Shown here: in pieces, positions 1 through 64,000 of the stretch | Position numbering within the stretch: the stretch's first letter is position 1 | Layout: every line of letters starts with the position of its first letter | DNA from: Verrucomicrobia bacterium S94 | GTDB lineage: Bacteria > Verrucomicrobiota > Kiritimatiellia > Kiritimatiellales > Pontiellaceae | DNA: 64,000 nucleotides | NCBI GenBank assembly: GCA_004299845.1 | Contig: CP036201.1 | Location: 1,302,001 to 1,366,000, forward strand | Reading direction: 5' to 3' | Translations under genes and position numbers: made by a program | The notes under the pieces: generated by a model | Databases searched by the model: none | Told to the model about the DNA's origin: nothing | What the model saw: the letters and a program-made list of their open reading frames with translations, nothing else

Positions 1-1759
1 CCAGAATTGAAAGGCGGGATTCATTTGAACAGAATTTAAGAATATCCTCTACGACCTTCAGCGCCTTTTTGTTCCGTATCGAATCCGCCGCCAGTTCCAG
101 TTCCAGTTTACGCAAATACTCCTTCTGCTCGTCAGCTCGGTCGCACTCAAGAGCCTGCCGAATCAAACCGGCATGTTTTTCAAAGCCCATTTTCTGCAGA
201 CGCCGGCAGCCGCCCAGCTGGAGAATGGAACCGGTCAATCCCTGTTCAAGATTATCATGCAACTCCCGGGCAACGCGCTGGCGCTCGTTCAGAACCGATT
301 CCTGTTCTATTTTTTCAGCAATCACAGCGGTCTGTCTGGTCACCGTGCGCCGCAGCATATTCGTCCAGATCAGAATCAGCACAAAAGCTCCGCCCAGTAT
401 GCCCAGCACAAGAATCAGCCGCTCCGCTGTCCACCAGGGTGCCGGAGCCAGAATTTCGATATCACCGGCATTGCGCGGCTGAATCCAGAACCAGTCGACA
501 TACAATCGCCACTGCCGCTCCGTACTCCGCAGCAGATTGCATATCCCGGTCACCCTCACTTCAGCTCCGGCTTTCAGCGCATTCATATTCGGAAATTCAG
601 ACGGCAGCTTCACGGTGAACAGATGCTTATCCAGCCGGCAGACCAGTGTGTGTTCGATCAACCCGGTCGCCAGGCCAAACGACTCGGAAATATCCACCAC
701 CTCGGCCTCCAGCTGAACCAGCTCATAATTCAGATAGGCATCCGGCCACGTATCCCATCGTTGCCGCAACGCGGCATCCAGCAGCATCGGAACCGGTTCC
801 GGCGCCTTCTCCGATTCTATTTTCCGAATCCTGCGGGCCAGAAAAGACGGACTGATCGGACCATGACGGGCAAATCCCTCCAGCTCCACCATATCACCGA
901 CCCTCACTTCCGGAATCTCCCGGACGGTCGCCTTCAGACATGCTTTCTCACCACGCAGAAAAATCTGATTCTCACCAATGGCCGTGACGGTCCCGTAGGT
1001 CATCACCGGATAACGAAGGTCTACACCGCTTCTCGCCAATTCATGTATCGGCCTCGGCACTCGTCCTTTTTCACCGTGACGATTGTCGATCACCTTAAAA
1101 TCCTCTGCAGAATCGACATGCAGCGTGCGACCCACCAACTGACGATCGGTATTGTACTGGGTACCGGCCACAGCATTAAACTGCACCCGCGAAAACATCA
1201 GCTCCTTAACCCGGTTTTCCGCCGCCTCCGACCACGGAAGCAAAACGCTGAGCAGCGCATTATGAAACTCCAGGTCCAGCACCATGCAGTCATAAATCAT
1301 TTCCCCGCCGGTTATCCTCCGCATCGAAACAAGACGCCCCTTAATGGAAATCCAGTCGGCATCGTTCATCGGAGAAAAAGTTTCAAATGCATAAAACGGA
1401 CGGCCTTCAGGCCGTTGCGCGCGTCCTCGCACCGAAATGGTTTCAGCCAGAATCGACGGTGTAAATTCTCCTTTACGGGTAACGCCTTCGACCTCGACCA
1501 GCTGCCCCGCGGAAAAGCGGTCAGGATCCAGATTGCCGGCCGGCCGCATCACAAATATACAGCGTTCACCACTGCGCAGAAAAAAGGAGCCCTGTTCCGG
1601 ATTTTTCCAGACAATCTGCCCTTCAATTTTTACCGGGAGCGCCTTTTCAGCGTGCTCAGGCGGAAGGTTCCGAATCTCCTCGATACTGGATACCGGCACA
1701 TAGGACAAAGCGGAAGCAGTCACCGACAGCATCAGACTTAAAATTGCTATATACACCAT
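1..1759 (-). CDS. Sensor histidine kinase (partial, runs off left edge)
   Basis: This is a membrane-bound sensor kinase of the NarL/DegS (HisKA_3) type that would phosphorylate a response regulator. Reading the minus strand from the ATG at 1759 gives a short signal-like N-terminus, about 430 residues of extracytoplasmic beta-rich sequence, a transmembrane helix near residues 445-465, and the dimerisation motif [14 protein letters not shown] with phospho-acceptor His near residue 501. The ATPase domain lies beyond the window edge. It is a clear paralogue of the kinase at 34139-36352: both share motifs such as YVDWFWIQ and NYELVQL in the same order. The sensory part looks like tandem OB-fold-like units (inference). 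A GGGGAA just before the ATG may act as ribosome-binding site. The gene follows the phosphatase gene after 142 bases and may be co-transcribed with it. A response regulator gene probably lies just outside the window. Confidence 0.85.
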   Translation of the reverse strand, partial: MVYIAILSLMLSVTASALSYVPVSSIEEIRNLPPEHAEKALPVKIEGQIVWKNPEQGSFFLRSGERCIFVMRPAGNLDPDRFSAGQLVEVEGVTRKGEFTPSILAETISVRGRAQRPEGRPFYAFETFSPMNDADWISIKGRLVSMRRITGGEMIYDCMVLDLEFHNALLSVLLPWSEAAENRVKELMFSRVQFNAVAGTQYNTDRQLVGRTLHVDSAEDFKVIDNRHGEKGRVPRPIHELARSGVDLRYPVMTYGTVTAIGENQIFLRGEKACLKATVREIPEVRVGDMVELEGFARHGPISPSFLARRIRKIESEKAPEPVPMLLDAALRQRWDTWPDAYLNYELVQLEAEVVDISESFGLATGLIEHTLVCRLDKHLFTVKLPSEFPNMNALKAGAEVRVTGICNLLRSTERQWRLYVDWFWIQPRNAGDIEILAPAPWWTAERLILVLGILGGAFVLILIWTNMLRRTVTRQTAVIAEKIEQESVLNERQRVARELHDNLEQGLTGSILQLGGCRRLQKMGFEKHAGLIRQALECDRADEQKEYLRKLELELAADSIRNKKALKVVEDILKFCSNESRLSIL

Positions 1760-1901
1760 TTCCCCGTTTCAGATTACCGTCTTCCAGACCGGACAGATTC
1801 TCTCTGCCGGAAAGACGTGAAACGGAAACTATGCCCAACCCCTTTGAAGTCTGCAATACATTGATGTCCGGATGCAGGAACACCGCCCGGCAATATAAAT
1901 C

Positions 1902-3377
1902 CTAATCCGGAGTCAGTTCGCTGCGCTTCAGCGTGATCGAATAGACTTCGCGGCCCGATTCATGAATCAGACGCATTGTCACTTCGGGATCGGCTTTTGC
2001 AGTATCGAATTCGAACTCGCTGAATGCATACTCCGCAGCAATACCATACAGCTGCGTGGTCCAGGCCGGATCTCTGGCCGGCGGCCCGATGCGTCCGCCG
2101 AAACAGGCCCCGCCGAATTCATAAAACTTAAATCCGTTATTCCGCGGAATGGTAAAACCGCGCGCGCCGTGCCGGTCTCCGGAAATCAGCAGGACACCTC
2201 CGATTTTATGCGCTTCAATAAAACGGGAAAGCTCCTCGCGGCCCTCTTTATCATATCTGCCCCAGGAGTCCTTTCCGTTGGAGACATAATCGCTCCACAT
2301 GGTTCCGCAGGAAAGAATGATAAACGGCGCTTTACTCTCCAGCAGCTGCTGCTTCACCCAGTCCATCTGCGCTTTACCGAGAAAGGAGTTCAGCCCTTTT
2401 CTGTGATCCCGGAAATAGCGGTTGTCGATCATAATCACATCCGCCGGACCGATCCGTGTTTTGAAAAAGATACCGCTCCGTTCTTTCTCGAAACCGTAGC
2501 CGGGATTAACCCAGGTCTGCGTCCACAGATCCCGGACATTCGACCGATCCTCCGCTGAAAACCTGCCTTCAACCAGACCACCGATATCGTTACCCGCATA
2601 ATCATGATCATCCCAGGTGGCATAAACCGGGATTTCCGAACAGAATGTTGTCCACCGGGGCGTCAGATCGCGCAGCATCACATCGAAACGGGCCGCACCG
2701 GTTTTCCCCCGCCGATCCTGAACCGCGCTGTCTCCAATCATCAGCAATGCACTCGGCTTACGTTTCCGGACCAGATCCATCTGAGGATGCCCCAGCCCCC
2801 AGCGGTGCCAGCAGCTTCCCCAGGCAATGCGGGTGGTCCCGGGCTTTTCCGACGTGGTACGTATCACGGTACTTCCGTTAAAATGAATCGGCTTCCCGTC
2901 AATCAGCACCCGATATCCCGTCTCGCGGTCCGGTTCAAGCCCATCCACGCGGACCACAGCCGTCAGATCACTTTCCTCCGAACTTTTAACCGGTCCATAA
3001 ACCCGGCCGGCCGCTTCAACGGTAACCGACGCCGGCTTTAACGTCCGGATCCATACCGATGCCCCCGTTTCTGAAATACACCCCAGCATCGGACCGCCGA
3101 GATGGGTCATTCCGGCATCCGCACAACGTTTAACAATTTCCGGATGCCTCATCAGTTCGGCAAACGTCTGATTTTTTTCCGCAAACAGAATAGGATGCGA
3201 TGCCTTGAATAAATTCTGAATGGCTCTCGGCTGTTCTCCATGAAGGTTGAGAATTCTCAAACTGACATCCAGTGACCCCTTTCCGAGTTTCTGATGGATC
3301 GGCAGTTCTTTTCCGGCAACCCGATGCCCGAACAGACCGAACGCCACTGATGCCGTTGTAAATTTTCTCCGATTCAC
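1902..3377 (-). CDS. PhoD-like alkaline phosphatase/phosphodiesterase
   Basis: Exported metallophosphoesterase of the PhoD family, expected to hydrolyse phosphate mono- or diesters outside the cytoplasm. The protein is about 491 residues. The N-terminus carries NRRKFT followed by a hydrophobic stretch, which fits a Tat signal, the usual export route for PhoD. Metal-site motifs are visible in family order: WGSCWH, MIGD, WDDHDY (His near residue 258) and ISGDRHG. I chose a GTG start at 3377 because AAGGAGAA precedes it and because it overlaps the stop of the upstream sulfatase gene (GTGA), implying translational coupling. The open frame extends to 3443 without a comparable start. Its position directly after a sulfatase suggests the two enzymes strip sulfate and phosphate from the same material (inference). 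Confidence 0.85.
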   Translation of the reverse strand: MNRRKFTTASVAFGLFGHRVAGKELPIHQKLGKGSLDVSLRILNLHGEQPRAIQNLFKASHPILFAEKNQTFAELMRHPEIVKRCADAGMTHLGGPMLGCISETGASVWIRTLKPASVTVEAAGRVYGPVKSSEESDLTAVVRVDGLEPDRETGYRVLIDGKPIHFNGSTVIRTTSEKPGTTRIAWGSCWHRWGLGHPQMDLVRKRKPSALLMIGDSAVQDRRGKTGAARFDVMLRDLTPRWTTFCSEIPVYATWDDHDYAGNDIGGLVEGRFSAEDRSNVRDLWTQTWVNPGYGFEKERSGIFFKTRIGPADVIMIDNRYFRDHRKGLNSFLGKAQMDWVKQQLLESKAPFIILSCGTMWSDYVSNGKDSWGRYDKEGREELSRFIEAHKIGGVLLISGDRHGARGFTIPRNNGFKFYEFGGACFGGRIGPPARDPAWTTQLYGIAAEYAFSEFEFDTAKADPEVTMRLIHESGREVYSITLKRSELTPD

Positions 3378-3959
3378 TGCTTCTCCTTGTTCTTTTTTTT
3401 CTTCACAGACCCGATACCCGTTTTCTCCGCCCAGTTCTTCCATTGTACCGCCATCTGCTGCAGCCGTTCAGGATAAACCGCGGAAAGATCATTCAATTCC
3501 GTCCGGTCACGGGAAAGATTAAACAGTTCCCAGTGTCCGATCTCTTTGGCATAGGAAATCTTCCAGTCGCCATCAATCATTGCACGGTTACCGACCCATT
3601 CCATAAATACCGGCTTTGCACGCTCGCGGAATTTTCCTTTCAGCACCGGCAGAACATTCTCGCCATCCAGCGGTTTCTTCCCCTCCGGAATATCATCATC
3701 CGGATCAAGTCCGGCAATCGCCATCAGCGTCGGCTGAAAATCAATCATATGCATGATGGAATCGTTCCAGACATTGGCAGGAACGTGCTCCGGCCACCGT
3801 ACCACACAAGGCGTACAGATTCCGCCTTCATGACCGAAGAGTTTAAATTTGCGAAACGGTGTATTGCAGGCATTGGCCCAGTTTCGGCCGATCGCCCGAT
3901 ACGAACCGCGCGCTCCGATTTCAGCCCCTTCAATATGATCATAATTAAAAGATTCTTTA
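3374..3959 (-). pseudogene. Sulfatase, C-terminal fragment (cut by IS)
   Basis: C-terminal third of a type I sulfatase separated from its N-terminal part by the IS at 3964-5557. The frame is open from the IS junction and reads ASKESFNYDHIEGAEIGARG, then a typical sulfatase C-terminal region (VVRWPEHVPANVW, DFQPTLMAIAG, FMEWVGNRAMI, ELFNLSRDRTELNDLS). Removing the IS and one CTAG copy joins this fragment in frame to the N-terminal fragment at the SDNGA motif, so before insertion this was one intact gene of about 500 residues. Its stop codon overlaps the GTG of the PhoD-like gene. Translation of the fragment alone would lack the catalytic formylglycine and most metal ligands, so it is very probably inactive. 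Confidence 0.9.
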
Positions 3960-3963
3960 CTAG
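3960..3963. repeat. IS target-site duplication, left copy (CTAG)
   Basis: Four-base CTAG directly flanking the IS on the left; the second copy is at 5558-5561. Both the length and the exact match fit a target duplication made by an IS1380-family element. Confidence 0.85.
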
Positions 3964-5557
3964 CCTGATCTATTCACGCGCCCGGTATTGAGTTTGTTTT
4001 TTTGCGTTGGATGGATGCTGGCAGGCCGCAAACGATTGATGCCTGCTTGTTTTTTCGGAGTTTGATCGGATTTGGGCAGACCTCCCCCTTACCCCTGTAT
4101 TTTATTTGCGCAGGGGACCGCCGGTCTGCCGCCTATCCTGTATTTGCGAATACGGATGTTTTCAGGGTCATGATTTCTGCAAAGGCCTGGGGCATATGCA
4201 GCTTGATGCGGGTCTTCCCTGTCTCCACCCGAACACCGATTTTGAGCAGTTTCAGGCGGAGGGTTTTAAATTCGGCACGACAGAACCGCGTGCCCTTGAG
4301 TCGCACGCTGCGCAGGTGGTGCATCACGACGTAGGCCGCGGAGTGCAGGAACAGGCGAAACTGATTGGCACTGAATCGGTGGCAGCTGGTCCGGTCCGAC
4401 AGCAGGCCGTTCTTGTGATCTTTGATCATCAGCTCCATCGCGCCGCGCCCGCAGTAGACCGTTTCATAAAGATATTTCGCGCCGCTGTTTTCGAAGGAGG
4501 TAATGATAAAACGCAGATCCTCCCCGTTCGCATTGACCAGTACCCGGCAGATCACGCGGCGCGCCCGGCTCCAGGTACGGGCCTGATAAAAGGCGGATGC
4601 AAAAACACACGCTTCACGGCCGGTACATTCATGCTTTTTGCGTGCGTCAGCAAGGGCCTGTGCAAACTGTGCTTTTAAACGCGAGTTCGTCTGGAGTCCG
4701 GTGACAAAGTCCACTGATTGTGCCTCCAGCCAGTCCATGACCACGGGCTTCGTGTGGTGCGAGTCTGCACGGAAGATCAGGCGGGTGCATGGAAAGGCCG
4801 CCCGGATACGTTTTACCACCCGCTTGAGTACGCTGATAATTTCCCGGTCCGTCGGCGTCTTGCCCGGGCGAAGCACTGTGGTGATCAGCTTCCCGCTGAG
4901 TCCGTCGTACAGGTGAAACGGCATGAAGCAGTATTCATCCTCGAAGGCATTGAACAAGGCCATCTGCTGCCGGCCATGAACATGGTCGGCGGTGGGATCC
5001 AGATCAAGCACGATGGCCTCCGGCGCATGATCAAACGATGCAATGAACTGATCCACCAAGGCATACCCCATCCGGAGCAGCTCCCGGACAGACACGCGGT
5101 TTTCGAGCCGCGACATAGTGGGCTGCGAGGCGAGCGCACCGTCTTCGGGAAGACGGCCCGCCGCCATTTTGAACAGCGGATCGTCGCGCAAGGCGTCACA
5201 ATCATTCGCGTCTTCGTAGCCGCAGCAGATCCGGACAACACGCTGGGTCAACAACTCCTCCATCGTATGGTCGACATACGACGGATGGCGGGGATCGTGC
5301 AACGCCCCGGCGAGCGAGCGGATGATTCCGGTCTCTTCGAGCACCTCGCGAACAAGCATCAGCCCGCCGTCCGAGCTGACCAGGGGTTCGTCAAAGACAG
5401 CGGAGACTTTACGGTTTTTAAGAGGTGAGAAAGGAAGCTGAATCTGATTATCTTTATCCATTGTCGGCCTTGGTTGTTTTTTGCCGGGAAGCAATTCGCA
5501 ATGTATTCTATTTGCGTGCATTGCGGCAACCAAGGCCGTTTTTATGAATTATTCAGG
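3964..5557 (-). mobile_element. IS1380-family insertion sequence, complete, 1594 bp
   Basis: Complete insertion sequence bounded by imperfect terminal inverted repeats (CCTGATCTATTCA at 3964 and CCTGAATAATTCA read inward from 5557, 10 of 13 matching) and by a CTAG duplication. It contains one intact transposase gene. The roughly 170 bases between the left end and the transposase stop (3964-4132) hold no gene. The element sits inside a sulfatase gene, in the same orientation. The exact duplication and intact transposase suggest a fairly recent insertion. Confidence 0.9.
4133..5461 (-). CDS. IS1380-family transposase (DDE)
   Basis: DDE transposase that would excise and insert the surrounding element. 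About 442 residues, a normal length for IS1380 transposases. It begins MDKDNQIQLPFSPLKNRKVS. Candidate catalytic acidic residues lie in VLDLDPTADHVHG, LIFRADSHHTKP and the C-terminal segment CGRGAMELMIKDHKNG. I chose the ATG at 5461, preceded by CAAGG; the frame also opens further upstream to an alternative start at 5533 that would add 24 residues unlike the family. The gene is intact, so the element may still be mobile. Confidence 0.88.
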   Translation of the reverse strand: MDKDNQIQLPFSPLKNRKVSAVFDEPLVSSDGGLMLVREVLEETGIIRSLAGALHDPRHPSYVDHTMEELLTQRVVRICCGYEDANDCDALRDDPLFKMAAGRLPEDGALASQPTMSRLENRVSVRELLRMGYALVDQFIASFDHAPEAIVLDLDPTADHVHGRQQMALFNAFEDEYCFMPFHLYDGLSGKLITTVLRPGKTPTDREIISVLKRVVKRIRAAFPCTRLIFRADSHHTKPVVMDWLEAQSVDFVTGLQTNSRLKAQFAQALADARKKHECTGREACVFASAFYQARTWSRARRVICRVLVNANGEDLRFIITSFENSGAKYLYETVYCGRGAMELMIKDHKNGLLSDRTSCHRFSANQFRLFLHSAAYVVMHHLRSVRLKGTRFCRAEFKTLRLKLLKIGVRVETGKTRIKLHMPQAFAEIMTLKTSVFANTG

Positions 5558-6501
5558 CTAGCGCCATTATCAGAAAGGAAAAAGATCAGGGTATTATCTG
5601 CTGTTCCCGTTTCATCCAGCAGCTGCAGCACACGACCGATCTGCTGATCCATCCGGTCAACCATTGCCGCATGAACTTCCATCAGCCGCTCTTCCTCCGG
5701 ATTCCCGGACCAGGCCTTAACTGCAGGATCCATAGGAGCCGGTTTCGTTGACGGATCAATCACCCCGATTTCCACCATCCGTTCATACCGCTCCTGGCGC
5801 AAAACCCTCCAACCTTTGGAATAACGCCCTTTATATTTTTCAATATTTTCAGGAGGAGCATGCAACGGATAATGCGGTGCCGTATAGGACAGATGAAGAA
5901 AATAGGGTTGCTGAGCATCAATCGACTTTTTCATTTCTTCAAGTGCATGGTCTGTAAACGCATCGGTTGTATAAAAATCATCAGGAAATTCGACGATCCG
6001 TTTGTCATTATGACCGAAATAACGCATACCGAAATTGGGCTTATCCGGATCGGTGGGATAAAAAAAGCTGGAGCAGCCGTCAAACAGCCCGTAGCTCTCA
6101 TCAAATCCACGATCTATCGGCCGGCTTCCTTTATGATGTCCCAGATGCCATTTCCCGCTCAGGATGGTCCGGTAACCCGCCTGCTTCATGGCTTCCGGCA
6201 AAGTCAAACAATACTTCGGCACCAAGCCGCCTTTTCCACGGTTCGGATAACGCCCCGACATCAATGAGGCCCGCGTTGTCGTGCATTTTGCATTATTGTA
6301 GAAGTGCCGGAAACGCATTCCCTCTTTTGCCAGCCGGTCAATATTCGGTGTTTCTATTTCACCGCCATAACAACCGATATCGGAATACCCCATATCATCT
6401 GCCAGAATCAAAATGATATTCGGTTGAACGCCCCCTTGCGAAATACTCCCCAGAATCAATACAGCCAAACCGGTTATCAGTTGCTTCATTTGTCCACTCA
6501 T
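5542..6501 (-). pseudogene. Sulfatase, N-terminal fragment (cut by IS)
   Basis: N-terminal two thirds of a type I, formylglycine-dependent sulfatase. It has a signal peptide (MKQLITGLAVLILGSIS), metal-binding NIILILADDMGYSDIGCYGG, the modification site CTTTRASLMSG (Cys near residue 73, with Thr where the usual consensus has Pro), GKWHLGH, and stops just after SDNGAS, where the reading frame runs into the IS and ends at a TAA inside it. The genuine sulfatase part ends at about 5558. Starts at 6501 or 6489 are both possible; upstream in-frame Met codons lie in the preceding terminator region and are unlikely. See 3374-3959 for the other half. Probably null because the C-terminal subdomain is lost. 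Confidence 0.9.
5558..5561. repeat. IS target-site duplication, right copy (CTAG)
   Basis: Second copy of the CTAG duplication flanking the IS1380-family element; it lies within the GCT AGT codons of the interrupted sulfatase gene. Confidence 0.85.
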
Positions 6502-6573
6502 TTTGTCACTCTTATAAACAAAAGAGCGGATGCCCCCCCCCTCTCTCCTGGACAGATCTTTTGGCCAGGATGC

Positions 6574-6604
6574 AAAAAATCCCATGATCGGAATCATGGG
6601 ATTT
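6574..6604 (-). terminator. Rho-independent terminator after the GH29 gene
   Basis: On the minus strand a perfect 12-bp stem (arms 6593-6604 and 6577-6588, AAATCCCATGAT) with a 4-base loop is followed by a run of T. It lies 29 bases past the fucosidase stop and separates that gene from the interrupted sulfatase gene. Confidence 0.85.
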
Positions 6605-6632
6605 CCAAACGTCACACTAAAAAACGCACGGA

Positions 6633-8114
6633 TTAACGGTTCAGTTTAAAAACATACGCATGGGCCTCTGCCACATCTTCCGGCATCCGCACCGACAGAC
6701 CGGCGGCAGTCTGTTTCCACTCGATATCCACACCGGAACCCAGCAGCGAAACCCCCGCGACGCCATCGGAAGCAGTAACCGATTTCATCAGGATCTGTCC
6801 CTCCGGTCGATCCAGCACAATGGCATAAACCGTTTTATGGTCCTTGCTCTGCGTATAACGGATATCCTCCGCCGTATAATGCACTTTTTTCAGGAACCCG
6901 CCTGATTTCTCAATCTCAGTCGGCCCCTCGCCGGCTGTATGCCACGGACGGGTGTCATAAATGGCCTCTCCATTCACCTTCAACCAGGCACCGACCGTGC
7001 GTAGAATCTCCTTTTCAGATTCCGGAATAACCCCGTCGGAGGTTGGCCCCACATTCAACAGCAGACAACCGTTTTTACTGACAATATCCGCCAGAATATC
7101 GATGATATCATTAGCGGTTTTCACTCCGGGACGGCTGGAATGGAACCAGCCCGGCGCAACCGTATCGTCCGTCAGCCAGGGTTTCGGTTCCAGATCTTTT
7201 ACACGGCCCTTTTCATAATCGACAATGGCCCCGGGCAGATACGGCGAATAGCTCTTCACGGTAGTGGCGACTTCTTTTCCGGATTTTTCGCCGTGATTGT
7301 AGTAATCTGCAAGAAACGGATACATCAGATCATTCGGAATATCACGCGTACCCATATCCATCCAGATCATGTCAGGGTCATATTTTTCAATATATTCATC
7401 CAGCAGACCCCGCCACCATTTTTTAAAACGCGGCGACAGCGGATCGCCATAGCGGTGCGGCTCAAAATAGAGATCCACATATTCCGGATCTGTTCCGTCA
7501 TGCCGATACGACGGAATAAAATAGCGCCAGGTATGGCTGTGATGAAAGGAAGCTATAAATTTCATCCCGCGCTTACGGATTTCCCGTTCCAGTTCCTTTG
7601 AAGGATCAAACCCGGCCTGCGTCTGAGCATTCCAGCGGGTGACGGAACTGTTCCACATGGCATAGCCATCATGATGGATCGCTACAGGACCGGCAAACCG
7701 TGCGCCGGCCTCTTCAAACAGATCCGCCCATTCGGCGGCATCAAACGATTTAGGCTGAAACGTCTTCAGGAGATCCTTCCAGCCGAAATCCTTCGGTTCT
7801 CCGAAACGCTTCACATGTTCAGTGTAGGCCCAGTGAGGACCCTCGTTGGTTTCCGCAGGATGACCCATCATGGGCGGATACCGGTTGATCGTCACATCGG
7901 CATACATATAGAAAGGATACCAGCCCACACCGGCAATTTCGTTGCCTACGGTCGTCGGCGTCCAGTGAGTGTAGATGCCGAATTTGGCATCCTTAAACCA
8001 TTCCGGCGTCTCATGCCGATCCAGGGATTCAAACGTGGCCTCATAGGACATCCCGGCCTCTACCTGAGCGGCCAGACCGGCCCCCAGCAAAACAGTACTG
8101 ATCCACAATCTCAT
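6633..8114 (-). CDS. Alpha-L-fucosidase, GH29
   Basis: Retaining exo-alpha-L-fucosidase that releases fucose from glycan ends, exported by a signal peptide ([20 protein letters not shown]). Of about 493 residues, the N-terminal part shows the GH29 hallmarks [13 protein letters not shown], a His-Asp pair in IHHDGYAMW, and the nucleophile region [11 protein letters not shown] (Asp near residue 253), followed by [12 protein letters not shown] and a beta-sandwich C-terminal domain. The start at 8114 is favoured because AAAGAAAGGA precedes it at good spacing; an upstream in-frame ATG at 8141 lacks this. It is divergently transcribed from an AraC-type regulator, its likely controller, and has its own terminator. 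Confidence 0.92.
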
Positions 8115-8187
8115 TGTATTTATTCCTTTCTTTGGATTCATGAAATATGTGCAATACCGCCGTAACGGGGAATGTATAAAAATGCCG

Positions 8188-8215
8188 CATATATGTTAAT
8201 TATGAACATTTGCAA
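8188..8215 (-). promoter_or_regulatory. Possible promoter of the GH29 gene with inverted repeat
   Basis: On the minus strand TTGCAA (8215-8210) and TATATG (8193-8188) are separated by 16 bases, about 70 bases before the fucosidase start. The spacer holds a small inverted repeat (ATGTT at 8193-8197 and AACAT at 8205-8209) that could be a regulator site. Weak consensus match; low confidence. Confidence 0.3.
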
Positions 8216-8253
8216 TTACAACACACCCATTTCCTGATAGTTTTCAATATGTT

Positions 8254-9081
8254 ATGAATACTTCTATCACTTTACATTATGGCGTTTATCAGCATATTGC
8301 TCCCTACTGGAACGGAACCACCTATTACGGAAACACGTGGCGGCTGTATTACAATGAAACGGCTGGCGCACGGGTTATTACCCGTTATGAAACCGTCGAC
8401 ATGTCGCCCGGCTACATCTACCTTTCGCCTCCTCACCTCTCCTTTCAGGCTATGTCAGAAAATGATCCCAAACAGTTCGGACTCCATTTTTATGCCTCTG
8501 AACCCTACGACCGGGTGGAGACCAAAGTCTATGCGATTCCTATGAGTTCACTGCTTCAGGAACTGCTCGACGCAACACTGAACGAAATCCGGCCTTATCC
8601 ACAGTTTCTGACCGATCGCGGAATGATGTATGCCACTGCTCTTACCGCAACCGCGCTTGCCGGAATACCTGCTGAATATATTCACGTGTATGCTGTGGAT
8701 GTCCGGATTGCGGAAGCCATGAAATATTTTCAGGACAATATTCATAAATCCATTGATCTGGAACAGGTGGCCGGACGGGTCGGCCTGAGCAAAGGCGCCT
8801 TCATCCGTCTGTTTAAAAAAGAGACCGGTTTAACCCCCTACGCCTGGCTCATGGATTCCCGTATCGCCTGGGCGTGCGATCTACTCACCCGGAATACAAT
8901 TCCCATCGATCTGATTGCGGAATATACCGGTTTCAATGATCGTTTTCATTTTTCAAAAGCATTCAAAAAAAGAATCGGTCTGGCTCCTGCGGCCTACCGC
9001 GACCGCGAACCCAGACCAAACCAGCCGGAAGAAAACCATACAATGCTACTGTCCGATGACGACATCAGCCCGGCGCGATAA
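8254..9081 (+). CDS. AraC-family transcriptional regulator
   Basis: DNA-binding regulator of about 275 residues with an N-terminal sensor region of AraC cupin type and a C-terminal pair of helix-turn-helix motifs (IDLEQVAGRVGLSKGAFIRL, then IAEYTGFNDRFHFSKAFKK and GLAPAAYR), the standard AraC arrangement. It is divergent from the GH29 fucosidase gene across 139 bases, so it probably activates that gene in response to a sugar (inference). There is no obvious ribosome-binding site before the ATG. Its 3' end overlaps the convergent DUF5703 gene by 36 bases. Confidence 0.88.
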   Translation: MNTSITLHYGVYQHIAPYWNGTTYYGNTWRLYYNETAGARVITRYETVDMSPGYIYLSPPHLSFQAMSENDPKQFGLHFYASEPYDRVETKVYAIPMSSLLQELLDATLNEIRPYPQFLTDRGMMYATALTATALAGIPAEYIHVYAVDVRIAEAMKYFQDNIHKSIDLEQVAGRVGLSKGAFIRLFKKETGLTPYAWLMDSRIAWACDLLTRNTIPIDLIAEYTGFNDRFHFSKAFKKRIGLAPAAYRDREPRPNQPEENHTMLLSDDDISPAR

Positions 9082-11479
9082 AGGCGTTACCTGCTGCCGC
9101 TGCAGAGCACCATCTGAAAAAACGCATTCAACGGTCGTTCGACCCGGCGCATGCAGCTTAAAATCCACATCCCAGCCTGCAGGCCAGGCGGGCAGCATCC
9201 GGATCTCCCGGCCGTCTTTGGCAATCGTCTGCAGACACATCTCCTGCAGACCAACCATCCCGACGGCCCCCCATTCCATCGAGGGCATGCAGCCATAGCC
9301 CGGCCCCCAAAAGGCAGGAAACCGTGCTTTAAAGTTGCCGGAGCGAGGATCTCCCTTTGCATCACTCATTTTTTTCACGATATATTCTTTTGCCTCATGG
9401 CTCAGGCCCATACGGGCCAGCATAGGCACCTGCTGCCCCCAGCCCCACCACGCCTCTCGCTGAGGATAACCGTTTATACCGAACTCTTTCCCCAGATAGG
9501 TATCCCCCGCAGGATCCAGCCCATATTTCCATGTATGAACTGCAGTATCCAAACCAGGCAGCCCCAGCGCATAGATCCCATACGGAAAAACCGGATAGAG
9601 CTGAGCAAGCTCCCGGTTGCATAACCGACTCGACGACTTCTCCTCCAGAAGCGGTGAGAGCGTCCGATGTCCGTTGCGCATGCGGAAATTCAACTCAGGA
9701 ACGCGGGCGGCCCAATCCCGAAACAGCTCTTTCTCCTTTTTGCTGACCCATTTATCGGGAAGCGCAAGAAGAGCCTCCAGATTTTTCCGCAATGCAGCCG
9801 CTTCCAGAATCGGATTCGTTCCCGTCTTATAGGTTTCAGTAGCCTGCATCCCTTTCATGACCAACCTGCCGTTTTCATCCCAGTCCCGGCCGGTCCGGCG
9901 GCGCTGCAGCATTCTGTGATATTCAAAATGAAAAATAACCGCATCTTTCATAAACGGAATATAGGGCGAAATATCCGCACCGGTGAACCGGTACCATTCA
10001 TGCATCATGAAAGCAAACTCCAGCTGGGTATGGAAATAGTGCGTGTGATGATACTGCATACCGACCTCATGCTCCGGATTGCGCGTACCGAACGGCGGCT
10101 CCCAACCGTAGTGATAGCCGTTCGGCAGTCCTGCACTATTAATCTGTTCCGCAAAAGAACACCCTTTAATGCCGAACGATACCTCATTGCGCAACTGAGC
10201 ATTACGCAGATTTTTACGATAGAACTCGAACTGAGGGCGCATCATTTCAAAATCACCGCTTTTAAGCATCGGCCAGTGAACCAGCCGCTGGTTCATTCCT
10301 GTCCACGCTCCCCCACTTCCGGTAATCCGCATTATAGAATGCGGGATTCATCCCCCGCTTCCCATCCACATAAAAATGGTCATAGATGAAAAGACCGCCA
10401 TTGAAATGTGTTGGAAATTCGCCGAAGGCATTACTCGCCAGCATATAGCGCATCAGCTGATAATTCCGCCCGACCTGCCAGCCCTTATCATCCGCTCCCC
10501 GGCCCTTATTTATGATGATATGACTCCGGGTCCAGAAATCCCTCCACCACTGAACATTCCTCTCCCAGACCCCGGAAACCTCCGCGGTGCTTTTCCGGAG
10601 ACCGGCCATCCATTTGTCCCTATGTTCAGTCTGGTCGGTATGCAGAACTAGCCGGATATGATGCTGCCTCGCCGGTTTGACACTCTTCAGATTCCACGCC
10701 TTATAAGGCGTAAAGACATAGCTCCCGTCCGTAACATCTGATGGCGCCAGATTATTCCCCAGCATCACCCCGCCGAAAATACGGTTCTTCGTCGGCAGAT
10801 ACATCTGATCGATCACCCCGTCGAGACGCTGAAGTGCGATTTCTTTTTCAATCAGATCATCACCGCAGTTCTGATGAAAAAACAATACCCCGCCCTCAGC
10901 GAAATCCACCTGATCCGGATAGGAGAATACGTCACCGTTATACGTACAGTATCCATACATCGCCCAGCGATTATAATCCCGCCCGTCTCCTTTCGGAATG
11001 AGCTGTTTCTGATTCCGCCACGACTCAAACGATGCCGTGATTTCAGACTTCTTTTCCGTCTTCAGCTCGACATGAACGACCGGGCGACACACCTCCACCC
11101 ACACCCGGATATCCGCGTTGTTCTCATCTGACCTGCCGGTAATCAGAACACTGCCCGTTTTCAGATCCAACTCCTGTCTGAATGAAAGATCTTTCCCGTC
11201 AGCGGAAAAAGGGTTCGGCTCCATCTGAATCCGAACCCTGCCGGTTTTCAGCAGCTGATCGTTTTCATCAATATTGCCACTGCGCTCAATATAAAAAAGC
11301 AGATCGCCATCCTCCACCCAGACATTGAGTCCGATATCCCCGCCGCCGCACGGCATAGACTCACTCGGATTTTTACTCTGCGTTTCCCAGAGCACATTAA
11401 AATCGTCCAGCCATTGCAAATCCGCACCAGCGGATAAACGGAACAGCAGAACGGATGCAATCAACCAAATCGCTTTCAT
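9046..11479 (-). CDS. DUF5703 glycosidase-like protein (one frame break)
   Basis: Exported protein of about 810 residues resembling the DUF5703 family, whose members have an all-alpha barrel related to GH95-type enzymes; substrate unknown. The N-terminal half (11479 to about 10315) has a signal peptide and the family signature MPCGGGDIGLNVWVEDGDLL; the C-terminal half continues with GMNQRLVHWPMLKSGDFEMM. The two halves are in different frames. Homology switches at a run of five G (minus strand, 10310-10314); removing one G or adding two restores WG(G)AWTGMNQR. I treat it as one gene with a sequence error or recent mutation. Its ATG overlaps the stop of the beta-helix gene (ATGA), so it is the last gene of a coupled string. 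Confidence 0.75.
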
Positions 11480-12672
11480 TTTTTCTTCCGGACCCGGGGT
11501 TTAACATAAGCGTTACTGCTGATCACCGTCGCATCGTCGTGTCCTCCCAGGTCATGAATACCGGCAAGGCTCGAACTTTCAAACATCGCATTATTGGCAA
11601 TCACACTGCCGGAAAGATTTTTCACGATCATACCGTACTTGGGATCCGCATCTTTATAATCATGCTCTTTCCGACCAAACCAGCCCCATAGATTATTCCC
11701 GGTAACCACGGCACCCTGCGCGTCCTCCAGCCAGATCTGCGAACTGTTCAGCCCCTCAGCATCCACTCCGTTTGTCCGGATTTTACAGCCGGTGATAGTG
11801 TTGGCTGTTGAATGAATCATTTTAATACCCGGCCCGAAATTATGATCAATCGAACAGCCGTTCACCTGCATGGAATTCGAATTTTCAATCATAATTCCGC
11901 CCTCGGTATTCCATTCGATCCGGTTAGCCGTCATAGCCACCGACGCGCATCCGAAAAACCCGATCTCCTTTTTCTCCTGCTCGCTCATTCCCTCAGGGGC
12001 ATCACCGCGGGCATAGAACCCCGCCCCGGTATTGGCCGTCAGCATGGTATCAATAACCCAGCCGTCGTACCCGCCGGTACAATCAATCCCGTGCTGTCCG
12101 TTCCACATAATCAGGCACCGGCGGATCGCGAAAACCCAGGCTTTTTCCAGCCGGATACCTGCGCCCGTAAAATGATTAATCCGGCAATCCTCCACCACCA
12201 GATGAAGCTCACAGCCTGTATGCCGTGCATAGATGCCATGCATCGACTCTCCCAGCTTATTACCATCCAGTGTCAGGCCGATAATCCGGGTGCCGCGCGC
12301 ATCATAACAGTCGAGCAGTGCGCGGGCATCGCCCGACAGTGCCTTCAGGGTGGTGCGTCCCTCAAAATCCGAATCCGTACCGGTTTTGTTTTCATAGGCC
12401 CAGTTGGAATCGCCTTTCAGCGCAATATGTGACGGCACCTTGACCGGATGTATCATATACGTTCCAGCCGGAATATAGACCACTCCACTTCCAGCCGTCG
12501 CCGCTTTCATGGCCCGGTTGAACGCGGCGGTATCATCGTGCCGCCCATCACCGACAGCACCGAAATCTCTGACATTCAAAAATACACCTTCAGTCATGTC
12601 CACCGATCTTCCCGTCGCGGCCAGTACCACAGAAAAACCGGCCAGCATTGCGATTATTGATTTTATCATCAT
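11476..12672 (-). CDS. Right-handed beta-helix protein, pectate-lyase-3 type
   Basis: Exported 398-residue protein that opens, after a signal peptide, with NVRDFGAVGDGRHDDTAAFN, the entry strand of the pectate lyase 3/GH28-like superfamily, and continues with parallel beta-helix coils (repeated N-x-I/V-x-G/N patterns such as NTITGCKI, AVVTGNNLWG, SVIANNAMF). Members cleave or bind acidic polysaccharides, but I see no motif that fixes the activity, so lyase versus hydrolase is open. Start and stop both overlap neighbours by four bases (ATGA), tying it to the BNR gene before and the DUF5703 gene after. Confidence 0.8.
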   Translation of the reverse strand: MMIKSIIAMLAGFSVVLAATGRSVDMTEGVFLNVRDFGAVGDGRHDDTAAFNRAMKAATAGSGVVYIPAGTYMIHPVKVPSHIALKGDSNWAYENKTGTDSDFEGRTTLKALSGDARALLDCYDARGTRIIGLTLDGNKLGESMHGIYARHTGCELHLVVEDCRINHFTGAGIRLEKAWVFAIRRCLIMWNGQHGIDCTGGYDGWVIDTMLTANTGAGFYARGDAPEGMSEQEKKEIGFFGCASVAMTANRIEWNTEGGIMIENSNSMQVNGCSIDHNFGPGIKMIHSTANTITGCKIRTNGVDAEGLNSSQIWLEDAQGAVVTGNNLWGWFGRKEHDYKDADPKYGMIVKNLSGSVIANNAMFESSSLAGIHDLGGHDDATVISSNAYVKPRVRKKK

Positions 12673-15284
12673 TTGATTTCCGCCTTAAACCAGCCGCAGC
12701 CCCACGAAGCACACCAGAGTTGGGATTCATCGTAGGGATCCGGCTTCACATCCACGATTTTATCAGGTTGCCCGAGTCCCCGGTTGATCTTCCGCCAGGT
12801 TTCGCCCGCATCTTCAGAAAGATAGATCCCGGGATTCATAAACTCATGCGACCGCCGTACAATCTGCCCGGCAGCACTGATCACAATCAGGTCCGGATTA
12901 ACCGGCGAGGATTCCGCCTGCCATACAAAAGGCGCCTTGAAAATCTGTTCCCACGATTCTCCGCCATTCCTGCTGCGCCATACACCACCCTCTTCATAAC
13001 TGCCGTTATTTCGACCCGTCGAAATCAGGATATAGTTCTGAGTTCGGTCAATGAAAACATTATTCACCGCCCTGATTACGTCCGGAATGGAAACCGGCTC
13101 CCAGTGCCCTCCCCGGTTCAGCGAAACATAAAGCCCGCCCCCGTCATTATTCAATGCGGCAAACAGGATTTCCGGATGATCCGGATGCATGGCAATACGC
13201 CTCACGCTCGCGTCGGCCGGAAGCCCGGAATTCATCAATGTCCATGTATAACCGCCGTCTGACGATCTATAAAATCCGTACCCGCCTTTGCTCAGCTCCA
13301 CACCGGGACCATTATGCACTTCCGAAATCCGCTGATACGTTGCGCAGAAATACATATTATCCGGATCCACCGGATCAATAAGCAGAGAATTCTGTGAAGC
13401 CACATTCTGCCAGATCCCGCTGTCAGCATCGAAAATCGTGGCGATATTCTCCCAGGTCTTACCGCCGTTCGTCGTGCGGCGCAGTTTACCCCGGTGCTCC
13501 TGCCGCCAGGACAACGTATAAATGGTATCCGGATGACGGGGATGCACGGCCACCGTTGAAATCGAATGCGCCCCGTCGGGATGAACCTGCCCTTCAATCT
13601 GTTCTACGGCGACCGCGGATTGATCCCGCCAATTGCCCGAATCCGTGGTCTGCCATAATCCATGTTCACCGCTGCACAACAGCTTCCGCTCCGGAATCCC
13701 GGTTTCCAGCAACATAAAACGGCCGGGCAGATTACTGCCGCCGCGCCCGATCCATTTTTCACTTCCCGGTGCCGTTTCAAAATCATCCACCTGTTTCCAG
13801 GACTCACCTTTATCAGTCGTTTTGAGCGTCTGCTGATCCAGCCCGATAAATACTGCCCCCGCAGCATTGATACTCATCATACGGTTCCCTGAATATCCCG
13901 GATTCGTATCCATATAGGATTGCAGGTGCGCAAATGTTACATTGGTTCCAACGGGATTGTTGCGGGACTTCCAATATGCAGACCCGCGCCCGCTCTTCCA
14001 ATAAGCCCCATACCGGGCAACCACGCTCCACGTACGCCCGCCATCCAGCGTGCGCCAGACATCCCCGGGACCGAATGTCCGATCATGCTTCCTGTTATAG
14101 GTCACATAAATCTCATCCGCCTTATTCGGATTTACCACAATACGGTTAAACGTCGGCAATGCCCGTTTCGGCAGCACATTGAACCGCTCCACCGCCTCCG
14201 CTTTGGATAGCCCAAGCCAATGGGCCACGGTTTTATAAAAACGGTCATTCTCCCATGGGCTGTCCACCGCATTCAAATCGAGAAACAGATTGCCGGTAAT
14301 ACTGACCCAGCTTTTTCCGCCATCGGTACTTTTAAAAACGCCCCCAACTGATTCAATGCAGTTTTTTTTCAGCAAATAAACCGTCTGTTCAACCAGATAA
14401 AGCACAAATGTTCCGGTAGTTTTATCATAAAAAGAGGTCAGGTCTTTCGGTAGATTATTCGGCAGCCCATCGGCTCTGTTTATCCAGGTAAGGCCACCAT
14501 CCGTACTGAGCATTATTCCATGAGTCGTAGCCATAATGATGTGCTGACTGTTTTCCGGGTGCACAATAATACGGGCAACATCCAGATCCTCCGGCAAACC
14601 GTTTCGGATCTTCCGCCACGTTTTACCGCGATCCGTCGATTTGCAGATATAGCCATAGTCTGCATAATCAAATCGAGTGCCATGGAGATTTGCCGTCGAT
14701 TTATGATTGGCTTTAATGTTCCAGAAATCACCGGCACCAATGTACCAGATATGATCATTTGAAGGATCCACCGCGAGCTCACTCAGCCGTGTTCCCATCT
14801 GTTCATAATACCAGCCTTTTGAAAAAGATTCCGGATCGTTCGGATCAATCCCCACCTCTTTCCAGCTGCGACTGAGTTCCGATGTTTTAGTCCAACTGCG
14901 ACCACGATCGGTCGTTTCATAAACCCATCCGTTCCAGTCAATCGCCATACCGAAATCCGGATTCTGCCGGGAAAACTCAACGTCCAGAACCCGTTTCATC
15001 TCCTGTCCGGTACCATCGGAATCCTTCAGCGTATGCCACGAATCCCCGCCGTCCCACGTTCCGTAACTGACGTGCATATCGGGCCCCATAAACATGACAT
15101 TGGTATCCGACGGGTGACACCAGAAATTTTCACAATAGCCCGACATTCCGGGCCCGAAGTTTTTCCAGACCACTGAAGGATCGGATTCCACCCGCTCCGT
15201 ACGGATCCGTTCAAAAAAATCAGTCTCCGGAAATGCATTAGAAGCCAGCATCAGAACGATAGAAATCCACGATTTTACAGTCAT
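12669..15284 (-). CDS. BNR/Asp-box beta-propeller protein (sortilin/GH74-like)
   Basis: Exported 871-residue protein built from about a dozen Asp-box repeats of the form S-x-D-x-G-x-x-W (STDRGKTWRKI, STDGGLTWINR, STDGGKSWVSI, TTDKGESWKQV, TTNGGKTWENI, SSDGGYTWTLM, SEDAGETWRKI). This matches VPS10/sortilin-like and GH74-like double propellers, which bind or cut polysaccharides. It begins with a signal peptide and FGPGMSGYCENFW, nearly the same as FGPGMSGYIDMFW in the 16930-20454 protein, so the two are paralogues. Eleven bases separate it from the upstream esterase gene. Catalytic residues cannot be assigned from sequence alone. Confidence 0.82.
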   Translation of the reverse strand: MTVKSWISIVLMLASNAFPETDFFERIRTERVESDPSVVWKNFGPGMSGYCENFWCHPSDTNVMFMGPDMHVSYGTWDGGDSWHTLKDSDGTGQEMKRVLDVEFSRQNPDFGMAIDWNGWVYETTDRGRSWTKTSELSRSWKEVGIDPNDPESFSKGWYYEQMGTRLSELAVDPSNDHIWYIGAGDFWNIKANHKSTANLHGTRFDYADYGYICKSTDRGKTWRKIRNGLPEDLDVARIIVHPENSQHIIMATTHGIMLSTDGGLTWINRADGLPNNLPKDLTSFYDKTTGTFVLYLVEQTVYLLKKNCIESVGGVFKSTDGGKSWVSITGNLFLDLNAVDSPWENDRFYKTVAHWLGLSKAEAVERFNVLPKRALPTFNRIVVNPNKADEIYVTYNRKHDRTFGPGDVWRTLDGGRTWSVVARYGAYWKSGRGSAYWKSRNNPVGTNVTFAHLQSYMDTNPGYSGNRMMSINAAGAVFIGLDQQTLKTTDKGESWKQVDDFETAPGSEKWIGRGGSNLPGRFMLLETGIPERKLLCSGEHGLWQTTDSGNWRDQSAVAVEQIEGQVHPDGAHSISTVAVHPRHPDTIYTLSWRQEHRGKLRRTTNGGKTWENIATIFDADSGIWQNVASQNSLLIDPVDPDNMYFCATYQRISEVHNGPGVELSKGGYGFYRSSDGGYTWTLMNSGLPADASVRRIAMHPDHPEILFAALNNDGGGLYVSLNRGGHWEPVSIPDVIRAVNNVFIDRTQNYILISTGRNNGSYEEGGVWRSRNGGESWEQIFKAPFVWQAESSPVNPDLIVISAAGQIVRRSHEFMNPGIYLSEDAGETWRKINRGLGQPDKIVDVKPDPYDESQLWCASWGCGWFKAEIK

Positions 15285-15295
15285 ATCAAATCAGC

Positions 15296-16846
15296 TCATT
15301 TCGGCATCGGACGATACAGCGTTTTTTTGCCCATGGTTCCCACCGGCCAGTCATCGGTCCGGAACGGTGTAACCGGCAGACTGTTCCGGTCATAAAGATT
15401 AACCACCGGATTATCCGCCCAGCCATAGCGTACCGCAACCGGTTCGGGAACTTCATCGGACCAGACCTCTACTTTATTTTTTCCGACAATCTTTGCCTCA
15501 GCCCAGTGGAATTTCCGGTCCTCACCGGCAATGGCGAATCCTTTCACTTCCGGCACATCAAAGGCGTACAGATGCGTTGCCACATGATCAAACGTCACCA
15601 CCGCTTTATCTCCTTTAATTTCCAAGGATTGGAAACGCGGACTTTCGGTCGCAATATTAAATCCATAGTCTTTCCCCAGAGCATGGCGCACCAGGCGAGC
15701 CGCCGCAGTCTGCTTGTTCCGATAATGAATATCCCGCGCTTCTCCCAGATCGATCACCACCGCCTCCCCGGTATGCGGGAGTTTCAGCGTCATGGTCTGC
15801 GCCTCGCGCAGTTCAGCCCAGTAGCTTTCGCCGGGTTCCGGCTTCTCATCACTATGGTCCGCCAGCTGAATCCAGTAAAACGGCAGATCATCATTATTCC
15901 ACCATTCCCGCCACTTATTGATCAGTAGCGGAAAAAGCGAACGATATTCATAAGCACGTCCGATATTGCTTTCACCCTGACACCAGATCACCCCTTTAAT
16001 CCCATATCCAATGGTCGGATGGAGAACCCCATTATAAATATTTGCAGGTCTTTTCTGCCCGGTACGAACATCCCTCGGTTCAAACCGTTTCTTCCCGGGC
16101 TTTCCGTCTGCCACCCACTGTTTGTATTCAATTTTCTGTTTTTCCAGATATTCATCGGAATACAGCGACAGATATTTATTCCATTCCGCCAGATATTCAT
16201 CCTGTCCGGCTTCCTCAAGTACATGGATTGGAAGCCAGGCTTCCAGATCCGAACCGCCCCAGGCATTATAAATCAGTCCGACCGGAACATTCAATGCGTG
16301 GTACAGCTTCCGACCGAAGAGAAATCCGGGCGCAGTAAAGTTCTTCACGGTTTCCGGCGTACACTCGGTCCAGACGGCCTCAATATTAAATTGCGGCTCC
16401 TGCGTTCCAACCCTTGGAACTGCCAGCAGACGGATGTTCGGATAGTTCGCCGTCGCAACCTCCATATCATAATCGTTGATCGCATTCATCGACCACGCCA
16501 TATTCGATTGACCGGAACACATCCAGACCTCTCCAACCAGGATGTTGCTGATTTCTGATTGAAGCCTACCGAATGAATAAATTTTCATGCTTCTGGCCTT
16601 GAAACTGGCTTCCAAAGGATCAAGTTCAACTTTCCAATGCCCTTTTTCATCCGCCACAGCCGTTTTCTTCTGCCCGGCAAATTCAACGCTAACCCGCTCT
16701 CCCGGATCAGCCATGCCCCAGACCGGATTTTTCTTCTGCTGCTGCAGAATCATATGATCACTGAAAATATTCGGCAGCAACACCTCGGCGCCCGCCGTGG
16801 TGCAGGCCAGAACCAACAAAGATATGATTTTAAAGTTTTTCATCAT
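15296..16846 (-). CDS. Sialate O-acetylesterase-like SGNH esterase
   Basis: Exported 516-residue carbohydrate esterase of the SASA (DUF303) type, expected to remove O-acetyl groups from a glycan. After a signal peptide come LPNIFSDHMILQQ and a beta-rich region, then the nucleophile block GEVWMCSGQSNMAW (Ser near residue 114), GVIWCQGESN, and the distal DIHYRNK region that supplies the catalytic His. Length and motif order match the family. Sialic acid itself is not a likely target here; xylan- or algal-type O-acetylation is more plausible from the neighbouring sulfatases and glycosidases (inference). Confidence 0.87.
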   Translation of the reverse strand: MMKNFKIISLLVLACTTAGAEVLLPNIFSDHMILQQQKKNPVWGMADPGERVSVEFAGQKKTAVADEKGHWKVELDPLEASFKARSMKIYSFGRLQSEISNILVGEVWMCSGQSNMAWSMNAINDYDMEVATANYPNIRLLAVPRVGTQEPQFNIEAVWTECTPETVKNFTAPGFLFGRKLYHALNVPVGLIYNAWGGSDLEAWLPIHVLEEAGQDEYLAEWNKYLSLYSDEYLEKQKIEYKQWVADGKPGKKRFEPRDVRTGQKRPANIYNGVLHPTIGYGIKGVIWCQGESNIGRAYEYRSLFPLLINKWREWWNNDDLPFYWIQLADHSDEKPEPGESYWAELREAQTMTLKLPHTGEAVVIDLGEARDIHYRNKQTAAARLVRHALGKDYGFNIATESPRFQSLEIKGDKAVVTFDHVATHLYAFDVPEVKGFAIAGEDRKFHWAEAKIVGKNKVEVWSDEVPEPVAVRYGWADNPVVNLYDRNSLPVTPFRTDDWPVGTMGKKTLYRPMPK

Positions 16847-16889
16847 CTACTTTCATTTATTGATTTAATATACGGCCAACGAACGATGA

Positions 16890-16905
16890 TCAGCCCGAAA
16901 ACAGG
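16890..16905 (-). promoter_or_regulatory. Weak copy of the CTGTTyAGG promoter-like element
   Basis: Minus strand reads CCTGTTTTCGGGCTGA about 45 bases before the SASA esterase start. It resembles the element at 36360, 20493 and 52181 but has one extra T and no good TATAAT, so it is only a possible relative. Confidence 0.2.
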
Positions 16906-16929
16906 ACATATAATTTGCCGTACAAAAGG

Positions 16930-19900
16930 CTAATCCATCTGAACATTTACCCGATAAAACGCATTGCTTGTGCCTTCAGGATCAGTCAGTTCAATGAGCG
17001 AACCCGTTCCGGCCACTCCATTGGTCCAAACGAACCAGTTTCCGGAAAGGTTATCCGTTTTCTCTACGCTATAGATTCGATTCAGCGCAGAGCGGAATTT
17101 AACACCGACGACGCCTGCAACAACCTCACCTGCAAAGTATTCCTGCATATTATTCGGATCTGTATCCGCAATATACTCCTCAATATTGCTCATCACATCA
17201 CCATCAGCATTGCCTGTTCGATCTGCCAGACCATGCTCCTCCATCCAGTCCCAGAAAAAGGGTTTTGCCACGCCGGTCGTCAGTCCGGAGATATCCGCCT
17301 TCCAGAAGCCGGTTCCGGACAGACAACACCAGAGAATCGTCTCATCGTAGGGATCCGCCTGAAGTTCCCGTATCTTTTCCGGTTGGCCGTGACGCCGGTT
17401 GATCTTATGCCAGTTATGTCCTCCATCAACCGTCACATAGGCACCGGGATTTAAATCATTTACATCATCATCTTCACCTGCAATCACAGCAATAACCTGA
17501 TCATTTGCAGCACAGGCATTCACACCCCGGACATTCGGAAAATCAAAAATAAGGACCCATGTCTCCCCGCCATCACGGCTCACATAGGCCCCTCCGATTG
17601 AACCATCTCCTTCACGTCGGCCGCATGCGATATAAAGATCTCCGGTAGTTTTATGAACCATCACATCGTTCACGCACGTTACTCCGGCCGGCACGGTCAT
17701 GGGGAACCAGTTCGCTGCACCATCGACGGTTTTATACAGTCCGCCAGGCGTTCCGGTATGTGTATAGGCCAAGGCGGCATAAATGATCCGTGAATCGACC
17801 GGATCCATGAACAGTTTCCAGACACTGGAACCGGAAGGCAGGCCGCTGTTCGGATTTATCCAGGTCATCCCGCCGTCCATTGATTTATACACCCCGTAAA
17901 CCTCCATATCCGCGGAACCGTTTCCCCGGTATTTACCGGCTCCTCCATACGGCTGCCAAATGCTGTACGGTATTGTAAAATAGAGGATATCGGAATTTTG
18001 ATGATCCACCATCAGGGATCTGGAGCGAATGTCGATATCCGGAAACGGGCGGGAAAGAGTTATCCACGTTTCACCGCCATCGGATGAATGGCGCAAATGA
18101 TTTCTTTTATCCTGCCGGAACTGGAGCGTGTAAATTTTATTGGTGTCATTCGGATCCACAGCAATCGTTGTAATAGAAGTCGGATCATCTTTATCAACAC
18201 TTTGCCCCGTCAACTGCTTCACCGCAATGGCTCCCGGATAAACCAGATCTCCGTCATGCATATTGCGCCAGAGTCCATGTTCACCGCTACCCCAAAGATA
18301 GGTCCCCGGTGTCCCGGTTTGCAAACAGATCGATTCTCCCGGAAGGTTGCTATTTCCCCGACCGACCCAGTTCCCGCTTCCCGGTGAGGTTTCATCATCA
18401 TCCACCTGAATCCAGGTTGCTCCGTTGTCGGTGGAGCGCATAACCTGCTGTGCAAATGCCGTGTAGACATGACCCAGCTGATTCACCTTTACAAAACGCG
18501 GTCCAACCGTAATGGCATCATATAATCGGTGGTCCCGGTCAACATGTGCCATAGTCGTATTCATCCCCAGCGGCTGAACAGCCCGGGAATTCCAATAGTC
18601 ATCATCCAAACCGTTAATCCAGTATGGCCCCTCACGTGCAGCAGCAAACCAGTTGGTCCCTCCATTTTCAGTCATCCAGATATTCCCCGGAGGAAACGCA
18701 TAATCATGTTTGAAATTATGAACCAGATACACCCGGTCTTTATGAGTCGGGTCCACGGCAATCTGATGAAACTGGCTGAAGGTGGATGCCGGAAGATTAT
18801 AATTATTGCTGATATCCGATGCGGTTGTTTCCATCCAGAAAGCCACCGCCCGATAAAACCGGTTGTGATAATCCCATCCAAACCTGGAAATCTGTGTAAA
18901 ATCAATGGCCAGATCACCCGTTAAATTTTCCCAGTAATCTCCTCCGTCGGCCGTGCGATAAACACCACCCGATGTCACAATCTCGCTCCCGACCGGATCA
19001 TAGTGCGTGATTTCTACGATATAGAGCAGAAACTCCCCGGCTCCACCGTTGGCTTCCGGATCAAAATACGAATCCATATAGCGCGGCTGATTGTAAGGGA
19101 GACCATTCCCCGGAACTTTTGACCAGCTCAGCCCTCCGTCTGAACTTCTATACACTCCATGCTGACAGGAGGCATACACTTTATTGGAATCGCGCGGGTC
19201 GACAATGATCCGGCTGAAGCTCGAATCTACCGGAAAAGGAGATGAGACCTGAGTCCAGTTTGTACCGCGATCTTTCGAGTACATAATGAACCCCTCAGAC
19301 ATATAGGTCTTCCACGGCGAGGTATTCGTAATTCCGCTTTTCGTATAATGCGCATCTTTAATGAAGGCACCCCCACCGGCGCCGATATACCAGTTGTTAT
19401 CGTTGGAAGGATCAACTGCAATAACATTATGCCGTTTATCACTGCCGGGAATCGGCTCGCATAAAAAGGTCCAGGATGCACCACGGTCAGTACTCTGGAA
19501 CAGCTCGCCCCGGTTGGTTTTCACATTACGCCGAACGGCCAAACCGAAATCAGGATCAGTATAGGAAAAATCCATCGCCACGAAGTAGTCAGGATGATAA
19601 CCGCAGCCATCAGAATCGCGCATGCTTCTCCAGAACGCGCCTCCGTTCAGCGTCACCTGACTGTTACCCATATCCAACGAATCATACATTGCATTCGGAT
19701 CGCCGTTATTAATCCAGAACATGTCGATATAACCGGACATCCCCGGACCGAAATGCTGCCACTGCACCAACGGGCTGGACTCTATACGCTTACTTTTAAG
19801 ATCGGCAAACCAAACCGGGTCAATAGGTGATGTTTCCGGCGTTGCTGCCGAAGTCCCGATTTCAAAATAGATATTATCCACATACAGATAATCACTGAGT

Positions 19901-20454
19901 GCTGTGCCGCCCTGATCAATACCGATAAACGGCCTTGCCGCATTCACATTCGTATTCAGGAAATCTGAAATCAATCCGGAATATTCAATATGATACTGCC
20001 CGGCAGTACGCACTGCCATACTTGCGTCGGTCAGATCTTCCGCCGCCGTACCGTTCCAGGTAAATTTCAGCCTGATATCGCCAACCGCCGTGGAAAGTGT
20101 GGAAGGAATATAGACATCAAAAGACAGCGTATAAGTCTGGGTCGGCGAAGTCTGAGTAAAAAAGATCGGGTCTGATGATGATCGCAGTGCTGTCCAGGCA
20201 TTTGCACCGGTCGACAAACGAATAAATTTTCCCGAAGCATATGTAAACGAAGCGGCCGCCCCGGAATCAGTTGAAGCATCGACTATGATCCCGGAAGCCG
20301 TATTGGCGGTCTGAACCACAGTTCCTGTCAACGTCTGATTATTTCCGGAGGTTGCACCCAGCGACGCTCCCTCGAAATCCTCACTCCAGATTATCTGTGC
20401 ACCACTCGCTGTAAGCAAGGTCAGTAACACTGCCCAATAAATGTAATTCCTCAT
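16930..20454 (-). CDS. Large BNR propeller protein with N-terminal jelly-roll module
   Basis: Exported protein of about 1174 residues. Order: signal peptide; a roughly 190-residue module (IIWSEDFEGASLGATSGNN ... PFIGIDQGG ... YVDNIYFEIG) also found in the proteins at 29705-30400 and 30508-33318; a double propeller with many Asp boxes (SSDGGLSWSKV, TADGGDYWENL, SSDGGETWITL, SRDGGETWVLI); and a C-terminal calcium-binding-like repeat (RTGNADGDVMSNIEEYIADT) with a beta tail. The propeller is paralogous to 12669-15284. The N-terminal module probably binds carbohydrate or cell surface (inference). I chose the ATG at 20454 because GAGGAGG precedes it; the longer frame has no signal at its front. Confidence 0.8.
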   Translation of the reverse strand: MRNYIYWAVLLTLLTASGAQIIWSEDFEGASLGATSGNNQTLTGTVVQTANTASGIIVDASTDSGAAASFTYASGKFIRLSTGANAWTALRSSSDPIFFTQTSPTQTYTLSFDVYIPSTLSTAVGDIRLKFTWNGTAAEDLTDASMAVRTAGQYHIEYSGLISDFLNTNVNAARPFIGIDQGGTALSDYLYVDNIYFEIGTSAATPETSPIDPVWFADLKSKRIESSPLVQWQHFGPGMSGYIDMFWINNGDPNAMYDSLDMGNSQVTLNGGAFWRSMRDSDGCGYHPDYFVAMDFSYTDPDFGLAVRRNVKTNRGELFQSTDRGASWTFLCEPIPGSDKRHNVIAVDPSNDNNWYIGAGGGAFIKDAHYTKSGITNTSPWKTYMSEGFIMYSKDRGTNWTQVSSPFPVDSSFSRIIVDPRDSNKVYASCQHGVYRSSDGGLSWSKVPGNGLPYNQPRYMDSYFDPEANGGAGEFLLYIVEITHYDPVGSEIVTSGGVYRTADGGDYWENLTGDLAIDFTQISRFGWDYHNRFYRAVAFWMETTASDISNNYNLPASTFSQFHQIAVDPTHKDRVYLVHNFKHDYAFPPGNIWMTENGGTNWFAAAREGPYWINGLDDDYWNSRAVQPLGMNTTMAHVDRDHRLYDAITVGPRFVKVNQLGHVYTAFAQQVMRSTDNGATWIQVDDDETSPGSGNWVGRGNSNLPGESICLQTGTPGTYLWGSGEHGLWRNMHDGDLVYPGAIAVKQLTGQSVDKDDPTSITTIAVDPNDTNKIYTLQFRQDKRNHLRHSSDGGETWITLSRPFPDIDIRSRSLMVDHQNSDILYFTIPYSIWQPYGGAGKYRGNGSADMEVYGVYKSMDGGMTWINPNSGLPSGSSVWKLFMDPVDSRIIYAALAYTHTGTPGGLYKTVDGAANWFPMTVPAGVTCVNDVMVHKTTGDLYIACGRREGDGSIGGAYVSRDGGETWVLIFDFPNVRGVNACAANDQVIAVIAGEDDDVNDLNPGAYVTVDGGHNWHKINRRHGQPEKIRELQADPYDETILWCCLSGTGFWKADISGLTTGVAKPFFWDWMEEHGLADRTGNADGDVMSNIEEYIADTDPNNMQEYFAGEVVAGVVGVKFRSALNRIYSVEKTDNLSGNWFVWTNGVAGTGSLIELTDPEGTSNAFYRVNVQMD

Positions 20455-20492
20455 CTGACGGCCTCCTCTTCGCCGGCCCATAATAGACCGAC

Positions 20493-20509
20493 ATTATAAC
20501 CTGAACAGA
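20493..20509 (-). promoter_or_regulatory. Promoter-like TATAAT with upstream CTGTTCAGG
   Basis: Minus strand reads TCTGTTCAGGTTATAAT about 40 bases before the large BNR gene. The -10 is a perfect TATAAT; the 11 bases before it nearly match those before the kinase operon at 36360-36376, and a similar block lies before the dynamin gene. Confidence 0.5.
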
Positions 20510-20576
20510 TTGGAATATTCACTGTCCCGTTTTAACTGGCTAAAAGATAACTTTCTCAGATGATACCGGACCGGCC

Positions 20577-21986
20577 TCACTCTACAGGGACAACATAATC
20601 CGGATTGGGCACCGGCATATTGGCATTCACATCCTTCAGCCATTTTTTAAACTTACGTTTCAGCCGCTCCGCCAGTTCCGGGTTTTCTGCCGCGATATCA
20701 TTCTTTTCGCTCGGATCCGTTTTGAGATTGTAGAGCTCTACCGAATCATCGTCGTACCAGTTGAGTAATTTATAGTCGCCCTCGATAATGGCACCGCCCA
20801 GCCGGTTTTTCGCGTGCCAGGCATAATTCGGATAATGAAAATAAAGTGCATCACGTTCTATCCCGCCCGTACCGGTCAGCAACGGAACCAGACTTTCGCC
20901 GTCCAGAATAAGATCCGGATCTTTCGATATGCCGGCCACTTCCATAAAGGTAGGAAAATAATCGAGATGCGATACATATTCTTCGCTGACCGTTCCCGGC
21001 CTCACTCTGCCCGGCCATCGAACAATCATTGGAATCCGCAGTCCACCATCATATAGCCAGCTCTTGGTCTTCCGCAGCGGCGGAGCATCAGCAACCCCAT
21101 AGTTAAATCCGCCATTATCTGAAGTCAGAATAACCAGCGTATTCTCCTGCAGTCCGAGCTCATCCAGTTTTTCCAGTAAACGGCCCAGCACCGCATCGGC
21201 CGCCTCCACCATCCCGGCATACACCGGATTACCGACCTTTTCACCCGCCGCCTTCCGTGCCTTATATTTTTCAGTCAGTGCATCCGTAGTTTCCAGCGGG
21301 GAATGCACCGTGTAATTCCACATAGCAATCAGGAACGGCTTATCTTTGTTTGCCTCCATATACGCCACCGCTTCATTTGCCAGGCGTTCCGGCAGGTATT
21401 CACCTTCCGGTCCGTTTGGAAGGTAAGGGTTTTTATAGGGGGAAAACCATCCGCCGGGAGGTCCGCCGTTTCCATTACCGCCCGCATTATTTTCAAATCC
21501 CTGATGATCCGGCTGGGTGCGTTCATCCTCCACCCGGTTGCTGCCGTCGGTTTTCTGGCGCGACAAATGCCATTTCCCGAAAAAGCCGCAGGCATACCCG
21601 TTATCCCGCAATACCTCAGCAAAAGTAACCACATCCGGCGGCAGTGCCGTCACTTCCGGCGCACTCAGCAAAACCGGATTTTCCGGGGCAAAATGCTGAT
21701 TGGAGATATGGTTGGTCAAATGCAGCCGGGCCGGTGCCTGACCACTGATCACTCCGGCCCGCGACGGGGTACAAACCGTGGATGCCGCATACGCATGCCG
21801 GAAAAGCATGCCTTCTTCGGCCAACCGGTTCGCATGCGGGGTATCCACCGCCTTGTATCCGTAGCAGTTGAGATCATACAACCCCAAATCATCGATCATC
21901 ACAAAAACAATATTCGGCGGACGCTGTTCTTCACCCGATACCGCACCGGCCAGTAAAATCACCATCGTCAGCAGCATATTCTTCAT
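20577..21986 (-). CDS. Type I sulfatase
   Basis: Exported formylglycine-dependent sulfatase of about 469 residues that removes sulfate esters from a saccharide. Signal peptide MKNMLLTMVILLAGAVSG, metal site NIVFVMIDDLGLYDLNCYG, modification motif CTPSRAGVISG (Cys near residue 72 becomes formylglycine), FFGKWHLS, and LTSDNGGFN are all present. Full length for the family. The start at 21986 has GAGGAG upstream; the open frame reaches 22028. It leads into the GH43-like genes on its upstream side with about 75 bases between them. Activity needs a formylglycine-generating enzyme, which is not in this window. Confidence 0.92.
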   Translation of the reverse strand: MKNMLLTMVILLAGAVSGEEQRPPNIVFVMIDDLGLYDLNCYGYKAVDTPHANRLAEEGMLFRHAYAASTVCTPSRAGVISGQAPARLHLTNHISNQHFAPENPVLLSAPEVTALPPDVVTFAEVLRDNGYACGFFGKWHLSRQKTDGSNRVEDERTQPDHQGFENNAGGNGNGGPPGGWFSPYKNPYLPNGPEGEYLPERLANEAVAYMEANKDKPFLIAMWNYTVHSPLETTDALTEKYKARKAAGEKVGNPVYAGMVEAADAVLGRLLEKLDELGLQENTLVILTSDNGGFNYGVADAPPLRKTKSWLYDGGLRIPMIVRWPGRVRPGTVSEEYVSHLDYFPTFMEVAGISKDPDLILDGESLVPLLTGTGGIERDALYFHYPNYAWHAKNRLGGAIIEGDYKLLNWYDDDSVELYNLKTDPSEKNDIAAENPELAERLKRKFKKWLKDVNANMPVPNPDYVVPVE

Positions 21987-22060
21987 TATATCCAACTCCT
22001 CATGCATTATTCTGCAGGCAGTTTTCAATATATACTGAAGAAGCGATATTGGCCCTTTGG

Positions 22061-23494
22061 TTATTTATTGTCCGGCACAAAAGCATCAACCGGGCGAATC
22101 ATAATATAATTATCCCGCTCGCCATGAGGAGCCCGGTCCACAACACCCACCAGCAGCGCAATAACTTCACCCTTATCATTCAGAACTACTTCCGGACGCT
22201 CAATCTGGGCCAGCTGTTCGTCAGCTACCCCGCCGGATTTCCTGATCATCGGAAACGGTTCTGAACGCCGCCATACGGCCTGCGGAGAAAACAGCTTATA
22301 GTCGATTCCGTTTTTTGACGTAAAGTAAATCACAGACTTCTGCTCACCGGTCACATTCCCCTGCCAGTCCGTCAGAATCACGTTATACTGATTATTCGCC
22401 CACCAAATCGTCGGATCTTCATGTTCAAAACCGTACGGCAGCCGGTTTTCTCCATCGCCGACTTCTGTATAAGGCCCCAGATAGGAATCGGCACGATAGG
22501 CCTTCAGCGTACGGATAACCTTGTCGCCGACCTTCATATTATCTTTTCCGACGGCATAAGCACGGCCGTCTTCATGCACCCACAACGCAGCATTGCTGCA
22601 GGGCAGCACCACGTGATCAACTACCTCCCACGGACCTGTAATGGAATCCGCCAGCGCAAAGCCCGTTGTTTTTGCCGGACCGCGGCTTCCCGACATCGCC
22701 AGAAAATGCAAAAGAAATTTATCGCCGACTTTCATAATTTTGGGGTTATGCAATCCACGTTTCCCCCACGCATAGGGGAAACCGGGACCATCCATAACAG
22801 TTTCGCGGAACTCATACGGACCGAAAAGTGATTTAGATGTTGCGCGAATGATGTGGCTCCGTCCCCAGTGCGTTCCCTTTTTCCAACGCGAACAGAACAT
22901 ATGCCAGGTATCACCTACCTTGATCACACTCGGGCACCACACCCCATAGCCCTCCATCTTAAAGATGGCTGATTCTGGAACAGGTAATAAAGCATCTCTC
23001 AGCGGATTCGATGTGAGATACGAAGCTTCGTACGCATTTTCCTTCCTGCCGATCACATCCTTAACCAGCAGTACCGCCTCCGGCAGCTGCGGACCGTCGG
23101 AAACCTCGCCGACACGAAATGTATATTGGCCCGGCGCAGTCAGATTCCGGTTATTTCCCCACATAATCTGAAGAAGCTGCGGATAAACCGGAACGCGAAA
23201 TTCTGTTGTCGTCCCGGCTTTGCAGTACACGTCCTTCACCTGACGAAGCGGGTTGATTTCATGTTCCGGCGAAAAATCGTACCCCTCTTTCGAGATGTAG
23301 ATGCCTAACTTTACGGTCTGCGCCTCAGCACCGTCGTTCAATAGCGTAATATTTAAATCCGTAGTTCCATCGCGCGCAATCTCCGGTTTTTCCAGAAAAA
23401 GTCCGGTTATCCGGATGCCTGCAGCGGCCTGATATCCCAGACAGCTTAAAATCCCCGCCACAGCCATCCATTTACTCAAACTCACTTTACCCAT
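22061..23494 (-). CDS. GH43-like five-bladed propeller protein with Ig-like domain
   Basis: Exported 477-residue protein. After a signal peptide, residues about 27-150 look like an Ig/CARDB-type beta-sandwich (ITGLFLEKPEIARDGTTDLN). The remainder shows the GH43/GH117-like five-bladed propeller pattern: MFCSRWKKGTHWGRSHIIRA, SLFGPYEF, LHNPKIMKVGDKFLLHFLA, GPWEV, LGPYTEV, FEHEDPTIWW. Enzymes of this clan remove arabinose, xylose, galactose or anhydrogalactose residues; the exact substrate cannot be read. The propeller resembles that of the neighbouring 23549-25908 protein, so the two may be related by duplication. Confidence 0.72.
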   Translation of the reverse strand: MGKVSLSKWMAVAGILSCLGYQAAAGIRITGLFLEKPEIARDGTTDLNITLLNDGAEAQTVKLGIYISKEGYDFSPEHEINPLRQVKDVYCKAGTTTEFRVPVYPQLLQIMWGNNRNLTAPGQYTFRVGEVSDGPQLPEAVLLVKDVIGRKENAYEASYLTSNPLRDALLPVPESAIFKMEGYGVWCPSVIKVGDTWHMFCSRWKKGTHWGRSHIIRATSKSLFGPYEFRETVMDGPGFPYAWGKRGLHNPKIMKVGDKFLLHFLAMSGSRGPAKTTGFALADSITGPWEVVDHVVLPCSNAALWVHEDGRAYAVGKDNMKVGDKVIRTLKAYRADSYLGPYTEVGDGENRLPYGFEHEDPTIWWANNQYNVILTDWQGNVTGEQKSVIYFTSKNGIDYKLFSPQAVWRRSEPFPMIRKSGGVADEQLAQIERPEVVLNDKGEVIALLVGVVDRAPHGERDNYIMIRPVDAFVPDNK

Positions 23495-23548
23495 TATTAA
23501 CCCCGTCCGAGTTCCGTTTTTTCCGGAGTTTTTCCCGGTTTATTCTGA

Positions 23549-25908
23549 TTATTCCGAAGACCGTTTCGAGTAGCCGACAACGAGTTCGCCGCGTTTGGTC
23601 TGACCGATAAGTTTACCCACAAAATTTTTCTCGGTAAGACCGTTTTTCCCGCTGAAAACAAGCACCAGACCATCCTCATGCGGTTCCGTTTTCAAAACTT
23701 CAGCCCCGCCGCCGAAATTAACGGTTTCCGACCCGCCGTACCGAAGAGACTCCACATCCAGATCGTTCCGGGCATTGAAGCCCTCTTCAGAATGAATCAG
23801 TACACGAATCTCCTTCGTATCAGCAGTCACCTTTTCTTTGTTCAGCATGGTCAGACGCTTATAAACTGTCAGCGGAATAATCAGATGCTTTGAGCTATGG
23901 CGGTCATTCCCGTAATCATCGGCCTTCGGCACATCAATTGCGGCCAACTGGAGATGCGTGGCCCGCCCGAATTCATCCTGAATCACATTCGGCCGTTCCA
24001 CTTTATACCAGAAGGTACGGGTTCCGTCTTCATAGACGGTACAGCTCGGCGTATAGGCCAGACCGTCTTCATATTTCCAGTGAATTCCATCCGGCGAACG
24101 CAGATAAATCGCCCGGTAATCCAGAAAAGCATTAATCATCATATGATACTGCACTCCGTCATACCACATAGTCGGATCTTCATAATTTGAATAACGGTAT
24201 TTCTCAGGAATCGTCTCATTCTCCTGTGTAATTCCGCTTACCACCTCATAAGGTCCCAGAATTCCCTGTGTACTACGAATCATCGCCCCGGCTTTAGTGA
24301 CAAAAAGAAAAGAGCCGTCAACACACTGCACACCGGAAAGATTCCGTTCCAGCCGGTAGGCATTCTTATAGTTGTCGGGAACATTCACCTTCATTTCCCC
24401 CAGCCTATTCCAGGGTCCCTCCGGAGAATCCGCAGTAAAGATGGTCGCCTTCCAATCCACAAGCGAATACATCGCATAGGTACCGTCGTTCAGCGGAATA
24501 ATATTGGCGTTATGACCCAGCCCTTTTTTATAGTCATACGCCAGATCCCGAACCACCTCATACGGCCCTGTCGGATGTTCAGCCACCGCATAGGCCACCG
24601 TAGACTCCGGCCAGGCCCAGTGCCCTTTCCGATGCCCTTCCGGCCAGCGCACAATATTCAAATGATAGATCCCATTCTCCTTAACCGCTTTTCCGCCCCA
24701 GTAGCTCCAGAACGAATCCTCGATCCCGTTATCCGGGTCACGCGGACGAACCGGATCGGCACCCCATACATCATTACGCAGCCGCTTATGGATCGGCATC
24801 GGCTGAATCAGATCACTGAACGAAGCCCCGCGAACCGCCTTCACCCGTGCGGCAGAAGATGCGGACAACGGCCCTTCATTTCCGCTGTGATCCACCGCCT
24901 TCACTGCATAGCGGTTTTCAACGCCTTTCACCGGCAGCATATCTTCAAAACGCTCTCCTCCAACATGCGGCGCAATACATTGCATTCCATCGCCGGTATC
25001 ACGATAAACGCGATAAAAAGCAACATCACGATCGTTTGTTTTCCAATACAGATTCACCACCCACTCTTCACCAAAGGCCTTAAGATCAAAGGGAGCGCCG
25101 GGGGGTACTGAATCTGTTTTCCGAACGCGGCAGACCTCCGAAACGGCATCCCCGTATTTCAGCGTGTAAAAGTAGGTCCGCCCATTGATAATCGAAGCAT
25201 CCGTCCAGCGAGGAACCGCAATCCCTTCAGCCACCTTAACATAGCCGCTACGTTCATTTTCACTGCGGTAAATATCGACCTCAGTGGCCGAATCCCAGGT
25301 TAGTTCAATCCCGTCGGAAACCGCATTGGCCGCCAGGTGAACAGGGTCTGATTCCAGGAGCTTCAGATCCACCCAATGGACATAAACAATAATTCCGTGT
25401 GTCGATTCCAACGTGAATTTAATCCGGGGCATACCCCGCCCGACATCCGCCTGGCTCACGGTATAATATCCTTCATAGATTTCAGGTTCACTCGGCCCGT
25501 TCGGCACCTTTACGCGGTCGGCCACAACCCGTTCGTTATCCCGAATTTCAGAGCCAGCGTAACCCGGCCGTCGCAGGGATATTCCGTGTTCGAAGAAAAC
25601 CGCCAGTGCAGCACATCCCCTTTATTCAGCGACTTGACCGCAGTATGATCCAGTACCCGGCTTTCAAAAGTGGCCGATGAAAGACCGCTGATCATCATCG
25701 AGCGTTCCGCAAAACCGGCCTTTCCTCCGCCCTTCACACTTTCAACGACCCAGTCGGGCGACGGCTCCGGCCGCCGCCAGTTTGCGCGAAAGGCCTCGAA
25801 ATCACCATCCATCATACTTGCACAGGGAATATTACTTCCAACAATCGGAACATCTGCCACAGCACAGAGTCCCGAAACCAACAGCATCGCCGTACTGATT
25901 TTTTTCAT
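23549..25908 (-). CDS. GH43-like propeller with Fn3 modules (one frame break)
   Basis: Exported modular protein of about 786 residues. The first about 125 residues (25908 to about 25542) carry a signal peptide ([18 protein letters not shown]) and the first strands of a beta-sandwich; the frame then breaks and the remainder continues ([13 protein letters not shown] ...) through the end of that module, two fibronectin III-like units ([34 protein letters not shown]) and a GH43-like propeller ([45 protein letters not shown]). One extra G in the run at 25540-25542 rejoins the parts. The downstream part alone would have only a GTG start without signal peptide, which supports a single original gene. 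Confidence 0.7.
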
Positions 25909-25953
25909 CACCACACTCCAGCAAATTGTTCGCGTTAAAAACAAATCAGGTCA

Positions 25954-26583
25954 TCACAGTTCACGGATCCGGATGTTCCGATACCAGACTTCACCACCAT
26001 GGTCCTGAAACCAGATTTTCCCCTTCATTTTTCCAAACGTTTCAGGATTTTTAAATTTGCTCTTAGCAAAGGCTTCTTTCCATTCCGGACTATCGACTTC
26101 CACATCCACCACTTTCACACCGTTAAGCCAGTGCTGCAAACGGTTTCCTTTGGCCACAATTTTTCCGGTATTCCATTCCCCGGCAGGCTTATAGCAGCTG
26201 TCATCGGAACGGCCGAAAAGGTCATAAAGTGCCGCCGCCCGGGAGACCGGCCATTGACCGCGCACATGTTTTTCATCATCCAGAATCTGATATTCCGGGC
26301 TTTGGCCTTTCGCCCGGTAATAGACCCCGCTGTTACCTCCTTCGGAGATTTTCCATTCGAACTGCAGTTCAAAATCCAGAAAAGATTCCCGGGAAGACAG
26401 CGACCCACCCTTTACACCGGCCGGAAGATGAACCGAACCGTCCGCTTCCATCACCCATCCAGCTGACGGATTTTTCTGCCACCACTGATCGAGATTCCCG
26501 CCCTCCAAAAGATTCCTCCACTCTCCTCCGGCCAATACTCCTCCGACCAGAAAAAGGGTGGAAATCATTATACGTTTCTTCAT
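25954..26583 (-). CDS. DUF1080 (3-keto-disaccharide hydrolase-like) protein
   Basis: Exported jelly-roll protein of about 209 residues in the DUF1080 (3-keto-disaccharide hydrolase) family. Motifs: [88 protein letters not shown]. These proteins bind and in some cases hydrolyse 3-ketosugars made by oxidoreductases; the Gfo/Idh/MocA protein encoded two genes away could supply such a substrate (inference). The ATG at 26583 follows AGGAG at good spacing and its gene follows the sulfatase stop by about ten bases. Confidence 0.87.
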
Positions 26584-26592
26584 CACAAACTC

Positions 26593-28056
26593 CTACTTCT
26601 TCTTATTCATTCCCCGAACCAATTCGTCATACTCAGGAATCCGCTCCGGCCGGCACCGGTCAAAAAAGTCACCGTTGCCAGACATCCTTGGATCACCCTG
26701 TTCAGTCAGGGCCTCAAAAAGTTCCTTTTTCATCCTGCTCTTCAGCTCCGCATACTCCGGATTTTCAGCCAGATTCTGCATGCATTCCGGATCGCTTTTA
26801 ACATGGTAAAGTTCTTCCCGCGGACGCTTACCGAAACACAGCTCCCACGCCTCGGATCCTTTATATTTATACATGATTTCCGACTTGGTCGGGCTCCAGT
26901 CCGTATCCCGGAAACCCGCCTCTTCCGTACCGCACGGCCAGCGGTCCGGCTCGAAATTATGCATATACACAAAGTCACCCCGGTGCAGACTGCGAACCGG
27001 ATAACCCCACCCGTTCGGGCGGCACATATCGTTGCGCTCCCGGCCAGTCAGCACACTATCGCGCCTCTCTACTTTATCGGCAAAGAAATCAGACAGGCTC
27101 CGCCCTTCAACCGGCTGCATCCCGCAGTGTTCCATATCAATTCCGGCAGCTTCCAGACAGGTCGGGGCAAGATCGATCAAACTGGCGAACTCCCGGCAGG
27201 TTCTTCCGGGATTTTTAATATGCCCGGGCCACTTTACAACGAAAGGAATGCGCGTAGCAAATTCGTGTGGATGCCCTTTATAGCGAGGAAAAGGCATGGC
27301 ATTATCCGACGTAGCGATGATCAGCGTATTCTCTAATTCACCCGATTGTTCTAACGTTTGTAAAATTTTACCAAGATGCCGATCGAAATATTCCACTTCA
27401 ACCGCATAGTCGAGAATATCATGCCGCACCGCCTCGGTATCCGGCCAGAACGCCGGAAGAAACTCCAGCGATGACAGACTTTTCCCCGCCTTTACTCCCG
27501 ATTTATATTCATATCCCCGGTGCGGCTCCTTGGCGCCGTACCAGAAAAAGAAAGGCTGACCGTCCGGCCTTTCAGCCATAAAAGCCTCAAAGTTGGCAGA
27601 ATAGTCATACGGAGAAACTTTCAGAGACGTTGGTTCAATACGATGCTGATTATATTCCTTTCCGGTAAGGTTCCGGCCCTTCGGATGAACCCCCGGATTC
27701 CACCCCTTTCCGGTGAAACCGGTAAAATAGCCGTTCTCTGTCAGCACCTCGACAAAGCTTATAAATTTATCCGGCCACACCGGCTTATGATTCGCCGCAC
27801 CTTCAAGCTGCCATGGATTTCTGCCCGTCAGCATCACTGCACGCGATGGAGCGCACTTACTGCTAGGCGTATACATCCGCGTAAATTTAAGCCCTTCTTC
27901 TGCAATCGAATCAAAGTGCGGTGTCGAAACAAACTGATGTCCGTAACAGCTCGCATGCGACATATCATCGGCACACACAAACAAAATGTTGGGGCGTCCT
28001 GCAAATGCTGAACAGCAAAACAAACCCATGTATAAAATAAAAAGAAGCGGTTTCAT
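26593..28056 (-). CDS. Type I sulfatase
   Basis: Exported formylglycine-dependent sulfatase of about 487 residues. Signal peptide [20 protein letters not shown], metal site [18 protein letters not shown], modification motif [11 protein letters not shown] (Cys near residue 68), FTGKGWNPG, and ATSDNAMPF (Ala where many sulfatases have Gly) are visible. It resembles heparan/N-sulfoglucosamine-type sulfatases in these spacings, but the substrate class is not certain. The ATG at 28056 follows AAGGGG. It is followed closely by the DUF1080 gene and preceded by the oxidoreductase gene, so the three are probably one transcript. Confidence 0.9.
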
Positions 28057-28150
28057 TATTCCCCTTGTAAGAAGTCCGAGCTGCAGAAAATAAAAGACCG
28101 CAAGTCTGAATTTCTGTCTGAACATACGACCCTCTACCTTCCGTCAGTTC

Positions 28151-29527
28151 TTACATATTATAGTACTGTTCCCAACCTTTACGCGGCGTATCTTCAAGAA
28201 GACTGTTAGCGAGGTCACTGTTTTTAAACCGCTTGGTTTCGCGATCAAACTCCAGTGTTTCGCCTTCATTTCCGATCCGCTGTGCAATGGATCCGAGAAT
28301 CAGGAACTGTGAAAGCGGTCCCCCGATAGAGAAGGGCGAACGAGCCTTTTCTGCTCCTTTGCAGGCCAGCAGGAAGTTGGCGTAGTGATCGGAGTTCCGT
28401 CCGAAATCCTTCGGCAGTTTCCCGGCTTTCAGCAGTTCCCGGTACCGATCGTAAGGAATCACCTGCAATGGATTGCCGTGGTGTTTGCCATAAAACACCA
28501 GATCATCGCTAAAGATAAACTTGCCGGGATCTTTATGGAAATTGTGCTCACGTCCTTCAAACTCTTCCGGAATCGGCGGCAGGTTTTTCCAGCCGTCATA
28601 ATAATCCACCGTCACGGCCGGAAGGCCGTTTCGTTCCGGAAATTTAAAACCGAGCGTGGATGCTTCACAAAAAATAAGATCATGTTTCCCCTGCAGCTTT
28701 TTCACTTCGATCGATTCCGGCAGACCGAATTCCAGGAAATGATGCATCGTATCGAAAATATGCGCACCCCAGTCGCCGAAAGCACCGGTGCCATACTGCT
28801 GCCATCCACGCCACTTGTTTCGCGCGTAGAGTGTACTGTAGGGATGAACCGGTGTCGTCCCCAGCCAGACATCCCAGTTGATGTGCTCGGGCATCGGATC
28901 CCCTGCAGGCCAGCCGGTAATCGCTTTGCTCTTGTCGTAGTGATGCGGATACCAGGCAAAACCATTGTTGATGAAGGCATCCACATGACGGACGTTTTTA
29001 ATAATTCCGGCCTCTTTCCAGGCCTTGAACTGAAAATAGTTATCACCCGAAAATCCCTGATTGCCCATCTGATTGACAACACCGTATTTATCGGCAGCTT
29101 TGATCATCAGGTCAATTTCCTGAAAAGTGCGTGCCAGCGGCTTTTCGGTGTAGACATGTTTGCCCAGCGCCATCGCCGCCATCGTGACCGGGAAATGCGA
29201 GTGGTCCGGAACCATCACCATCACCGCATCGAATTCATTGGCCTTTTCATCAAACAGCTTGCGCCAGTCATCATAAAGATACGCTTTGGGAAAGCGGGCC
29301 TTGGCTTCATCGACATATTTTGACTTGAGATCCACATCACACATGGCCACAACATTCATCAGCCCTGAACGCTCGAAATTACTCAGCAGCCGATTGCCGC
29401 GCCCGCCTACGCCGATCCAGGCGATATTCACCTTTTCGTTTGCGCCTAAAACTTTACCGGGAATAAGAGAAACCGCGGTTGCAGCTCCTCCCGCAAACAA
29501 CCCCGTACGTCTTGAAAACTTCATCAT
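28151..29527 (-). CDS. Secreted Gfo/Idh/MocA-family oxidoreductase
   Basis: NAD(P)-dependent sugar oxidoreductase of 458 residues with a Tat-type leader (MKFSRRTGLFAGGAATAVS). The Rossmann motif is VNIAWIGVGGRGNR, followed by MVMVPDHSHFPVTMAAMALG and the catalytic-region EKPLARTFQE typical of the family. The longer C-terminal domain with DWGAHIFDTMHHFLE matches the Planctomycetes/Verrucomicrobia secreted subgroup. Such enzymes probably oxidise sugars at C3, feeding DUF1080 hydrolases. AGGAGATT precedes two adjacent ATG codons at 29527 and 29524. Start of the 29527-25954 gene string. Confidence 0.92.
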   Translation of the reverse strand: MMKFSRRTGLFAGGAATAVSLIPGKVLGANEKVNIAWIGVGGRGNRLLSNFERSGLMNVVAMCDVDLKSKYVDEAKARFPKAYLYDDWRKLFDEKANEFDAVMVMVPDHSHFPVTMAAMALGKHVYTEKPLARTFQEIDLMIKAADKYGVVNQMGNQGFSGDNYFQFKAWKEAGIIKNVRHVDAFINNGFAWYPHHYDKSKAITGWPAGDPMPEHINWDVWLGTTPVHPYSTLYARNKWRGWQQYGTGAFGDWGAHIFDTMHHFLEFGLPESIEVKKLQGKHDLIFCEASTLGFKFPERNGLPAVTVDYYDGWKNLPPIPEEFEGREHNFHKDPGKFIFSDDLVFYGKHHGNPLQVIPYDRYRELLKAGKLPKDFGRNSDHYANFLLACKGAEKARSPFSIGGPLSQFLILGSIAQRIGNEGETLEFDRETKRFKNSDLANSLLEDTPRKGWEQYYNM

Positions 29528-29590
29528 AATCTCCTTTTAAAACAAGCACACTGAACGAACGATATAGAACGGAAACATTGTACACGGAAC

Positions 29591-29609
29591 AAACCTATCC
29601 AATAGGTTT
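29591..29609. promoter_or_regulatory. Perfect 19-bp inverted repeat upstream of the oxidoreductase gene
   Basis: AAACCTAT and ATAGGTTT arms separated by three bases, about 65 bases before the 29527 start. Its size and perfect symmetry fit a dimeric regulator site. A related ATAGGTT half-site and a looser inverted repeat lie at 33432-33462. Regulator unknown. Confidence 0.4.
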
Positions 29610-29652
29610 ATGCCGCCTGCATCTCAGGCGGATTTTCCAACGCCCGGCAGTC

Positions 29653-29677
29653 AAAAGGCCCGGTATCCACCGGGCCT
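29653..29677 (-). terminator. Terminator after the PEP-CTERM gene
   Basis: On the minus strand an 8-bp GC-rich stem (GGCCCGGT and ACCGGGCC, arms 29669-29676 and 29657-29664, loop of four) is followed by TTTTGA, about 30 bases past the PEP-CTERM gene stop. Confidence 0.8.
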
Positions 29678-29704
29678 CAAACTGCACTCATTTTCTGTGC
29701 GGAT

Positions 29705-30400
29705 TCACATCATAAAACGACGGCGGATTAAAATAATACCTCCCCCGAAAGCTGCGACCAATCCAAGCGTGGCCGGCTCCGGGACCACTTCCAGCCGGAT
29801 GTTATCCATATACAGATAATCAAAGTTTTCCTGCACCAGCTTTCCGCCGTCCTGATCAATACCGATGAACGGCCGCGCTTCATTCACATCCGTGTTGATG
29901 AAGTCGGAAATCTGCCCGGTATAAACAATGTGATACTGACCGGCATCCGCCACCGTCTGACTCGCGTCTGTCGCGCCGTTTCCACCCGCTCCGTTCAGCT
30001 TAAAGCGCGGCTGAAAGTCGCCGACGGCTTTATCGAGCGTAACCGGGATATAGATATCGAAAGACATCGTATAAGTGGCATCCGCTGAAACCTGCGCAAA
30101 ACTGATTGGATTGAGCGCGGAACGAACTGAAGCAAAATCATTCGAGCTGGCTGAAAGACGGATAAAGTTTCCGGATGCGAGTGTGAAGGCCGCTGCGGCA
30201 GTCGGATCAGTTGTGGAATCCACCACAATGCTTGATGCCGTATTGGCTGTCTGAAGTGTAGTTCCGGCAAGAGTCTGATTGTTCCCGGAGGTCGCACCAA
30301 GTACGGCTCCTTCGAAATCCTCAGACCAGACCACATCCGCTGTGACCTGCATAAACAGGCCGGTTGCAATTAGACCGGCAGTCAGTATTGTTTTTCTCAT
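29705..30400 (-). CDS. PEP-CTERM sorting domain protein with jelly-roll module
   Basis: Exported 231-residue surface protein. The signal peptide is followed by one about 190-residue module (VVWSEDFEGAVLGATSGNN ... ARPFIGIDQDGG ... YLYMDNIRLEV) and a classical PEP-CTERM tail: VPEPATLGLVAAFGGGIILI then RRR. PEP-CTERM tails direct export and anchoring by exosortase, which is not encoded in this window. The same module starts the proteins at 16930-20454 and 30508-33318, so this gene is the stand-alone version. It has an AAAGGAAG ribosome-binding site and its own terminator. Function is probably surface attachment to glycans (inference). Confidence 0.88.
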   Translation of the reverse strand: MRKTILTAGLIATGLFMQVTADVVWSEDFEGAVLGATSGNNQTLAGTTLQTANTASSIVVDSTTDPTAAAAFTLASGNFIRLSASSNDFASVRSALNPISFAQVSADATYTMSFDIYIPVTLDKAVGDFQPRFKLNGAGGNGATDASQTVADAGQYHIVYTGQISDFINTDVNEARPFIGIDQDGGKLVQENFDYLYMDNIRLEVVPEPATLGLVAAFGGGIILIRRRFMM

Positions 30401-30431
30401 TTTCTTCCTTTCTTTTTTGGGGTCATCAAAT

Positions 30432-30453
30432 CTCCCCGCCCGAAGGCGGGGAG
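30432..30453 (-). terminator. Hairpin with UUCG loop after the 30508-33318 gene
   Basis: Minus strand has a perfect 9-bp stem CTCCCCGCC/GGCGGGGAG closing a TTCG loop, about 55 bases past the large gene's stop. It is followed by only ATTTG, so it may be a weak terminator or an mRNA-stabilising hairpin between the two genes. Confidence 0.6.
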
Positions 30454-30507
30454 GCTCCTGAGAGCGAGATGAAAAAGTTCTGCATCCGAAAGTGCAGGAG
30501 AATTGTC

Positions 30508-33318
30508 CTAAAGCTCGTTAACTTTCAGCTCGATGAATTTGGCATCAAGGTCCATCGGGATAAAATTGGTAACGGCTTTATAATAATAATTGATATTTTC
30601 TTCCCCGAGCACCTCAGCTGCTGCATCAGGTCCCCAGTTTCCAGGAATCGTCAGATTACCGGATGTTTCCAGTGAATATTCAATGCCCGGTTCGGGATCG
30701 CGCAGCTCAACACTGACCACAAGGAATCCATTGGTTCCATTGCGGTTGACCGGGATATACTGAGGGAGCGCCCCGCCATCGCTGAAGACACCTTCCGCAG
30801 TCGGGTCACCGCCGAACGCATACTCTTTGATATTGGAGACTCCGTCACCGTCGCTGTCTTCATTCAGATTGGTCACACCGCCGTACTGTTTCATCCAGTA
30901 ATCCGTAGACGGGGTTTCCCCCTCAACGGTAACTTTAAACTGGCTCAGCCCCAGATAGGCGATTTTATTACCGAACCATCCCATTGCAGTGATATTGGTC
31001 AGGACGGAGTTGTCAGCCAGAGCAGATCCCGGCGCCATAAGTACATTGGGCTGAGGATTCAGTTCATTCCACGTCTCGGCCATAATATCGGCAACAGTGT
31101 AATCACCGAACCCGGTCTTAATACCCTGCAGTTTTATGCCTCCATCACCAACATACCATTGATCTCCGTTGCGGATGGCCGGATATACGTAAGCCGCACC
31201 GACTCCATCAGAGTAGGACCGGACTGCCAGATACATGGATGCATCGTCACTGGTTGCATCAATATTTTCCGGAATGGTGCCGTCCCAGTCCATATCATCG
31301 ATTTCGATGTAGGCCAGTTGCTGTGGTGAATTTGCATCCCAGCCGGCGCCCGCAACCAAACGCTGTCCGGCACTCGCACTGTTTTCAATCTGGTAGCTGC
31401 GGAAGGAGTTTGTCTCCGGAAGCTGAGTGAGTCCATACAGCGTATATCCATTGTACGTTACCCCACCGCTGACTTCTCCGTTTGCGATCATTGGAGAGGA
31501 GCCTGTGCGGTCCAGATAGACCAGCGTACCGTTTGTCGCAATCCCCGCCTGACTCAGGTAGAACGTATTTGACGTAGAATCAATCCAGTCATTCCGTGTC
31601 CCATCCATATCGATTATCGTGAAAGAAGCAACTGCAGCTCCGGGAACTTCATCGGACTCGGCACTGCCGGTAGTATAGTTTGCGCGAACCGTGTACCAGT
31701 TGGTCTGTCCGTTATAACGCGGCGTATCGACATATTCGGGATCCGTCAGGCCGCTAATCAGCTCAATCCGATCACCGTTCGGCTCCTCGGCCATGAAGAC
31801 ATCATAACTCATGGTTTCCAGCGTCGGTTCCCAGGAAAGCGTAACCGTACGGTCTGAACCGACAGCAACAATGCCGCTCGGCGCAATCGGTGCAGACACA
31901 TTGTTGGTAGAATGGGTTACAGTGAGAGCACTGAGCTCAACATCAATACGTTCCCGCAAACCGTCCCAGCCGTTAATCTGAGCCTTATAATAATGACCCA
32001 TGGTAAAATGAACCAGCGGGCTGTTATACAGGGAATTCTTTGTTTTCAGTACAGAGGTTACCGTATTCAGTCCGTTGGAATGGCTGACCCCGGTGGTCAG
32101 ATTGGAAAGAGATGCTGTCGCCTGATAGGTTCCGAACTCGGTTGTCTTACGGATCTTCCAATGATAACGAATCAGATCGGATTCAAAGTCGCTCTCAAAA
32201 TCCCACCCCGCCTCCGTTCCGGGAAGCATCGCATCCAGCCGGCTTTCATCCGTATCATTGGCGGTGTCAGCAAACATCGCCACAATCCGACCGTCAGCAC
32301 GAACTTTTACCGTCATCAATGCCATAGCATCATTGGTGGTCAGATTCAGAGTATTTGTCGTATCCGACGTAATGCCAAACGCGAAAACATCCTGATTATA
32401 AATAATTCCGGCACCGTCCTGGGACATCGTCAGTTTAAAGTCCACATAACCTTCCCAGGCATCTGCGGCATCATTAAAAGTCGCATCCGACCAGAAAACC
32501 GCATTACCGGTGTTGGTACTGTGATTACCGGCAGAGAGCGTATCCGCTTCACCGGTTGTTCCTGAATTGATCACACTGAAGGCATTCGGCGCACTCCCGG
32601 CAGTCTGCACCCAGTTGCTCTGTCCGGCCAGATCTCCATCCGTATATCCATCCGCAGCAGTAAACCCGGTATCAATAAAATCGTCTGTCACAACATTCAC
32701 CGGCGGAACATAAGGAATGATCTCAAAATGAATGTTGTCCATATACATCATGTTTTCTACGGCCACACCGTCCTGATCAATGCCGATGAAAGGACGAATG
32801 GTGTCTGCCGGAGGGTTCCCGTTGATGATGTCGGCGCAAGAGCCTGTATATTCAATATGGAATTGCCCGGGCCCGGTTTGAACCATCGTTTCCAGCGTCA
32901 CTCCGTTGCCGGCAGTCCCCGAAGCTTCCAGACGCGGATTGAGATCGCCTACCGCTTTTGAGAGGGCTGTTGGAATATAAATGTCAAATGAAAATTTGTA
33001 TGAATCAGCCGCATTCGCCGAAAAGCCACTGATGGTGGAAGATGACCGCACTGAACAGTATTTGTTTTCTCCGACCGACAGCAGAATACAATTGGTCCCT
33101 CCATCAGCTGTGGAAAGTGTGAATTCCGGTGGTGCACTGGTTACCACGCAGGATGCGGCATTGGCCGTTTGAACAACGGTATTATACAGAGTCGCATTGT
33201 TTCCCGATGTCGCACCATTTGTAGTGCTTTCAAAATCCTCCTGCCAGATCACCTGAGCGGAAGACGTAAGCGCTGAAACCAGAACAGCACCTATGTATAC
33301 TGAACTCCATTTTTTCAT
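30508..33318 (-). CDS. Large modular exported protein (jelly-roll, Fn3, Ca-binding repeat)
   Basis: Exported protein of 936 residues with no recognised catalytic domain. Order: signal peptide; N-terminal module shared with 29705-30400 (VIWQEDFESTTNGATSGNN ... PFIGIDQDG ... YMDNIHFEI); a second about 250-residue beta-rich domain (FIDTGFTAADGYTDGDLAGQ ...); a fibronectin III-like unit (VTLSWEPTLETMSYDVFMAEE); an about 200-residue beta domain; and a thrombospondin type 3-like calcium site (NEDSDGDGVSNIKEYAFGGDP) with a beta tail. This tail type recurs in the 16930 and 42109 proteins. Probably a surface or secreted glycan-binding protein. GAGGAGAAACAG precedes the ATG. Confidence 0.75.
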   Translation of the reverse strand: MKKWSSVYIGAVLVSALTSSAQVIWQEDFESTTNGATSGNNATLYNTVVQTANAASCVVTSAPPEFTLSTADGGTNCILLSVGENKYCSVRSSSTISGFSANAADSYKFSFDIYIPTALSKAVGDLNPRLEASGTAGNGVTLETMVQTGPGQFHIEYTGSCADIINGNPPADTIRPFIGIDQDGVAVENMMYMDNIHFEIIPYVPPVNVVTDDFIDTGFTAADGYTDGDLAGQSNWVQTAGSAPNAFSVINSGTTGEADTLSAGNHSTNTGNAVFWSDATFNDAADAWEGYVDFKLTMSQDGAGIIYNQDVFAFGITSDTTNTLNLTTNDAMALMTVKVRADGRIVAMFADTANDTDESRLDAMLPGTEAGWDFESDFESDLIRYHWKIRKTTEFGTYQATASLSNLTTGVSHSNGLNTVTSVLKTKNSLYNSPLVHFTMGHYYKAQINGWDGLRERIDVELSALTVTHSTNNVSAPIAPSGIVAVGSDRTVTLSWEPTLETMSYDVFMAEEPNGDRIELISGLTDPEYVDTPRYNGQTNWYTVRANYTTGSAESDEVPGAAVASFTIIDMDGTRNDWIDSTSNTFYLSQAGIATNGTLVYLDRTGSSPMIANGEVSGGVTYNGYTLYGLTQLPETNSFRSYQIENSASAGQRLVAGAGWDANSPQQLAYIEIDDMDWDGTIPENIDATSDDASMYLAVRSYSDGVGAAYVYPAIRNGDQWYVGDGGIKLQGIKTGFGDYTVADIMAETWNELNPQPNVLMAPGSALADNSVLTNITAMGWFGNKIAYLGLSQFKVTVEGETPSTDYWMKQYGGVTNLNEDSDGDGVSNIKEYAFGGDPTAEGVFSDGGALPQYIPVNRNGTNGFLVVSVELRDPEPGIEYSLETSGNLTIPGNWGPDAAAEVLGEENINYYYKAVTNFIPMDLDAKFIELKVNEL

Positions 33319-33431
33319 CTCTGTTTCTCCTCGATGTTCTTTTTACCGCCGCACGCTGCCCAAAGAGATGGGCACAGACCATGCGAGACAGTTAACATAA
33401 GGAGATATATCAAAACCTGAAATTACGCATA

Positions 33432-33462
33432 TCTATCCAAAAGATAGACTAAAGAATAGGTT
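33432..33462. promoter_or_regulatory. Inverted repeat and half-site upstream of the 33318 gene
   Basis: TCTATC and GATAGA arms separated by five bases (33432-33448), followed by ATAGGTT (33456-33462), which matches half of the palindrome at 29591-29609. It lies between the response regulator gene and the large modular gene, so it may be a site for that regulator (inference). Confidence 0.3.
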
Positions 33463-33506
33463 GCCTCAATTCCGGCTTTTCAATCAGAAAAAACGCCCGA
33501 TCTTAA

Positions 33507-34136
33507 TTAATCCAGATGAAGAATGCCCTGTTTAAAGGCATGCACTACCGCCTGGGTCCGGTCAGCTGCTTTAAGCTTTTCACGAAGATTGATAATGTGC
33601 AGCTTCACCGTCGGCAATGAAATACCCAGCCGATTCACAATCTCCTTATTACTGCAGCCTTCAGCAAGCAATTGAAGCACTTCCATTTCGCGCGGCGTCA
33701 GATCATCCTTTTCTTTACGACCTTCCAGTTTCGCTGCAATAGCCGCCGGGAAATAGGTCCCTCCCTTGGCCACTTCCTGGACGGCTTCAATGACCTCTTC
33801 CACTTCACCGGCTTTTTTTGTGAGATAGCCGCGTACTCCGGCCTTATACGCTTTGAAAATATCCTCTTCCGAATCAAATACCGAGAGCAGCACCACTTTG
33901 ATATATGGGAACTCGGCCAAAATCTTCCGGGTGGTTTCAATACCGTCATCCCCGGGCATCTGATAATCCATCGTAATCACATCGGGCTTCAGACTCCTCA
34001 CCAGCTCAATCGCTTCGGCTCCGTTGGCGGCCTGACCCACCGGTTCCAGTCCCGGTTCAATGTTGAAGGTCTCGGTCAAACCCAGCCGCAGCAGTGCATT
34101 ATCATCCACCACAAGAATTCTGGTATTCTCTTCCAT
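33507..34136 (-). CDS. NarL/LuxR-family response regulator
   Basis: Two-component response regulator of about 209 residues. Receiver domain with the acidic pair in [10 protein letters not shown], phospho-acceptor Asp near residue 57 ([10 protein letters not shown]), Ser in [10 protein letters not shown] and Lys in [10 protein letters not shown]; then a LuxR-type helix-turn-helix ([20 protein letters not shown] ... [12 protein letters not shown]). The ATG at 34136 lies two bases after the kinase stop and is preceded by GGGAG, so the pair is one transcript. It presumably controls nearby catabolic genes; targets are not known. Confidence 0.93.
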
Positions 34137-34138
34137 GC

Positions 34139-36352
34139 TTACACAGGCTCCCATTCCGCCGTTGATGAAATACGTATCTTCACACATGTACCTTCTCCGG
34201 GTCGACTTTCAATTTCCAGCGTTCCTTTCAACTGATTCACCCGTTCCCGCATACCGAGGAGACCGAAGTGTCCAGCTTTAGAAGCAGATGCTGGATCAAA
34301 CCCGGAGCCATCGTCCATTATCCTTATGATCAGCCCGCCATTACGATAATCCAGAATCAGATCAATTTTATCCGGCTCCGCATGCTTCGAGGCATTGGCC
34401 ACCGCCTCTTTAATGATCAGCAGCAGATTACGCTCCGTCGCCTGGTTCAGTTTTCTGACCTCTCCCTCCACCTTCAGTTCAAACGACGCCCCGCAGGCGC
34501 GGACCATGGGTTCCAGCGTCTCCCGTAATGCCGGTATAAAATCAAGCCGCTCCAGAATGCCCCCACGCAGATCCATAATCGATGTGCGCGATTCCTGACT
34601 GCAATGGGCCAGCATCCCCTGCACCACCTCAATAGCATGGCGGTTTCGGTCGGAATCGGAAATGACCTCCTTGGCTTCCTTCTCGAGATGTGCTTTCACC
34701 GCCTTGTTTTCCGAACCGATCCGGTCCATCAGAGAACGAATGGAGGAGAGCCTTTTTTCCCGGTTCAACTCCAGCACACGTTGCGCTCCCCGCAGCTGAA
34801 TCGCCATACCGGCCAGACCCTGCTCCAGATTATCATGCAGCTCCCGGGCAATGCGCTGCCGTTCCTCCGAAATACTTTCCCGCGCCACCTGATCCGCAAT
34901 AACCCCCGTCTGTTTGCGCACAGTTCGCCGCAATGCAGCCACCCAGATCAGAATCAGTGTAATCAGACCGCTGCTGATCCCCAGCACCCAAAGCAGCCTG
35001 CCTGCGGTCCACCAGGGCGCCGGAACAAGCACCGTGACATCTGATGCCCAGCGCAACTGAATCCAGAACCAGTCCACATACAGCCGCCAGCGCCGTTCTT
35101 CACTGCGTGTCAGATTACAGATGCCCTCCAGGCGAATAATCGCTCCCGGTTTCAGATCTTCACTCAGACCGGCATAATGCGGGATCTTCGCTTCAAAAAG
35201 ATAGGAGCCCTGACGACAGAGCAGAATTTTTTCCTTGTACCCGGTCGTCAGGCCAAACGATTCCGTAATATCCACCAGCTCGGCATCCAGCTGCACCAGC
35301 TCATAATTCAGCGACGCTTCCGGAAAATTGTCCCACCGGGCTCTCAGTTCATCATTCAGAATCAGCGGAACCGGCTCCGGTAAAATCCCGGTCCGCTCAA
35401 CCACCCGCACTTCACGGGCGGCAAAATCAGGACTGATCGGCTTCGGGAGAACCACCCCCTCAACTTCGACGCGGTCACCGGCTTCAACGGCTGGTTCGCC
35501 GCGCAGCTTCACCTTGATACAAGCCTTTTCCCCTCGCAGATAAAGGTGAGTATCAGCAACATACGTCACAATACCTTTGGTACCGGTCGATAAACGGTGA
35601 TGCGCACTGCCACTGCGCAATAACTCATGAATTTCCTTAATTTCAACCCCTGTACCGGGCCGGTAATTATCCACCAGTTCAAATTCATCCGGGGAACTCA
35701 CAAAAAAAGTGCGCCCCACCACCTGCCGGTTCATGTTGAACTTTGTACCGGCTACTGCTCTGAATTTCACTCGGCTGAACATCAGGTCATCCACCTGCTT
35801 TTCCGCTGTTTCCGTCCAGGGCAGCTGAACATCCACCGGAACACTGTTCACAATGAGCCCCAGCGTCAGACTGGCTCCCGAATTGCCGTCCAGCTGAACC
35901 GATTTGGAAATAATCCGGCCCGCCAACCACACCCAGTCACAGTCAATCTGGCTGGAATAGAGCTCAAACGTGTAAAAAGGGCGCGCCTCGGGCAGCGGTT
36001 TATTTCCAAGCCGCTCGATACGGTCCGCAAAAATCGACGTAGAGAAAAAACCTTCATTGGTTTTACCTTCCACCCGAACAATGTCTCCCGGAACAAAACG
36101 GCTTAACGCACCGGCTTCCCGCGGTTTCTGGGCATAAATTCCATGTTTCCCATCATTCAGAAAAAAACCGCTTCCCGTGGGATGAATCCACATCACCTGG
36201 GCTACAACCCGGACCGGAAGTTCCTGCGCAGCCCGCTCTGGCGGCAGGGAACGCAACACGGTAAGATTGGTATAGACCAGCTCTGCACGAACAGTCGTAA
36301 TGCAGCTCAACAGCAACAGAAAGCATTTAAATACAGTTACGAATCGGCGCAT
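34139..36352 (-). CDS. Sensor histidine kinase with OB-like periplasmic domain
   Basis: Membrane kinase of 737 residues partnering the response regulator just downstream. Residues about 25-440 are extracytoplasmic and seem to hold tandem OB-fold-like repeats ([31 protein letters not shown]; then [30 protein letters not shown]). A transmembrane helix lies near residues 450-470, the HisKA_3 motif [19 protein letters not shown] has His near residue 506, and the ATPase domain shows [19 protein letters not shown] and [10 protein letters not shown] paralogue occupies 1-1759. A promoter 8 bases before the ATG suggests a leaderless transcript. Confidence 0.93.
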
Positions 36353-36359
36353 GCGTAGA

Positions 36360-36388
36360 ATTATAGCCTAAACAGATGGATATTCCAA
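36360..36388 (-). promoter_or_regulatory. Promoter of the kinase/response-regulator operon
   Basis: Minus strand TTGGAA (36388-36383), 17-base spacer, perfect TATAAT (36365-36360). Only seven bases separate the -10 from the ATG at 36352, so transcription would begin at or next to the start codon. The spacer end CTGTTTAGGC matches a block shared with the promoters at 20493 and 52181. Confidence 0.6.
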
Positions 36389-36398
36389 GAACAGGAAG

Positions 36399-38408
36399 CT
36401 ATTCCCCATTGTTCATCCAGATCAGGTCATCCCGGTATTCACTTTCAAAATACGGCTGATATTTATAATCAAGCCCCGGCGTTTTCGGATTCCGGAAACG
36501 ATAGTTCAGATTGAAATACTTCAGATCCTTCAAATGATCGAGATAATGCTCCAGTAACAACTCAATATGCCACGTTCTCGCCGTTTCGTCGTGATCGTAC
36601 CATCCCTCGAACCGCCCCCAGCCGGATTGCTCAATCCATTCCTCCGCCTTCAACGCTTCACGCACATGCAGCAAAGCCTGATAGGCATCCAGCTGGGCCT
36701 TATGCCACTCCTTATTAAGATAATGTTCAAGCGATGCCGTAAAATCAACGGCCATCCCCGTCAGATGGCGCATTTTCAGCGTGGGATACACCAGATCCGC
36801 TTCATAGAAATCCAGCACATTACCGCTCAGGAAACGCCGGCAGTCATAAGCCCGTTCCAGTGCAACCTCCCAACGGCCTTCCGATGAACTAAAAAGATCC
36901 GGTCTCATCAGTTTCCGGTCCACCTCGTTCTGATAGGCGGCGTTGAGCATCTGCTCCACATAGTAGAAAAAATATTCATCCCCGGAGTTTTTCCGATCCT
37001 CCGAAAAGACGAATTGGCTCTCAAAAAAATCGCGATACGAATCAGCAACCGCAGAAACCTTTGCTCCCAGCACACGCTCCGCATACCAGTCAAAATACCA
37101 GTCGCCGTTTTCACAGGACTTAAAATCCTCAAACCGATTCATGTAATTCACCATCTGGCGAATGCCGAATATCTTCTCCTTGAAATTCCCCACATTCAGC
37201 ACAATCGCATTGGTCATTCCATATTCAACCGCACGGCCCATTTCACGTTGGAATGTATCCGGATGAATCGCATTAATACGCATATGCGTTTTTCGGTTGT
37301 GATACGAAACATGCTGATAGATTCCCATCTTCAGATCGCACTTTCCCGCCAGTTTCCAGTTCCAGTCGCCCATCACACCGTGCCCTGAATCGGAAAACAG
37401 CAGTATCGTATCCTCAGGATATTCCAGCAAACCGGAACTGTACAGCCGGCTCAACTCGCCCCACAGATAGCCGCAGATCACCGGATGCTCTTCGCCGGTA
37501 AGCTCCTTCAGCAGTTCATACTGCGTGCGGATCACATCATTCACCACCCGGGCTTTCTCTTCCATCGAACTCTCGCGTGACATCGTCGGATCATCATCCC
37601 AGAACGCACGATCCAGCAGTCCGCGGAAATTCAGCGTCCATATGACTTTTTTCCCCTTCTGCCGCTTAATCGCATCTGACCAGAAATCAATAAAATGCTC
37701 CCGGTGCGTCGACCACGAATAAGGAATATTCTTCGGCCAATATAACGGCACACTGCCCAGCGGTTCCGCATGGTGCTGGTTGATATAAAGACCCATATCC
37801 GAAGCAAGTACCAGATGCGGCTCATCCGGCAGAAGCAGTGTCGATGGAATCACTCCGGTCATTTTCAGACGAAGCATGGTTTCAAAAAGTTTTTCCATGA
37901 ACTCCATGTTCATCCCATACGACTGCTTCTCCATACGAAAACCGATAATCAGGTCTTCGTCATTCACAAACATCGCACGATGTTTAAAGGTATACGGCTT
38001 CGACTCCGTCACCCCGTTCGGAACATCCAGAGATCGAACCCGCTCCGGGACAATCCCCGTAAAATAAATGCACGGATCAATCCCCAGCACCTCTTCCGAA
38101 AACGAATAAATTCCGTGAATCAGACCCAGCTCATCCGACCCCGTAATAACAACACCCGAATCCGACACCTCAATGCGGTGCCGGTCAGATACCTTCCAGT
38201 TCTCGGAAATCCGGAATGTAAAACGGGCCGCAGCCACTCCCCGAGCCGGGAACCCGAATTTCCGCTGCAGATCTTTTTCAAATGCCTTTACCGCATAAAC
38301 CACAGCCTCCGAGCCGGACTCATCGCGAAGCTCCACATTCGCAGTAAGCGTCAGCCCGAAAACCTGCGATGCCGCAAGCATTCCAAGAACCGGAAGAATC
38401 TTTTTCAT
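36399..38408 (-). CDS. GH115-like glycosidase
   Basis: Exported 669-residue protein resembling GH115, a family of alpha-glucuronidases acting on (methyl)glucuronoxylan side chains. After a signal peptide comes the small alpha/beta domain common to GH20/GH115 proteins (DSGVVITGSDELGLIHGIYSFSEEVLGIDP), then DEPHLVLASDMGLYINQHHAEPLG, YSWSTHREHFIDFW and VIWTLNFRGLLDRAFW. It is shorter than characterised GH115 enzymes, lacking their C-terminal beta domain, so the specificity may differ. Its ATG overlaps the stop of the sulfatase gene (ATGA), implying coupling and a shared sulfated, uronic-acid-containing substrate (inference). Confidence 0.65.
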   Translation of the reverse strand: MKKILPVLGMLAASQVFGLTLTANVELRDESGSEAVVYAVKAFEKDLQRKFGFPARGVAAARFTFRISENWKVSDRHRIEVSDSGVVITGSDELGLIHGIYSFSEEVLGIDPCIYFTGIVPERVRSLDVPNGVTESKPYTFKHRAMFVNDEDLIIGFRMEKQSYGMNMEFMEKLFETMLRLKMTGVIPSTLLLPDEPHLVLASDMGLYINQHHAEPLGSVPLYWPKNIPYSWSTHREHFIDFWSDAIKRQKGKKVIWTLNFRGLLDRAFWDDDPTMSRESSMEEKARVVNDVIRTQYELLKELTGEEHPVICGYLWGELSRLYSSGLLEYPEDTILLFSDSGHGVMGDWNWKLAGKCDLKMGIYQHVSYHNRKTHMRINAIHPDTFQREMGRAVEYGMTNAIVLNVGNFKEKIFGIRQMVNYMNRFEDFKSCENGDWYFDWYAERVLGAKVSAVADSYRDFFESQFVFSEDRKNSGDEYFFYYVEQMLNAAYQNEVDRKLMRPDLFSSSEGRWEVALERAYDCRRFLSGNVLDFYEADLVYPTLKMRHLTGMAVDFTASLEHYLNKEWHKAQLDAYQALLHVREALKAEEWIEQSGWGRFEGWYDHDETARTWHIELLLEHYLDHLKDLKYFNLNYRFRNPKTPGLDYKYQPYFESEYRDDLIWMNNGE

Positions 38409-39777
38409 CGGACGTTTCTCTGATTTTCGTAAAGTTCCTTCTGGTGTTTCTTATGGTCCGGATAATCCCAGAACTGATAGCGAATATTATCCTTATTCCA
38501 TTCATCCCAGTCCTGCTGAAGCTGGTTCACCATCTCAGCCTGCTCCGGAGAATGATACAGATCGTTCTGTTCGCCGGCATCCTTCCCCAGGTTAAAGAAT
38601 TCTTTCACATCATTCGTCCAGTCGGCCTTCACCAGCTTTCTGCCGTCTTTATGAATAATGGCCCAGGCGGCTCCGTCACGGCGGCGAAAATAAATATTTT
38701 CATGCGGCGCATCCGTTTGTTCTCCTGTCATAAACGGAAATAGATTTTCTCCCTCCATATTCCCTTTTTCCACACCCGCCAGTGCCGCAATAGTCGGAGC
38801 AATATCAATTGAGATCACCGGCCAGGTAAACGTAGAACCGGCCGGAAGTTTGCCGGGCCAGTACGCCACAAACGGTACATGTATACCACCTTCATAAACC
38901 GCACCTTTGCCATCGCGGAACGGACCGTTGTCTGTCACCCGTCCCGGTTGCGGACCGCCATTATCACTCAGGAAAAAGACCAGTGTATTCTTCTGCAGCC
39001 CCTGCGATTCCAGCGCATGCAGAACCCGCCCGATCCCCTTGTCCATTTCAGTCACCATCGCCGCATAAATCTGCCGCTGTTTGTTTTCAATATGGGAAAA
39101 CTTTGCAACCGCTTCTTTCGGGCCTGCCATGGTGCATGCGGTGCATTGTAGGCTAGATACAGAAAAAACGGATCATCCTTGCTCTGCTCAATAAACTTCA
39201 GGGCCTGCTCCGTCAGCTGATCCGTCAGATAGCCTTCCACATTGGCGAATTTTTTATTATCAATCAGCGGCAGTTTATAGCTGTCCGCCAGATCAAGGGA
39301 ATTCACCTCAAAATAATCATGTCCACCGCCCGGAATGCCGAAAAAGAAATCAAAACCGCGATTCAACGGATGCTGCACCTTACTCATCCCCAGGTGCCAT
39401 TTGCCCACCAAACCAGTTTTATATCCCGCCTTTTTAAGCCGCGTGGCAATCGTGGTCTCCGAAGCCGGCAATCCCGATTTTTCATCCAGCGGCGCATAAG
39501 CCGGATTCGTCTCGAAACCGAAACGCTGCTGATAACGCCCCGTCATCAATCCCGCCCGCGTCGGCGCACAGAATGAATGGCTGGCATAGCCGTTTTCAAA
39601 ACGAACCCCTTCACTCGCCAGCCGGTCGATATTCGGCGTCCGGAAATCCGTACAGCCGTTAAAACTAACATCCGCAAACCCCAGATCATCCGCCAGAATC
39701 AGAACAATATTGGGTTTCTCAGCCGCAAAACATGAAGCCGCAGCCAATCCCAGCAATACAGCTGTTTTTCTCATCAT
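38405..39777 (-). CDS. Type I sulfatase (one frame break)
   Basis: Exported formylglycine-dependent sulfatase of about 457 residues. Signal peptide MMRKTAVLLGLAAASCFAA, NIVLILADDLGFADVSFNG, modification motif CAPTRAGLMTG (Cys near residue 70), GLVGKWHLGM, and after the break FFLSDNGGPQPG and PFVAYWPGKLPAG. Residues ...YNAPHAPWQA and PKEAVAKFSHIENKQ are in different frames; adding one base in the three-G run at 39120-39122 (plus strand) joins them exactly as in intact relatives. Probably a functional gene with a sequence error. GGAG precedes the ATG at 39777. Followed by the GH115-like gene with four-base overlap. Confidence 0.85.
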
Positions 39778-39819
39778 TTTCTCCATTCGTGTCCTATCTT
39801 TCCACATTAATACGCGCCT

Positions 39820-41939
39820 CTATTTTTTGACCGCTACCCGCAGTACAGCAGAACCGACCGCACCATCGTCTCCATCCGGAAAACTCACTTTCACGGAATT
39901 AATGGATTTCAACATCGTCGGATCCACATAAACCAGTTTGGTCGACGCATATTCCTTATCCGTATACCGCCCGGCCGAATCCTCCAGCGGAACCGCAAGC
40001 GCGCGACCGTTCAGCTCAATAACCGGCTCCACGCTTTTTTCCGGCGAACGGGTTACTGCCACCCGCAATTGGGCATAATCGATTTCCCCAAGGTCCGGAA
40101 TTATAATTTTAAACGTCGCGTCCGAAACCGGAACCGTCACTTTGTCCCCATAACAGACCACTTCATTCACCGCCCGCGTCGGTTTAATCGCTTCACCGTA
40201 ATCCGCAACCAGCATCACCGATTCCCGGCCCGCAATTTCCAGCACATCAGGGGTAGCGATTTTCTTTTCCACATACGACATCGTGAAATCCGGATTCCGC
40301 CCAAGGCGCCGCACTTCAACCGATCCCGTTTCAATACCGTAGAGATCAATCTTTTCCGGCTTAAAACTCTGATTATTGATGGCCAGATACAGCTTATTCT
40401 CATGCACAAAAGCACGGGTCTGCAGATCCGGATCGGAACACAGCGCCTTCACGCGGTGCCCATCAACACCCCGGAAAAACCGGTAAAAATTCAGGGTATC
40501 CTGCTCCACCCATTCACTCTTATCCGTATAATTTTTCGCTACATAAAGCTGGGCATAATATTTCGGCCCCCAATTCCAGGTCGTGGAAAGAATAAACGGC
40601 ACCGCTTTCTGTACCGTATGGGGATGGTCGATAAATGCCAGCGTGTTGGCGATAATGGAACTCACATGCCCGAAGCTGACAATCGACCGCTTCTTCATCT
40701 CCATTTCCCACGAATCATGATCGGCATGCGGATACGCATTGCTCAGAATCTGTGAAGCCACCAGCTCACCGTCAAAATCGCCCTTCGGCGCTTCCCCGTT
40801 ATAACCGCCCTGCTCACTCACCACAATATGGGCGGATTTACCAAATTCATTCATAGTATAATTGGGCACAAGGTCCAGCGTACCTTCCAGCGGCAACCCC
40901 GACTGCAGACGCCCCTTATACTCCCCGTCCCGCCAGCGCAGATAGTCATAAACATGGAAGGAATAAAAATCCATTTCACCATTAGTATGGTCGATAAACT
41001 GTTTCATTCCCTGAAAACTTCGATAGTTGTTGCGATAAAAATAACAAACCGACATACACAAACCGCCCACCTGTACTTCCGGTGTCGCCTTCTTCACCAT
41101 CTCATGAGTTTTCAGGTGCCAGTCCGCCAGATGCTGATCGTTGAAAAACGACCAGTGCGGTTCATTCACCAGTTCATAATACCGCGGCCGGGTAAAATCC
41201 GTATAATTAAACTTCAGCACTGCCGCCGCCAACAAAGCTGCGGCATCGATGTTTTCCGGAATATACTGCGGATGCTTGGCATCCCGGACTGAATCCGCCG
41301 TTTCATGGCGTCCCATATATTCCGGATAGGCGTTATGCGCCCCATGCATCGCCACATCCAGATTATCCCCGAAATCGGCTTTCATTCGGTCTGACCCATC
41401 CTGTGGCTTACCAGCCATCAACGGCTTCAAATCAGCAAACCCCGGTTTCTCCGGATCCTCCTTCAGCTTTGATGCCGGATATTTCACAAGCCCCAGCGAC
41501 CGACCGAAATTAATCCCCAGCTCATGCACCAGATAATCATATTTATCCTCCGGTACACGCCGGTCAAAATTAACTCCGCCGTCCGCAATGCTGAAATACC
41601 GCTTCCGATCCACCCGGGTCACGCCCTCAATCGCCCGCGCCGTGCGTGGCTCAACCACAATGTACGGTTTATTCCAATCTATGGAACGAGGCTTCTTTAC
41701 AGCTGGGAAGGATACCGTTGCATTTCGATCTTCACCATCCGCAGCCAGCTCCGGAACGGCATTATCTTCACGTCCCCCAGAACCGACACCTCGTCTACGG
41801 CACTGACTTTTTCCGGAATATCTGCCGTCCGCTCAGGCCCTGACGTTTCCGTTTTCTGCTCAACCGGATTTTCTTCCGGCACACATCCCGCACACAACAA
41901 TATCACCGCCAACATCGGGCCGGCATTCAGAATCTTCAT
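39820..41939 (-). CDS. GH86 beta-agarase/porphyranase-like lipoprotein (one frame break)
   Basis: Probable endo-beta-agarase or beta-porphyranase of about 707 residues. The N-terminus is a lipoprotein signal (MKILNAGPMLAVILLCAGC). The GH86 catalytic domain has YYELVNEPHWSFFNDQHLADWH (acid/base Glu) and HIVVSEQGGYNG (nucleophile Glu), then two beta-sandwich regions. The first about 55 residues are in another frame from the rest; one extra G in the run at 41774-41778 gives a continuous reading into DWNKPYIVVEPRTARAIEG. GGAGGAG lies before the ATG. This enzyme points to red-algal galactans as a substrate, consistent with the sulfatases around it. Confidence 0.82.
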
Positions 41940-42057
41940 ACAACAACTCCTCCATGAGAACCTAAACATTTAGATAAAGAACGCTGCCGAAGCAAGAAAA
42001 GGACACATTAGATGCATGATAACGCGTTTTTTGATCAGAAAAACCGAAGAATAAAAC

Positions 42058-42086
42058 AGGAGATTTCCTATACCGGAAAATCTCCT
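42058..42086 (-). terminator. Terminator after the PKD-domain gene
   Basis: Minus strand hairpin with arms AGGAGATTTTCC (42086-42075) and GGAAATCTCCT (42068-42058), one bulge, followed by GTTTTATT. It lies about 25 bases past the stop of the 42109-44135 gene. Confidence 0.7.
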
Positions 42087-42108
42087 CTCTGTTTTTGAAA
42101 CCTGTTGC

Positions 42109-44135
42109 TTACAGTTGCTCTACAACAATGCGCAGGTATCGCTGTTCCGGCGAATCGCTCCCGGCCCGGAATCGGTACTGGATCAGGTCATGTTCCGGTT
42201 TTTCCGGAAGGTCGTTGGTGAACATGCCATCCGCAAGCAGTGGAACCCATACATCTTCTGTAATGTCGGTGCAGACTTCAACCATGTACTGCATACCGAA
42301 TCGTTCAGAACCTTTCAACTGCGGCACAAACAGATGGCCGTTTCCATCGGCAGTAAAATCCAGATAGAAAAGACCGGTGTCTGCCGGATTGGTGGGATTC
42401 GACCCCAAGGCAAATTCAAGGAAATTTTCCTGTCCGTCGCCGTCATCGTCACCCTCCATACCGCCCGTCAGACCGTATTGCGCCTCAAAGTTCGAAAAGG
42501 CATCCGCAACCGGCAGATTCACGGTCACGGAATTGACCTGAAAGGCATTAAGCCCGGAATTGTTGGCGGCCGGATTGATTCGCTGAAAAAACAGATAGGC
42601 TCCCGAGCCGGCCAGGGCATTGTACACATCGGTACCGATTCCCGCGTAATCGACTCCCGACACTCTATAACCGGATACCGTACCGGTTCCTGTGTCCGTG
42701 CCGTCAGTCAGGTTCTGCAGCCGCACAGTATAGAAAGTGTCAGCCGCTGTAGAACCCATGGTGAGTTCATAATCAAGTTGCATCCGGTCGCCACCGTCCG
42801 GATCGCCGCTGGAAACAGAACCCGCACCGGAAGGTATCGCATAATTATTGAGAAGCCGGTATTTCCCGTCAGTCTGCAGCTGAACATTCACGTCCGGCTC
42901 ATGTCCGCCGGTGGACACACTCCCGGACGAGGCATCGGCTTTCAGTCCGGAGAGCACCGTATAGACAAAACCGGTGGGAACAGCATAGGTTCCGCTGAAT
43001 TCAAAATCCATGCTGTAGGCAAACGTCTCTCCCGGTGCCAGCCTGATCGGAAGGTTCAGCACCGCCAGGCTGTTGTTTGCCGTGGTGACAGCAGAGCCGC
43101 CGTCGTTCGTATTCACAATCCAGCCGTCTTCGGCGTTCCATCCCACCTGACCGTCAAGTTCACCATTGGCAAATCCGCCATCGGCCTCGAACCCTATTAT
43201 CGAAATATGAACAACCTCCACTGTAACCTCGTCATAAGCGGTATTGTTTTCGTCGTCCATGACGGTCAGACGGAAAACATAGGAACCCTGCACCAGCCCG
43301 GCGCCGGAAAGCACAGCGCTCGACGCGCCGGAAAGCACAGCGGTGTTAGGCCCCGATTGCTGGGTCCAGCTGTAGGTGGAAATCGTGCCGTCATCCGTAG
43401 CACTGCCGGTCAGAGTCACCTGATTTTCCGGCAGATTGATCACCTGATCCGTACCGGCATTCACAAAAGGTCCACCGAAAAGAATCGATTCCGGCTGATT
43501 TACAAATACGGAATCGTTGGGCCAGTTACCCAGATCACTGTGGGCAAACATAATGCGATCCAGATTGAATTGATTCGAACGCCCTGAAACCGTGAAAGTA
43601 TAAATCCCCCCGCTTTGAATTCATAATAAACCGGCACATGGTCGGCACCAGGTGCATCCATATTGGTTGCACGCGACCACTCCGTTGCACTGCCGCCATA
43701 GAGCTTGGAATCGGTCAGCAACGCACTCAGCGCAACATCGTCTGAACCGCTTTGAAAATCTCCCTCCATTCGAACAAAACAGTCGTTGTGCTGATCACTC
43801 CCGTCCCCCGGATTCAACCGTTTGTGGGCACGCAGAAATACCCGGTAAACCCCGGCCTTGTTGATTTTAAAGGTATAGACCAGCGGTGAAGACGGAACGC
43901 CCCATCCGTCGGGCCCATACCGCTTATATTCCAGATGTCCTGTACCGGTGGCTCCGGCCGGATATCCGGCTGCACCGACAGTATAAAAATCCCATCCATC
44001 GTACGGTGATTCAGTATTTTCCGCCTCCATAATAACGAGGCCGTTGGCTTCGTTATAAATCCGTTCTGCAAAACTGCTGACCGTTATCAGCAGTGAAGTA
44101 CCGCATATGCACAGCCATGTTACTTTTTCCATCAT
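42109..44135 (-). CDS. Exported CBM-like/PKD modular protein (one frame break)
   Basis: Exported protein of about 676 residues. Signal peptide; CBM6/malectin-like module (NGLVIMEAENTESPYDGWDF ... VYRVFLRAHKRLNPGD ... FKAGG(I)YTFTVSGRSNQF); PKD-like domain (NAGTDQVINLPENQVTLTGS); an about 190-residue beta domain; and a calcium-binding-like repeat (DDDGDGQENFLEFALGSNPT) with a beta tail. Codons before and after the six-G run at 43606-43611 are in different frames; one more G restores the module. No catalytic motif is seen. A promoter matching that of the ECF sigma gene precedes it, so it is the best candidate target of that sigma factor. Confidence 0.78.
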
Positions 44136-44147
44136 TGTCCTCCTTAT

Positions 44148-44174
44148 TATAGGTCCCTCACTTGACGACCTATA
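44148..44174. promoter_or_regulatory. Inverted repeat TATAGGTC/GACCTATA
   Basis: Perfect 8-base arms (44148-44155 and 44167-44174) separated by 11 bases, just before the 44135 start. The distal arm overlaps the -10-like part of the sigma-type promoter, so it may be an operator or a 5'-leader hairpin. Confidence 0.4.
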
Positions 44175-44203
44175 TGCAGGAGCTATATCGATATTAGGCA
44201 GAA
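44167..44203 (-). promoter_or_regulatory. ECF-type promoter of the 42109-44135 gene
   Basis: Minus strand TTCTGCCTAAT (44203-44193), 17-base spacer, ATATAGGTC (44175-44167). The same two blocks with the same spacing occur before the ECF sigma gene at 48321-48357, while the spacers differ. The -10-like block ends in GTC, common in ECF promoters. Confidence 0.65.
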
Positions 44204-44207
44204 TAAA

Positions 44208-46496
44208 TTATCTGTTGTTACGTCGGATCAGGACAACCCAGTCGGACGTCGGTTTTGACGGGGCCTCACCCAGCGAAACAGAGGAACCGCCGCTCACAGT
44301 TGCTATACTGCCGCGGACCAAATCCCCACCGTTTATCGGATCAAACCAATAGACTTCATACGCACCGTTCATCTGCTTCAGATTCAGCGAAGCACGGCCT
44401 CCTTCCGGCAGATAGACGACAAACACGTTTTTCCCATCCGACAGACAGTGTCCGGTTCCGCCGGAGAGCAGTTCATCGTGATTTTTCATGGTCCAGAACG
44501 GGATATGCTGATCCTGGAAAAATTCATTAACGGCAATATCCGACCAACGGAGCAGCTTCTCGAAATGGGCGTAGTTATCCAGCCTGAGATCAGAACCGCC
44601 GGAATAGTATTCCACCCCTCCGCCGCCGGCCATGAGGTTGCCCCACAACACATTTTTTCGGCTCAGTTCAAAACTCTGGTTCACGCCCAGATTCCCCGGC
44701 CCCTGCTCATCGCACGCCACGACCCACGGCCGGCCGGCTTCAGCTGAACGATCAACCCACAGCTTTGTTTCATTAAAAACATTTTCCGTATCAACGGCTT
44801 CCGGGGTCTGAAGCGAAATACCGGTCAACTCTGAGGCCCCGAGATGCGGAGCGTAAAATTTACTTTTATCCTTCGAAGGCCCCGTATGAAAAACACGGGG
44901 ATGCTGCCACGGATCAATCTTTTCCATATACTTCAGCCATTCCGTCCGCGTTTCCGCCCCGACCGGAATCTCTTCCGACATATTCCAGTTCAGTGCCAGA
45001 TGATGACCGAACCGGGCAACCATTTCCCGATAGAAGAGCTTACGCTCCGGTCCCAGCTGCCCGCCATCAAGATCGCGCGCATTTTCCAGTTCCATCAATT
45101 TAAAATGCAGGTGAAGTCCCTTTTTCTCCGCATGGTCAAAAACCCGTTCCCACTGCGCCAGTTTGGAGCAGTCAAAACGCAACCGTTCATTTTTATCCAC
45201 ATACGGAAAAACGCGGTCGCCATCACCGGGACCGGAATAGGGACGTTTACCGTTGTTCGGATCAGGGACCAGCCGACCGACATTATTGAGCAGCATCGAA
45301 ACCGAATTCGCTCCGGTACCCGAAATATAATTCAACGCACCGTATATATTTTTTCCCTTGCCGTTCCCCCACAGTTCACCGTCGCCGTTATAGTGTTTCG
45401 CGTGTGAGGCGAAGGTATGGCGAATGCCCTTGTTTCCTTTTTCGGGGGTATTGTCGAATTCATAATATTCGAGAAAATTTTCCGGCGAATCAGGACCGAA
45501 TTTCAGAAAATATTTTCCGCTGCCCTCAAACTGAAGGTGGTGTTTTCCAACATAGCGCAATCGGCCTTCTGCCCTTAGATCCGGTGCTTCTGCCGGGTTG
45601 TCTCCGGAAATCTCAAATGAACCGGAGATTCCATTATACAGGTCCAGCGCATATCCCTTTCCCCCCGTCGCCACCTGATGCCCCTGAATAAATGAAACCT
45701 CATAATTCCAGACTCCGGAAACATCCGGTCGAAAATGACAGAACCATAAACTTCCCGAATCAGCGCCACTGTCTGCGGCATTTCCATCCGCCGCGAAATA
45801 ACCGGGAACCACCATCGTTTTTCCGGATACCGGATGGGTAAACCTGACATCCATCCGGTAGTCCGTAAACGGATTCGGTATTGCCCGTTCCGATGAAAAC
45901 GGACCGTTAAGTTTAAGGGTGATCTTATGCCAAAGAAACCGTTCTCCATAAATTTCAACTGAAGCGGTCTGAGTGCCGACCGGTGTAAACGCCACAGACG
46001 TCCAGCGTCCACGGGCGTAGGCCGTGCTGTCTCCTTCCGGAACCCTACCGTTTGTCACGCAGTCCGACTCCACCGCAATCGTTGCACCGTCCGGAATTTC
46101 AACTTTCCGGAAGCAATGTTTCTGTGGCGCATAATCTACATCGGTTTCCGCATTCTGCACCGTACCGATAATCTTTCCATTCACCAGAAACCGATAGGTG
46201 CACTCCCCGTCCAGCTCGCGCAGTGTTGTCAAAATAACATCATATGTTCCGCCCGCCTCAGCGAACGGAGTTTCGGCCCGTGCAAACCGGTTTCGGAACT
46301 TCGGGTTCCCCGCATTGATGGCCAGTGCCTTTTTCCACTTATGCACATAATACGGCACTTCGCCGGCTTCCGTTTTTGAAAAATCCGCAATCGCGGAATA
46401 CACCACAGTATCGGCGTTTTCTTCGGCAAAACCGGCATAGCCGGGAAGAAATACGGCGATGATGCATGACCATTTCACAAATTGTTTCCGCTTCAT
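44208..46496 (-). CDS. DUF5060-domain glycoside hydrolase-like protein
   Basis: Exported 762-residue protein. After a signal peptide come two beta-sandwich modules, the second a DUF5060-like domain (VEIYGERFLWHKITLKLNGP ... NPFTDYRMDVRFTHP), then a TIM-barrel-like catalytic part (LRYVGKHHLQFEGSGKYFLK, HLHFKLMELENARDLDGGQL, HLALNWNMSEEIPVGAETR, WVVACDEQGPG) and a C-terminal beta domain (GRASLNLKQMNGAYEVYWFD). The conserved Glu residues in NMSEEI and CDEQG are candidate catalytic acids (inference). Substrate unknown. Its ATG overlaps the FecR stop (ATGA), so it is coupled to the ECF/FecR pair. Confidence 0.75.
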   Translation of the reverse strand: MKRKQFVKWSCIIAVFLPGYAGFAEENADTVVYSAIADFSKTEAGEVPYYVHKWKKALAINAGNPKFRNRFARAETPFAEAGGTYDVILTTLRELDGECTYRFLVNGKIIGTVQNAETDVDYAPQKHCFRKVEIPDGATIAVESDCVTNGRVPEGDSTAYARGRWTSVAFTPVGTQTASVEIYGERFLWHKITLKLNGPFSSERAIPNPFTDYRMDVRFTHPVSGKTMVVPGYFAADGNAADSGADSGSLWFCHFRPDVSGVWNYEVSFIQGHQVATGGKGYALDLYNGISGSFEISGDNPAEAPDLRAEGRLRYVGKHHLQFEGSGKYFLKFGPDSPENFLEYYEFDNTPEKGNKGIRHTFASHAKHYNGDGELWGNGKGKNIYGALNYISGTGANSVSMLLNNVGRLVPDPNNGKRPYSGPGDGDRVFPYVDKNERLRFDCSKLAQWERVFDHAEKKGLHLHFKLMELENARDLDGGQLGPERKLFYREMVARFGHHLALNWNMSEEIPVGAETRTEWLKYMEKIDPWQHPRVFHTGPSKDKSKFYAPHLGASELTGISLQTPEAVDTENVFNETKLWVDRSAEAGRPWVVACDEQGPGNLGVNQSFELSRKNVLWGNLMAGGGGVEYYSGGSDLRLDNYAHFEKLLRWSDIAVNEFFQDQHIPFWTMKNHDELLSGGTGHCLSDGKNVFVVYLPEGGRASLNLKQMNGAYEVYWFDPINGGDLVRGSIATVSGGSSVSLGEAPSKPTSDWVVLIRRNNR

Positions 46497-47770
46497 TGAT
46501 GCTCCATTGGTTTCATTTTCAAAATCAGTTCCGGCGCTTCACCGGCTTCAGTGGATCCCATCCAGATATCATCGCCCCACAGTTTATCGAGGGTGACTAC
46601 CCACGTATTCAGCCCTGCCCTCAGATCCCTCGGGTTAATTTCAAATTCCAGAAATTCACCCAGGTCGATTTTTCCCCGAAATTCAGAAATCTGTTTCTCC
46701 AGCCGGTCCAATGCATTTTCCGGCGTTGATCCCGGAGATGCAGCATGCAGACGGACCACCCCTCCACCACCGTCGGGCCGGCGACTGGAAACCTGCAGCC
46801 GCAGACGGGCCTGCGCAATCCGCTCCGGCGCTTCAGCCACATCAAATTTAAGGAAAACCTGGTGATTCCGCTTCGGATCAATATGCAGGATATTGTGGTT
46901 ATCCAGACCGATATTATCATCCTGCACCGGCAGCAGTACCCGGTGCAAAACGCGCCCGCCCTTTTCAGTTATACTTCGGCTGTCGGTAACCATGCCGGCT
47001 CCCACTTCCACACTCTGATCGTCGGAGCGGGTTGCAAACCGAACCCTCCCCTCCTGCACTGACAGGCGGGTAAACTGATCCACCAAAACCTCAAATGAAG
47101 TTCCCAGCACCACGACCTCGGCATCGTGCGTCGTAATTTTCATCGGCATCCCGGGCTTCTGCTTATCCACGTCTGCATGCAGATGACCTGATGTAAGGTG
47201 AATCCGCTTAGCACCGTCCTGATCCGAAACCGCGAACAGCGATCCGCCGGCTATGAAAATGAACGTCCGCTCACCGATATAACTGAACATGAGCGATCCG
47301 CCCACGGGAACCACAATCCGGTCACCGGTATATACCGGATCACCGTACCCGAGAGCGCGCACCTCGCCCTGATTTATCGCAGAAACAGAGCCCCCTCCGG
47401 CCGGAAGAGCAAGCTCAACCACCGTGGCCACCGGCTGATAGTCTATGCTTCCGTCAGAAACAAAATTATTAATCCGCGTGTGCTGCGCCAGATAGATTCC
47501 GGAAAAGGTCAGCAACAGGGCCGCAGCTGCGGCAATACGGCGCACCTTCTGTACCCGTGTTTTCCGGACCGGAAACAGAATGGTTTTCGCTTTCCGATAC
47601 GCCTGATAATCGCTCATAAGCCACTCATCGCGGGCGGTCTCGATAAAATAATTTCCAAGCTGCGGATCATTCCGAAGTGCTGTTTGCAGCTCCTCAAGTT
47701 CTTCCTCGCTCAAATCACGTAGAAAATATTCGGCCGCCAGATTTTTCAGATAATCCTCCGTATTGGCCAT
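46493..47770 (-). CDS. FecR-type anti-sigma protein with DNRLRE-like C-terminal domain
   Basis: Membrane regulator of 425 residues that would hold the ECF sigma factor inactive. Residues 1-75 are cytoplasmic and helical (LSEEELEELQTALRNDPQLG), a transmembrane helix lies at about 78-95, and a FecR domain at about 140-250 (GYGDPVYTGDRIVVPVGGSL, LTSGHLHADV, VVLGTSFEVLVD, LSVQEGRVRF). Residues about 278-419 resemble the DNRLRE/CBM96-type beta-sandwich (NHQVFLKFDVAEAPERIAQA, RLRLQV, W-D-DIWMGSTEAGEAPELIL). That would put a carbohydrate-binding domain directly on the anti-sigma factor (inference). Its ATG shares one base with the sigma stop (TGATG). Confidence 0.82.
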   Translation of the reverse strand: MANTEDYLKNLAAEYFLRDLSEEELEELQTALRNDPQLGNYFIETARDEWLMSDYQAYRKAKTILFPVRKTRVQKVRRIAAAAALLLTFSGIYLAQHTRINNFVSDGSIDYQPVATVVELALPAGGGSVSAINQGEVRALGYGDPVYTGDRIVVPVGGSLMFSYIGERTFIFIAGGSLFAVSDQDGAKRIHLTSGHLHADVDKQKPGMPMKITTHDAEVVVLGTSFEVLVDQFTRLSVQEGRVRFATRSDDQSVEVGAGMVTDSRSITEKGGRVLHRVLLPVQDDNIGLDNHNILHIDPKRNHQVFLKFDVAEAPERIAQARLRLQVSSRRPDGGGGVVRLHAASPGSTPENALDRLEKQISEFRGKIDLGEFLEFEINPRDLRAGLNTWVVTLDKLWGDDIWMGSTEAGEAPELILKMKPMEHQ

Positions 47771-48300
47771 CAGAACACCTCAGGACGCTGCAGCTGGAAT
47801 TCAATGCACTTTCGCAGTTCGGCCTTCAGCCGCTTCAATAAGGAATAAATACTCTGCACCGATTTACCCAGCGCCACGGCAATCTGCGTGCAATTGCAGT
47901 TATCAACATATTTCAGCTCAACAATCCGCCGCTGTTTTGCCGGCAGTTTCTGCATACACCTGTCGAGTGCATCCCGGCGCGGCGTCATCTGCTCAGCACT
48001 GAACACCGCCATTTTCGGGAGATATTCATCGATCACCTCGAAACTGATATGCCGTGCATCCCGTCGGTTTTTCTGATACCATTGCTTAATCTGGTTTTTG
48101 GTGATGCCCATAATCCAGGGCAGCGCCGGACGCTCCCCGTCAAACGTCGCTCCGGCCTGTGCGATTTTGATCGCCACGGACTGCAACACCTCTTCACTTC
48201 CGTGATAGCTGCGCGTTGAAGCGAAAACATACCCCCGCAGATTTCCGTGGTTTTCATAAAAAACGGTCAGCAGATTTTCAATCTTTTCCGAATCGGTCAT
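47770..48300 (-). CDS. ECF RNA polymerase sigma factor
   Basis: Sigma-70 family ECF factor of 176 residues of the Planctomycetes/Verrucomicrobia type. Region 2 is visible in NLRGYVFASTRSYHGSEEVL ... PWIMGITKNQIKQWYQKN, and region 4 helix-turn-helix in LPAKQRRIVELKYVDNCNCT ... IAVALGKSVQSIYSLLKRLK. It is first gene of the string sigma, FecR, DUF5060 protein. AAAGGAA precedes the ATG, and an ECF-type promoter lies 20 bases upstream, suggesting autoregulation. Confidence 0.92.
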   Translation of the reverse strand: MTDSEKIENLLTVFYENHGNLRGYVFASTRSYHGSEEVLQSVAIKIAQAGATFDGERPALPWIMGITKNQIKQWYQKNRRDARHISFEVIDEYLPKMAVFSAEQMTPRRDALDRCMQKLPAKQRRIVELKYVDNCNCTQIAVALGKSVQSIYSLLKRLKAELRKCIEFQLQRPEVF

Positions 48301-48320
48301 TTACGGATTCCTTTAAATAT

Positions 48321-48357
48321 GACCTACATACGGTGCAGTCTTCCGGATTAGGCAGAA
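48321..48357 (-). promoter_or_regulatory. ECF-type promoter of the sigma/FecR operon
   Basis: Minus strand TTCTGCCTAAT (48357-48347), 17-base spacer, ATGTAGGTC (48329-48321), then AAAGGAA and the sigma ATG 20 bases on. The same pair of blocks at identical spacing precedes the 44135 gene, which supports recognition by this sigma factor. Confidence 0.65.
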
Positions 48358-48399
48358 AAAATAAACTTCCACGCCTCGGTCCACCATCCCGGTATATAC

Positions 48400-48441
48400 A
48401 AAAAACCTGTTCTGACGTCACACACGGACGAAAAAACAGGT
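48400..48441 (-). terminator. Terminator after the KAP-like ATPase gene
   Basis: Minus strand ACCTGTT (48441-48435) pairs with AACAGGT (48411-48405), with an inner CGTC/GACG pairing, followed by a run of six T. It isolates the dynamin/KAP pair from the sigma operon. Confidence 0.75.
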
Positions 48442-48478
48442 CGTTTAACCATTCTTATTTATCCGGCCGGAACCGGCA

Positions 48479-49965
48479 TCAGGCAGGCTGAAGGCCCCGT
48501 TGCATATCGTTAAGGCGCCGAGCCTGATTCTTAGCTACCTGCGAAAGCGTAAGGCGCGGAATCTTCCACAGCGGCTCTTCGTTCGGCGTATAGGAACAAT
48601 GTTCGTGTACAACCTGATAGAGCAGTTTAAAGGCATCGCGAGGCTGCTGCATTTGTCCCAGCGCATCAAGTACATCCTGAAGCGATACATCTTCATCAAA
48701 GAAATCACTCAGCACCGGCGCATCCGCGTTATTATCGCAGCACGCTTTAAGGCGCATGTTGGCGAGATCGTACAGAGCGGAGCCCGACCAGGCAAGGCGG
48801 TCAATCATGCACTGCTTATCAAGCCGCGCTTTCATATAGAAGTCTTCAGATTCCCGGTGAACAAGATAGCGCAGTTCAATCGGCAGCAGCAACTTGATGC
48901 CGATATGCTGCTGCTGGAGAAATTTGTTATTGAGCATCGGCCAGACCAGCTCCTTCATCTTCTGTGCATCACCATTGATCATGGCCGGCTCATCCACGCG
49001 ATCAACAAGAACCACCATTCCGCTGTAGCCGAACTCCCCGAGAATCGCCAGCAGGAACCGGTTGAGTTCATAGCGGCTGTCATGATCGCCGGGCATGGGC
49101 AGTGCTATTCCGGCCGTCCGGGTACGCCCGATCTTCCGCAACTTCCGGGCAAGTTCGCCGGTAACATGTCCAACCGTCCGGATTTCGCGGCGAAGGCGCG
49201 CCGCCAAAGTATGCGTCCGTAAAAATTCCACACCCTGCAGCAATACCAGCAGAAGCGCCCCCCCAGCCCGATGCCGCCGCCAGCCAGAGAAACCCAGCGA
49301 GGCAGTTCCAGCGTATCGCCGAAAAGCAGCAGCGTGGCACCGATCAGAGCAAACAAGGCCGCCGCAATCCATTCAGCAAACTGCATTGTGCCGATGCGTA
49401 CAAGTGCCCGAAGCCGTTCAAAACGCTGATCATTCAAACTGTTAGGCTGATCATACAATGCAGCAAGCAGACACAATCCCATCCGTTTACGGCGACTCAT
49501 GCGCTTTACGCTGCGCCGCATACCGCTGAATCCCGGCAGTTCCGGCCGCTCGCCCATGAGGGTATCCACCAGTTTGGTCACGGCAAGTGCAAGCATAGCA
49601 TCCTGATGATCTTCAAGCCGCATGTGCCGCAACGGATTCTCTTCTTTGAAACGGCTTGCAAAAGTATCCAGCGCGGCATTCTGATCGTCATACCGAACCA
49701 CCCAGACACGCTGATCTTCTGAATTTTCATTATGAAGCGCGTACTGCTTTTCCATCGTCAGGCGCAATGCCGTTTTTCCACTGCCCTTTTCTCCGAACAC
49801 AATGGCCGAGGAGGGATGCTCGGGGGTGCCGTAGATTTTGGCAAAATCAGGATGGGTGGATTCTTCCGAAAGTAATCGCAGAAACACCGGATCATCGGTC
49901 GCCTCTTCGGCGCTGAATGGATTTTCCAGTACGTTCCAGTGCCGCCAGAAATCAAAAACCCGCAT
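48479..49965 (-). CDS. KAP-like P-loop ATPase with membrane hairpin (one frame break)
   Basis: P-loop NTPase of about 495 residues. Walker A is GEKGSGKT (residues 58-65). Two hydrophobic helices follow near residues 195-216 and 222-245, and a Walker B-like MVVLVDRVDEP lies near residue 320. Transmembrane helices between Walker A and B are the hallmark of KAP NTPases, so I place it there. The frame changes inside the second helix, at a run of seven G (49258-49264); eight G give the continuous GGALLLVLLQGVEF. The start lies two bases after the dynamin gene stop, so the two proteins are made together and may act together at the inner membrane (inference). No specific function is known to me. Confidence 0.72.
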
Positions 49966-49967
49966 CG

Positions 49968-52130
49968 TTAACCCCTATCTTCTTCCGTCTCGTTATCTGT
50001 CTTTTCTGAATCGGAGGCACCGGTATCCGCCGCACCCGTATCCATGTTATTATCACCCGCCGAGTCGTTTGCAATCTCCGAATCATCTTCCGCAGACTCC
50101 TCCTGAACCTCCCCGGATTCCACCCCCTGCTGCGTCGAACCTTCCAGCGCCGTCTGCATCGCGGACAGACGGCCGTCAAAATCCTCAACTGCCGCCGCCA
50201 TTCCATCGGTCAGAGTCAGCATATGTTCAAGTTCAGCAATCTCTTTTTCCAGTTTTTCAAGTTCATCTGTGAGTGCCGTTTCATCCGCTTCGAGTTTCGA
50301 TAACACCGTATCCCGCAATGTTTCCGTATGCCGGTCCGCCAGCAGCTCCGCTTCTTTTTCCATGGCGTCCGCCAGACTGTTTTTCACGAAAGCCTGGACC
50401 TGAACAATCAGATATTCGCGGGCTTCATCCCCCAGACGGCGTTCCTTCTGCACAACGGGTATCGTCCGGCTGCCGTAGTCTCCGAACAGCTTTCTCCGGA
50501 TTCTCACAGGGCTGCGGAAAAACAGATAATCAAAAAAGCGGCGACGAACCGGTATCGTGGCCGGATCCAGCTCAAATTTTTTAATGGCAAACGCCTCTTC
50601 CGACCCCATATGCTGAACGGAATCACCACTGATTTCAGCCAGGTCAATCTCCAGCAACCGCAGTGCTTCGCGGGCACCGCTTTCCAGTTCCGCTCCGGCA
50701 AAAGCGCCGCCCAGATGGCGTTTCATAATCCGGCGGGCCTGTTCTCCAAGACGCTCAGCCTCGGCTTCTATCCTTTCGCCAAATCCCTTTTCGCCCAGCG
50801 TTTTCAAACTGTTTTCCGACTGAAACCATTCATCAAGCACTTTGCTGAGCCCACCGCGCAACTGTACAACAGCATCTCCGACCATCGTGCCGATTTCAGA
50901 AATCGTCATCCGTCGTGTTGCGGAAAAAACGGCATTCCAGTCGAGATCCGTTATACAGCGTACCGCTTCCCGTCGTTTCAGAAGTTCTTCACGTTTTTCC
51001 CGGTCGCCCTCGCAGGCCGACCGCAACCGTTCAATAGCCACTCCCGTAACCGCATCCCTCAGCTCTTTGGCCAGGATGCCGCCCTGATTGATACTGTCGC
51101 GGCGGAATTCAAACAGATAATCACTGCTGTTGAGATAATCACTGAGATCCGCAAGAAAATCATCAAAGGCCGAAGTGCCCTCTTCCGTATTTTCCTGACC
51201 GGATCCTAAACGCCCGGCAGCGGCACTGAGCAGATCAATCGGATAGATATTAAGCCGGCCTTCATCAAACGCTTTACGAAGCGGAGCCTCCATCGAGAGC
51301 GATTCAAACGCTTCCACCACACGCTGCGGTGCTTCGCTTTCAACACTGGGTCTCAGCGAACCGTCCGGCGCAAGATCCTTCTTGTTGCCGTCAATATTGA
51401 CAACCAGAAAAACCCGGCTGAAAATATCCAGCAGTTTGTTGAATTCAGCAAAAACCTGTTCCAGGAAAAGGTTTTCCGTTTTTACAACGAAAACCGCACA
51501 CGCAGCGGCATCACGGAAATCCCGCGTCATCAGGTCATAGCCGAACTTCATACGGGTGTACAGGCCGGGGGTATCCACCAGTACCACACCGGATTTGGCC
51601 AGATCGGCCGCCGGAAGGCTGATGTCAATCCGGCGCAATGCATCGGGATAATCGGTAGCGGGATCAAATGTCCGGCCGGCTTCCTCGGCTTTTTTCAATT
51701 CCTCGGCAAGTTCGCCATGCTTCGTATCCACCAGCTGCTCGAGCTCTTCGCGACTGCCGATTCCGCGGCACTGCCCTCCATAGGACGTGGTTGAAAACGC
51801 CTGCTGTTCTCCATCCCGGACATAAACCAGACACGGATAGGCCGGAAGACTGCTGACTTCGCTGACATAACTTCCGCTGATGGCATTCATCAAGGTTGAC
51901 TTACCGCTTTTCAGCGGACCGAAAATAATCAGATAGGCCTGTTGCGCCTCCAGTTTATCAACCAGAATCTTAAGGCGGTGCTGCACATCGGCCAGTTTCG
52001 GGCGGGCATCGCCGAGCATTTCTGCCCGGCCGGCATCATCCATTCTGGACAGTGATTCATCCAGAGTCCGCAGGAGCGGTGATGCGAATGCGGAATAGTC
52101 TACGCAAAAATCACGAAGTTCAGTTTTCAC
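49968..52130 (-). CDS. Bacterial dynamin-like GTPase
   Basis: Large GTPase of 720 residues expected to bind and reshape membranes. G1 is GPLKSGKST (71-79), G3 is DTPG (186-189), and G4 lies in VNIDGNKKD (about 244-252). A long helical region follows, with a basic/aromatic patch (RRFFDYLFFRSPVRIRRKLF) that could be the membrane-contact paddle, a coiled coil near residues 620-660, and an unusual Asp/Glu/Ser/Thr-rich tail of about 50 residues. It has no transmembrane helix. The start is a GTG at 52130 with AAGGA about ten bases upstream. It forms a two-gene unit with the KAP-like ATPase gene. Confidence 0.88.
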   Translation of the reverse strand: MKTELRDFCVDYSAFASPLLRTLDESLSRMDDAGRAEMLGDARPKLADVQHRLKILVDKLEAQQAYLIIFGPLKSGKSTLMNAISGSYVSEVSSLPAYPCLVYVRDGEQQAFSTTSYGGQCRGIGSREELEQLVDTKHGELAEELKKAEEAGRTFDPATDYPDALRRIDISLPAADLAKSGVVLVDTPGLYTRMKFGYDLMTRDFRDAAACAVFVVKTENLFLEQVFAEFNKLLDIFSRVFLVVNIDGNKKDLAPDGSLRPSVESEAPQRVVEAFESLSMEAPLRKAFDEGRLNIYPIDLLSAAAGRLGSGQENTEEGTSAFDDFLADLSDYLNSSDYLFEFRRDSINQGGILAKELRDAVTGVAIERLRSACEGDREKREELLKRREAVRCITDLDWNAVFSATRRMTISEIGTMVGDAVVQLRGGLSKVLDEWFQSENSLKTLGEKGFGERIEAEAERLGEQARRIMKRHLGGAFAGAELESGAREALRLLEIDLAEISGDSVQHMGSEEAFAIKKFELDPATIPVRRRFFDYLFFRSPVRIRRKLFGDYGSRTIPVVQKERRLGDEAREYLIVQVQAFVKNSLADAMEKEAELLADRHTETLRDTVLSKLEADETALTDELEKLEKEIAELEHMLTLTDGMAAAVEDFDGRLSAMQTALEGSTQQGVESGEVQEESAEDDSEIANDSAGDNNMDTGAADTGASDSEKTDNETEEDRG

Positions 52131-52180
52131 TTAAAAAAACATCCTTATTTTAAAGCCGGAATCGAGAATTTCATCCTGCA

Positions 52181-52196
52181 ACTATACCCGAAACAG
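52181..52196 (-). promoter_or_regulatory. Promoter-like element before the dynamin gene
   Basis: Minus strand CTGTTTCGGGTATAGT, about 50 bases before the GTG start. The -10-like TATAGT and the CTGTTyNGG block resemble the elements at 20493 and 36360. GGCTGTT occurs twice here, 14 bases apart. No good -35 is seen. Confidence 0.4.
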
Positions 52197-52287
52197 CCTA
52201 TCTTAACAGCCTCTGTTGTAAAGCCAAATGGCTGCAAATGGCGTTTTGATCATGTTAAAGCCCGTTTCAGCAGAATTTCGGCACAGC

Positions 52288-54630
<2,343 letters not shown>

Positions 54631-54646
54631 TCACTCATCCTCCTTG

Positions 54647-54667
54647 TCCGTTTAAGATTTAAACGGA
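54647..54667. promoter_or_regulatory. Perfect 21-bp palindrome before the GH95 gene
   Basis: Arms TCCGTTTAA and TTAAACGGA with a three-base centre, 17 bases before the GH95 start and downstream of the GH3 stop. Perfect symmetry suggests a dimeric-regulator operator; the binding protein is unknown. Confidence 0.5.
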
Positions 54668-54745
54668 ATCAGGAAGAGAAGTCTGTACGAAAACCTCAGA
54701 CTTTATGTCAGAATCCGCAGTGCGGATCCGGTATTCAGAAAATCT

Positions 54746-56946
54746 CTATTCCACAACCGTTTCACTGAAAAAGATTTCCTTGCGCTCCAGTTTACGAACC
54801 GGACCGCTCATCTCCACCACAGAACTCAGCCTGATATCGGTTGAAGACGCTCCGATTTTGAAGGTGTATTGCCCGGGCTCAATCACGAGCTCCATATCCT
54901 TGTTGTAGAAAGCAAACTGCTGTGGCGAAACCGCAAATGTAATCCGCCGGGTTTCACCCTGTTTCAGCTCCACGCGCCGGAACCCCTGCAGCTTAATCGG
55001 CGGGCGGGGCATGGAAAGACCTTCTGCGGAAACATAGAGCTGTGTAATTTCGGCACCGTCCATGCTGCCCGTATTGCCGACATCGAACGAAACCCGGATC
55101 CAGTCGTCTGTTGTCCGCGCCGTTTTTTTGATGTCCAGATTGCTGTATTGGTACGTGGTGTAGGAAAGGCCGTGTCCGAAAGGATAAAGCGGCATATCGT
55201 CGGGATTATACCCGCCACTATGCCAGATCGGACACTGCCTGTTGCTGCGCGGCACGGTTACCGTCATTTTTGCTGATGGATTCACATTCCCCAGCAGAAT
55301 ATCCGCCACCGCATTTCCTCCCTCTTCCCCGGATACCACCCCTGTATAATCGCCGCACAACCGTCGGCGACAGCCGTAAGCACATGCGGTCGACCACCGA
55401 AAATAATCAGAACCACCGGCTTTCCGGTGGCAATCAACTGCTGAACAAAAGCCTCCTGCTCCCCCGCAAGACGGATATCACCACGACTGCGGCCTTCACC
55501 GCACAGATAGCGGTTTTCACCCATTGCTGCAATGATGACATCACTCTGCCGGGCGATCTCAAAGGCCCGCTCCGGATTCGGGGTTCCGAAGTCCTTCGAA
55601 GAAATTTCAACGACCTTTTTTTCACGTTCGTCGCCGATATTGCCGACCTTCTTCACTGCGTCCTTATACGAAGTTGTCCATTCGCAGCCGCGTTCATACA
55701 GCAGCTCCACATCAGAACCGAGCTTATCGGTCAACCCTTCACGCAAGGTGACCAGTTTCGGGTTGAGCCCAGTCAACGGCTTTTTACCCCAGTAAAGCGA
55801 GAGCGTCTGATGCGTGTAATCACCCAAAAGCGATTCCACGGCATCGGCGTTCGGCCCCACGAGCGCAATTCGTTTCACCTTTTTCTTCAGCGGCAGAATC
55901 CCGTTGTTTTTCAGCAGCACCACCGACTGACAGGCCGAAATATAGGCGCGACGTCGGTATTCCGGCGGATCCATTTCTATATTCTTTTCTTTTTCCGCCG
56001 GGTGGTCGAGCAAACCCAGCCGACCCTTCAGCACCAGCACACGTTTTACAGAACGGTTAATATCCTCTTCCGAAATCAGCCCATCCTCCAGGGCCTTTTT
56101 TAACTGCTTATAACAATCTCCGGCAGGCAGCTCGATATCCACACCGGTTTTCAGTGCCCGCACAGCGGCATGCAGCTTGTCTTTCTCATAGTTATGCGCC
56201 GTATGAATCTGCTTCACGGCAAAATAGTCCGAAACCACAACCCCGTCGAACCCCCACTTATCGCGCAGAATCTCCTGAAGCAGAAACGCATTTGCATGCG
56301 CCGGGCGGCCATCATACGCATGATAGCCCGGCATCAGGCTCTGCGAGTTTCCCAACCGAACAGCCACTTCGTGCGGCATCAGAATTTCCTCCAGAAATTC
56401 ACGCAAATCATTATTCGGATTCCCGTAACCCGCAAAATGCTTCGTCGTCGCGGCAACACCGTTGCGTAAATCATCTGTCTGCATACCCTGTACAAACGCC
56501 AGCCCCATGCGCGAGGTCAGATAGGCTGATTCGCCGAAACTCTCTTCCATCCGGCCCCAATGCGCGTTCCGGCTGACGTCAAGCATCGGCGAAAGCGCCA
56601 GTGTCATCCCCAGCTTCCGCATCAGTTTCGATGTATACGATGTGTTGATCCTCACCAGCTCGGGATTCCACGAACACGAAATTCCGATCTGTTGCGGCAG
56701 TGTTGTTGCGCCCTTTACATTAATCCCCGAAATCGCTTCGCCACGCGCCAGAACCGGCTGATCCGCAGTACCCATCAGCTGAGCGATCTTCTGATCAAGC
56801 GTCATTGTTGACATCATGATTTTCACACGTTCCTGAATCCGCGCCTCCCGCTCCGGAGAGATCCCCGAATCCAGTTTTTTATTCGGACTGTCCGCCAGAG
56901 CCGTCAGAGCAAACAGACATATCATACCGCACATTATTCTTTTCAT
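54746..56946 (-). CDS. GH3 beta-glycosidase (one frame break)
   Basis: Retaining exo-beta-glycosidase (glucosidase/xylosidase type) of about 734 residues. Signal peptide (MKRIMCGMICLFALTALA), TIM-barrel domain with GVAATTKHFAGYG and nucleophile region GVVVSDYFAV, alpha/beta sandwich domain with VVLLKNNGILPL and LVGPNADAVESLLGDY, and C-terminal Fn3-like domain (FPFGHGLSYT-like segment, then DVGNTGSMDGAEITQLYVS). The frame breaks inside GWYPG(E)EGGNAVADILLG at the four-G run at 55327-55330; one extra G restores it. The ATG at 56946 is favoured over an upstream GTG at 56955. Divergent from an AraC regulator gene, its likely controller. Confidence 0.85.
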
Positions 56947-57003
56947 CCTTTTCACCTTTCCTGATCGCGATCACAGAAAATACATCCGCCCGGCAGATGC
57001 TGT

Positions 57004-57094
57004 ACATGGAAAGCAGAACCAAAGACATGGATAATATTTTCATAAAAATTATCCACCAATGCTTTCATTTCTGAATCAGGACAGTAAACATGGA
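57004..57094. promoter_or_regulatory. Three ACATGGA direct repeats in the GH3/AraC intergenic region
   Basis: ACATGGA occurs at 57004-57010, 57025-57031 and 57088-57094, all in the same orientation. The spacings are 21 and 63 bases, about two and six helical turns, so the sites face the same side of the DNA. This arrangement is typical of AraC-type binding sites next to their own gene. Confidence 0.5.
57029..57059 (-). promoter_or_regulatory. Promoter of the GH3 gene with overlapping inverted repeat
   Basis: Minus strand TTGGTG (57059-57054), 17-base spacer, TATTAT (57036-57031). An inverted repeat with arms GGATAAT and ATTATCC (57029-57035, 57048-57054) covers the -10 and spacer, a plausible repressor or activator site. 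Confidence 0.45.
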
Positions 57095-57155
57095 CAATTA
57101 TTGCACGACACAACGCCATTAAAAACGAAGCATTCAACCGGAATTGAGAACACGA

Positions 57156-58025
57156 ATGATCAGCTTTTTTGAGCAGAATACGTTCTGGATGAAAAATCTG
57201 GAAAACCGGAAACGATCCTTTCCGTCCGGCCTTCCCCTCACCAACGTGGGCTACTGTCCGCAGAAAACCGGGCGGCTCGTCGCCTCATTCCTGACCTGCA
57301 ACTTTTCTTTTATTCTCAGTGGAGGCGGAAGCTACCGCAACCGCTCCGGCGAATGGACGGTAAAAGCGCCGTGCGTGCTGATGCAGTGGCCCGGTGAAGA
57401 ATTCAGCTATGGTCCCGGCTCATCCGCCACCGATCAGCCTGCCGCAAACTGGGAAGAGTTTTACCTGATGTATGACGCAACCTGCATCCCCCGCTTAAAA
57501 GCACTCGGTTTCTACCGAACCGACAACCCGGTATGGCGGATGAACCATGCGTCAACGGTACGGCACGGAATCGGCGAACTCTACACCCTCTGCGAAAAGG
57601 ATTCCGGTTACGGCCTTGCCGACCGCGCCGACCGCATCGGTGAATCGCTCATTCTGGAAAGTCTTCTGAACGAACCGGTCCGGGAACGCAACAACTCTGA
57701 AAAAGCCTTTCTGGCCCTGCTCAACGAACTTGAATCCAGGCTGCCGGAACCTGTCGATTTCATGCAGCTTGCCCGTCGCCACGGTTTTTCGCAGTCAACA
57801 TTCCGCCGACAGTGGAAAAAACAGATCGCCGTTTCTCCTGCACGGTATGTAATGGAACACCGCCTTCAGCATGCCGGCCGCCTGTTAACCGACACCGCTC
57901 TTTCCATCAGTGAAATTGCCGGCCGGATCCATTTTGAAGATCCGCTCTATTTTTCACGCAGGTTCCGTGCATTTTCCGGACTCTCCCCCACCGAGTTCAG
58001 ACGGCGCTACCGCAACCCGGCTTAA
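57156..58025 (+). CDS. AraC-family transcriptional regulator
   Basis: Regulator of about 289 residues with an N-terminal ligand-sensing cupin-like domain ([32 protein letters not shown]) and a C-terminal AraC helix-turn-helix pair ([20 protein letters not shown], then [20 protein letters not shown] and [11 protein letters not shown]). The ATG at 57156 is favoured; a TTG at 57144 is in frame. It is divergent from the GH3 gene across a region with three ACATGGA repeats, so it probably regulates GH3 and GH95 in response to a released sugar (inference). Its stop overlaps the convergent DUF1080 gene by four bases. Confidence 0.9.
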
Positions 58026-58636
58026 TTCAGGTCGCGGATCCAGATATTGCGGAACTCCACTGCACTGCCATGCCCCTGCAGGAAGAACGGCAACCGTGCC
58101 GGATGCGGAACATAGGCTGTTGTTTTATTATGCCGCGTCGGACCTTTAATTTCAGTATTCACATGAATAAACACCCCATTGTGCAGCACAGTGATCCGGG
58201 CGGGGGAAATCAGCTTTTCGCCCTCGAAAACCGGTGCTTTAAACCAGATATCATAGGTCTGCCATTCGCCCGGCTTACGGCATACATTCACCATTGGAGG
58301 CGTCTGCCCATATATCGCACCCGCCGATCCATCCGCATAGATGCAGCAGGAATAGGAGTCGAAAATCTGCAGCTCATAGCGCCCCATGATATAGATCCCG
58401 CTGTTTCCCATACTGCCGGGCTTTTCCGGCTCCGGCGGATTCGGAGTGCGCCACTCAATATGCATCTGCATATCGCCATAGGTCCTGCCGGAACTCAGGC
58501 CGCCTTTTCCAGCCACAATATTGCCATCTTTAACGGACCAGCTGTTTTTCCGGAATTTATCCAGTGCGGTTCCATCGAACAAAACATCGGCATCCGACGG
58601 CGGGGCAGCCGGGCCGTGCAGGGCAGTTGTCAACAT
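58022..58636 (-). CDS. DUF1080 (3-keto-disaccharide hydrolase-like) protein, start uncertain
   Basis: Jelly-roll protein of about 204 residues in the DUF1080 family: [95 protein letters not shown]. The ATG at 58636 has no ribosome-binding site and no proper signal peptide. A strong GGAG plus two ATG codons lie 36 bases upstream (58672, 58669) in the same frame, but a TAA follows at 58663-58661. The true start may therefore be lost by mutation or sequence error. It converges with the AraC gene and is not in the same transcript as GH3. Confidence 0.75.
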
Positions 58637-58717
58637 TGCGCATGTTTTTGGCTGATCGCCTTATTTCATCATTTCTCCAGTCTGATAGGTTTCGGGGTTT
58701 AAGTCGGAGATTGTATT

Positions 58718-61168
58718 ATGAAATGCCTGTTTACTTTATTCACATTGTTTTCGCTTCTGCTTTTCGCGGGCGCCAGGGAGCGGATGCCCTTTAATGACGA
58801 CTGGAAGTTTGCCCGGTTCGGTCCGATGCCGGATGGATCTGAGCGGGCGGAGCCGAAGGGGCTGGAAAATCCGGAATTTAATGATACCGACTGGCGCACG
58901 CTGGATCTTCCGCACGACTGGGGTATTGAGGGCCCTTTTCGCTCCGATCTGCCGAACCGCACCGGGAAACTGCCGTGGGCGGGCATCGGCTGGTACCGCA
59001 AAACCTTTCAATCTCCGGAAGCGGACCGGGGAAAAAGGATCTTTCTGGATATCGATGGCGCGATGTCCGGCACACAGATCTGGCTCAACGGCGAATACAT
59101 TGGCGAATGGCCGTACGGTTATTCTTCATTCCGCATGGATCTGACCGGCAGAATCCGAATCGGCAAGAAAAATACCGTAGCCATCCGGTTGGATAATAAA
59201 CCGGAGTCGTCGCGCTGGTATCCCGGCGGCGGCATCTATCGCAACGTCTGGCTGGTTAAAACCGAGCCGACCCATGTAGCGCATTGGGGCGTTTACATCA
59301 CGACACCGATCGTGAATGACGACCATGCCATGGTCAAAGTCGTTACCGAGCTCGAAAATGAACAGCCGGATACTGCTGTTTCCCACGAAATTATGGAAGC
59401 GGGTTCCTCTAAGATTCTCGCCACGGGAAAAGGCAAAACGGCGTTCATTCGTCTGGAGCAGCCGAAACGCTGGGATCTGGAACTGCCGAATCTGTATCAG
59501 GTCAGAACCACGGTTTCCATTTCCGGAAAAACGGTTGATACCGTAACCAGCACTTTCGGCGTGCGGACCATTGAATACACGGCCGATGAAGGGTTTTTCC
59601 TGAACGGAAAACGCATAAAAATGAACGGCGTCTGTCAGCATCATGATCTCGGGCCGCTGGGAACCGCCGTCAATGTGCGTGCGATGGAACGGCAGATTGA
59701 AATCCTGAAAAGCTTCGGCGTGAATGCCATCCGTACGGCGCACAATCCCCCGGCTCCGGAATTTCTCGATCTCTGTGATCGTATGGGCATACTGGTTCAG
59801 GTCGAATCGTTCGACTGCTGGGGACGCAAAAAAGCAGACAACGATTATGCCCGTCACTTCTGGGAATGGTGGGAACGCGACACCGTCAACATGGTCCGCC
59901 GCGACCGGAACCATCCTTCCGTCGTGATGTGGAGCACCGGCAACGAAATCCTGGAAATGAACTATGCCGAAGAAGCCTGGATTTCGCAGATGCAGACCGA
60001 TGTGATTCATCGCGAAGATCCAACCCGTCCGGTTTCATTCGGCGGCAGCCGGCCCGTTGCCGCGTTTAACGGGTTTCAGCATACCGTGGATGTCTACGGC
60101 TTCAATTATAAGCCGCACCTCTATGCCGAGTTTCGCGAAAAAAATCCGAACATTCCACTCTACGGCAGTGAAACCGCTTCCACCATTTCCTCACGCGGCG
60201 AATATTTTTTTCCGGTGCTGAACGATAAAGCCAAAGGCCAGGGCGGCTATTTCCAGGTCAGCAGCTATGATCTTTACGCGCCGAACTGGGCCTACCCTGC
60301 CGACGTGGAGTTTGAGGCGCAGGCAAAATATCCCTGGGTTTTCGGAGAATTTGTCTGGACCGGGTTTGACTATATCGGCGAGCCGACACCATATAATAAA
60401 GACAAAACCAATCTGCTCAATTTTACCGATCCCGAGGAACGTGCGCGCATGGAAAAAGAGCTGGAAAAACTCGGCGGTGATATTCCGGCGCGCAGTTCCT
60501 ATTTCGGCATCGTCGATCTCTGCGGTTTTCCGAAAGACCGCTACTACATGTATCAGTCCAAATGGCGGCCCGATCTGCCGATGGTTCATATTCTGCCGCA
60601 TTGGAACTGGCCGGAGCGCATCGGAAAAATCACCCCCGTACATATCTATACTTCGGGTGATGAAGTCGAACTGTTTCTAAACGGGAAATCGCTGGGCCGG
60701 AAATACAAGGGAAAATTTGAATCACGCCTGCGCTGGGACGATGTGGTGTATGAACCCGGCGAACTGGTGGCGGTGGCTTACCGCAATGGAAAACCATGGG
60801 CCGAAACCGCTATGCAGACCACCGGTCCGGCCGAAAAACTCGCCCTTTCCGTGGACCGGAATGTCATTAAAAACGATGGCAAAGACCTGGCATTCATCAC
60901 AGTGGATGTGGTCGATTCTCGCGGTCGCGTCGTCCCGCGCTCCCATAATCCGGTCAAATATTCCATTCAGGGTCCGGGTCGCATTATCGCCACAGGAAAC
61001 GGTAATCCGGCAGATCTGACCGATTTCCAGTCGCTCGAACGCAGGGTTTTCAACGGTAAAGCGCTGGTGATTGTACAGTCCGAAAAAGGAAAAAAGGGGC
61101 GCATAACCGTTACGGCGGAATCGGAAGGATTGGAAGCGGCGGAAACGATCATTGTCACAAGAAAATAA
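58718..61168 (+). CDS. Beta-galactosidase, GH2
   Basis: Retaining beta-galactosidase of 816 residues, exported by a signal peptide (MKCLFTLFTLFSLLLFAGA). Jelly-roll domain with LPHDWGIEGPF and GIGWYRKTF, an immunoglobulin-like domain (SSRWYPGGGIYRNVWL), then the TIM barrel with ICQ-type GVCQHHDLGPLG, INAIRTAHNPPAPEF-like segment, acid/base WSTGNEI (Glu near 410) and nucleophile LYGSETAS (Glu near 484), and a C-terminal domain of the extended GH2 type. CGGAG precedes the ATG by eight bases. Head of a plus-strand string with a sulfatase and an esterase, together suited to galactan or porphyran side groups. Confidence 0.93.
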   Translation: MKCLFTLFTLFSLLLFAGARERMPFNDDWKFARFGPMPDGSERAEPKGLENPEFNDTDWRTLDLPHDWGIEGPFRSDLPNRTGKLPWAGIGWYRKTFQSPEADRGKRIFLDIDGAMSGTQIWLNGEYIGEWPYGYSSFRMDLTGRIRIGKKNTVAIRLDNKPESSRWYPGGGIYRNVWLVKTEPTHVAHWGVYITTPIVNDDHAMVKVVTELENEQPDTAVSHEIMEAGSSKILATGKGKTAFIRLEQPKRWDLELPNLYQVRTTVSISGKTVDTVTSTFGVRTIEYTADEGFFLNGKRIKMNGVCQHHDLGPLGTAVNVRAMERQIEILKSFGVNAIRTAHNPPAPEFLDLCDRMGILVQVESFDCWGRKKADNDYARHFWEWWERDTVNMVRRDRNHPSVVMWSTGNEILEMNYAEEAWISQMQTDVIHREDPTRPVSFGGSRPVAAFNGFQHTVDVYGFNYKPHLYAEFREKNPNIPLYGSETASTISSRGEYFFPVLNDKAKGQGGYFQVSSYDLYAPNWAYPADVEFEAQAKYPWVFGEFVWTGFDYIGEPTPYNKDKTNLLNFTDPEERARMEKELEKLGGDIPARSSYFGIVDLCGFPKDRYYMYQSKWRPDLPMVHILPHWNWPERIGKITPVHIYTSGDEVELFLNGKSLGRKYKGKFESRLRWDDVVYEPGELVAVAYRNGKPWAETAMQTTGPAEKLALSVDRNVIKNDGKDLAFITVDVVDSRGRVVPRSHNPVKYSIQGPGRIIATGNGNPADLTDFQSLERRVFNGKALVIVQSEKGKKGRITVTAESEGLEAAETIIVTRK

Positions 61169-61250
61169 GCGATGAACTCCGCGCATCTTCCGCCGTTTAA
61201 AGAAACCGCATTCCCACATAAATCTACGTACCGAAAAATGAGAGATCGAT

Positions 61251-62750
61251 ATGCATACTCAAAAAATACTGTTGATGCTGATGCTGTTCTGTTCTCCGAT
61301 TTTTACCGTAGCAGAACCGCTCAATGTTTTGATGATTTCGATCGACGATCTGAACGACTGGATCGGTCCGCTGGGCGGTCACCCGCAGGCTAAAACACCG
61401 AATCTGGACAAATTCTGCGAAGGCGGGGCGATGGTGTTCCGTAATGCAGTCTGCGCGGCGCCGCTCTGCGGGCCGTCGCGCTCGGCCGTCCTTTCCGGAT
61501 TTCTTCCGAGTACGACCGGTATTTATGGAAATGAGCATAATATGATCTTTTCGGATATGGTGAAACACCATGCCACCCTCCCGGAATATTTTTCAAAGCA
61601 TGGCTATTATACGCTCTCGAACGGCAAGATTTTCCACAAACACGGTATTGACGGTAAATACACGGACTTCGGCCACTGGGCCTTCGATGAGCATGCCCGG
61701 GCCCGCCGTTATACCAACAACAATCCGGACAGACAGAAAGTAACCGCCTGTAAATCCGGAACAATCAACGGCATTACGAAACCGGAATTTAAAGGAAAAG
61801 GAAAACTCAGCTGGGGGCCGACCTCCTGCAGCTTCGAGGAGATGGTCGACTATAAAGTTGCTGCCTGGACCGATGCGATGCTTCAGCGAGATTTTGACCG
61901 ACCGTTCTTTATCGCTTCCGGGATTATCAAACCGCACCTTCCGTGGTTTGTTCCTCAGGAATTTTTTGATCTGTATCCGCTTGAAACCATTCAGCCTCCG
62001 GAAGTCAACGCGGATGATCTGACCGACATCCGCACACCGCAGGGCAAACCGGCCTTTAAACCATCTCCTGAATATCTGTGGGTGAAAAAGCACGGACTGG
62101 AAAAAGAAGCCACCCATGCCTATCTGGCCAGTATCAGTTTTGCCGATGCCTGTCTCGGAAAGATCTTCCAGGCTCTGGAAAACAGCAGATATGCCGACAA
62201 CACCATCGTCATCATCTGGGGCGACCACGGGTGGCATCTCGGAGAAAAGCAACGTTTCCTCAAAAACACTACCTGGAACGAATCAGCCAAAACACCTTTA
62301 ATTATTAAAATGCCGGGCATGGAAAAACCGGCAATCTGCAACCGCACGGTCAGTCTGATCGATATCTACCCTACCCTCATCCGTCTCTGCGGCCTGCCGG
62401 AAAAGGAACTCGACGGCATCGATTTTTCACCGTTGCTGAAGGATCCGAATGCCGCATGGACACGGCCGGGCATTACTGTTTCCAATGCCGGAACCTCTGT
62501 GATGGGGGAACGCTGGCACTATATACAACAGCTTGACGGCACCGAAGAATTCTACGATCTTCAGAAAGACCCGATGGAATGGACGAATCTGATCAGCAGC
62601 CCGGAACATGCAGAACGGATTGATGCGATGAGAAAGTGGATTCCGTCAAAACGGGCTGAATTTACGGGACCGATCCTCAGAAAACCTAAAAATTATGTAA
62701 ATGCCGATGCAGCACCGAATATGAAAAGGGTTCTCAATGCACTTCAATAA
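61251..62750 (+). CDS. Type I sulfatase, iduronate-2-sulfatase-like
   Basis: Exported formylglycine-dependent sulfatase of 499 residues. Signal peptide, metal site LNVLMISIDDLNDWIGPLGG, modification motif CGPSRSAVLSG (Cys near residue 73), YTLSNGKIFHK, and IIWGDHGWHLGEK are visible. The DDLNDW and GDHGWHLGE motifs match the iduronate-2-sulfatase-like subgroup, widespread in marine polysaccharide degraders. GAGAGAT precedes the ATG. Its end overlaps the next gene by 14 bases if that gene starts at 62737. Confidence 0.92.
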   Translation: MHTQKILLMLMLFCSPIFTVAEPLNVLMISIDDLNDWIGPLGGHPQAKTPNLDKFCEGGAMVFRNAVCAAPLCGPSRSAVLSGFLPSTTGIYGNEHNMIFSDMVKHHATLPEYFSKHGYYTLSNGKIFHKHGIDGKYTDFGHWAFDEHARARRYTNNNPDRQKVTACKSGTINGITKPEFKGKGKLSWGPTSCSFEEMVDYKVAAWTDAMLQRDFDRPFFIASGIIKPHLPWFVPQEFFDLYPLETIQPPEVNADDLTDIRTPQGKPAFKPSPEYLWVKKHGLEKEATHAYLASISFADACLGKIFQALENSRYADNTIVIIWGDHGWHLGEKQRFLKNTTWNESAKTPLIIKMPGMEKPAICNRTVSLIDIYPTLIRLCGLPEKELDGIDFSPLLKDPNAAWTRPGITVSNAGTSVMGERWHYIQQLDGTEEFYDLQKDPMEWTNLISSPEHAERIDAMRKWIPSKRAEFTGPILRKPKNYVNADAAPNMKRVLNALQ

Positions 62751-64000
62751 AATGAGCGGTATTAACGCGTTTTTAGAAAATGCAGCCCGGACAAGCTCAT
62801 TGATTGCAGTGACGCTGTTGCTGCCGATGGTACTCTACGCGGAAGAACCGCTGATTGAATCCATCGACATCAACCGGCTCTCTTTTGAAGGAACCCTGGC
62901 GTTCTCTCCCGGTAACGGCAGTCTGCTGCGAATCGAATCCACGGAAGCCAATGCTTTTCCTTCTGTTTTAATCCACGCTCCCGATACCCCCTGGAATCTC
63001 ACCGGACATCGTTTTGTTGAAACATCGTTTACCAACACCGGCGATGTACCGGTTAACGTTGCCTTCTGGGCCGTGGGCCGGCCGGGCTGGGATGCGGCGG
63101 TCGAAACCGTTAAACTCGAACCCGGACACAGCGGTCTCTGTTCCATCGATCTTTCCCAGCGCTGGAAAGGCGGACGGGTGCCTAAACTCGATCCATCACA
63201 CATTGAATATCTGCGTATTTCGTTTCTGCGCCCCGCAACCGGTGCCTCTGTTGAAATGACTGCCGTCCGGCTGAAAGGACATGCTGAACCGCTCCGGTAC
63301 CCGGCCGGTTACGAACGGCTTGAAGTTCCTGCCATGATGAATGTTCCGCCGGTCCCGGGGAAACGGGTGAAGCATCAGCTGAAGACCTATGAAGACCGGG
63401 AAGCCTATCATGTGCTCTACCTGCCTCCGAACTGGAAACCGGGAAAACGCTTTCCGGTGATTGTGGAATATTCCGGAAACCGCTGGCTCAATCCGCCCTG
63501 CCATTCGCCGGGCCGGCCGGAGAGTGGCCGCATGGGATTCGGCATGTCGGAGGGTAAAGGATTTATCTGGGTCAATGCCCCCTTTGTGAACCGGGACGGA
63601 TCTCTGGCGCTGAACGGCTGGGGCGATGCCGATGTCACCGCGGATTATGCAATCGATCTGGTGGAAATGATCTGCACGGATTTCGGTGGCGATCCGGATA
63701 ACGTGATCCTCACCGGTTTTTCCCGCGGTGCCGTGGCCTGCGGATATATCGGACTGCGGAACGATAAGATTGCCGGACTATGGAAGGCTTTTCACCCGTG
63801 CCAGCATTATGACGGCGACGGCGTACACGGAGCGACCTTTGAAAGTGCGCTGAAGGAACGGATGCCGCGCCTCAACGGACGCCCCACCTTCCACACCGAC
63901 AACGGGCGGCATGCCGAACTGCACGAACTTTTTGAACGGACCGGGCAGCCGGTCACCTTTGCTGAATCGGGTATCGGTGCACATACCGATTCGATGCTGC
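62737..64000 (+). CDS. Exported alpha/beta-hydrolase esterase (partial, runs off right edge)
   Basis: Partial gene of at least 421 codons with no stop before the window end. The N-terminus has a signal-like stretch (LIAVTLLLPMVLYA), an about 180-residue beta-rich region, then an esterase/PHB-depolymerase-type alpha/beta hydrolase fold with YHVLYLPPNWKPGKRFPVIV and the nucleophile elbow GFSRGA (Ser near residue 329). It may remove acyl or aromatic esters from the polysaccharide (inference). The start at 62737 has AAGGG before it; an in-frame ATG at 62752 would remove the overlap with the sulfatase gene. Confidence 0.8.
   Translation, partial: MHFNKMSGINAFLENAARTSSLIAVTLLLPMVLYAEEPLIESIDINRLSFEGTLAFSPGNGSLLRIESTEANAFPSVLIHAPDTPWNLTGHRFVETSFTNTGDVPVNVAFWAVGRPGWDAAVETVKLEPGHSGLCSIDLSQRWKGGRVPKLDPSHIEYLRISFLRPATGASVEMTAVRLKGHAEPLRYPAGYERLEVPAMMNVPPVPGKRVKHQLKTYEDREAYHVLYLPPNWKPGKRFPVIVEYSGNRWLNPPCHSPGRPESGRMGFGMSEGKGFIWVNAPFVNRDGSLALNGWGDADVTADYAIDLVEMICTDFGGDPDNVILTGFSRGAVACGYIGLRNDKIAGLWKAFHPCQHYDGDGVHGATFESALKERMPRLNGRPTFHTDNGRHAELHELFERTGQPVTFAESGIGAHTDSML

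What the first reader, a model, noticed from the sequence alone, without database searches (positions are those of the whole stretch)
42109..48357. ECF sigma/FecR circuit whose anti-sigma factor seems to carry its own carbohydrate-binding domain
The FecR protein ends in an about 140-residue DNRLRE/CBM96-like beta-sandwich. No TonB receptor is nearby, unlike classical iron-type FecR systems. The sigma gene, FecR gene and a DUF5060 glycosidase gene overlap in one string. This suggests a direct design in which a polysaccharide binds the anti-sigma factor and releases the sigma factor to transcribe the degradation genes. I do not know a description of this arrangement.
Basis: partly seen in the sequence, partly recalled or inferred. 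Interest (0 to 1): 0.72.

Follow-up and report, generated by a model that had tools for sequence, protein, structure and literature searches.

The report
Anti-sigma factor with sugar-binding-type sensor domain
In a seaweed-degrading type of marine bacterium, a membrane protein that holds a gene switch in check ends in a domain built like known sugar-binding modules, where its relatives carry the part that listens to an outer-membrane receptor; this suggests a direct sugar sensor, an idea known from cellulose-degrading clostridia but apparently reached here from a different protein family.

Summary
Window 46493-47770 (-) encodes a FecR-type transmembrane anti-sigma factor whose last ~150 residues are a DNRLRE/CBM96-type beta-sandwich: profile match to a true CBM96 domain 98.9%, E 1.3e-17; predicted fold closest to chondroitin-sulfate and alginate CBM structures, Z 17.0 and 14.7. 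It overlaps a TIGR02989-type ECF sigma gene and a DUF5060 gene. It replaces the STN subdomain through which classical FecR proteins contact a TonB receptor; the five TonB receptors of the genome are ~0.4 Mb or more away and none has an STN domain. I add: (1) the family occurs in 7 of 28 genomes of this genus (inferred Pontiella) plus one Opitutae-labelled bin, and in no other genome of 346 (class) or 388 (phylum sample); (2) a TG[AC]CTAA(T) element precedes the sigma gene in essentially all loci and several partner genes, suggesting autoregulation and a regulon; (3) the full-length partner protein occurs only in genomes with this FecR. New variant of a known kind.

The parts
48321..48357 (-). 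Conserved element TTCTGCCTAAT-N20-TAGGTC upstream of the sigma gene; proposed autoregulated ECF promoter
   Evidence: Rank 1 in the whole window (22.3 bits) with a matrix trained on 12 relatives without the window; 10 Markov controls reached at most 17.7. TTCTGCCTAAT occurs only 3 times in the 4.1-Mb genome, all at this family. No sigma-70-like promoter found there.
47770..48300 (-). ECF sigma factor gene (176 aa, TIGR02989-type, Rhodopirellula/Verrucomicrobium family)
46493..47770 (-). FecR-type anti-sigma factor gene with C-terminal CBM96/DNRLRE-type domain (425 aa)
47615..47770 (-). Residues 1-52: cytoplasmic helical anti-sigma region
   Evidence: AlphaFold helices 4-15, 22-34, 36-52, low to medium confidence; invariant EWL at 49-51
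47483..47536 (-). Residues 79-96: transmembrane segment that begins with an invariant [I/V]AA motif (79-81)
   Evidence: Alignment of 11 members. E. coli FecR spans 80-100 and is cut by RseP near residue 85 (PMC8144685). XAA ends are recognised by ClpXP in RsgI (PMC12203970).
46967..47332 (-). Residues 147-268: FecR juxta-membrane (CJM) subdomain, with the invariant Gly223-Thr224 pair
   Evidence: Matches PupR 111-236 (6ovk) Z 16.4 and BDI_1681 Z 14.7; G223/T224 invariant in 11 members
46511..46957 (-). Residues 272-420: CBM96/DNRLRE-type beta-sandwich in the place of the STN subdomain
44208..46496 (-). DUF5060 / putative glycoside hydrolase (762 aa) with Collagen_bind_2 C-terminal domain; partner gene, 4-nt overlap with FecR
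   Evidence: Pfam DUF5060 2.1e-18; 43-48% identical to the partner proteins next to sigma/FecR in three relatives
44167..44203 (-). Second copy of TTCTGCCTAAT-N20-TAGGTC
   Evidence: rank 2 in the window (16.7 bits, within the control range)
42109..44135 (-). Secreted CBM-like/PKD protein gene, split by a frameshift near 43600 into ORFs 43500-44135 and 42109-43551
   Evidence: K319L-like PKD 2.5e-24; same N-terminal module as in the partner proteins of relatives (by eye)
39820..41658 (-). GH86-type beta-agarase/porphyranase gene; neighbour, regulation by this sigma not shown
   Evidence: Pfam Porphyrn_cat_1 3.6e-18, BPA_C 1.3e-7

Best explanation
A one-step periplasmic glycan sensor built on a FecR anti-sigma factor. 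At rest the cytoplasmic part of FecR holds the ECF sigma factor. The usual receptor-listening STN subdomain has been replaced by a CBM96/DNRLRE-type domain. When that domain binds a glycan in the periplasm (most likely an oligosaccharide from algal polysaccharide), the periplasmic part, possibly already nicked at Gly223-Thr224, becomes open to proteolysis. An RseP-type protease then cuts the transmembrane helix, ClpXP clears the remnant at the exposed [I/V]AA end, and sigma is freed. Sigma then transcribes from TG[AC]CTAA-type promoters its own operon (sigma, FecR, DUF5060 partner) and other secreted CBM/GH genes. Shown here by sequence and structure prediction: domain anatomy, loss of STN, absence of an STN-bearing receptor, gene string, shared upstream element, co-occurrence with the partner. 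Inferred: glycan as ligand, the proteolytic cascade, and that this sigma reads the element.
For: Domain: profile and fold matches. Swap: model residues 147-268 match the CJM of PupR only; PupR continues into an STN subdomain (residues 250-324) that supplies most of the receptor interface (PMC7186176), whereas the FecR here continues into the CBM fold; no FecR_C/STN family hit in any of 11 members. No receptor: five TonB receptors, none near, none with STN. Partner: 6 of 28 genomes of the genus carry the full N-domain+DUF5060 partner and all six are among the seven with FecR-CBM96 (hypergeometric about 2e-5 by my arithmetic, not corrected for kinship); in three relatives the partner itself carries CBM96. 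Element: TG[AC]CTAAT or a one-base variant upstream of the sigma gene in the window, 11 loci of relatives and own paralogues, and L080; also before the secreted gene of the window, before another gene of the L066 cluster (22.7 bits, L154) and an unlinked DUF5060 gene (L155); TGACTAA lies upstream of the unlinked partner in G000 and G027. Signalling parts: invariant GT and [I/V]AA, M50 and S41 proteases present, GT self-cleavage precedent in FoxR (PMC11637429), RseP/ClpXP precedent in RsgI (PMC12203970).
Against: No ligand test. The essential alginate-binding Arg36 of CBM96 is replaced in register (His303 in the window protein, Tyr and others elsewhere), although an invariant Arg301 lies two residues earlier. 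DNRLRE domains also occur in surface proteins of unknown role (PMC9971899). Four loci (L065, L067, L068, L080) have sigma/FecR without an adjacent degradation gene. The second promoter box is poorly conserved, so assignment of the element to this sigma is indirect. Only a few target genes were found, none of them the GH86 or sulfatase genes of the window.
Confidence: 0.5

Rival explanations
1. The CBM96-like domain is a protein-docking or envelope-monitoring domain: it senses the partner (DUF5060/PKD/CBM96) protein or its export, and the circuit is feedback on a surface protein rather than a food sensor.
For: FecR and the partner carry homologous CBM96 domains in three relatives; full partner and FecR co-occur; the Arg of the alginate site is not in register in FecR.
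Against: The partner of the window lacks the CBM96 domain and L067/L068 pairs are unlinked to it; nearest solved folds are both carbohydrate-binding modules.
Confidence: 0.18
2. The ligand is an endogenous envelope or exopolysaccharide, and the sigma factor controls surface/matrix proteins, not algal polysaccharide degradation.
For: Neighbours in L061 and L066 are PEP-CTERM proteins, a group linked to exopolysaccharide (general knowledge); partners are long PKD/Ig surface-type proteins; a periplasmic domain sees endogenous glycans first.
Against: In the window the system lies among GH86, GH115-like, GH29, GH95, GH3, GH2 and sulfatase genes; DUF5060 partners keep an invariant NWN..EE and DEQGP that could be catalytic.
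Confidence: 0.15
3. The TG[AC]CTAA element belongs to another regulator, and the surrounding degradation genes are run by the histidine kinase/response regulator pair at 33507-36352.
For: HisKA_3/HATPase and LuxR-type response regulator genes lie in the same gene block; such pairs next to GH genes are noted in Pontiella agarivorans (PMC10880615); the second box of the element is weak.
Against: The element is upstream of the sigma gene in all loci of the family, including unrelated surroundings such as next to clpX and in the Opitutae-labelled bin; the 11-mer occurs nowhere else in the genome.
Confidence: 0.12
4. A hidden TonB-dependent receptor still relays the signal, as in classical FecIRA systems.
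For: Five TonB receptors exist in the genome.
Against: None is nearer than about 0.4 Mb, none has an STN domain, and the FecR protein lacks the STN subdomain needed for the known interface.
Confidence: 0.05

Closest known systems
SigI/RsgI systems of Clostridium thermocellum (RsgI1-6 with C-terminal CBM3, PA14 or GH10; PMC4711584, PMC12203970)
   Same: Transmembrane anti-sigma factor whose outer part is a carbohydrate-binding module; sigma and anti-sigma genes adjacent; sigma autoregulates and drives CAZyme genes; paralogues differ; XAA motif in the transmembrane helix for ClpXP.
   Different: Here an ECF sigma and a FecR-type protein in a two-membrane PVC bacterium; the sensor faces the periplasm and is CBM96-type, not CBM3/PA14/GH10; ligand untested.
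FecI/FecR/FecA and Pup/Fox cell-surface signalling (PupR 6ovk, PMC7186176; FoxR, PMC11637429)
   Same: Same sigma/anti-sigma gene order, transmembrane topology, FecR (CJM) subdomain; an invariant GT pair.
   Different: No STN subdomain; no STN-bearing TonB receptor; a CBM96-type domain instead.
CBM96 / DNRLRE domains (7vbo alginate CBM, PMC9971899; 8wab chondroitin-sulfate CBM)
   Same: Fold and profile match over the whole domain.
   Different: Attached to an anti-sigma factor, not to an enzyme; Arg36 equivalent not in register.
FecR-like protein LIC_12756 with ECF LIC_12757 of Leptospira (PMC12155086)
   Same: FecR/ECF pair in a species whose TonB receptors lack the N-terminal signalling extension.
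   Different: No carbohydrate-binding domain described there.

Membership tests
[quoted passage not shown]
   Pfam FecR 1.2e-9; ECF sigma overlaps by 1 nt; fold match to PupR CJM Z 16.4
[quoted passage not shown]
   No FecR_C/STN family hit in 11 members; those residues are instead confidently a CBM96-type fold
[quoted passage not shown]
   Five receptors in the genome; none with STN, none within 0.4 Mb
[quoted passage not shown]
   G223-T224 is invariant, but cleavage needs an experiment, and an alignment to the FoxR site was not made
CBM96/DNRLRE domain family | Sequence score over the curated cut-off for the protein itself | tested here: not met
   13.5 bits against 26; 14.3 against 34
CBM96/DNRLRE domain family | Profile-level homology and same fold | tested here: met
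   98.9%, E 1.3e-17; 7vbo 1.5e-6; Z 14.7-17.0
CBM96/DNRLRE domain family | Key ligand residue Arg36 | tested here: inconclusive
   Not in register; invariant Arg301 two residues away; numbering of 7vbo deduced by me
CBM96/DNRLRE domain family | Demonstrated carbohydrate binding | not testable with these tools
   Needs a binding assay
RsgI-type polysaccharide-sensing anti-sigma factors | RsgI N-terminal domain with SigI-family sigma | tested here: not met
   The sigma is ECF (TIGR02989/Sigma70_r4_2) and the anti-sigma is FecR
RsgI-type polysaccharide-sensing anti-sigma factors | C-terminal carbohydrate-binding-type domain outside the cytoplasm | tested here: met
   by analogy only, not homology
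RsgI-type polysaccharide-sensing anti-sigma factors | Sigma autoregulation and CAZyme regulon through a shared promoter | tested here: inconclusive
   Shared element found upstream of sigma and several partner genes; transcription not measured

The most novel reading that the evidence does not exclude
In Pontiella-type bacteria the FecR anti-sigma factor has exchanged its receptor-binding STN subdomain for a glycan-binding module and so become a receptor-free periplasmic glycan sensor, a counterpart of clostridial RsgI reached independently in a two-membrane lineage; together with an NPCBM-ending FecR in the same genus it would represent a modular series of sugar-reading FecR proteins, each paired with its own sigma and promoter sub-type.
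Probability: 0.45. Interest if true: 0.65.

Novelty: new variant of a known kind. Interest (0 to 1): 0.52.

Why it matters
How PVC-group bacteria, important degraders of sulfated seaweed polysaccharides, sense their substrates is largely unknown; this gives a specific, testable sensor, ligand domain and promoter element. It would also show that a FecR signalling scaffold can be rewired from 'listen to a TonB receptor' to 'bind the sugar yourself', a simple part swap that could be used to build sugar-responsive switches in Gram-negative hosts.

Tried and rejected
Motif with an 18-nt spacer: wrong spacing, noise only. Three-mismatch scan with the right spacing: only the two window sites stand out. 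AlphaFold of the DUF5060 protein: mean pLDDT 45, too poor for a fold search, so its glycosidase family stays open; no sequence relative in the PDB. Pfam of other FecR proteins of the class: mostly no recognisable C-terminal family; one weak LamG (E 0.005), one weak GH71-like (E 0.0035), so I do not claim that sugar domains are general. BMP/TGF-beta prodomain hits (Z 10-12) were taken as shared beta-sandwich topology, below the CBM hits. Literature searches for a FecR protein with a carbohydrate-binding domain found none in the held open-access library, which is not proof of absence. Chance: the full two-box pattern, present twice in the window, was matched in none of 100 shuffles.
Full report
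Setting. The window is 1.302-1.366 Mb of a 4.11-Mb single-contig genome. Its genus holds 28 genomes here, with sizes of 8.7, 7.4 and 4.4 Mb among them that match P. desulfatans, P. sulfatireligans and P. agarivorans (8.66, 7.40, 4.44 Mb; PMC10880615), and named relatives are Pontiellaceae/Kiritimatiellales. I therefore take the genus to be Pontiella (inference). The window is rich in sulfatases and glycoside hydrolases, among them GH86 agarase/porphyranase, GH29, GH95, GH3, GH2 and GH115-like.

Observation. Sigma (47770-48300), FecR (46493-47770) and a DUF5060 protein (44208-46496) are on the minus strand with 1-nt and 4-nt overlaps. The FecR protein has a helical N-terminus, a transmembrane segment at about 79-96, a FecR domain and a C-terminal all-beta domain. 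By sequence alone the last part is only a hint of CBM96 or DNRLRE (E 0.067 and 0.032). With the family profile the match is firm: 98.9%, E 1.3e-17 to the CBM96 domain of a relative's partner protein, against nothing for three control profiles; 1.5e-6 to the alginate CBM 7vbo. The AlphaFold model (mean pLDDT 72.6, mostly 80-94 in this domain) matches 8wab, a chondroitin-sulfate-binding module, at Z 17.0 and 7vbo at Z 14.7.

What was swapped. Residues 147-268 match the juxta-membrane subdomain of PupR (Z 16.4). In PupR this is followed by an STN subdomain, and the contacts with the receptor's signalling domain come from the linker and STN elements (PMC7186176). In this family the STN place is taken by the CBM96-type domain. 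Fittingly, none of the five TonB receptors of the genome has an STN domain and none is near.

Distribution. Full-length matches occur only in 7 genomes of this genus (12 loci) among 346 genomes of the class (121 genera) and, in a phylum sample of 388 genomes (199 genera), only in this genus, plus one bin labelled uncultured Opitutae (L080). Other FecR proteins of the class match only in the FecR part. One in G027 ends in an NPCBM domain (E 1.7e-21), a second kind of putative carbohydrate-binding FecR. The own genome has three CBM96-type copies. The tree shows deep paralogy; the window copy pairs with L058 of G014 (99/98 support).

Partner. In L059, L061, L063, L064 and L066 the FecR gene is followed by a long secreted protein with DUF5060, PKD, Ig-like and CBM modules; in L061, L064 and L066 it contains its own CBM96. 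In the window the modules sit in two genes. The complete N-domain+DUF5060 partner is present in six genomes of the genus, all among the seven with FecR-CBM96; genomes without FecR-CBM96 (G009, G022) have only shorter DUF5060 proteins. The hypergeometric chance is about 2e-5 (my arithmetic, not corrected for kinship or completeness).

Regulatory element. TTCTGCCTAAT-N20-TAGGTC occurs twice in the window, upstream of the sigma gene and of the secreted gene at 44135 (none in 100 shuffles). The 11-mer occurs three times in the whole genome: these two and upstream of the second sigma/FecR pair. TG[AC]CTAAT, usually after a T-run, is found 25-75 nt before the sigma gene in nearly every locus (two one-base variants). 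Across 230 upstream regions of ORFs in these loci only 9 held TG[AC]CTAA, and at least 7 of the 9 belong to this family. A matrix trained without the window ranks the two window sites first and second; the first exceeds ten Markov controls (22.3 against at most 17.7), the second does not by itself (16.7). TGCC has become [TA]GAC in one clade (L065-L068), and in the two genomes with unlinked, clpX-adjacent TGAC-type pairs the unlinked partner gene has TGACTAA upstream within conserved non-coding DNA. Other hits precede a gene in the L066 cluster and an unlinked DUF5060 gene of G005. That the sigma factor itself reads the element is inferred from ECF autoregulation in general; the second box is weak.

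Mechanism. I propose glycan-triggered proteolysis. Gly223-Thr224 is invariant; FoxR self-cleaves at a Gly-Thr pair in its periplasmic part (PMC11637429), though I did not align the two sites. [I/V]AA at 79-81 is invariant at the start of the transmembrane helix, where E. coli FecR is cut by RseP (about residue 85; PMC8144685) and where XAA ends in RsgI are read by ClpXP (PMC12203970). M50 and S41 proteases exist in the genome. These steps are inference. The domain lies in the periplasm of a two-membrane cell, so the signal should be an oligosaccharide or an endogenous glycan.

What is uncertain. Ligand binding is untested. The arginine essential for alginate binding in CBM96 is kept in the partner's domain but not in register in the FecR domain, which has an invariant arginine two residues earlier (the residue numbering of 7vbo was deduced by me from its calcium ligands, and one of them did not fit). 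The DUF5060 protein's activity and substrate are unknown.

Novelty. The principle of an anti-sigma factor with a CBM is known from RsgI (PMC4711584), and FecR pairs without a signalling receptor are discussed in Leptospira (PMC12155086). New, as far as the searched library shows, are a CBM96-type domain in place of the FecR STN subdomain, its lineage restriction, its partner, and the shared promoter-like element. Hence: new variant of a known kind.

Noticed in passing
window 33507-36352: Histidine kinase (HisKA_3/HATPase_c) and LuxR-type response regulator genes inside the degradation gene block; a candidate alternative regulator of the GH and sulfatase genes.
   Followed up: partly
window 42109-44135, 38405-39807, 52581-54391: Several genes are split into overlapping ORFs (secreted PKD protein near a G-run at about 43600, a sulfatase, a GH95): either assembly indels or pseudogenes; the FecR and sigma genes are intact.
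   Followed up: partly
L069:7812-9137: A further FecR protein in G027 ends in an NPCBM domain (E 1.7e-21): a second type of FecR with a putative carbohydrate-binding module.
   Followed up: partly
L104:394-2616: One open frame holds both a sigma-70 region 2 and a FecR domain (741 aa): a possible fused sigma/anti-sigma protein in this class.
   Followed up: no
L067:8240-11379 and L068:9623-12746: Sigma/FecR-CBM96 pair sits convergent to clpX in two genomes; notable because ClpXP is the expected last protease of such cascades.
   Followed up: no
L061:14822-16706 and L066:1613-2437: PEP-CTERM proteins directly downstream of the partner gene.
   Followed up: no
L121:6671-8341: Another secreted protein of the own genome with a CBM96 domain (E 1.7e-14), not near any sigma/FecR pair.
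   Followed up: no
L093:946-2349: A FecR protein with a weak GH71-like C-terminal match (E 0.0035), which would parallel the GH10 end of RsgI6.
   Followed up: no
window 49968-52130: Dynamin-like GTPase gene (Dynamin_N 6e-11) upstream of the sigma gene, followed by split ORFs at 48479-49965.
   Followed up: no
window 4133-5533: Transposase of Pfam DDE_Tnp_1_4 (1.2e-147) between a PhoD-like phosphatase and a sulfatase gene.
   Followed up: no

What the first reader, a model, noticed from the sequence alone, without database searches (positions are those of the whole stretch)
48400..52196. Self-contained dynamin-like GTPase plus KAP-like ATPase pair inside a catabolic region
Two genes, two bases apart, with their own promoter-like element and terminator. 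One encodes a soluble GTPase with a basic paddle and long acidic tail, the other a KAP-type ATPase with a membrane hairpin. KAP ATPases and bacterial dynamins are each linked in other settings to membrane remodelling or phage defence. Neither has an evident role in sugar use, so the pair could be an undescribed membrane-acting or defence module.
Basis: partly seen in the sequence, partly recalled or inferred. Interest (0 to 1): 0.7.

Follow-up and report, generated by a model that had tools for sequence, protein, structure and literature searches.

The report
Dynamin-like GTPase with membrane ATPase partner
Two bacterial genes form a small operon, one encoding a relative of the membrane-shaping dynamins and the other a membrane-anchored ATPase, and the same pairing recurs in a distant relative, so it is probably a rare membrane-maintenance partnership rather than part of the sugar-degrading genes around it.

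Summary
Window 49968-52130(-) encodes a bacterial dynamin-like GTPase (Dynamin_N, BDLP/mitofusin-like model, conserved basic-aromatic paddle). The ATPase starts 2 nt downstream and is broken in the window at a C7 run. The nearest relative has one intact 495-aa ORF, and dN/dS is about 0.05 on both sides of the break, so the break is recent or an assembly indel; neighbouring genes are broken too.

The ATPase is not KAP by any test run. It is a remote relative of the anti-phage protein DS-41 and of Sll1717-type P-loop ATPases, with a two-helix membrane insert that the nearest DS-41-like protein examined lacks.

The pair recurs, same order and strand, in a distant lineage (G187; ATPase about 45% identical). 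It is rare: 3 of 18 ATPase genomes. Both genes usually stand alone, and each is universal in another bacterial family (ATPase 11/11 genomes, GTPase 4/4). No defence island, viral, plasmid or compositional sign was found.

Most likely it is a membrane-maintenance operon. In some Verrucomicrobiota the same GTPase is followed instead by a second, hairpin-anchored dynamin-type GTPase, an analogous layout. A dedicated phage-defence role is possible but second choice. New variant of a known kind.

The parts
49968..52130 (-). dynamin-like GTPase, 720 aa, GTG start
   Evidence: ORF; Dynamin_N E 6e-11; 88-89% identical ORF in G027; AF2 model matches BDLP/IniA/mitofusin
51396..51929 (-). G domain (Dynamin_N match, residues 68-245; P-loop GPLKSGKST, DTPGLY, NID)
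   Evidence: motifs invariant or nearly so in 26-sequence alignment
50481..50552 (-). paddle-like amphipathic basic segment PVRRRFFDYLFFRSPVRIRRKLFG (about residues 527-550), putative membrane-binding tip
   Evidence: consensus PVxKxFWDWxLFRSQxxVRRxLFG in 25 of 25 relatives covering the region; membrane binding inferred
50115..50432 (-). long helix (residues 567-672)
   Evidence: AF2 model
49971..50120 (-). disordered acidic tail, 19 D/E and 2 K/R in 50 residues
49282..49965 (-). ATPase, N-terminal part in frame (residues 1-228): P-loop and first transmembrane helix
   Evidence: tblastn with intact G027 protein, 92% identity
49771..49794 (-). ATPase Walker A, GEKGSGKT
   Evidence: near-invariant in 10 homologues: all columns conserved but S62, which is T in one
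49220..49386 (-). region of the transmembrane hairpin (about residues 194-249)
   Evidence: hydropathy in L002 and homologues
49258..49264 (.). C7 homopolymer where the window has one base fewer than G027; reading frame breaks here
48479..49228 (-). ATPase, C-terminal part in frame (residues 247-495)
   Evidence: NF053860 match E 3.4e-18
48989..49012 (-). ATPase Walker B-like VLVDRVDE
   Evidence: D-R-x-D-E invariant in 10 homologues
48397..48442 (-). terminator-like stem-loop with T-run after the ATPase
   Evidence: fold; stem kept in G027
52131..52287 (-). upstream intergenic region between GH95 and the GTPase, probable promoter/leader
   Evidence: 90% mean identity to G027 over the aligned stretch; no consensus promoter above chance

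Best explanation
A two-gene membrane-maintenance operon. Shown: a soluble bacterial dynamin-like GTPase, with a conserved amphipathic basic paddle instead of transmembrane helices, is followed 2 nt downstream by a P-loop ATPase related to DS-41 and Sll1717 that carries a two-helix membrane hairpin between Walker A and Walker B. Inferred: the ATPase sits in the inner membrane as an ATP-switched anchor or sensor. On membrane distress it recruits the GTPase or licenses its assembly. The GTPase then binds lipid through its paddle and tethers, reshapes or reseals the membrane, using GTP hydrolysis to cycle off. The stress could be envelope stress, phage lysis or injection, or membrane load from heavy secretion. 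The same GTPase is followed in two Opitutae-type loci by a second dynamin-type GTPase, with its own two-helix hairpin where the gene is complete. The likely layout is therefore 'soluble dynamin plus hairpin-anchored P-loop partner', with the partner changed from a GTPase to an ATPase.
For: GTPase family: Dynamin_N; Foldseek best hits BDLP E 3e-14, IniA, the C. jejuni DLP pair, mitofusin. Paddle conserved in 25/25 and no TM helix. ATPase hairpin conserved in 10/10. Pair recurs in G187, same order and strand, 90-nt gap; genome co-occurrence Fisher p 3e-4 taking one genome per genus. Pair block with GH95 kept in G027 at 82% DNA identity, under purifying selection: dN/dS 0.10 GTPase, 0.05-0.06 ATPase. 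Alternative hairpin GTPase partner in L008, and truncated in L026. Most bacterial dynamins are operon pairs (PMC6104087); DynA-type proteins respond to membrane damage (PMC8844932). ATPase 11/11 in family f19 and GTPase 4/4 in f66 argue for maintenance roles.
Against: The pair is rare: 0 of 26 other GTPase genomes hold the ATPase, and 15 of 18 ATPase genomes lack the GTPase next door. Neither gene needs the other in general. The grouping of the three paired GTPases rests on long branches, and the ATPase tree does not group the paired ones. No physical interaction, localisation or activity was tested. The paddle function and the recruitment step are inferred.
Confidence: 0.5

Rival explanations
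1. Dedicated anti-phage module: the membrane ATPase senses infection, as DS-41 may, and triggers the dynamin to seal or disrupt the membrane, delaying lysis or aborting infection.
For: All 10 ATPase homologues hit NF053860 DS41_1 anti-phage (best 8e-34); DS-41 is one of 42 systems validated in E. coli (PMC13092281). GTPase relatives hit PADLOC LeoBC/LeoA weakly. DynA delays phage lysis (PMC8844932). The GTPase was found in only 2 of 28 genomes of the window's genus, and the ATPase in no other genus member listed.
Against: The score is far below the DS41_1 cut-off (104.6 of 370 bits). The alignment stops about 90 positions before the end of that model, and the hairpin looks like an addition. 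The ATPase is universal in f19 (11/11) without a constant partner. No defence island, no viral or plasmid copies, ordinary composition.
Confidence: 0.27
2. Coincidental neighbours: two solitary genes landed next to each other in two lineages and share only a transcript.
For: Both are mostly solitary; the paired ATPases do not form a clade.
Against: Same order, strand and short gap in two lineages with about 45% ATPase identity; co-occurrence p 3e-4; 2-nt spacing kept between window and G027 under strong purifying selection.
Confidence: 0.15
3. Auxiliary to polysaccharide use: the pair supports membrane traffic or vesicles needed for secreting or taking up algal glycans.
For: It sits between GH95 and porphyranase/FecR genes in the window and next to the same GH95 in G027.
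Against: In G187 the pair neighbours RmuC, a BadF-type ATPase and an MMPL transporter, not glycan genes. Each gene elsewhere has varied neighbours.
Confidence: 0.05
4. Decaying pseudogene operon, with the ATPase truly broken in this strain.
For: Frame break at C7.
Against: dN/dS 0.05-0.06 on both sides of the break, and the frame stays open after it. Nearby genes show similar breaks against intact G027 copies, which fits assembly indels.
Confidence: 0.03

Closest known systems
Bacterial dynamin-like proteins (BDLP1, IniA, C. jejuni DLP1/2, B. subtilis DynA)
   Same: Dynamin_N domain, helical stalk, tip paddle-like segment, operon pairing (PMC6104087)
   Different: The partner here is a P-loop ATPase, not a second dynamin; sequence identity to solved structures is only about 13-18%
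DS-41 anti-phage protein (NF053860, DefensePredictor)
   Same: P-loop ATPase core and DRxDE-type Walker B region, model positions 4-356; E 6e-30 to 8e-34
   Different: Below the curated cut-off; has a transmembrane hairpin insert that the closest DS-41-like protein examined lacks; the last about 90 model positions, where that protein has a zinc-ribbon-like CxxC pair, are unmatched
Sll1717-family P-loop ATPase (NF047389)
   Same: Weaker match over the same core in 10/10 homologues
   Different: Below cut-off (45.9 of 75 bits); no experimentally known function I could cite
KAP P-loop NTPases (PF07693)
   Same: From general knowledge: a membrane segment inserted within the P-loop domain
   Different: No sequence match in any of 10 homologues or in the genome
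LeoA/LeoBC dynamins (PADLOC)
   Same: Dynamin-like; weak match to 15 of 26 GTPases
   Different: Different partner; E only 8.5e-6 for the window protein

Membership tests
Bacterial dynamin-like protein | Dynamin_N G domain with P-loop, switch II DTPG and G4 motif | tested here: met
   PF00350 E 6e-11, over cut-off; motifs conserved in 26 relatives
Bacterial dynamin-like protein | helical neck/trunk packed as in BDLP or mitofusin | tested here: met
   Foldseek BDLP E 3e-14, IniA, C. jejuni DLPs, mitofusins; VIA Z 18.0 to mitofusin-1 over 362 residues with rmsd 9.2, so domain angles differ
Bacterial dynamin-like protein | lipid-binding tip (paddle) | tested here: inconclusive
   Conserved amphipathic basic segment; lipid binding not testable here
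KAP NTPase (PF07693) | match to the KAP_NTPase family model | tested here: not met
   No match in 10 homologues at E up to 10; none in own genome with positive controls
KAP NTPase (PF07693) | transmembrane segments inserted in the P-loop domain | tested here: met
   Hydrophobic hairpin between Walker A and B in 10/10
DS-41 anti-phage protein (NF053860) | full-length match over the equivalog cut-off | tested here: not met
   104.6 of 370 bits, positions 4-356 of 448
DS-41 anti-phage protein (NF053860) | protects against phage | not testable with these tools
   needs plaque assays
Paired dynamin operon | two dynamin-type GTPases side by side | tested here: not met
   the downstream gene is an ATPase; tandem GTPases occur instead in L008 and L026

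The most novel reading that the evidence does not exclude
A previously undescribed two-component membrane machine in which a DS-41-related, hairpin-anchored ATPase acts as switch or receptor for a soluble dynamin, replacing the usual second dynamin, and serves as immunity or membrane repair in Verrucomicrobiota.
Probability: 0.3. Interest if true: 0.7.

Novelty: new variant of a known kind. Interest (0 to 1): 0.42.

Why it matters
Bacterial dynamins usually work in pairs with a second dynamin. A recurrent operon in which the partner is a membrane-anchored ATPase related to a validated anti-phage protein would give a testable link between dynamin membrane repair and phage defence, and would suggest what a DS-41-type ATPase might act through. 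If the partnership proves incidental, the finding is an ordinary dynamin gene beside a poorly known ATPase.

Tried and rejected
KAP membership of the ATPase: rejected by family models with positive controls.

ATPase relatives in viral contigs, by single protein and by profile: none. In plasmids: none.

An apparent 600-aa partner upstream of, or fused to, the ATPase in L054 and L061: no Pfam match, glycine-rich with no P-loop, judged a spurious, probably antisense ORF.

Solved structures by sequence: only weak TnsC-like P-loop hits for the ATPase (E 0.06) and coiled-coil-type hits for the GTPase, not used.

Structure of the ATPase was not predicted.

GTPase tree: the paired GTPases form one clade at 95/93, but the branches are long and flagged as possibly false.

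A literature search for 'DS41' found nothing useful; the system is 'DS-41' in PMC13092281.

Full report
What is there. On the minus strand, window 49968-52130 is a 720-codon GTG-initiated ORF, and the next gene starts with ATG at 49965, two bases after its stop. The second gene is split in the window into 49105-49965 and 48479-49372 in different frames. In the nearest relative, genome G027 of the same genus, it is a single 495-aa ORF two bases after the GTPase. The window has one base fewer than G027 at a C7 run, 49258-49264, one of only two G/C runs of seven or more in the 64 kb. The 5' and 3' halves both show dN/dS of 0.05-0.06 against G027, and the frame stays open after the break. The neighbouring GH95 gene is also broken, in three frames, and the genes near 39 kb and 42 kb show breaks too, while G027 has them whole. 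The break is therefore most likely an assembly indel, and at most a very recent mutation.

The GTPase. It matches Dynamin_N (PF00350, E 6e-11, above cut-off). An AlphaFold2 model built on 26 sequences (mean pLDDT 75.7, pTM 0.58) is closest in Foldseek to bacterial BDLP (E 3e-14), mycobacterial IniA, the Campylobacter DLP pair and mitofusins. VIA-align gives Z 18 to mitofusin-1 with a large rmsd, so the domain arrangement is uncertain. No member has a predicted transmembrane segment. A 50-residue tail with 19 acidic and 2 basic residues follows a long helix. That the segment binds lipid is an inference from the BDLP and Cj-DLP2 tips (PMC6104087).

The ATPase. It has Walker A GEKGSGKT, a DRxDE Walker B region and, between them, a two-helix hydrophobic hairpin present in all 10 homologues aligned. 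The KAP_NTPase model matches none of the 10 homologues even at E up to 10 and nothing in the genome, while ringing in 10 of 14 control genomes. The best named families are NF053860 DS41_1 anti-phage (E 6e-30 for the G027 protein, 8e-34 best; 104.6 bits against a cut-off of 370) and NF047389 Sll1717 P-loop ATPase. DS-41 is one of 42 systems validated in E. coli by DefensePredictor (PMC13092281); that NF053860 is named after that system is my inference from the name. The closest DS-41-like protein that I could read (L106, partial) has no hydrophobic hairpin and ends in a zinc-ribbon-like CxxC pair; the present family matches the model only to position 356 of 448. It is therefore a membrane-anchored remote relative, not a DS-41 equivalog.

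Is the pair real elsewhere? In 387 genomes sampled from the phylum, the ATPase occurs in 12 and the full-length GTPase in 7 (counting only matches with E below 1e-90). Four genomes hold both; Fisher p is 1.8e-5, or 3.3e-4 taking one genome per genus. The two are adjacent, GTPase first, same strand, in the window, in G027 and in G187, a member of another family of the phylum, with a 90-nt gap there and 45% ATPase identity. Against this, none of 26 further GTPase-bearing genomes holds the ATPase, and 15 of 18 ATPase genomes have other neighbours. The pairing is recurrent but rare.

What each gene does alone. The ATPase is in 11 of 11 genomes of one family (f19, four genera), mostly as a solitary gene with varied neighbours. 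The GTPase is in 4 of 4 genomes of another family (f66) and is mostly solitary. In L008 the same GTPase is followed 47 nt downstream by a second dynamin-type GTPase that carries its own two-helix hairpin; L026 has the same neighbour, cut by the contig end. So a soluble paddle GTPase is followed, in different lineages, by a hairpin-anchored P-loop protein: an ATPase here, a GTPase there. This parallel is my main reason for preferring a membrane-remodelling partnership.

Local context. The window is a glycan-degradation region: GH95, GH3, porphyranase, ECF sigma factor and FecR. The GH95-GTPase-ATPase block is kept in G027 at 82% DNA identity, but window 42.0-48.5 kb (sigma/FecR and more) is missing there. 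The 157 nt upstream of the GTPase are 90% identical to G027, and the stem-loop with T-run after the ATPase is kept. Consensus promoters are not above chance. GC and GC3 are ordinary, and no PADLOC defence family was found among 37 window proteins other than one hit to a model named CARF/beta-galactosidase/LolE, which I read as a glycosidase or LolE-type protein. Plasmid and viral collections gave no relatives of the ATPase.

Interpretation. I favour a membrane-maintenance operon (0.5), with the ATPase as membrane-anchored switch and the GTPase as the membrane-acting arm; recruitment and lipid action are inferred. A dedicated phage-defence role (0.27) has support from DS-41 kinship and from DynA, which delays lysis (PMC8844932), but universal presence of each gene in whole families and the lack of any island or mobile signature weigh against it. 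Chance pairing (0.15) is disfavoured by recurrence and selection.

Noticed in passing
window 52288-54630 and 38405-39807: GH95 and a second gene are frame-broken in the window but intact in G027, suggesting several indel errors in this assembly.
   Followed up: partly
window 42016-48479: About 6.4 kb with ECF sigma factor, FecR and DUF5060 genes lies between blocks that are nearly adjacent in G027.
   Followed up: no
L008:8271-9632 and L026:8196-9134: A dynamin-type GTPase with a two-helix hairpin directly follows the same soluble dynamin in two Opitutae-type genomes; a possible tandem dynamin pair (the L026 copy is cut off by the contig end).
   Followed up: partly
L038, G000:C1:12196-12552: A second, weak DS41_1-like match in the same genome, in a 466-aa ORF.
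   Followed up: no
L058, L059, L103, L105: An SMC/RecN-like ATPase gene lies beside the solitary ATPase in four f19 genomes, divergently oriented.
   Followed up: no
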